From: a virus
DNA: 27,772 bases
Virus record (IMG/VR): IMGVR_UViG_3300000116_000159
Span: 1 to 27,772 of that record
Strand: one strand, 5' to 3'
Numbering within the stretch: position 1 is the first letter of the stretch; every line of letters begins with the position of its first letter. Below, in pieces: positions 1-27,772 of the stretch. The translations under genes and the position numbers were made by a program. The notes under the pieces are model-generated. The model had not been told where the DNA came from. It worked only from the letters and a program-made list of their open reading frames with translations, and did not search any database.

Positions 1-2
1 GA

Positions 3-131
3 CATGATCGAATTGACGCCGAAGGTTATGTCTACAGCAATGAGTTTGGCACAATGAAACTGGTCAATCGTAAGCAGTTCAGTTATGCTAACTTCAACAA
101 CGCTAAGTTTAATAAAGAGGTGTGCCAGTGA
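3..131 (+). CDS. 3' end of a truncated gene, unknown product
   Basis: An open frame enters from the left edge and ends at TGA 129-131, giving 42 visible residues rich in Asn, Lys, Phe and Tyr (it contains YSNEFGTMKL and FSYANFNNAKFNKEV). The start lies outside the window. Its base composition is more AT-rich than that of the four microgenes that follow, so it may belong to the phage backbone and not to the GC-rich block. I recognise no family. No intrinsic terminator follows; the next promoter-like -10 (175-180) lies about 45 bases downstream. The frame is uninterrupted and the amino acid make-up is protein-like, which is why it is listed. Confidence 0.55.
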   Translation, partial: HDRIDAEGYVYSNEFGTMKLVNRKQFSYANFNNAKFNKEVCQ

Positions 132-174
132 GCGCACTGTCCACCCACTCCCCGATTGCGGCAGATCTGCCCCC

Positions 175-203
175 TATAATGGTTTCAGTTCAAACGAACC
201 CAG
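175..203 (+). promoter_or_regulatory. -10 element plus conserved leader, copy 1
   Basis: TATAAT at 175-180 is preceded by a C-run and followed by the leader TCAGTTCAAACGAACCCAG, which runs directly into ATG 204. Almost the same string precedes the gene at 481. No good -35 lies 16-18 bp upstream. No Shine-Dalgarno sequence is visible, so the start region itself may be recognised by the ribosome. Expected transcription start is about 20 bases before the ATG. Confidence 0.6.
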
Positions 204-413
204 ATGACCTACGCCGTTCAACCCGCTGCCTGGACATCCTTCGATCCCTACGGTTGCGACTGGGCAACCGACATTAACCACGCCTACCGCCTGGGGCAAC
301 TCTGGGGTGAGACCTGCATGATCTGGATGTGCCCCGATAAAGGCACCCCGATCCGCTGGTGCCGCACCGATAGCAACACCAACGCCATTGCCGACCTGGT
401 GTTCGGTTGCTGA
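204..413 (+). CDS. 69-aa hypothetical microprotein
   Basis: A short protein rich in Trp and Cys (4 Trp, 5 Cys in 69 aa), ending in Cys. There is no signal peptide, membrane segment or motif I recognise. The start is supported by the promoter/leader module that ends exactly at this ATG (175-203). Codon choice is strongly GC-rich (GCC, CTG, ACC, CGC), unlike the structural genes to the right. It is the first of four consecutive forward microgenes, each apparently with its own promoter or leader, a layout typical of small accessory or host-takeover genes in phages. That role is inference from arrangement only. The spaced cysteines could bind metal but form no recognised zinc motif. Confidence 0.6.
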   Translation: MTYAVQPAAWTSFDPYGCDWATDINHAYRLGQLWGETCMIWMCPDKGTPIRWCRTDSNTNAIADLVFGC

Positions 414-452
414 ACTGGACCCAATCCGCCCCGAAGGGCACTCCTGACCCCT

Positions 453-480
453 TATACTGATCTCAGTTCAAACGAATCCG
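453..480 (+). promoter_or_regulatory. -10 element plus conserved leader, copy 2
   Basis: TATACT at 453-458 is followed by CTCAGTTCAAACGAATCCG, running straight into ATG 481. Compared with copy 1, the core CAGTTCAAACGAA is identical, the flanking bases CTG(C/A)CCCC are shared, and the distance from -10 to ATG is almost the same. Neither copy has a clear -35 or a Shine-Dalgarno sequence. Confidence 0.6.
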
Positions 481-744
481 ATGAGCACCGCTACTTACAA
501 CGGTTGGGCAAACTACGAAACCTGGAATGCCTCCCTGTGGATCGGAAACGATGAGTTTCTGTACAACACCGCAAAGGCATGTGTTGAGTTCTGTGCCCCA
601 TGGGAGACCCCCTGGGAGAAGTTCCAACGCTGCATGATGGACGGACAGATCGGACGCCACCTTGGTGCCACTGGCGATGGGGTAGCATGGAACGACCCCG
701 CCATCGACGCCCAGGAGATGGAGGAGATGATGGCAGACCTCTGA
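481..744 (+). CDS. 87-aa phage protein with NYETWN motif
   Basis: The N-terminus carries YNGWANYETWNASLWIGND (from residue 6), a signature I recognise from a widespread family of small phage proteins of unknown function (I believe labelled DUF7249). The rest is acidic and helical in character, with a Trp- and Cys-containing middle and a Met/Glu-rich tail (EMEEMMADL). It is soluble, with no signal peptide or membrane segment. The start at 481 is set by the leader repeat that abuts it and by the family-like N-terminus. GC-rich codon use matches its microgene neighbours. Function is unknown; position among promoter-bearing microgenes fits an accessory role in infection. Identity as a real phage gene is secure, function is not. 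Confidence 0.8.
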   Translation: MSTATYNGWANYETWNASLWIGNDEFLYNTAKACVEFCAPWETPWEKFQRCMMDGQIGRHLGATGDGVAWNDPAIDAQEMEEMMADL

Positions 745-788
745 CCTCTTCCCCCCTTTCCTTTCAAACCACAAACCAACATCCTACC

Positions 789-935
789 ATGACCCGCGAC
801 CTCGCTACCTCCCTCCTGAACCGTGCCGCTGACGGTGCCCAACTCCTGGCGATCCTGGAAACGATCGCCGCCGATTCCGACCAGGGAAACGCTGCCGAAA
901 TCAGCACCCCCACCGCTGACCCCATCGCCTTCTGA
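789..935 (+). CDS. 48-aa microprotein, MTRDLA type
   Basis: Begins MTRDLATSLLNRAADGAQLL and continues as an Ala/Leu-rich, probably helical segment (residues 1-30), then an acidic tail. It resembles very short cyanophage proteins of unknown function that begin similarly; this is from memory, not a search. The frame stays open upstream to about 600, but a longer start would overlap the previous gene, and the ATG at 789 follows a leader (768-788, TTTCAAACCACAAACCAAC) that resembles the repeat before genes 204 and 481. No Shine-Dalgarno or clear -10 is visible, so it could be co-transcribed with the gene at 481. Function unknown. Confidence 0.6.
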   Translation: MTRDLATSLLNRAADGAQLLAILETIAADSDQGNAAEISTPTADPIAF

Positions 936-940
936 TCTGC

Positions 941-971
941 TACAATATTCAAGAACACGCAACCGATTCCG
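941..971 (+). promoter_or_regulatory. -10 element plus leader, copy 3 (diverged)
   Basis: TACAAT at 941-946 lies 31 bases before ATG 972, the same geometry as copies 1 (29) and 2 (28). The leader is less similar (ATTCAAGAACACGCAACC) but keeps the TTCAA-GAAC-ACC character and ends ATTCCG before the ATG, like copy 2 (AATCCG). It overlaps the 3' flank of the preceding gene, whose stop is at 933-935. Confidence 0.45.
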
Positions 972-1166
972 ATGCCTTCCACCACCACCATCAACGGCGT
1001 TCAATTCAAGGTCACCCGCCTGCCGATCGCCCATGGCACTGCCGCCAATCGTTGGACGGATCGCATCAAAGGCGGATCCTCCCGCGTTCGTACTCACGGC
1101 GGTGCTGCTGGATCCCGTGGCACTTCCATGAGCACCAAGGCAAGCGCCCTGCAGGACGTGCGCTGA
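972..1166 (+). CDS. 64-aa basic hypothetical microprotein
   Basis: Starts MPSTTTINGVQFKVTRLPIA and becomes a low-complexity, strongly basic Gly/Arg/Ser/Thr-rich segment after residue 30. This is compatible with nucleic acid binding or a disordered tail, but no known domain is seen. The ATG follows a -10-like element and leader with the spacing used by two other genes in the block. Base composition is high in GC, like the genes to its left. A strong intrinsic terminator starts 26 bases after the stop, which supports this being the last gene of a transcribed unit. Function unknown. Confidence 0.55.
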   Translation: MPSTTTINGVQFKVTRLPIAHGTAANRWTDRIKGGSSRVRTHGGAAGSRGTSMSTKASALQDVR

Positions 1167-1191
1167 GGGCATTCGTTCGTGGACAGCAGTT

Positions 1192-1214
1192 GGGGGCGTT
1201 GTGCCCCCTTTTTT
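1192..1214 (+). terminator. intrinsic terminator closing the microgene block
   Basis: GGGGGC (1192-1197) pairs perfectly with GCCCCC (1203-1208) over a 5-base loop, followed by six T (1209-1214). It sits just after the last GC-rich microgene and marks the point where base composition changes, so it bounds the block both transcriptionally and compositionally. Confidence 0.9.
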
Positions 1215-1371
1215 ATGGGCGGGCGTTCTTGTATATTAAAAACGCATAGGATCCCCTAAGCTATAAAGTGTTACGATCGCCAGCTATTTCTAAAACCACA
1301 AAGAATTACCGAGGGGGTCTAAAAAATTTTTCGCTATATAAAAGACAGAAAAAGGTTTTATATACTGAGAG
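1215..1371. other. non-coding spacer with hairpin, G-run and A6T5 tract
   Basis: No credible gene lies here. It holds an imperfect hairpin (GCGTTCTT at 1223-1230 with AAAAACGC at 1238-1245, one mismatch), a G5 run (1313-1317), then AAAAAATTTTT (1321-1331), and two AT-rich promoter-like strings (TATATAAAA from 1335 and TATACT at 1361-1366) ahead of the ATG at 1372. The A6T5 tract should bend DNA. It is probably the control region of the gene at 1372; no tRNA or riboswitch fold was found. Confidence 0.4.
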
Positions 1372-1542
1372 ATGAGAAAAAATTCCGGAGGTAGTTCCAA
1401 GTTCGTACAAGTCGATCCAGTAACAGGGGAGTACTTTTTAATTATCCCTGAGTGGGTCATCAACGAACTCTCATGGTATGAAGACACAGAAATTGGGTTC
1501 ACTGTTGAGGGTAATGAAGTGCTGCTCAGGGAAAAAGACTGA
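1372..1542 (+). CDS. AbrB/SpoVT-like 56-aa protein
   Basis: The 56-aa product contains VDPVTGEYFLIIPEWVINEL, then WYEDTEIGFTVEGNEVLL, which has the pattern of a swapped-hairpin AbrB/MazE-type DNA-binding domain: a strand, an I-P-x-x-V helix start, L-x-W, then a G-x-x-I/V-x-F/L strand ending E-G-x-x-V-x-L. Similar single-domain proteins occur in cyanophages, as I recall. Such proteins dimerise and may act as transcription regulators or antitoxin-like factors; no toxin partner is visible here. The gene stands alone between the 1215-1371 control region and the sigma-70-like promoter at 1564. No clear Shine-Dalgarno is present. The assignment is fold-pattern recognition, the regulatory role is inference. 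Confidence 0.6.
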   Translation: MRKNSGGSSKFVQVDPVTGEYFLIIPEWVINELSWYEDTEIGFTVEGNEVLLREKD

Positions 1543-1563
1543 GAGATTTTCAATAGAAGGCAA

Positions 1564-1592
1564 TTGACAACCCATACATAATACTGTATGAT
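1564..1592 (+). promoter_or_regulatory. consensus sigma-70 promoter for the glycosyltransferase unit
   Basis: TTGACA (1564-1569), exactly 17 bp, then TATGAT (1587-1592). The -35 is a perfect match and the -10 differs at one position. The expected start near 1599 leaves a leader of about 16 bases before ATG 1615. This is the best host-type promoter in the window and predicts transcription by unmodified host RNA polymerase, that is, early expression. Confidence 0.8.
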
Positions 1593-1614
1593 ACTGAAGT
1601 AACTACGCTCTATT

Positions 1615-2373
1615 ATGGCTAAAGGATTTACTGTAAAAGCAAAGAGTCCCATGCCAACTCGGGAAGAACCCGAGTGGGACTACGAAAAGGCAAAAGAAAT
1701 GGTAAGGGGCAAGGCAATTGTATTTTGCCTACCAGGAAGAGGAGTTTCTTACACTTACTTGAAGAACTTCGTACAGCTCTGTTTTGATCTCGTACAGGCA
1801 GGTGCCAGTATTCAGATTTCACAAGATTATAGTTCCATGGTGAACTTTGCACGTTGTAAGTGCCTTGGTGCTAACGTTCTGCGAGGTCCCGATCAAAAAC
1901 CTTGGGATGGTAAACTCAAGTATGATTGGCAACTGTGGATTGATAGTGATATTGTTTTCAATAGTGAAAAGTTCTGGCAACTGATTCTGATGGATAAGGA
2001 CATTGCTTCTGGTTGGTACTGCACTGAAGATGGTCACACTACCTCTGTTGCACATTGGATGGAAGAAGATGACTTCCGTAATAATGGTGGTGTGATGAAC
2101 CACGAAACTCTGGATAGTATTCAGAAGCGTCGTAAGCCATTCACAGTTGATTATGCTGGTTTTGGGTGGTTACTCATCAAGAATGGAGTGTTTGAACACG
2201 ATGAAATGAAGTATCCTTGGTTTGCTCCGAAGATGCAAGTCTTTGAATCTGGTGAGGTTCAGGACATGTGTGGAGAGGATGTAAGTTTCTGCCTGGATGC
2301 AAAGGAAGCAGGATTTGAGATCTGGTGTGATCCTCGCATTCGCGTTGGTCACGAAAAAACAAGAGTTATTTGA
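1615..2373 (+). CDS. GT-A-type glycosyltransferase-like protein
   Basis: The 252-aa protein has the marks of a metal-dependent GT-A glycosyltransferase. An N-terminal Rossmann-like strand (AIVFCLPGRGVSYTYLKNF) is followed by helix and strand segments, then WIDSD with the Asp-x-Asp metal site at D110/D112, a GED motif with candidate base D222, and a C-terminal His (H246, in VGHEK) in the place of the third metal ligand. The stretch around MVNFARCKCLGANVLRG recalls Anp1-type mannosyltransferase-like proteins. No membrane segment is seen. It has its own sigma-70-like promoter 22 bases upstream and leads a unit with the two microgenes that follow 4 and 2 bases after each stop. The acceptor (virion protein, DNA base or host glycan) cannot be told from the sequence. 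Confidence 0.65.
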   Translation: MAKGFTVKAKSPMPTREEPEWDYEKAKEMVRGKAIVFCLPGRGVSYTYLKNFVQLCFDLVQAGASIQISQDYSSMVNFARCKCLGANVLRGPDQKPWDGKLKYDWQLWIDSDIVFNSEKFWQLILMDKDIASGWYCTEDGHTTSVAHWMEEDDFRNNGGVMNHETLDSIQKRRKPFTVDYAGFGWLLIKNGVFEHDEMKYPWFAPKMQVFESGEVQDMCGEDVSFCLDAKEAGFEIWCDPRIRVGHEKTRVI

Positions 2374-2377
2374 TACG

Positions 2378-2536
2378 ATGGCAGACAAATACAATATTCT
2401 TTGTAAAGGGAGTAAAATTTATACAAATCTTTCAGAGGAAGAGTATTTCGATGCCATGGAGGATCTTGCCTCTCAGTTTTATGAGCAAGGTTCTCCAAAA
2501 CCTGAAGAAATTAACACTGAAATTATTGGAGATTAA
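2378..2536 (+). CDS. 52-aa acidic conserved-type phage protein
   Basis: Begins MADKYNILCKGSKIYTNLSE and continues as an acidic helical segment (EEEYFDAMEDLASQFYEQG). It resembles a small cyanophage protein type of unknown function, from memory. The frame is open further upstream, but the ATG at 2378 is chosen because it lies 4 bases after the glycosyltransferase stop and gives the family-like N-terminus; a start at 2297 would lie deep inside the previous gene. Translation is probably coupled to both neighbours. No known domain. Confidence 0.7.
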   Translation: MADKYNILCKGSKIYTNLSEEEYFDAMEDLASQFYEQGSPKPEEINTEIIGD

Positions 2537-2538
2537 TT

Positions 2539-2676
2539 ATGGCAATGCGTAAAGGTGGCGGTTATGTGCCCGGGAAACCCAAAAAGTCTCGGCAGGGCAA
2601 CGGGATGAATACTAAGTATGCCGCGTCGTCTCGTAACAAAGCACGTAAACCCTATCGCGGACAAGGTAAAGGTTAA
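2539..2676 (+). CDS. 45-aa very basic microprotein
   Basis: A Gly/Lys/Arg-rich peptide (MAMRKGGGYVPGKPKKSRQG at the N-terminus, RNKARKPYRGQGKG at the end) with no acidic residue, likely disordered and nucleic acid- or ribosome-binding by charge. Its ATG comes 2 bases after the stop of the acidic 52-aa gene, so a very acidic and a very basic microprotein are translated back to back. Its DNA is more GC-rich than its neighbours. Similar short basic proteins appear in cyanophage genomes, as I recall, without assigned function. Confidence 0.65.
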   Translation: MAMRKGGGYVPGKPKKSRQGNGMNTKYAASSRNKARKPYRGQGKG

Positions 2677-2703
2677 ATAACAACAGAATAATAAACTTAA
2701 CAC

Positions 2704-3360
2704 ATGTCTTGTTTAATTACGAACTTACCATCAGTTGAAGTATGGGTTCGTAAAGAGTATCTAACTGATCATCAAAGTGGACATGGTGAATTTGTAAAGG
2801 GCGTTTGGGTTTCGGCAAAGTCGATTCCTGGACGCGCTTTTTATTTTGAGACTTATTTGCCCGAATACGCGGCAATGTACGATAAATTGCCCATCAGTGC
2901 CTTCTTGTCGCGCCCAGAAACACCAGACCCTGATATGAATCTACCAAATCTACAGTTTTGGAACTGTATGGACTATGGTGTAGTAAGTATTAATAAGAAA
3001 TTCATTGGAAGTATGGATTTTGAGTGCTATACACGCGATCATGGCATTCAAAAAGGCACTTATGTTTGTACAATAGACAATTATCACCGTGATCCAGACA
3101 TGGTTGACTATGCCACGAGTGAAAATCCTGCTGAACATAAGTCTCATAACCTCATTGAACTGAATAATGGGCAATATGCACTGTATCCAAACAACAGATT
3201 ACGCATTTTTGATAATAGTCTAACTCCAAAAGAACCAAAAATGCCCGATTTTAAGGTTTCGACTCAATATTATCAAGTTGAAAATGGTTATGAACGTCTT
3301 GGGATTGGTGATGAAGACGAATATCACTGGAAAACGGCACAAGAAAGAGAAAATAAATAG
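2704..3360 (+). CDS. 218-aa hypothetical phage protein
   Basis: A soluble mixed alpha/beta protein, rich in Tyr, Pro and Asp, with no signal peptide or membrane helix. The N-terminus (MSCLITNLPSVEVWVRKEYL) and the segment FWNCMDYGVVSINKKFIGSM read like a small beta-rich fold; the C-terminal third carries a Pro-rich link and an acidic stretch (GIGDEDEYHW). I believe equivalents exist in other T4-like cyanophages near the baseplate genes, which would fit a minor virion or assembly role, but no domain can be named. It starts 27 bases after the basic microgene; its TAG stop overlaps the late-promoter-like octamer for speD. Confidence 0.65.
   Translation: MSCLITNLPSVEVWVRKEYLTDHQSGHGEFVKGVWVSAKSIPGRAFYFETYLPEYAAMYDKLPISAFLSRPETPDPDMNLPNLQFWNCMDYGVVSINKKFIGSMDFECYTRDHGIQKGTYVCTIDNYHRDPDMVDYATSENPAEHKSHNLIELNNGQYALYPNNRLRIFDNSLTPKEPKMPDFKVSTQYYQVENGYERLGIGDEDEYHWKTAQERENK
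3352..3359 (+). promoter_or_regulatory. T4-type late promoter octamer for speD
   Basis: AATAAATA matches the T4 late consensus TATAAATA at seven of eight positions. It overlaps the TAG stop (3358-3360) of the preceding gene and lies 37-44 bases before the speD ATG. It predicts late, sigma-gp55-type transcription of speD. Confidence 0.55.
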
Positions 3361-3395
3361 TTTTTTGTTAGAAAACTGAATTGGAACACTTTTCT

Positions 3396-3722
3396 ATGGG
3401 AAAACACCTCCTTCTTGAGGTGTATGATGTTGACTATGACCTTATAAACAGCATTGAAGACCTCAAAAATGTCATGATTAAAGGCATTGAACGTGCTGAT
3501 ATGACAATTTTGAATGTTTTTTCTCATTGTTTCATCCCACAAGGGTGTACTGTAGTGATTGCACTAGCAGAAAGTCATGTTTCGTGCCATACTTGGCCAG
3601 AAAATGGGTGTTTAGCAGTGGATGTGTACACTTGTGGGGCAGGAAACCCAAAATTAATTGCCTTGGAGATACTAAAATACCTTAATTCTGATAATTACTC
3701 ACTCAGAGAAGTTGCTCGTTAA
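3396..3722 (+). CDS. speD: S-adenosylmethionine decarboxylase proenzyme (SpeD)
   Basis: A 108-aa bacterial/archaeal-type AdoMetDC, which decarboxylates S-adenosylmethionine to supply aminopropyl groups for spermidine. The self-cleavage site is Glu59-Ser60 in LAESHVSCHTWPENG; Ser60 becomes the pyruvoyl group, and His65 and Cys80 (YTCGAG) match the processing and catalytic residues. Their spacing equals that of the Thermotoga maritima enzyme (Ser63, His68, Cys83). All key residues are present, so it should be active. ATG 3396 gives the usual N-terminus (MGKHLLLEVYDVD); a TTG at 3381 would add five residues. No speE is in the window, so the product must be used by a host aminopropyltransferase or a phage gene elsewhere. 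speD is a known cyanophage auxiliary metabolic gene. A late-type promoter precedes it. Confidence 0.95.
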   Translation: MGKHLLLEVYDVDYDLINSIEDLKNVMIKGIERADMTILNVFSHCFIPQGCTVVIALAESHVSCHTWPENGCLAVDVYTCGAGNPKLIALEILKYLNSDNYSLREVAR

Positions 3723-3730
3723 ATAAAATT

Positions 3731-3781
3731 AAGGAGATAGCAACCTCCTTCATAAAAGTTCTGTTTTATGTCCTAAAACAG
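3731..3781 (+). promoter_or_regulatory. tandem hairpins between speD and the 83-aa gene
   Basis: Two inverted repeats lie side by side: AAGGAG (3731-3736) with CTCCTT (3745-3750), 8-base loop; and CTGTTTTA (3761-3768) with TAAAACAG (3774-3781), a perfect 8-bp stem with a 5-base loop. Neither is followed by a T-run, so a classical intrinsic terminator is unlikely. They could stabilise mRNA ends, mark processing, or control translation of the gene starting at 3790. Confidence 0.45.
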
Positions 3782-3789
3782 TAGCTAAA

Positions 3790-4041
3790 ATGTCTAACTC
3801 ACCAGTAGATAGAGATCAAGAATACATGTATCAGATGTGGGGAACCGATAGACTCGCATCAGATTATGGTTCAATGAGGGATTTACCATCAAAAAGAGTC
3901 ATTACAGAGGTTATGCATGATCTTGCACCTAAGCACGATCTTAAAAAGCAAACTGAATTGCATGAAAAGATTCGCAATGATGAGGATTATGATGATTGGT
4001 CGTATGGAACTGAACCAATATACGGCAATCCCTGGCATTAA
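3790..4041 (+). CDS. 83-aa hypothetical acidic protein
   Basis: A hydrophilic, Asp/Tyr-rich, probably largely disordered protein (MSNSPVDRDQEYMYQMWGTD at the start, DDWSYGTEPIYGNPWH at the end). No motif, membrane segment or signal peptide. The ATG lies 8 bases after the second of two hairpins; no Shine-Dalgarno is near. The next gene, gp25, follows after a late-promoter-like octamer placed directly behind this gene's stop. Its place immediately before the baseplate cluster hints at a tail-related or late role, but the sequence gives no function. Confidence 0.6.
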   Translation: MSNSPVDRDQEYMYQMWGTDRLASDYGSMRDLPSKRVITEVMHDLAPKHDLKKQTELHEKIRNDEDYDDWSYGTEPIYGNPWH

Positions 4042-4042
4042 G

Positions 4043-4050
4043 CATAAATA
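4043..4050 (+). promoter_or_regulatory. T4-type late promoter octamer for the gp25-gp6-gp7 unit
   Basis: CATAAATA (4043-4050) matches TATAAATA at seven of eight positions, begins 2 bases after the upstream stop (4039-4041), and lies 24 bases before the gp25 ATG. gp25, gp6 and the giant gene then follow with gaps of 1 base each and no other promoter, so this octamer may drive about 14 kb of transcript. Confidence 0.65.
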
Positions 4051-4073
4051 AAGGCAAGAAAACTCTCGTTCAG

Positions 4074-4475
4074 ATGGCAATTCAAAGGATATCTAGATCA
4101 TTTAAAGATATTAGTTTATCCTTTGAACCCCATCCGGTAACAAAGGATCTAACGATTCTTAAAAATGAGAACGCAATCAAAAGATCCGTAAGGAATTTAG
4201 TGGAGACCATTCCAACGGAAAGGTTTTTTAACTCTCTTTTGGGATCAGAAGTACGTTCAAGTCTATTTGAGTTTGTTGATTTTGGTACTGCTTCTGTTAT
4301 TCAAAGGCAAATTGAGATTACGTTAGACAACTTTGAACCAAGAATTGAAAATGTACAGGTTGAGGTTAATCCAAGTCCTGATACTAATGAATTCGAAGTC
4401 ACTGTTATCTTTGATATTGTTGGACAAGAGTTTCCAACCCAGGAGTTCACATTCATATTAGAGGCAACAAGATAA
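4074..4475 (+). CDS. 25: gp25-like baseplate wedge protein
   Basis: 133 aa, the normal length for the gp25/GPW family. In T4, gp25 sits where the baseplate wedge meets the sheath and nucleates sheath assembly. Family marks include the N-terminal RISRSFKDISLSFEPHP, the middle block KNENAIKRSVRNLVETIPTE with the conserved N-x-I-x-x-S/R-x-x-N-L-x-x-T-x-x-G/E-E-R pattern, and the RQIEITLDNFEPRIENVQV segment. The start at 4074 gives the family N-terminus and is 24 bases behind a late promoter octamer. gp6 begins 1 base after its stop, consistent with coupled translation and with T4 gene order. Confidence 0.95.
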   Translation: MAIQRISRSFKDISLSFEPHPVTKDLTILKNENAIKRSVRNLVETIPTERFFNSLLGSEVRSSLFEFVDFGTASVIQRQIEITLDNFEPRIENVQVEVNPSPDTNEFEVTVIFDIVGQEFPTQEFTFILEATR

Positions 4476-4476
4476 A

Positions 4477-6444
4477 ATGCCTTTCACTAAGTTTTCTAAT
4501 TTAGACTTTGATCAAATCAGAGAATCTATCAAAGATTATCTCCGTGCTAACTCTACGTTCACGGATTTTGATTTTGAAGGTTCAAACTTCTCAGTCTTAA
4601 TTGATACGTTAGCATATAATACTTACATTACAGCATTCAACTCGAATATGGTTGTGAATGAATCCTTCTTGGATTCGGCAACTCTTCGTGAAAATGTTGT
4701 TTCACTGGCAAGGAACATTGGATATGTTCCACGCTCCAGAACCGCCGCTAAGGCATCTGTTTCTTTCAACGTACAAACTAGTACAACAAGTCCTACACTA
4801 ACCTTACAGGCGGGTTTAGTGTGCGTAGGAAGTGTAAATGACACTTCTTATGTATTTTCAATCCCAGAAAATATAACAACAACAGTGAATGATGGTGTTG
4901 CTACTTTTGGAACAGCGACCGATCCTCTTAGTGTCTATCAAGGAACATTTTTAAGTAAGCAATTTGTTGTTGATGGATCACTAGATCAAAGATTTTTACT
5001 TGACAACTCTTTCATTGATAGTTCAACTATTGTTGTTTATGTAAAGGGTATATCTGATACTGGTTTGGGTAGAGAATATTCTAAAATTGACAATATTTTA
5101 AACGTAAAATCAACTTCTGAAACTTACTTGATTCAAGAAGTTCAAGATGAAAAGTATGAACTCCTCTTTGGTGATGGTATATTTGGTAAGAAACTAGAGG
5201 ATGGTACTATCATCACTGTAACGTATATTGTTACTGACGGAAAAGAAGGTAATGGACCTTCCACATTCTCATTCTCTGGTAGTTTGAGAGGTTCATCGGA
5301 TGAGATTGTTGTACCTACAACTACTCCAACTATAACAACCATCTCTGCGGCATCTAACGGCGGCGACATCGAGAGTATCGACTCTGTTAAGTACTTTGCC
5401 CCTAGACTGTATTCAGCGCAGTACAGAGCGGTTACAGGAAGGGACTACGAAACTATTATCCAATCAATCTATCCAAACACCGAGAGTGTATCTGTAGTTG
5501 GTGGTGAGGAGTTAGATCCGCCACAGTTTGGAACAGTATTCATTACAATTAAACCAAAGAATGGTGAATTTGTATCTGACTTTGACAAGCAACAAATTCT
5601 TTCAAAACTAAAGAATTACTCTTTAACGGGAATTAATCAAAAGATACTTGAACTCAAGTTACTTTACATTGAGATGGATTCTTTTGTCTACTATAACTCG
5701 GCAAAAGTTACCAACGTTGCTGATCTCAAGACTAATATTGTTAATGGATTAGGGGCATACGCTGATTCTAAGGATATTAATAAGTTTGGTGGCAGATTTA
5801 AATATAGTAAGGTTCTCAGTGTGATTGATAATATTGATTCTGCTATAACATCAAACATTACTAAGATCAAGATCAGAAGAAACCTGAAAGCATTAACAAA
5901 TCAGCTGGCACAGTATGAACTATGTTATGGAAATAAGTTTCATGTAAATCCTACTGGTGCTAATATTAAATCTACCGGATTTACTATTTCGGGCGAATCT
6001 TCTACTGTATACTTTACAGATACACCCAATATTGTTCAGGGAGATACTGACGTAAGAAATCGTCTTACTGCTGCTGGTGTATTCACAAGTAGACCAACAA
6101 GTATTTCAGCAAAAACTGGTGTTCTTTCCATCATTAAAATTGATTCTGGTGGACAAAGATCTGTTGTTGCTAGAGACGTTGGTACTGTAGATTATGAAAA
6201 AGGTGAAATCATTATCGGAACAATCAATATAACATCAACAGTTAAACCAAATAATATCATCGAAATTCAGGCATTCCCAGAATCAAATGATGTCATTGCA
6301 CTTAAAGATTTGTATTTGAATTTTGACATCTCGAATAGTTCAATAAATATGGTTAAAGATACTATTACTTCTGGTGAACAGATATCTGGAGTTGGATTTA
6401 AGGTTACCTCAAGCTATACAAACGGAGAACTAACAAGGGGATAA
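4477..6444 (+). CDS. 6: gp6-like baseplate wedge protein
   Basis: 655 aa, close to T4 gp6 (660 aa). gp6 dimers link neighbouring wedges and form the ring around the baseplate hub. The N-terminus (FSNLDFDQIRESIKDYLRAN, then FTDFDFEGSNFSVLIDTLAY and LRENVVSLARNIGYVPRSRT) is the classic gp6/baseplate-J-like opening. The central block RLYSAQYRAVTGRDYETIIQ with IYPNTESVSVVGGEEL is the conserved core of the same superfamily. Residues after about 490 are more variable and beta-rich. It lies between gp25 (1-base gap) and the giant gene (1-base gap). Full length, no frameshift. Confidence 0.95.
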   Translation: MPFTKFSNLDFDQIRESIKDYLRANSTFTDFDFEGSNFSVLIDTLAYNTYITAFNSNMVVNESFLDSATLRENVVSLARNIGYVPRSRTAAKASVSFNVQTSTTSPTLTLQAGLVCVGSVNDTSYVFSIPENITTTVNDGVATFGTATDPLSVYQGTFLSKQFVVDGSLDQRFLLDNSFIDSSTIVVYVKGISDTGLGREYSKIDNILNVKSTSETYLIQEVQDEKYELLFGDGIFGKKLEDGTIITVTYIVTDGKEGNGPSTFSFSGSLRGSSDEIVVPTTTPTITTISAASNGGDIESIDSVKYFAPRLYSAQYRAVTGRDYETIIQSIYPNTESVSVVGGEELDPPQFGTVFITIKPKNGEFVSDFDKQQILSKLKNYSLTGINQKILELKLLYIEMDSFVYYNSAKVTNVADLKTNIVNGLGAYADSKDINKFGGRFKYSKVLSVIDNIDSAITSNITKIKIRRNLKALTNQLAQYELCYGNKFHVNPTGANIKSTGFTISGESSTVYFTDTPNIVQGDTDVRNRLTAAGVFTSRPTSISAKTGVLSIIKIDSGGQRSVVARDVGTVDYEKGEIIIGTINITSTVKPNNIIEIQAFPESNDVIALKDLYLNFDISNSSINMVKDTITSGEQISGVGFKVTSSYTNGELTRG

Positions 6445-6445
6445 T

Positions 6446-9400
6446 ATGATCACAACGGGTTTTGAAACGAGAGTTAAAGTTCAGCAGATTATTGAAAATC
6501 AATTACCTGAGTTTATATTATCAGAAAGTCCAAAGACTGTTGATTTCTTAAAGCAATACTATGTTTCTCAAGAATATCAGGGTGCACCTGTAGATATTGC
6601 TGAGAATCTAGACCAATATTTAAAAGTTGATAATCTAACACCAGAGGTTGTTGTTGGGTTTACGTCTCTAGAGTCGTCAATATCTTCTACAGATGAGACT
6701 ATTCAGGTTTCATCAACGAAAGGATTTCCTCCAGAGTATGGTCTTTTAAAGATTGATGATGAGATTATCACTTACACCGGATTAACAACCAACACATTTA
6801 CTGGTTGTGTTCGGGGTTTTAGTGGAATCACCACTTATAGATCCGAAAATAATCCCCAAGAACTAACCTTTTCGTCTTCTGTTAGTTCTTCTCATGATTC
6901 TGATAGTAGGGTTGAGAACCTAAGTTCCCTATTTTTAAAAGAATTTTATAATAAGTTAAAATACTCTCTTACTCCTGGATTGGAGAATGTTGATTTTGTT
7001 TCTAATTTAAACGTTGGAAACTTTATAAAGGAAGCAAGGACGTTTTATGAAGCAAAGGGAACGGAAGAATCTTTTAGAATATTATTTAATGTTCTATTTG
7101 GAGTTACTCCAAAAGTAATAGATTTGGAGCAGTTTTTGATCAAACCATCTTCTGCAGAATTTTTAAGAAGAGAAGTTATAGTAATTGAACAAATTTCTGG
7201 CGATCCAAATAAGTTAATTGGTCAAACAATAATAAGTTCAAAGGATCCAAATACTAATGCTTCTGTTTCTGAAGTTGAAATTTTTACAAGGAGTCAAAAA
7301 GTAGGGTATGCCCAAACATATTATAAGGTTGGTTTATTTGTTGGGTATAATGATAATGATTTAATTAATGGATCTTTTGGTATCACACCAAATACCAAAG
7401 TACTATCTACTGTTAACTCTGGAGCGTCTGTAATAACAGTAGATTCAACAGTTGGTTTTGCTCAGACAGGAACACTAATTTCTTCTGGAAATGTAATTAC
7501 ATATTCAGATAAGAGTGTAAATCAATTCTTAGGATGTAACGGAGTCGATACAGATATTCCAACGGCAAGTAATATCAGATCTGATGATACTTACTATGGT
7601 TATGAAGATGGTGATCTAACCAAAAAAGTAGAATTTAGAATTACTGGTTCATTATCATCTTTTAATACAAAGAGTGACGTTACATCAACTATTGAGGGAG
7701 AAAAAGTATATGTTAAGAATGTTGGTGAAAAAATATTAAATCCAGACGATAATAAAACATTCAAACAAGAATTTTTTAATTCCTGGATATACAATACAAG
7801 TTGTAGATTTAATGTGGATTCTATTTCTGGATCGACATTTACGTTAAAAACAGATATTGACAAATCTTCTTTGAGAGTTAATGATTCTATTGATATCTTG
7901 ACTTCAAATTCCAATAATGTTGTTGTTTCTGGGGCTACTGTTTCCAGTATCAATGAAGGTCTTGGACAAGTTATTTTGGATAATCTTGGTGGATTTTCAC
8001 CAACATCTGGAATTGAATACGATCTAAGAAGAAATATTAAAACAGCTTCTAGTTCTGGACTCTCTATTGATGTTGGCAATAATACTGCTTTCTCTGATGT
8101 TCAGAACACATATAATGATGGAAATGAATATTTTTACGTTGCTTCAAATTCTTTACCATCATATGAGGTTACTGAGAATTTAATTTCTAAGCAAATTGAT
8201 TCTGCTGTGGCAGGATCAACAATTCAGGGATATAATGATACAACACAGAAATACTCAATTATTTCTTTTTCATCTTCTGTTGATTTTCTCACAGGTGATA
8301 GTGTTTATTATCAACCAGAATCTGCACCATTATTTGGATTAACTGAAGGGATATATTATGTTAAGGTTATAGGATCTGGAAATCAAATTAGACTTTATTC
8401 TTCTAGATCTTTTATCCATAGTGATGATTACTTGGAGTTTAACTTACCAACTCAATCATCAGGATACCATAGGTTTATTCTTTCTTCGGAGAGAAATCTA
8501 TCGATAACACCACAAAAGATATTGAGAAAGTTTCCAGCATCTTCAAATATTAATGATTCTGGAAAAGATAAGACGGAAGTTGGATCTGTTGGTATGTTGA
8601 TAAACGGTGTTGAAATTATCAACTACAAGTCTGATGATAAAGTTTATTATGGTCCACTAGAAAGAGTGTCTATAGTTAATTCTGGATCAAACTATGATGT
8701 AGTAAATCCACCAATTATAGAAATTTCTAGACCATCTGTTGGTACAACAGCACTTGTTCAGCCTGTTGTATCTGGATCCGTCAAGTCAGTTTTAGTTGAT
8801 CCATCAGAATTTGACATTTCTAACGTTATTTCTGTTTCTATTACTGGTGGAAACGGTAATGGAGTAATATTAGAACCAGTTTTGAGAACGAGATATAGAG
8901 ATGTATCTTTTAGTGGTGTTGACATTTCTTCCGGTGGTGGAGTAGATTTTTCAGCAGAAACAATTACTTTCTTATCAAACCATAATTTTGTAGATGGGCA
9001 AAAAATTGTTTATGATAAAAACGGAAATAGTGAACTTGGTATTGGAAGTTATGGTGGTTCAAATACTGATCAAGGAAGAACTTTAAAGAATGGATCAGTA
9101 TATTTTACTAAAGTTGTAAACAATAAGACTATTAGGTTATTTGAAAGTGATAAGGATTACTATGCTGGGATAAACACCGTTGGTTTTACAACAATATCCA
9201 ATCAGGGTATCCATAAATTTAGAGTATTTGATGGAAAGAAAAATATTTCACAAATAAAAGTTATTAACTCTGGTAGTGGATACACCAATAGAGTTTTGAG
9301 GGTAAAACCTGTTGGAATATCTACAACAGAAAACCTAGTAATTTTCCAAAATCACAACTTTAAAGATGGTGAACTAGTTAAGTATGAATCAACTGGATCT

Positions 9401-12400
9401 GTAATATCTGGACTATCAACCTCTAATCAATACTACATTCTTTCCAATGATAGTAATAGTTTTAGACTTGCTAATGCTGGTGTTGCTGGAACAATAAAAT
9501 CAAATTATATTAGAAAGAATTATGTTGAATTTGAATCTGTAGGATCGGGATACCACACTTTCTCATATCCAGATATCAATATAAATGTTAACGTTTCTTA
9601 TGGTAGCAGTATAACAGGTATTATTACTGCTACTCCAATCATTAGGGGTGAGATTATTGATGCTTATTTGTATGAATCTGGAACTGGATACGGTTCAACT
9701 ACCTTAAACCTACATAAAAAACCACTTATCTCAATTAAGACTGGTAAGAATGCACAATTAAAACCTATTATTATATCTGGAAAGATTGAAAAAGTTTCCA
9801 TTCTATCTCAAGGAATTGAATATAATGCTGCTCCAGACTTAGTTGTAGTTGGTGATGGAACAGGTGCTGTACTTAGAGCGATTGTTTCTAATGGATCTAT
9901 AACTGATGTTATTGTTATAACCCCTGGTTCTGGATATACTGAAGAAAAAACAACAATTACGGTTAAACCGCCAGGTTCAAATGGAATGCTTGATGTTGAT
10001 GTAAGATCATTAACGCTGAATAATCGATATAGATTTGGAGATGAAATTCTATATTCCTCTGGTAATGGTCTTCAGTATGGAATTGTTGGGTATTCTACAG
10101 CAATAGGAAATAAGTTTACTGTAGATGAGGGTAATCAACATTCTCCCATTGTTGGGTGGGCATATGATGGCAATCCAATTTATGGTCCATATGGATATTC
10201 TGACCCAGATGATGAGAATTCACCACTAAAGTTGGTTGAAACTGGATACACTTTAGATATATCCAATATAACCAACAGACCAAGTTTTGATTCTGGATTT
10301 TTTGTTGAGGATTACTCCTTTGATTCGACTGGAGATCTCGATGTTCATAATGGAAGATATTGTAAAACTCCAGAGTTTCCACAAGGAACTTATGCTTATT
10401 TCTGTGGTATTAAGACAGACTCTCTATCAAATAATTTGGTTGCCGAGTTCCCATATTTTATTGGTGATACTTTTAACTCTAAGTTTTACATAGAAAACAA
10501 AAAACTAGATCAAACATTTGATTTTAATAACTCAAATCTAATCAGAAACACATTCCCATATAAAGTTTCTGAAAAATATGCTGATAATGACTTTATTTCA
10601 GAATCTTATGAAATTACAAATCAAACAACAAAAATTGATTCTGTTACTACCGGATCTGTAGAATCATTTACTATTGTTTCTTCTGGAGAAGACTATAAAA
10701 TTGGAGATGTTGCCAATTTTAACAATGATGGAACAAATGGTGGCGGTGTAACTGCTTCGATTTCAAGGTTGACTGGTAAAGAAATCGTTGATCTTTCAAC
10801 ATCGATTGAAACTTATGAAGATGCTGTAATTACTTGGAAGAATCAGAATCAGGTTGAAGTTTATGTAGATCCATATCATTCTCTTCTTGATGGTGATTAT
10901 GTCACTATTTCTGGTCTTTCTACTTTTGTACAGGGCATATCAAAAACACATAAAATTGGAGTATCGACAGATCATTCATCCCTAAACAAACAAGTTCCAG
11001 CGAACGCAACTGCTGGTGTTGTAACTGACATTTATCTTTCTAGAAATTTAAAATTAGTATCTGTAGGATCATCTATTGGAATTGGTACAGAAGTTCTTTC
11101 AGTGTTAAATGTCTTTGATACTGAGAAAGTTCTCAGAGTTAAGAGAGGTATTGTTGGATCTGCCCATACAGCATCGACGCAAGTTTCTTTAGAACCAAGC
11201 ACATTCACTTTACCAACATCTTCACAATATTTTAACTCTAAAGTCAACGATAAGGTTTATTTTAATCCAAGAAGTTCTGTTGGTGTTGGAACAACATCAG
11301 GAATTGGTGTTGCCGTAGATTTCCCTCTGGGTGAAGTAACAAATACAATTTCAATACCAACTCAAAGCATATATTTACCAAACCACCCATTCAAAACAAA
11401 TCAGCAAGTAACTTTATATAAGAAGAGTTCTTCTAGTGCAATCTCTGTTGGAACAACCTCTGGAGATATACCATTCAATCTACCAATAAGTGGCGATTCA
11501 CAGACCGTTTACGTTATCAATAAATCGAAAGACTTTATTGGTTTAACAACATCTGTTGGTTTAACCACAAATACTGATGGATTATTCTTCTTTAATAACG
11601 GAAGTGATGATTATGAGTATTATTTGGAAAGTGCATATACTCAAGTAACTGGAAAAGTAGAAAGGATTAAGACTACAGTATCTGTTTCTACAGATCACCA
11701 ATTAAGAAATGGTGATAAAGTCGTATTTGATATAACACCAAATTTAACCGTTGGAATTGGAACATCAACGGAAGTAAGAGTTAAATATAATTCTTCAATT
11801 GAAAAGATTGTAATTGATCCTGTTGGTTTTGGATCAGAATCTATAATCACTTCCTCAAATAAAATTAATATTGAGAATCATGGATACAAAACTGGTGATA
11901 AAATTTTCTATGACTCTTCAGACTTAATTGCTTCTGGATTAGAAACAGGAAGTTACTATGTTTATAGAATTGATGATAATAATTTTAATCTGTGCGAAAC
12001 TAAGTATGATGTTTCTTTAAATCCACCAACTATAGTAAGTATAGCTGGAACTGGAGGTTTTGGGCAAGAATTTAGTCTTATTAATCCAAGAATTGAGACT
12101 TATATTGGCAACAATCTTAAATTTGATTTAAGTGACTCTTCTTTACAAGGATATGAGTTTAAGATTTATACAAATTCAACTTTTGGAAATGAGTTTGTCT
12201 CTGTAGGAAACACCACACCATTTACAGTTATTGGTGTTGGAACGGTAGGAGTTTCAACTAATGCCTCATTGACTCTAAACTATGATTCAAATATTCCATC
12301 AAAATTATTCTATAATGTAGAAAAATCTGGATTTATTAGTACCTCAGATACTAGTGTATCTGATTATTCAATGATATCAATTATCGAAAGTAAGTACAAT

Positions 12401-15400
12401 AACAAGGAATATCAAGTTATTGGCACTGGATCAACAACTTTTGACGTTGCTCTTACTGGTAAACCAGAAAGATTAAGTTACTCTCCAAATAATTGCAGTA
12501 AGATTGAGTATACTACAACATCATTAAACGAGAAAGGTGGAGTTGCCAAATTAAGCATTCTTTCTGGTGGATTCAATTATAAGAAAACTCCTTCGTTTAT
12601 AGATATCACTTCAATTGAAGGAAAGAATGCTTCCATTATAGCAATCTCACAATCCATTGGTAGGATTAAAAATACTACTATTTTAGATCAGGGATTCGAT
12701 TATTCATGCGACAGAACTCTCAGACCAGAAGCATATATTTCTCCAAAAATTAATTTAAAAAATTCCAGTGAAATTGCAAATATTTCTGTTATTGATGGTG
12801 GAAGAAATTATTCTTCTCTACCAGAATTAGTAGTTGTTAATTCTGTAACTAGAGAAAAGAATGATAGTGGTATTTTATCTCCAGTGTTAGCATCAAATTC
12901 AATTGCATCTGTAGATATTACTAGAAGTCCAAAAGGTTTACCGTTTGGAAATGTTGAAATCTTTACTATAAACAATACAAATGGTATTGGAATTAACACT
13001 ATGGAAACTTCCACATCTGGAATTGTTACTTGCTATATGAATACACCAACTTTTGGTTATACACAATCTCCTTTTACTGTTGGTGACAAGATATTTGTTG
13101 AGGGAATTGAAAATGTAGATTCCAATGGGACGGGATTTAACTCTGATGACAATGGATATCAGTTTTTCATTGTATCAAGTTTCCAAAACACTAATCCAGC
13201 AGTTTTAGAATTTGATATTTCTGGTATTACAACTAATCCAGGAATAGCAAAAACAAACCAAAGTTCTTATGCCAATATTATAAATCATAATGATTATCCT
13301 AAGTTTGAAGTAACAACAGCGTATTCGGATTTCTTAATTGGCGAAAAGTTATCTACAGATAACAGAGATGGATTTATTCTCAGAGACTTATCAGTAACAG
13401 AATATGGAAAAGGATATGTAAAGGTTTATGGATCTTATAACTTAAGTGTTGGTGAGATTCTGAAAGGGGAAAATTCTGGGACTCTAGCTACTGTTGAGAC
13501 CATAACAAATAATGAAGGTATATTTGATGTTCGTTACTCATCAGAAAAAAATTATGAGTGGGCAAATAGTGTTGGAAAACTTGGTGTTGATTATCAAGTT
13601 ATTCCAGATAATGATTATTACCAAAATTTATCATATACTGTTAAGAGTCCAGTAGCATATGAGGATTTAATCAATCCTGTCAATAGACTACTTCATACAT
13701 CTGGATTGAAAAACTTTGCCGATACTGAAATTGAGGAATCTGTTAATGTTGGGACATCTCTAACAAGTACTTCAGAATCCATCGTTGTTAGAGATATTTT
13801 AGAAGAAAAGAGAGTTGATACTATCAACTTCTATGACAATGTTGTTGATATTGACACTATCACCAATGGAAATGGTCAAATCAAATCTAAGTTTCTCAAG
13901 TTAAAGAGTAAATCATTAGCAGATTACATCAGATGTAGTACAAATAGAGTTTTAAAAATTGATGACTTCAGTACTCAATTCAAAAATAGAAACAATACGA
14001 CAGAAGAATACGTTGACATTGTCTCTTATGATAATAGTTACTCTGAGTTTTTAATACAAGCAGTAGATCCAAATGGAACTGATAGACAAATAACAGAACT
14101 AATTGTTTTAAATAATGGTTTGAACTCAATAACCCTGGAGAAATCTTCTTTATACAATACTGAAAATGAAATTGCTGATATTCAATCCATCATTGATGAA
14201 TTTGGAAATTTATATCTCAGATTTTCTCCAGAGGATACTGAAAATACTGATTATAATATCAAGGTACTTAACTCAAGTTTCAATTCTGTTCTGAGTGGAA
14301 TTAGTACACAATCTATTGGATTTATTGATATTATTGGTGCCAATAAATTGGTTGGAGTTGGTTCAACTGGAACTGTAGTCGGATTCTCTACTCTTACAAC
14401 ATCTTCGGTATATGGTAAGTTCCAAGTTTATGATCGGATTTCAGATCAGATTAACTTTGTAGAACTAGAAATTGACCATGATGGAGAAAATACTTATATT
14501 TCAGAATTCTATAGTGACAGTAGTCTCGGAAGTGTTGGTGGTCTAATCGGATCATTTGGTATTTCTATTGATAGTGGTGTGCTAACACTCGACTTTACAA
14601 ATAATTCCACTAACGAAATCTTAGTAAGAGGTAAATTAGTTGGATTTGGATCAACATCTGTTGGTGTTGGAACATATAGATTCAAAACTTCGGCACAAAC
14701 AGATGGATCTGAGAGAAGCATAAAACTGGAATCTAATGTATCTTCTAGTTCAACGGTATTCTCTGCCGATAAGAGTCTTATTTCTTCAGTTAAATCCTTA
14801 GTCAGAGTTTCATATGGTGATACTACTTCTATTCATCAAGTGTTGATGACACATGATGGAACAGATGTTTACACTATGCAATACCCATTCATCTCAGTCG
14901 GAAGCACTAGTGGTATTGGAACATTTTCTGGTGAGTACAATGGAACCGATTTAGTTCTTAGTTTTTATCCAGATCCAAATATTGTTGGATCTTATGAAAT
15001 TCAAAGTTTGAATAAATTTTTCTATGAAGATAGTGATACTATTAATACGCCACCAGATCTAACCTACGGTCCCGTAACAGAAGCAGTCAATCTTGCGTTC
15101 TACAATTCTAAAAACGGATCTAGAGCAAATAAACTTGACTTTAATTTAAATTATGAAGAAACTCCAATCTTCGCCAAAACTTTTGATCCATCAGATTCAA
15201 CCATTCTTGATGCTGAGACTGGAATATTTACAATCAACAATCACTTCTTCAGCACTGGTGAAAGATTAAATTATACACCAAACAGTAGTGTAATTGGATT
15301 AGCATTCACTAGTGTTGGTATTGGATCAACAGCAACAGAAATATCTGGGGGTGTTGGTATTGGAACAACAGATGTTTTACCATCAACTGTTTATGCTATT

Positions 15401-18376
15401 AAGATAAACAATAACCAGTTTAAGGTAGCAACAACTCCATTGTATGCTTCTTCTGGAATAGGAGTAACATTCACTTCTACTGGAAGTGGAAATACACATG
15501 AATTTGAAATGTATAAAAAACTTGAGAAAACCGTACTCTCAATTGATGGTGTTGTTCAATATCCTCTAGCATATAATCCATTATCATACACTTTAGTTGA
15601 TAATGGTGGTCAAGTAAGTGCTTCTTCTACATTCTTCGCTGTTTCTGGAATTTCTTCAATTAGACCATTAGATATATTAAAAGTTGATGATGAATTTGTA
15701 ACAGTTCTTGCTGTTGGACTTGGAACAACTTCGAGTGGACCAATCGATAATGTTGGTATTACAACCCTTATAGAAGTTTCTAGAGGTTCTGTAGGAACTT
15801 CGGCAACATCTCACACAGATTCAACTGCATTCCAAGTATATCGAGGATCATACAATATTGTAGGAAGTACCATATACTTTACAGAAGCTCCAAAAGGAGA
15901 TGCAAGAAGTATAGTTGATGACACTAATCTACCAAAAGTATTTTCTTCTTTCAATGGCAGAGTATTTTTAAAGCAGGATTACAGTTCCAACTTGATCTAT
16001 GATGATATCTCAGATCAATTTACAGGAATTGGTCAAACATACACACTTACTACTTCTGGATTAAACACTTCTGGTATATCAACTGGTAGTGGTATCCTAT
16101 TGATAAATGATGTTTTCCAAACTCCAACTACAGATAATAATGAAGGTAATAACTATGAGCTATCTGGGGGTGTTGGTGTTTCTAGTGTTACTTTCACCGG
16201 AATAACTTCAACTGATGGATCTATTATTATTGATCCTGTTTATATTGAACAAAATCAATTACCTCGTGGTGGATATATTATTTCTCTTGGATCAACAACT
16301 GGTCTTGGATATGCTCCACTAGTTGGAGCAGCAGTAACAGCAGTTATTGATGGATCTGGTACTATTACTGCCGTTGGAATAGGTTCTACAGATATTAATG
16401 GATCTGGATATAGAGGTCAAGTAAGTATTGCTGTCACTTCTTCTACTGGTAATGGTGCTGATATTAGTGCAATAGTTGGTGCTGGTGGTTCTTTAACTTT
16501 CACTGTTAATAGTGGTGGATCTGGATATGCTCAAACAAATACATTTGTATCTGTTTCAGAACCCTCATATAGCAATCTACCAGTAACTGGAGTTTCTAGA
16601 TTAGGTATTGGAACAACATCAGAAACTGGAACTGGATTACTTCTTAATTTGGAAGTTGGTTCCAGTTCTACCACTGGAATTGGGTCAACTCTATTTGAAG
16701 TTAAATCTTTCAACATAACCAGACCTGGTTATGGATTTAGAAATGGTGATGTGTTCAAACCAGTCGGTTTGGTGACGGATAAAAATCTTTCGGAACCACT
16801 TGCTGATTTTGAATTAACTGTTATTGAAACTTTTACTGATACATTCTCAGCATGGCAATTTGGTGAATTGGATTACATTGACAATATATCCAATCTACAA
16901 AATGGTATTAGAACAAGATTCCCTCTTTACTATAATGGACAACTTCTAAGTTTCCAGAAAGATCCATCGAATGCGGATTCTATTGAAATTGATATGGATT
17001 CACTATTGATTATATTTGTAAATGGGGTAATTCAAGATCCAGGTGTTCATTATTCTTTTACCGGAGGAACATCCTTTGTATTCTCAGAAGCACCAGAAGA
17101 AACCGATTCTGTATCAATATTCTTCTACAGAGGTACAAAAGGCGTTGATTCTGACATTGTTGACGTAAATGAATCAATCAAACCAGGAGATACTGTTCAG
17201 GTTATAAAAGATAACTTAAACCCAAGAACAATTACTCAAAATCCTAGGGTTGTTGTTGGTATCACAAGTTCAGACATTATGGAAACAAATCTCTATGTTG
17301 GTAGTGGTATAGATGAAAATAACTTCAAACCATTAAGTTGGACAAAACAAAAAGTTGATAGAATTATTTCCAATGAAATTGTATCAAAATCAAGAGATTC
17401 AATAGAAACGCAAGTTTACCCAACCGCTAGAATTATAAAAGATCTTTCAATCTCTGATACAGAAATATTTGTGGATAACGCCCAATTCTTTAATTATGAG
17501 GAAAATGAATCTTCGATTGTCATATCTTCATTTGATGCTTTGATTGTTGATAGCGTCGATCCTGTTTCTGCGGCGGTTACTGCAATAGTTTCTGCAGCAG
17601 GGACTATACAATCACTTGACATTGCAGATGCTGGTTCTGGATATATCGGATCTTCTATAGAAGTTAAGATTGGAGCACCAAAACAGATTGGTGTTGGAAT
17701 TGGAACTACTGCTACAGCAATAATATCTGTAGTAAATGGATCTCTAAGCGGAACCGCTAACATCACAAATCCAGGTCTTGGATATTCATTAACAGTTCAA
17801 CCAAAGGTTATTGTACCGTTCCCAACTCCAACATATGAGAATGTAACCGATATTACCACTGTTCAGGGATTCTCTGGAATAGTGACTGGTATTACTACAA
17901 CCACAGGAACTGGCGGAAATCCACTTGCTCTCAAGTTCTTCTTAAATTCTACAGCATTCACTGATTTAAATGTCAATTATCCAATTTGTATTGTAGATAC
18001 AACTGTTGGTAATGGTGTTACTTCGATTGATGGTGGGGACGCTTCGTTGGTTGGAATTGGAACCACTTTCTTAGATAATATTTACTATGTACATAGTATT
18101 TCTTCTTCTGGTGGAAATGCTGAAATCGTAACTAATGTTAAATCTGATAGTTCAGTAGTTGGAATAGCAACTACTGGAAGTACATCTCTCCCACTTGGAA
18201 GATTCTCTTGGGGAAGACTTTCTGGAATAACAAGATCTTCTGATCCTGTTTCCATTGGTGTTACTGGTTTAATCGTTGGATTTAATACCATAAATTCTGG
18301 TTTATCAACCTTCCCAACTATTCAAAGACGTGGTTATGGTTTGAGAGACACTGGGGCGCTCAGAAAAGATCTATAA
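6446..18376 (+). CDS. giant gp7-position baseplate wedge / structural protein
   Basis: 3976 aa in one unbroken frame, nearly four times T4 gp7 (1032 aa). Residues 1-250 look like a wedge N-terminus: VKVQQIIENQLPEFI, LSSLFLKEFYNKLKYSLTPG, and FYEAKGTEESFRILFNVLFG, a block seen in gp7-like baseplate proteins. The rest is a long Gly/Ser/Thr/Val-rich beta array: a K-I-D-D-E-I-I-T-Y cassette (near residues 72-140, 322-375, 1525-1585, 3057-3134), a repeat of about 80 aa with H-x-F-x-D/T-G-D/E-x-V-x-Y (at least five copies), many S-G-S-G-Y turns, a degenerate YHYH domain (1230-1320), N-G-V-x-Q-x-P modules (3190-3570), and the C-terminus RRGYGLRDTGALRKDL. AGGGG lies 5 bases before the ATG. Identity as gp7 rests on position and the N-terminus; cyanophage relatives are sometimes labelled VrlC-like or YHYH-domain structural proteins. 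Confidence 0.8.
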   Translation: MITTGFETRVKVQQIIENQLPEFILSESPKTVDFLKQYYVSQEYQGAPVDIAENLDQYLKVDNLTPEVVVGFTSLESSISSTDETIQVSSTKGFPPEYGLLKIDDEIITYTGLTTNTFTGCVRGFSGITTYRSENNPQELTFSSSVSSSHDSDSRVENLSSLFLKEFYNKLKYSLTPGLENVDFVSNLNVGNFIKEARTFYEAKGTEESFRILFNVLFGVTPKVIDLEQFLIKPSSAEFLRREVIVIEQISGDPNKLIGQTIISSKDPNTNASVSEVEIFTRSQKVGYAQTYYKVGLFVGYNDNDLINGSFGITPNTKVLSTVNSGASVITVDSTVGFAQTGTLISSGNVITYSDKSVNQFLGCNGVDTDIPTASNIRSDDTYYGYEDGDLTKKVEFRITGSLSSFNTKSDVTSTIEGEKVYVKNVGEKILNPDDNKTFKQEFFNSWIYNTSCRFNVDSISGSTFTLKTDIDKSSLRVNDSIDILTSNSNNVVVSGATVSSINEGLGQVILDNLGGFSPTSGIEYDLRRNIKTASSSGLSIDVGNNTAFSDVQNTYNDGNEYFYVASNSLPSYEVTENLISKQIDSAVAGSTIQGYNDTTQKYSIISFSSSVDFLTGDSVYYQPESAPLFGLTEGIYYVKVIGSGNQIRLYSSRSFIHSDDYLEFNLPTQSSGYHRFILSSERNLSITPQKILRKFPASSNINDSGKDKTEVGSVGMLINGVEIINYKSDDKVYYGPLERVSIVNSGSNYDVVNPPIIEISRPSVGTTALVQPVVSGSVKSVLVDPSEFDISNVISVSITGGNGNGVILEPVLRTRYRDVSFSGVDISSGGGVDFSAETITFLSNHNFVDGQKIVYDKNGNSELGIGSYGGSNTDQGRTLKNGSVYFTKVVNNKTIRLFESDKDYYAGINTVGFTTISNQGIHKFRVFDGKKNISQIKVINSGSGYTNRVLRVKPVGISTTENLVIFQNHNFKDGELVKYESTGSVISGLSTSNQYYILSNDSNSFRLANAGVAGTIKSNYIRKNYVEFESVGSGYHTFSYPDININVNVSYGSSITGIITATPIIRGEIIDAYLYESGTGYGSTTLNLHKKPLISIKTGKNAQLKPIIISGKIEKVSILSQGIEYNAAPDLVVVGDGTGAVLRAIVSNGSITDVIVITPGSGYTEEKTTITVKPPGSNGMLDVDVRSLTLNNRYRFGDEILYSSGNGLQYGIVGYSTAIGNKFTVDEGNQHSPIVGWAYDGNPIYGPYGYSDPDDENSPLKLVETGYTLDISNITNRPSFDSGFFVEDYSFDSTGDLDVHNGRYCKTPEFPQGTYAYFCGIKTDSLSNNLVAEFPYFIGDTFNSKFYIENKKLDQTFDFNNSNLIRNTFPYKVSEKYADNDFISESYEITNQTTKIDSVTTGSVESFTIVSSGEDYKIGDVANFNNDGTNGGGVTASISRLTGKEIVDLSTSIETYEDAVITWKNQNQVEVYVDPYHSLLDGDYVTISGLSTFVQGISKTHKIGVSTDHSSLNKQVPANATAGVVTDIYLSRNLKLVSVGSSIGIGTEVLSVLNVFDTEKVLRVKRGIVGSAHTASTQVSLEPSTFTLPTSSQYFNSKVNDKVYFNPRSSVGVGTTSGIGVAVDFPLGEVTNTISIPTQSIYLPNHPFKTNQQVTLYKKSSSSAISVGTTSGDIPFNLPISGDSQTVYVINKSKDFIGLTTSVGLTTNTDGLFFFNNGSDDYEYYLESAYTQVTGKVERIKTTVSVSTDHQLRNGDKVVFDITPNLTVGIGTSTEVRVKYNSSIEKIVIDPVGFGSESIITSSNKINIENHGYKTGDKIFYDSSDLIASGLETGSYYVYRIDDNNFNLCETKYDVSLNPPTIVSIAGTGGFGQEFSLINPRIETYIGNNLKFDLSDSSLQGYEFKIYTNSTFGNEFVSVGNTTPFTVIGVGTVGVSTNASLTLNYDSNIPSKLFYNVEKSGFISTSDTSVSDYSMISIIESKYNNKEYQVIGTGSTTFDVALTGKPERLSYSPNNCSKIEYTTTSLNEKGGVAKLSILSGGFNYKKTPSFIDITSIEGKNASIIAISQSIGRIKNTTILDQGFDYSCDRTLRPEAYISPKINLKNSSEIANISVIDGGRNYSSLPELVVVNSVTREKNDSGILSPVLASNSIASVDITRSPKGLPFGNVEIFTINNTNGIGINTMETSTSGIVTCYMNTPTFGYTQSPFTVGDKIFVEGIENVDSNGTGFNSDDNGYQFFIVSSFQNTNPAVLEFDISGITTNPGIAKTNQSSYANIINHNDYPKFEVTTAYSDFLIGEKLSTDNRDGFILRDLSVTEYGKGYVKVYGSYNLSVGEILKGENSGTLATVETITNNEGIFDVRYSSEKNYEWANSVGKLGVDYQVIPDNDYYQNLSYTVKSPVAYEDLINPVNRLLHTSGLKNFADTEIEESVNVGTSLTSTSESIVVRDILEEKRVDTINFYDNVVDIDTITNGNGQIKSKFLKLKSKSLADYIRCSTNRVLKIDDFSTQFKNRNNTTEEYVDIVSYDNSYSEFLIQAVDPNGTDRQITELIVLNNGLNSITLEKSSLYNTENEIADIQSIIDEFGNLYLRFSPEDTENTDYNIKVLNSSFNSVLSGISTQSIGFIDIIGANKLVGVGSTGTVVGFSTLTTSSVYGKFQVYDRISDQINFVELEIDHDGENTYISEFYSDSSLGSVGGLIGSFGISIDSGVLTLDFTNNSTNEILVRGKLVGFGSTSVGVGTYRFKTSAQTDGSERSIKLESNVSSSSTVFSADKSLISSVKSLVRVSYGDTTSIHQVLMTHDGTDVYTMQYPFISVGSTSGIGTFSGEYNGTDLVLSFYPDPNIVGSYEIQSLNKFFYEDSDTINTPPDLTYGPVTEAVNLAFYNSKNGSRANKLDFNLNYEETPIFAKTFDPSDSTILDAETGIFTINNHFFSTGERLNYTPNSSVIGLAFTSVGIGSTATEISGGVGIGTTDVLPSTVYAIKINNNQFKVATTPLYASSGIGVTFTSTGSGNTHEFEMYKKLEKTVLSIDGVVQYPLAYNPLSYTLVDNGGQVSASSTFFAVSGISSIRPLDILKVDDEFVTVLAVGLGTTSSGPIDNVGITTLIEVSRGSVGTSATSHTDSTAFQVYRGSYNIVGSTIYFTEAPKGDARSIVDDTNLPKVFSSFNGRVFLKQDYSSNLIYDDISDQFTGIGQTYTLTTSGLNTSGISTGSGILLINDVFQTPTTDNNEGNNYELSGGVGVSSVTFTGITSTDGSIIIDPVYIEQNQLPRGGYIISLGSTTGLGYAPLVGAAVTAVIDGSGTITAVGIGSTDINGSGYRGQVSIAVTSSTGNGADISAIVGAGGSLTFTVNSGGSGYAQTNTFVSVSEPSYSNLPVTGVSRLGIGTTSETGTGLLLNLEVGSSSTTGIGSTLFEVKSFNITRPGYGFRNGDVFKPVGLVTDKNLSEPLADFELTVIETFTDTFSAWQFGELDYIDNISNLQNGIRTRFPLYYNGQLLSFQKDPSNADSIEIDMDSLLIIFVNGVIQDPGVHYSFTGGTSFVFSEAPEETDSVSIFFYRGTKGVDSDIVDVNESIKPGDTVQVIKDNLNPRTITQNPRVVVGITSSDIMETNLYVGSGIDENNFKPLSWTKQKVDRIISNEIVSKSRDSIETQVYPTARIIKDLSISDTEIFVDNAQFFNYEENESSIVISSFDALIVDSVDPVSAAVTAIVSAAGTIQSLDIADAGSGYIGSSIEVKIGAPKQIGVGIGTTATAIISVVNGSLSGTANITNPGLGYSLTVQPKVIVPFPTPTYENVTDITTVQGFSGIVTGITTTTGTGGNPLALKFFLNSTAFTDLNVNYPICIVDTTVGNGVTSIDGGDASLVGIGTTFLDNIYYVHSISSSGGNAEIVTNVKSDSSVVGIATTGSTSLPLGRFSWGRLSGITRSSDPVSIGVTGLIVGFNTINSGLSTFPTIQRRGYGLRDTGALRKDL
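8255..8485 (+). repeat. ~80-aa beta repeat of the giant protein, copy A
   Basis: Residues about 604-680. Pattern: F-L-T-G-D-S-V-Y-Y, then G-L-T-E-G-I-Y-Y-V-K-V, then a strand ending IRLYSS and closing with SSGYHRF. The same order of three blocks recurs at 8960, 9330, 11863 and 15220. Confidence 0.6.
8960..9230 (+). repeat. ~80-aa beta repeat of the giant protein, copy B
   Basis: Residues about 839-929. ITFLSNHNFVDGQKIVYD, then GSVYFTKVVNNKTIRLFES, then GIHKFRVF: the same three blocks as copy A, with a longer middle. Confidence 0.6.
9330..9570 (+). repeat. ~80-aa beta repeat of the giant protein, copy C
   Basis: Residues about 962-1042. VIFQNHNFKDGELVKYESTG, then GLSTSNQYYILSNDSNSFRL, then SVGSGYHTFSYP. 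It is the closest match to copy B in the first block and to copy A in the last. Confidence 0.6.
10130..10415 (+). other. degenerate YHYH-type domain inside the giant protein
   Basis: Residues about 1229-1324. HSPIVGWAYDGNPIYGPYGY starts at H1232, followed by HNGRYCKTPEFPQGTYAYF from H1301. These are the two hallmark blocks of the YHYH domain (P-I-x-G-x-A-x-D-G-x-P-I-Y-G and N-G-x-x-x-x-T-P-E-F-P-x-G-T-Y-x-Y). The name-giving Y-H-Y-H is here Y-A-Y-F (Y1316-F1319), so its histidines are lost. Confidence 0.75.
11863..12090 (+). repeat. ~80-aa beta repeat of the giant protein, copy D
   Basis: Residues about 1807-1882. INIENHGYKTGDKIFYDSSD, then GLETGSYYVYRIDDNNFNLC, then GTGGFGQEFSL. The G-L-x-x-G-x-Y-Y-V block is nearly identical to copy A, about 1200 residues earlier. 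Confidence 0.6.
15220..15510 (+). repeat. ~80-aa beta repeat of the giant protein, copy E
   Basis: Residues about 2926-3022. IFTINNHFFSTGERLNYTPN, then a Gly-rich insert with GVGIGTT, then VYAIKINNNQFKVATT and SGNTHEFEMYKK. The frame of the repeat is kept although the insert is long. Confidence 0.55.
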
Positions 18377-18379
18377 ATA
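18372..18379 (+). promoter_or_regulatory. perfect T4-type late promoter octamer for gp8
   Basis: TATAAATA (18372-18379) is an exact match to the T4 late consensus. It contains the TAA stop of the giant gene (18374-18376) and lies 19 bases before the gp8 ATG. It should restart transcription for gp8 and the DUF4815-type gene after the 12-kb gene. Confidence 0.85.
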
Positions 18380-18398
18380 TAGGAAAAAGCTATTTACG

Positions 18399-19949
18399 AT
18401 GGCGGCAATTGTAACAGATCAGTTTAGAATATTAAATGCGAGTAATTTTATAGACTCGATTAGTGACACTACTAATAATTCTTACTACATTTTCTTGAGT
18501 TTGGCAAACCCAACTCAGGTTGGATTTGGTAGATCGACTAATTGGGATGATAATACACCAGTTCCTGTAGACAATTTTAATAATTTAAATCATGTTGGCC
18601 AAACGATGATGTTTGGCAAAAAAGTAACATCAATCAACGCAAAAAGATTGATTAGAAGAATTGATTGGGCGAGAGGAACTAGATATGAAATGTACAGGCA
18701 CGACTATAGTGCTTCTAATTTATCACCAATCACACAATCAACGAGATTGTATGATTCAAATTACTATGTAATGAATTCTGATTACAAAGTTTATATTTGT
18801 ATTGACAACGGATCCTCTGGGATAAGTACAACCGGCAATGCCTCTCAAGATGAACCAACGTTTACCGATTTGGAACCATCTAGAGCAGGTGAAAGTGGTG
18901 ATGGATATGTATGGAAATATCTTTTCTCTGTAAATCCAAGTGACATCATTAAATTTGATTCTACAGAGTACATTTCTCTCCCAGGTGACTGGGGATCCTC
19001 AACTGATGCTCAAATATCAGCAGTTAGAGATAATGGAGACTCTGATGTATATGAAAATCAAATAAAAAAAGTATACATCAAAAATCAAGGATCAAATTAT
19101 TCTGGAGGACTTGGTCAAGAAGTTAATATTCTTGGTGATGGATCGGGAGCAAAAGTGATCGTTGATGTTGTAAGTGGTAAGATAACAAATACCACCGTTT
19201 CTTCTGGTGGTAAAGGATATACTTATGGTATGGTTGATCTCGGATCAATTAATGACAGCGCCGCTGGAACATATGCTCACCTAATACCAATTATTCCACC
19301 ATCAAAAGGTCATGGATATGATATTTACAAAGAATTGGGTGCCGACAAAATTTTAATCTATGCTCGATTTGATGATTCTACTAAAGATTTTCCTATAGAT
19401 GCTAAATTTGCTCAAGTTGGAATTGTTAAAAATCCAACATCTATTGGATCGACAACTTTATATACGGAAAATCAATTCTCTTCATTAAATGCTATTAAGT
19501 TTTCTTCAGTAAGTGGAACTTTATCCATTGGCGATAAGATTTCCCAATCTGTTACTGACGGAACTGCTAAAGGATATGTTGCTTCTTATGATAGTGAAAC
19601 GAAAGTTGTTAAGTATTTTGTTGATCGTTCACTAACATTTAATCAGACAACTTTAGATCAAACTGATTATTCTGGAATATCTACAGCATCCAAGGTTTTA
19701 AATTTCGAATCTTCATCAAATCCAGTTACTACTGCTAGTTTCTCTGGTTCTATTGATACAACCTTCACAGGAATAACCACCAATCCAACTGGATCTAAGA
19801 TAATTGATCTAGGATCTCAGTTTACAAATGGACTGGCAAATACTGAAATAAATAAAGGATCGGGGGACATAATTTATCTAGATAATCGACCTCTGATTTC
19901 AAGGAACTCCAGACAAAAAGAAGACGTTAAAATTATCCTGGAATTTTAA
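18399..19949 (+). CDS. 8: gp8-like baseplate wedge protein
   Basis: 516 aa; T4 gp8 is 334 aa. The N-terminal half follows T4 gp8: IVTDQFRILNASNFIDSI at the start, a GRSTNWDD block (T4: GRSEPW), a segment with RRIDWARGTRYEMYRHDY (T4: R-R-D-W-x-x-T-R-Y), a YNSDYKVYICID-like block (here NSDYKVYICID), and GDGYVWKYLFSVNPSDIIKF (T4: GDGYVWEYLF). The extra C-terminal 200 residues are beta-rich, with a SSGGKGYTYG turn and GNxxT-rich strands like those in the giant proteins. gp8 dimers brace the wedge periphery in T4. An exact late promoter octamer precedes it; the next gene starts 2 bases after its stop. Confidence 0.93.
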   Translation: MAAIVTDQFRILNASNFIDSISDTTNNSYYIFLSLANPTQVGFGRSTNWDDNTPVPVDNFNNLNHVGQTMMFGKKVTSINAKRLIRRIDWARGTRYEMYRHDYSASNLSPITQSTRLYDSNYYVMNSDYKVYICIDNGSSGISTTGNASQDEPTFTDLEPSRAGESGDGYVWKYLFSVNPSDIIKFDSTEYISLPGDWGSSTDAQISAVRDNGDSDVYENQIKKVYIKNQGSNYSGGLGQEVNILGDGSGAKVIVDVVSGKITNTTVSSGGKGYTYGMVDLGSINDSAAGTYAHLIPIIPPSKGHGYDIYKELGADKILIYARFDDSTKDFPIDAKFAQVGIVKNPTSIGSTTLYTENQFSSLNAIKFSSVSGTLSIGDKISQSVTDGTAKGYVASYDSETKVVKYFVDRSLTFNQTTLDQTDYSGISTASKVLNFESSSNPVTTASFSGSIDTTFTGITTNPTGSKIIDLGSQFTNGLANTEINKGSGDIIYLDNRPLISRNSRQKEDVKIILEF

Positions 19950-19951
19950 AA

Positions 19952-22900
19952 ATGCCACAGAAGACTAATTTAAATATCAATCCATATTATGATGACTTTG
20001 ATCCGTCCGATAATTTCTATAGGGTATTATTTAAACCAGGATTCCCTGTTCAAGCTAGGGAATTAACTACTCTACAGTCAATTCTTCAAGAACAAATTGA
20101 ATCTTTTGGAAGCCATATTTTCAAAGAAGGATCAATGGTGATACCCGGAAGTATCACTTACGATCCCCAATATTATGCTGTTAAGTTAAATTCCGACCAT
20201 CTTGGAATTGATGTTTCTCTTTACATCAGGCAACTAGTTGGAAAAACACTACAGGGTCAAACAACAGGTATTACTGCCAAAGTAGTAAATTACTTGTTAC
20301 CACCATCTAAGGATGTAGAATCAGCAACATTATTTGTAAAATATATTGATTCAAATTCAGATTTTCAATTTACACCATTTGGCGATGGTGAAGTCTTAAT
20401 TACCCTTGATAGTGTTACTTATGGAAATACAACAATAAATTCTGGCGATACTGTAGCATCTCTAATTGACTCTGACGCGACTGCTATTGGAGCATCTGTA
20501 GGTATAACACCAGGAGTCTATTTTATTAGAGGTACTTTTGTAAATGTAGATGGAGATACTCTAATTGTTACTCCATTTACAAATAATCCTTCTTTCCGTG
20601 TAGGTTTACAAATAAAAGAAGAGATTATAAACGTTGGTGCAGATACATCTCTTTATGATAATGCTAAAGGTTTTTCAAACTTTGCTGCGCCTGGAGCAGA
20701 TAGATTAAAAATCTCAACAATTCTGACACAAAAAGAATTAACAGATTTTGATGATAAGGATTTTGTAGAAATTATAAGACTTGACAATGGAGAAATCAAA
20801 AAGTTACAAGATAAGTCACAATACTCAATAATTAAGGATTATTTTGCTAAGAGAACATTTGAAGAATCTGGAGATTATTCTGTAGATAACTTCGATATTC
20901 AAGTTGCCAATTCTCTTAATAATCGTATTTCTAATGAAGGTCTATATCTAGATACACAAAAGACAGAACAAGGCAATAATCCTAGTGATGATCTAATGTG
21001 TGTTAAGGTTTCTGCCGGAAAAGCATACGTCAGAGGATATGATATTGATCTTCCAGGAACAACAATTTTAGATGTTGAAAAACCAAGAGATGTACAATCA
21101 GTATCATCCTCCTTGGTCCCATTTGAAATGGGAAATAGATTAAAACTCAATAACGTTACTGGAACTCCAGTTATTGGTGTAGACAATAATGATAATACTG
21201 TAGATCTCAATAATCAAAGAACTAGCGGATCTTCTGCTGGAACTGGAACTACGATTGGTACGGCAAGAGTTTATTCTTTTGGAACAGCAGATAATTCTTT
21301 TTCTTCGTCTGCTTCTGAATGGGATTTGTATCTATTTGATATTCAAACATATACTGTATTATCTCTAAATGAGTCTGTACTAGCAGCAGATTGCCCTGAG
21401 ACCTCTTTCATTAGGGGTTTAAGTAGTGGAGCATCTGGATACACCGTAGGAACCCCTAGCGGGGCAGACGTAACCATTAACCAGACATCTGGAACCTTTA
21501 TTGCTGGTGAGCAAATTCTCGTCAACGAATCCAGAAGTCTAACCAGATCAGTAAAATCAGTTAAAGTTTATAGTACTGAAGATATTAAGTCAGTCTTCCA
21601 AAGATCTTCTGATCTTGGGTTAGAAACAAATTTTGTTGGAGATACAGTTTTACAAAGTTATACGCCTAATAAATTTACAATAACTGATAAACTACAAATT
21701 AATAATACTGGTATTGCTACTTGCCCAGGAAAAACATTTACTGGAATCAGAAGTGATGCTATTATTAGATATCAGATTGCCGGATTAACTGATGAAACAT
21801 TTAATAGAGTTGAAAGTGTTTCTTCCGATGGAACATCTCTACAATTAGCAACTGTTCCAACAACTTCTGGTATATGCAATGGTGCTTTCCCAACATCTGA
21901 AGTATTAACAACCTTCTCTGTTGGACGTCCACAAATAGGGAATACTGAAGATGCTTACTTATACGCTCCTATTTCTGCTTCTAATGTATCATCAGTAGAT
22001 CTATCAGGTTCAAACCTTTTAGTTTCCAGACAGATTACAGGTCAGTCAACAGACTCTACTGGATCATTAACAGTTAATGTTTCTTCAACAGGAATTTCTA
22101 GTGCATTCTTTGAAACTTTTGATGCGGAAAGATATTCCGTTTTCTATAGTAATGGTACTATCGAAGATTTAACAGATGATCAATTTACATTATCATCAAA
22201 TGCTACATTACTTACCCTTACTGGTTTAACTCCAAGTCAATCTGGAAATGTAACTGTAAATGTTTCTGTTAAGAAAAATTCAATACAGAATAAAACAAAA
22301 AATTATGTTAGAAGTCAGAAACTAACCGTCGATAAAGTAAGTTCGGGCGTTTCAACTTCAATAAGTGGTTTAACAACAAGTAATTACTATGGTTTAAGAG
22401 TTGATGATAAAGAAATTTCTCTTAATGTTCCAGATGTAGCAAATGTAATTGCTGTTTATGAATCTCTAGATTCCAGTTCACCCGTTTTAGATAAATTAAC
22501 TTTTGTTTCTGGTTTAAGTTTAGATACAGCATCAATTCTTGGTGAGAAAATAATCGGTCAAGAAAGTGGAGCAGTTGCTCAGTTAGCAACTAGATTATCT
22601 TCAACACAAGTTGAGTTTGTCTACTTAAACTCCAATAAGTTTACTGTTGGTGAAACGGTAAACTTTGAAGAATCAAATATTACCAGCAATATTGTTGCCA
22701 TTTCTTTTGGAAATTATCAGAATCTAACAAATTCTTTTGATCTTGATAAAGGGCAAAAAAATCAATATTATGATTATTCAAGAATCATAAGAAAAAAATC
22801 ATCCCAAACACCTTCAAGAAAACTATTGGTAGTATACAACTGCTATCAAGTGCCATCAAATGATAATGGTGATGTTTATACTGTAAATTCATATTCTTCA

Positions 22901-25900
22901 GAAAGATTTGGAAAGGATATTCCTTTACTACCAACTGGTCTAAGGGCATCCGATACTTTGGATTTCAGACCAAGAGTTTCTGAGTTCACTTCAACTACAA
23001 GTTCACCTTTTGCTTTTGGTAGCAGAAACTTTGCTTCAACAGGAACTAATCCAACTCTGGTTGTAAGTCCTGGAGAAAGTTCTTTGATTGGTTATAAGAA
23101 TTATCTACCAAGAAAAGATAAACTTGTTTTAGACAAACTTGGAAATCTTTCTGTAATCAAGGGAACATCTTCTCTAGATCCAAAACAACCAGTTAATGTT
23201 GAAGAAGCAATGGATATTGCTTCTATAGATCTTCCAGCATACTTATATGATCCAAAAGATGCTGTAATTACTCTGGTGGATAATAGAAGATATACCATGA
23301 GAGATATTGGTAAGTTAGAAGATAGAATTGAAAATCTAGAAGTTGTTACTTCACTATCCTTACTTGAACTAAACACTAAGACTCTACAGATTCAAGATGC
23401 TGATGGTTTATCCAGATTCAAGAGTGGTTTCTTCGTTGATGACTTCAAGAATAATCAACTTTTAAATCTTTCAGATCCAGATTGTAATGTTGATGTTGAT
23501 GTTGAAAGAAGAGAGTTAAACACTCCTATTGATTTCTATTCACTAAAAACTAACTTAGCAGTTTCTCCATCTCTTAATGAAGATACTGTAGATTATAGAA
23601 CAGATTTACCTCTTCTTGACTCTAATGTAAGAAAAACTGGAGATCTGATTACTCTAGATTACGTAGAAAAAGGATGGTTAGAGCAACCACTTGCCTCTAG
23701 AGTTGAGAATGTTAATCCATTTAATATGATTGAATATAAAGGTGTTGTTAAACTCAATCCAGCATCAGATAACTGGGTTAGAAACATCTTTGTTCCAGGT
23801 GGTTCTAGAACAGAAACTGGCGGTTGGAATGGATCTTACATAGAAAATGTTTTAATCAGTAGTGTTCCCGATACTCATATGAGATCGAGAAATGTTGAGT
23901 ACAGTAATAGTGGTCTAAAACCATTAACAAGATATTATGCTTTCCTTGATGGCGTAAGCGGAATTGATATTATTCCGAAACTTATTGAAATATCAATGAT
24001 TTCTGGAACTTTCCAAACTGGAGAAATTGTTGATGGATTTATTGGTTCTGAAAGAGTTATTTCTTTCAGAACTGCTCAACCAAATCATAAGACTGGAGCA
24101 TATAATAATCCAAACAGAACTTATAATATTAATCCATATAATAAATCATCTTCAATTGGATCTTCATATTCTGCTTCTTCTACAATCCTCAATATTGACA
24201 CAGCATCTCTATGTGAAGAAGCACAGGGAAGGTTCTTTGGATATATCGCAAATGATATTGTTTTTGTTGGAAGATCTAGTTCCGCAGAAGCATCAGTATC
24301 TAATATTAGAATAGTTGCAGATAACTGGGGAGATTCTCAAGGTTCGTTCTTCATCAGAAATCCTTTAGCATCACCACCACCAGTAATAAGAATAACTACT
24401 GGAACCAAATCATTTAAGGTAACATCAAGTCCAACAAATGCCACACCACTTCCTGGAAGTCTTCTAATTTCTAGTGGTGAAACAACATACAGTGCAAGTG
24501 GTATAGTTAATACATTTGCTCAAGTCACTGTACATGTAAGAACTCCACCCCCACCTCCACCACCAAGAAGAGATCCACTTGCTCAGACATTTACAGTTGA
24601 TGAGACTGGAGCGTTCTTGACATCCGTCGATCTTTACTTTGGCAACAAGGATGAAAATGAAAAGATGTTTGTTGAACTGAGGACGGTTGAACTTGGAACA
24701 CCAACAAGTCAATTAGTTCAAGATTATGCAACTATTGAGGTTTACCCTGACCAAATTACAACATCAACGGATGCTACTGTTGCTACAAATCTCAAATTTC
24801 CATCACCAGTTTACCTACAACCAAATACAGAATATGCTCTAGTTCTTCTAGCACCATCATCAGATAATTATGAAACTTGGATTGCTAGAATGGGTGAGAA
24901 GACTGTGAATACGCAGTTACTACCAAATCCAGAAAATGTTCTAGTAACACGCCAATATCTTGGTGGAAGTTTGTTTAAATCACAAAATGGAACAATTTGG
25001 ACACCAAGTCAGTTTGAAGATCTTAAGTTCAAACTTTATAAAGCAAACTTTACTTCTACTTCTGGAACAGTTACATTCTACAATCCAACTCTTGGATCTG
25101 AAGATGAAAATATCCCAGCAGCGGATATTAATCCAGTTAGAACTTTACCAAGAAAATTAAAAGTTGGCGTATCAACTGAAGAAACTGATGTTTCTGTACT
25201 TGCTAATCTAATTCCAGGAACTAAAGTTATTAAGACTGGTTCTTCTGGACCATATGGATATATTGAAAATGTTGGAAGCAAGATCGCAACTGTTAGCACC
25301 GCAAATGTTGGTGCTGGATATTCAAATGGATCATTTACTTCTGTACCTTTATATTCAATAACTGGATCTGGAAGTGGGGCAGAAGCAACTATAGTATTTG
25401 CTTCTGGTCAACTATCATCAACAACTATTACTTCGGTTGGTAATGGTTATGCTGTTGGTGATGTTCTTGGAATTACAACTTCTAGCGTCGCCAAGGGCAA
25501 AAATGCCCAGATTTCAGTTTCATCGATTGGTGGAGTTGACACTCTATACCTGACTAATGTTCAGGGTGAATCTTTTGCAACTAATGATAATCTTCAGTAT
25601 TTTAATGGATCATCAAATGTAGCACTTGGTGTTACTGTTAGAGAAAATTCCAGCGTAGTGAGCAATCTTTATGATGGAAGAGCGCTTCAAATCAATGAGT
25701 ATAACCATGGTATGCATCAAGATACTAATAAGGTTATTATTTCTAACATAGAACCAAATACAATACCAACTACCTTAAGTGCTGATCTTGGTTTAAGTGA
25801 TACTACGATTTCTGTTGCTAATACTTCAGTATTTGCTACATTTGAAGGAATATCCACTACAAGAGGGTATGTAAAGATCAATAATGAGATCATTTACTAT

Positions 25901-27004
25901 AATAGTGTTGGATCTGGAACTCTTGGAATTGGTTCTAGAGGAAATGATCTTCTTCTCTCTGGAACCAGACAACATAGTGTTGGTGACAGAATTTATAAGT
26001 ATGAACTAAATGGTATTTCCCTCTCAAGAATTAACACAACCCATACATTACCCAATGATCCCGCATTGAAAGCAGTGAGAGAAATTGATACATATCATTT
26101 GCAAATTGACAGATCCGATAGATCTTCTGGAGATACTCAACTGAGTTTCACTGATGAAAAATCTCTTGGCGGTACGAATGTTTCTATATCACAAAACTTC
26201 CAGTACAATGGGATTATCCCACAATACAATGTTATAACTCCTGGACAAAATACAACAATTAATGCCAGAATTAGAACTGTTTCTGGAACAAGTGCTGGTG
26301 GATCTGAAATATCATTTGTAGATCAGGGATATGAACCCGTAGAACTTAACCAAATTAATTACTTAGATTCTACTCGTTTGGTTTGCTCCGAAGTTAATGA
26401 GGAAGAATACTTAACAACTCTTCCTAAGAATAAGTCGCTAACAGTTGACCTCACATTAAATTCTTCAGATTCAAATTTATCACCAGTTATTGATACACAA
26501 ACAGCATTTGTAGCTCTGGTTAGAAATAGAGTTAATAATCCTATTAGTAACTATTCAGGAGACTTTAGAGTTAATCAAAATTCTAATGACCCACATTCTG
26601 CTGTTTATGTTTCAAACAGAGTGGATCTTAAGCAACCAGCATCTTCATTGAAAGTTATTGTTGGTGCTTATCGCCACTCTTCTGCAGACTTTAGAGTTCT
26701 TTATAAACTTTATAAAGCAGATTCTAGTGAGATTGAACCAACCTATGAACTATTCCCAGGATATGACAATTTAAACGATTCTGATGGTGATGGGTTTGGA
26801 GATACTGCAATTGATCCAACAAAGAATAGTGGTTTACCCGATTCTTTTGTTCGTGCTAGCAGAGATGATGAATTCTTAGAGTATCAGTTTAGTGCTGAAA
26901 ATCTTGACCAATTTACTGGATTTGTTATTAAGATTGTTATGAGTGGTACTGATGAAGCACATGCAGTTAAATTAAAAGATCTCAGGACAATAGCACTAGC
27001 ATGA
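19952..27004 (+). CDS. giant DUF4815-type structural protein, gp9/gp10 position
   Basis: 2350 aa. The N-terminus (LNINPYYDDFDPSDNFYRVL, then FKPGFPVQARELTTLQSILQ) is the opening of DUF4815-type cyanophage structural proteins. Further blocks: KAYVRGYDIDLPG near residue 350; RYTMRDIGKLEDRIENLE, a likely coiled coil, near 1115; a run of seven prolines (1532-1538) followed by RRDPLAQTFTVDE, a conserved receptor-domain start; a SGAGAEATI-like beta-turn segment near 1810; the K-I-N-N-E-I-I-Y-Y cassette (about 1940-2020) shared with the giant at 6446; and a C-terminus with DSDGDGFGDT (possible calcium loop) and DLRTIALA. It sits where T4 has genes 9-10, so it is probably a peripheral baseplate or fibre-connecting protein. 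Its TGA overlaps the next ATG (ATGA). Confidence 0.85.
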   Translation: MPQKTNLNINPYYDDFDPSDNFYRVLFKPGFPVQARELTTLQSILQEQIESFGSHIFKEGSMVIPGSITYDPQYYAVKLNSDHLGIDVSLYIRQLVGKTLQGQTTGITAKVVNYLLPPSKDVESATLFVKYIDSNSDFQFTPFGDGEVLITLDSVTYGNTTINSGDTVASLIDSDATAIGASVGITPGVYFIRGTFVNVDGDTLIVTPFTNNPSFRVGLQIKEEIINVGADTSLYDNAKGFSNFAAPGADRLKISTILTQKELTDFDDKDFVEIIRLDNGEIKKLQDKSQYSIIKDYFAKRTFEESGDYSVDNFDIQVANSLNNRISNEGLYLDTQKTEQGNNPSDDLMCVKVSAGKAYVRGYDIDLPGTTILDVEKPRDVQSVSSSLVPFEMGNRLKLNNVTGTPVIGVDNNDNTVDLNNQRTSGSSAGTGTTIGTARVYSFGTADNSFSSSASEWDLYLFDIQTYTVLSLNESVLAADCPETSFIRGLSSGASGYTVGTPSGADVTINQTSGTFIAGEQILVNESRSLTRSVKSVKVYSTEDIKSVFQRSSDLGLETNFVGDTVLQSYTPNKFTITDKLQINNTGIATCPGKTFTGIRSDAIIRYQIAGLTDETFNRVESVSSDGTSLQLATVPTTSGICNGAFPTSEVLTTFSVGRPQIGNTEDAYLYAPISASNVSSVDLSGSNLLVSRQITGQSTDSTGSLTVNVSSTGISSAFFETFDAERYSVFYSNGTIEDLTDDQFTLSSNATLLTLTGLTPSQSGNVTVNVSVKKNSIQNKTKNYVRSQKLTVDKVSSGVSTSISGLTTSNYYGLRVDDKEISLNVPDVANVIAVYESLDSSSPVLDKLTFVSGLSLDTASILGEKIIGQESGAVAQLATRLSSTQVEFVYLNSNKFTVGETVNFEESNITSNIVAISFGNYQNLTNSFDLDKGQKNQYYDYSRIIRKKSSQTPSRKLLVVYNCYQVPSNDNGDVYTVNSYSSERFGKDIPLLPTGLRASDTLDFRPRVSEFTSTTSSPFAFGSRNFASTGTNPTLVVSPGESSLIGYKNYLPRKDKLVLDKLGNLSVIKGTSSLDPKQPVNVEEAMDIASIDLPAYLYDPKDAVITLVDNRRYTMRDIGKLEDRIENLEVVTSLSLLELNTKTLQIQDADGLSRFKSGFFVDDFKNNQLLNLSDPDCNVDVDVERRELNTPIDFYSLKTNLAVSPSLNEDTVDYRTDLPLLDSNVRKTGDLITLDYVEKGWLEQPLASRVENVNPFNMIEYKGVVKLNPASDNWVRNIFVPGGSRTETGGWNGSYIENVLISSVPDTHMRSRNVEYSNSGLKPLTRYYAFLDGVSGIDIIPKLIEISMISGTFQTGEIVDGFIGSERVISFRTAQPNHKTGAYNNPNRTYNINPYNKSSSIGSSYSASSTILNIDTASLCEEAQGRFFGYIANDIVFVGRSSSAEASVSNIRIVADNWGDSQGSFFIRNPLASPPPVIRITTGTKSFKVTSSPTNATPLPGSLLISSGETTYSASGIVNTFAQVTVHVRTPPPPPPPRRDPLAQTFTVDETGAFLTSVDLYFGNKDENEKMFVELRTVELGTPTSQLVQDYATIEVYPDQITTSTDATVATNLKFPSPVYLQPNTEYALVLLAPSSDNYETWIARMGEKTVNTQLLPNPENVLVTRQYLGGSLFKSQNGTIWTPSQFEDLKFKLYKANFTSTSGTVTFYNPTLGSEDENIPAADINPVRTLPRKLKVGVSTEETDVSVLANLIPGTKVIKTGSSGPYGYIENVGSKIATVSTANVGAGYSNGSFTSVPLYSITGSGSGAEATIVFASGQLSSTTITSVGNGYAVGDVLGITTSSVAKGKNAQISVSSIGGVDTLYLTNVQGESFATNDNLQYFNGSSNVALGVTVRENSSVVSNLYDGRALQINEYNHGMHQDTNKVIISNIEPNTIPTTLSADLGLSDTTISVANTSVFATFEGISTTRGYVKINNEIIYYNSVGSGTLGIGSRGNDLLLSGTRQHSVGDRIYKYELNGISLSRINTTHTLPNDPALKAVREIDTYHLQIDRSDRSSGDTQLSFTDEKSLGGTNVSISQNFQYNGIIPQYNVITPGQNTTINARIRTVSGTSAGGSEISFVDQGYEPVELNQINYLDSTRLVCSEVNEEEYLTTLPKNKSLTVDLTLNSSDSNLSPVIDTQTAFVALVRNRVNNPISNYSGDFRVNQNSNDPHSAVYVSNRVDLKQPASSLKVIVGAYRHSSADFRVLYKLYKADSSEIEPTYELFPGYDNLNDSDGDGFGDTAIDPTKNSGLPDSFVRASRDDEFLEYQFSAENLDQFTGFVIKIVMSGTDEAHAVKLKDLRTIALA

Positions 27005-27201
27005 TTCCCGTAGAAGGACATAAAAATCTTTTCAGGGATGAAAAGTCTGGTGCTATTGTCAATACGGATACTCATGAATATTTTCAATATGTTAAAATGA
27101 GATCTGAAAAACAAAAACAAAAAGAAGAATTGGATAAAATAAAAAATGATATTGAAGAAATAAAATTACTTTTAAAGGAGTTAATTAATGGACCCAAATG
27201 A
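27001..27201 (+). CDS. 66-aa coiled-coil microprotein
   Basis: The N-terminus (MIPVEGHKNLFRDEKSGAIV) is a small folded-looking stretch; residues 30-62 are a charged helix (KQKQKEELDKIKNDIEEIKL, then LLKELI) with heptad-like hydrophobic spacing, so a coiled coil is likely. It overlaps the stop of the 2350-aa gene by ATGA and the start of the next gene by 14 bases, so translation is probably coupled. Similar short proteins follow large structural genes in phages of this type, as I recall, and a chaperone or connector role for the tail protein is possible but unproven. Confidence 0.75.
   Translation: MIPVEGHKNLFRDEKSGAIVNTDTHEYFQYVKMRSEKQKQKEELDKIKNDIEEIKLLLKELINGPK
27175..27180 (+). promoter_or_regulatory. 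strong Shine-Dalgarno for the 53-aa gene
   Basis: AAGGAG (27175-27180) lies 7 bases before ATG 27188. It is one of the few clear ribosome binding sites in the window and fixes the start of a gene that overlaps its neighbour by 14 bases. Confidence 0.8.
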
Positions 27202-27349
27202 AATCACGCTCGAAAGTATCAATAAAATGTTTGAGTATGAAAAACATGTAAGACTCATTGAAGAACTTAGTTTCGAAGATCTTCAAAACTTCGCAAAACT
27301 TTATTGTAAGTTATATCTAAAACAACAAGAAGTTATCGCATTATTATAA
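27188..27349 (+). CDS. 53-aa helical microprotein
   Basis: MDPNEITLESINKMFEYEKH begins a mostly helical, acidic-then-neutral protein (LSFEDLQNFAKLYCKLYLKQ follows). No domain is recognised. The start is supported by a strong AAGGAG at 7 bases. It overlaps the 66-aa gene by 14 bases in another frame and ends 1 base before the stop of the convergent minus-strand gene, so there is no room for a terminator between them. Similar small proteins are familiar to me from cyanophages, without function. Confidence 0.7.
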   Translation: MDPNEITLESINKMFEYEKHVRLIEELSFEDLQNFAKLYCKLYLKQQEVIALL

Positions 27350-27350
27350 A

Positions 27351-27772
27351 TTATATGCCAATTAGATTTGTTTCATCTTGATCATTTTCTAGTGGAAAAT
27401 CAAATTCATCATCATCTTCATCATCAGAATCAATAGCAAGTTCTCTCCAAAACTCTTGTCCTTTACAAGAATTTAAAATCCTTTCAGAGAGGACTTCTTC
27501 TGGATTTGGTGCAATGGAATGAAGTTTAGATCTAACTTCATGCATATCTGCAAGACCATAGATTTGCTGATCATTTTCACGATGGGGATTTTTTAAATTA
27601 TCAAATGTATGTTCAAATTCATCCTCACCAAGAAAATCATAAATTTTATTTAATGTCTCCTGTGGGTTGCTCACTAGATCTTTATATTCAACAAAATGTA
27701 AGCAATGATCATATCCTTCCATGATTGCTTGCTTCAATCCAGTATAAGATTGCCCAAGTATTCCCTGACCAG
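27351..27772 (-). CDS. sulfotransferase-like protein, C-terminal part (cut by window edge)
   Basis: The frame runs in from the right edge; 139 residues are visible and the N-terminus, with the PAPS-binding loop, is missing. The visible part has the C-terminal hallmark of sulfotransferases: LHFVEYKDLVSNPQETLNKI then YDFLGE, and later NPHRENDQQIYGL. Upstream residues GQGILGQSYTGL fit the helix before it. The tail is very acidic (DSDDEDDDEFD). If complete, it would transfer sulfate from PAPS to a hydroxyl or amine of a sugar, lipid or protein; the acceptor is unknown. It is the only minus-strand gene seen and converges on the 53-aa gene. An in-frame TTG at 27735-27737 is not its start. Confidence 0.7.
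   Translation of the reverse strand, partial: GQGILGQSYTGLKQAIMEGYDHCLHFVEYKDLVSNPQETLNKIYDFLGEDEFEHTFDNLKNPHRENDQQIYGLADMHEVRSKLHSIAPNPEEVLSERILNSCKGQEFWRELAIDSDDEDDDEFDFPLENDQDETNLIGI

Follow-up and report, generated by a model that had tools for sequence, protein, structure and literature searches.

Viruses that infect cyanobacteria of oceans and lakes carry tiny genes in rows, and in front of each gene lies a copy of one switch, about 85 bases long, that combines a start signal and a short leader with what looks like a paired binding site. We think it probable that this is a promoter-leader cassette of T4-like cyanophages, in which an early promoter composed of an operator and a -10 element is shuffled in the manner of the PeSLs (promoter-early stem-loops) that Arbiol in 2010 and Comeau in 2014 reportedly described in T4-like phages.

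In the mechanism that we propose, a putative dimeric activator would probably bind the palindromic operator. The operator would be followed by a spacer of 28-31 nt, often with a GC hairpin and usually without a -35 element; by a -10 hexamer that would be read by the host's sigma-70 RNA polymerase; and by a conserved A/C-rich leader without a Shine-Dalgarno sequence, which runs into the ATG. The operator and the -10 together would form a general class of phage promoter, which is probably early. Because near-identical cassettes lie at both ends of a unit, recombination between them could insert, remove, or exchange an entire gene along with its own promoter.

The cassettes of the window

The window (the entire 27,772-base stretch from IMG/VR that we analyzed) comes from a T4-like cyanophage, and its best DNA matches are Synechococcus myoviruses. 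Its relevant features are:

119..144, + strand: palindrome of cassette 1, GGTGTGCCAGTGAGCGCACTGTCCAC, the proposed operator (matrix score 20.7; 30 nt from its end to the -10)
160..171, + strand: short GC hairpin GGCAGATCTGCC in the spacer of cassette 1 (from sequence and fold, and from the excess of hairpins across cassettes)
175..180, + strand: -10 element TATAAT of cassette 1
185..198, + strand: conserved leader TCAGTTCAAACGAA, copy 1, then ATG at 204
185..462, + strand: shufflable unit, from one leader to the next (missing en bloc in loci L008, L066, and others)
204..413, + strand: 69-aa small gene, phrog_6036-like
397..422, + strand: palindrome of cassette 2, TGGTGTTCGGTTGCTGAACTGGACCC (score 15.6; 30 nt from its end to the -10)
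428..439, + strand: spacer hairpin GCCCCGAAGGGC of cassette 2 (from sequence and fold)
453..458, + strand: -10 element TATACT of cassette 2
463..476, + strand: conserved leader, copy 2, a 14-mer identical to copy 1, then ATG at 481
481..744, + strand: 87-aa small gene, DUF7249 / phrog_871
789..935, + strand: 48-aa small gene that lacks a -10 of its own
941..971, + strand: third, diverged cassette (TACAATATTC retained, TCAGTTCA lost)
972..1166, + strand: 64-aa small gene (an unrelated gene takes its place in L011)
1192..1214, + strand: strong intrinsic terminator, GGGGGCGTTGTGCCCCC-TTTTTT, which closes the small-gene island
4074-4475: gp25
4477-6444: gp6

The first-pass annotation had described two copies of a -10, a leader, and an ATG in front of unrelated proteins, with no -35 element. 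Both copies are as described, neither has a -35, and the proteins behind them (phrog_6036 and DUF7249/phrog_871) are indeed unrelated. The palindromes upstream (119-144 and 397-422) had been overlooked, and a palindrome at a fixed distance turns out to be the more general control element. The palindrome of cassette 1 overlaps a TGA at 129-131 and that of cassette 2 overlaps the stop codon of the gene at 204..413. The consensus and the fixed spacing across cassettes also back the palindrome at 119..144 as the proposed operator.

The third cassette has TACAAT at 941-946, at a similar distance from the ATG at 972. It lacks the 14-mer, and no palindrome lies at the place where one would be expected. 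The suggestion that it is a diverged copy is borne out by locus L079, where the homologue of the gene at 972-1166 stands behind a canonical cassette. The leader before 789 had been taken for a remnant; this is plausible, as homologues in L215 and L175 are preceded by full cassettes, but it is unproven, and there is no -10 at that position. With three mismatches allowed, matches to the 14-mer are not uncommon in the window (6 occurrences versus 5.0 expected). For the small proteins, the only Pfam names to pass the cut-offs were DUF7249 and Kyano_Gp96.

Both cassettes sit inside the GC-rich first 1.2 kb of the window (54-62% GC, versus 30-43% in the stretch examined at 1,201-8,000). More broadly, in positions 1-1200 of the window and in 30 array loci, the small-gene islands have a mean of 57% GC, versus 40% elsewhere in the same loci. 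Just beyond the island, at 1564-1592, there is a host-like promoter (TTGACA-17-TATGAT) before a gene at 1615, which belongs to phrog_1574 and is distantly glycosyltransferase-like. Very long open reading frames of 3976 aa (6446-18376) and 2350 aa (19952-27004) probably encode virion fibre proteins. A search for RNA families in positions 1-1400 matched nothing at the curated threshold. A search of the window for tRNAs found none, so a tRNA-derived leader is without support.

Proposed operator, -10, and leader in related viruses

The first-pass annotation had made its reading depend on the motif occurring before other genes of this genome and its relatives, and about 365 distinct copies are present in related viral DNA. 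An iterated matrix for the -10 and leader, run over viral loci totalling 2.06 Mb, identified 559 places (365 distinct), versus 4 in a Markov shuffle of the same size. Scanning IMG/VR for exact TCAGTTCAAACGAA identified at least 120 stretches, and among the matches listed, many are arranged as -10, 4 nt, leader, 3-10 nt, and ATG before differing genes. The string of -10 and leader was found in 115 viral stretches, and a scan for it in 84,980 cellular genomes gave no matches. Behind 487 of 495 scored cassettes there is an open reading frame of 30 aa or more, with a median of 66 aa. These fall into about 71 unrelated families of mostly small genes, a number that depends on the BLAST threshold. 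Within each of 98 contigs (98/98), the cassettes are all on one strand, and gp25/gp6 lie downstream on the same strand in all 56 of the contigs that carry them; many contigs are fragments of related viruses with shared ancestry, so the cassette counts are not independent events.

Upstream of 215 of 247 non-redundant cassettes, we found a palindrome with the consensus TGTGMCAGTT-N4-AACTGKCMCA. It ends 28-31 nt before the -10 in 197 cassettes, while shuffled upstream sequences gave 24 and no peak. When we scanned for perfect palindromes without reference to the leader, those with a 4-nt centre were found in at least 120 viral stretches, those with a 5-nt centre in 4, and those with a 6-nt centre, which served as the spacing control, in none. 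In this leader-independent set (89 distinct sites), strong -10 elements peak at 28-31 nt (62 counts versus about 1 per position). The TCAGTTCA leader accompanies just 1 of 60 leader-independent sites with a palindrome and a -10, which implies that the operator and the -10 are the general element and that the leader marks a sub-type. Use of the TCAGTTCA sub-type is concentrated in a single small-gene island, which is rich in GC and lies upstream of gp25/gp6.

A TTGACA-like -35 (5 or 6 of 6 positions) is present in 22 of 247 cassettes (about 9%), and a -35-like hexamer is present in 29 of 60 leader-independent sites, so the operator is not a simple replacement for the -35. Motifs resembling a Shine-Dalgarno sequence were found in just 3% of cassettes, as expected from the first-pass annotation. 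Of 166 exact leaders, 147 lie precisely 4 nt after the -10, but the spacing between leader and start codon is loose (3 to 24 nt). This rigidity toward the -10 speaks for a role at the transcription start or the RNA 5' end rather than as a ribosome site. Mutual information between columns mostly reflects register shifts of 1-2 nt. Two other ideas about the leader failed: a small hairpin (GUUC-AAAC-GAAC) is broken by common variants such as TCAGTTCAGACAAC, and a substitute for the Shine-Dalgarno sequence at a fixed distance does not fit the variable spacing to the ATG.

Could these elements act as RNA instead? The palindrome might be a hairpin that ends the preceding gene, by processing or termination, rather than an operator; the stop codon of that gene often falls within it, and both copies in the window fold. 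We consider this unlikely: across 198 sequences, the arms show no compensatory covariation (pairing z = -2.0), for which reason we rejected an RNA hairpin, and the distance to the downstream -10 is fixed though the preceding stop codon moves. Given the lack of covariation, a protein-binding site is likelier, and the palindrome looks like two half-sites for a protein rather than an RNA stem. As for the spacers, 36% have a significant hairpin, versus 4.5% of coding controls, and 6% have a run of at least four Ts; with a hairpin in only about one-third of spacers and T-runs rare, a role as a terminator is weak. For the leader, an RNA role is somewhat doubtful but has more in its favor. A phage or host factor might bind this common 5' end of the mRNAs and so pick out early messages to be translated or stabilized. 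The leader would be transcribed if the -10 is used, it is A/C-rich and folds more weakly than shuffled sequences, and the scarcity of Shine-Dalgarno-like motifs also fits. However, its spacing is rigid toward the -10 and loose toward the start codon, and in Syn9 and at other sites, different leaders follow the same operator and -10.

Gain, loss, and replacement of single genes

Among 53 non-redundant gene orders, we found 40 differences in the presence or absence of a single unit. Furthermore, both orders occur for 36 of the 112 pairs of families that were seen at least 3 times. The window's own units take part in this. The alignment to L008 covers positions 1-198 and resumes at 499, and the skipped unit starts and ends in an identical leader; L066 leaves out 185-462 in the same way. 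The match to L011 breaks off within the third cassette, at 963, and picks up again at 1168; the gene that fills the gap is unrelated. The claim of a recombining expression cassette, with which new small genes can be brought under a single control signal, is well supported by the roughly 71 protein families behind one family of cassettes, by the single-unit and order differences, and by the exact absence or replacement of units in the window. We infer from these alignments that recombination between cassettes would be a simple explanation. A point against this is that any selection that removes broken genes would leave breakpoints at gene boundaries.

Ordinary duplication of promoters could also make leaders alike, if neighboring genes were diverged tandem duplicates. 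Some adjacent cassettes in S-PM2 do have identical leader variants (14781/15051 and 13700/13940/14226), and leaders are slightly more alike within a contig than between contigs (0.766 versus 0.745). But the 71 families have no detectable similarity, the spacers have fully diverged while the -10 and TCAGTTCA are invariant, and cassettes follow their gene family between contigs (0.816), so we think that duplication is improbable as the explanation. An integron-like array, with the palindrome or the leader as the site of site-specific recombination, would also have units of one gene each, all facing one way and bounded by repeats, as well as single-unit indels. This seems very improbable, as the same palindrome and -10 also precede individual genes at other places in the genome and there is no attC pairing pattern, the pairing of the palindrome's arms being not beyond chance. 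Recombination between promoter-leader cassettes is the reading we prefer. A more tentative extension, which is possible but which we would not bet on, is that the island captures genes: T4-like cyanophages would trade dozens of small genes of host-like GC singly, using the early operator-driven promoter and leader as the exchange module, with the leader as a third functional element at the first transcribed bases. The cassettes give a mechanism-level picture of how small genes without known function may enter and leave cyanophage genomes.

Relation to known elements, S-PM2, and Syn9

Like PeSLs, the cassettes put a promoter (plus a stem-loop, in PeSLs) between the small genes of a variable region. 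Near-identical intergenic copies lie before unrelated genes in a hyperplastic region (the 365 distinct copies and 71 families in one locale), and units are inserted, deleted, and swapped (the 40 single-unit polymorphisms, and the absence and replacement in the window). In contrast to a PeSL's sigma-70 promoter with -35 and -10, the cassette has an invariant -10 and usually no -35. It also has a fixed palindromic operator and a conserved leader that runs to the ATG, and its hairpin lacks a U-tract. Since most cassettes lack a -35 and only a minority have a stem-loop, the cassette works like the PeSLs of T4 but falls short of the full definition of a PeSL.

In Syn9, sites with the operator and a -10 are found in the small-gene region at 43-53 kb, with another repeated leader (ATAAGAGTCAAAG). 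Doron et al. are said to have reported, in ISME J in 2016, a "novel regulatory element" of early genes in this phage. This element likewise concerns early transcription in a T4-like cyanophage, and our operator may be the same element. If so, the operator was already known, and the leader, the arrays, and the shuffling are the new part.

In the middle promoters of T4 (MotA box and -10, no -35), an activator site takes the place of the -35 beside a sigma-70 -10, much as we propose for the cassette. The cassette's site, though, is a palindrome of 24 nt whose centre precedes the start by about 55 nt and whose end precedes the expected start by about 42 nt, not a MotA box near -30. Furthermore, cyanomyoviruses lack homologues of motA and asiA, and the control of early and middle genes in T4-like cyanophages without MotA/AsiA has been described as unclear (PMC2984593). 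The cassette offers a precise, testable promoter element that is present in S-PM2 and Syn9, both of which grow in laboratory culture. Halovirus HF2 also has repeated intergenic promoter elements, but it is an archaeal virus and the sequences are different (PMC8707807).

S-PM2 (LN828717) has 11 leader cassettes, all within 3 kb (12.0-15.1 kb) upstream of gp25. This questions a report according to which dense PeSL-like elements are missing from S-PM2 (PMC4503421). Elsewhere in S-PM2, operators followed at 27-31 nt by a -10 precede, for example, the genes for the peptidase, CobS, gp32, and the helicase. Judged by the annotation tables, no plus-strand site with this spacing lies inside a block of virion genes. 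The location of operator and -10 outside the structural-gene blocks of S-PM2 and Syn9 suggests early or middle timing.

We also question a second published reading, in which CCTATACTGATCTCAGTTC before S-PM2d250 is given as a Pho box (PMC10976474, Table 2), because that string is the cassette's -10 and leader. The locus tag S-PM2d250 is attached to two different coding sequences, at 12555-12722 in L125 and at 5833-5976 in L128 (S-PM2 155233-155376). The "Pho box" given in Table 2 agrees with the cassette in front of 12555 rather than with the gene at 155233 that Table 1 of the same paper lists.

The cassettes are also a way to find and annotate small genes, for example at 13,432-14,226 in S-PM2, where there are three cassettes and no annotated gene. 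At 12114-12386 and 14226-14432, the annotated minus-strand ORFs S-PM2d071 and S-PM2d074 overlie plus-strand ORFs that are led by cassettes. At 125616, a palindrome lies upstream of psbA, with TATAAT about 51 nt on. Several metagenomic sites have the palindrome and then a -35, a -10, and an overlapping late-type box (TATAAATA). Finally, at 5074 and 6682 in S-PM2, the operator and -10 are followed by near-identical leaders (ACAAAGGTAGTCAAGGGAACGCCCCATG and ACAAGGTAGTCAAGGGAACGCCCCATG) before different genes; this pair is a second leader sub-type.
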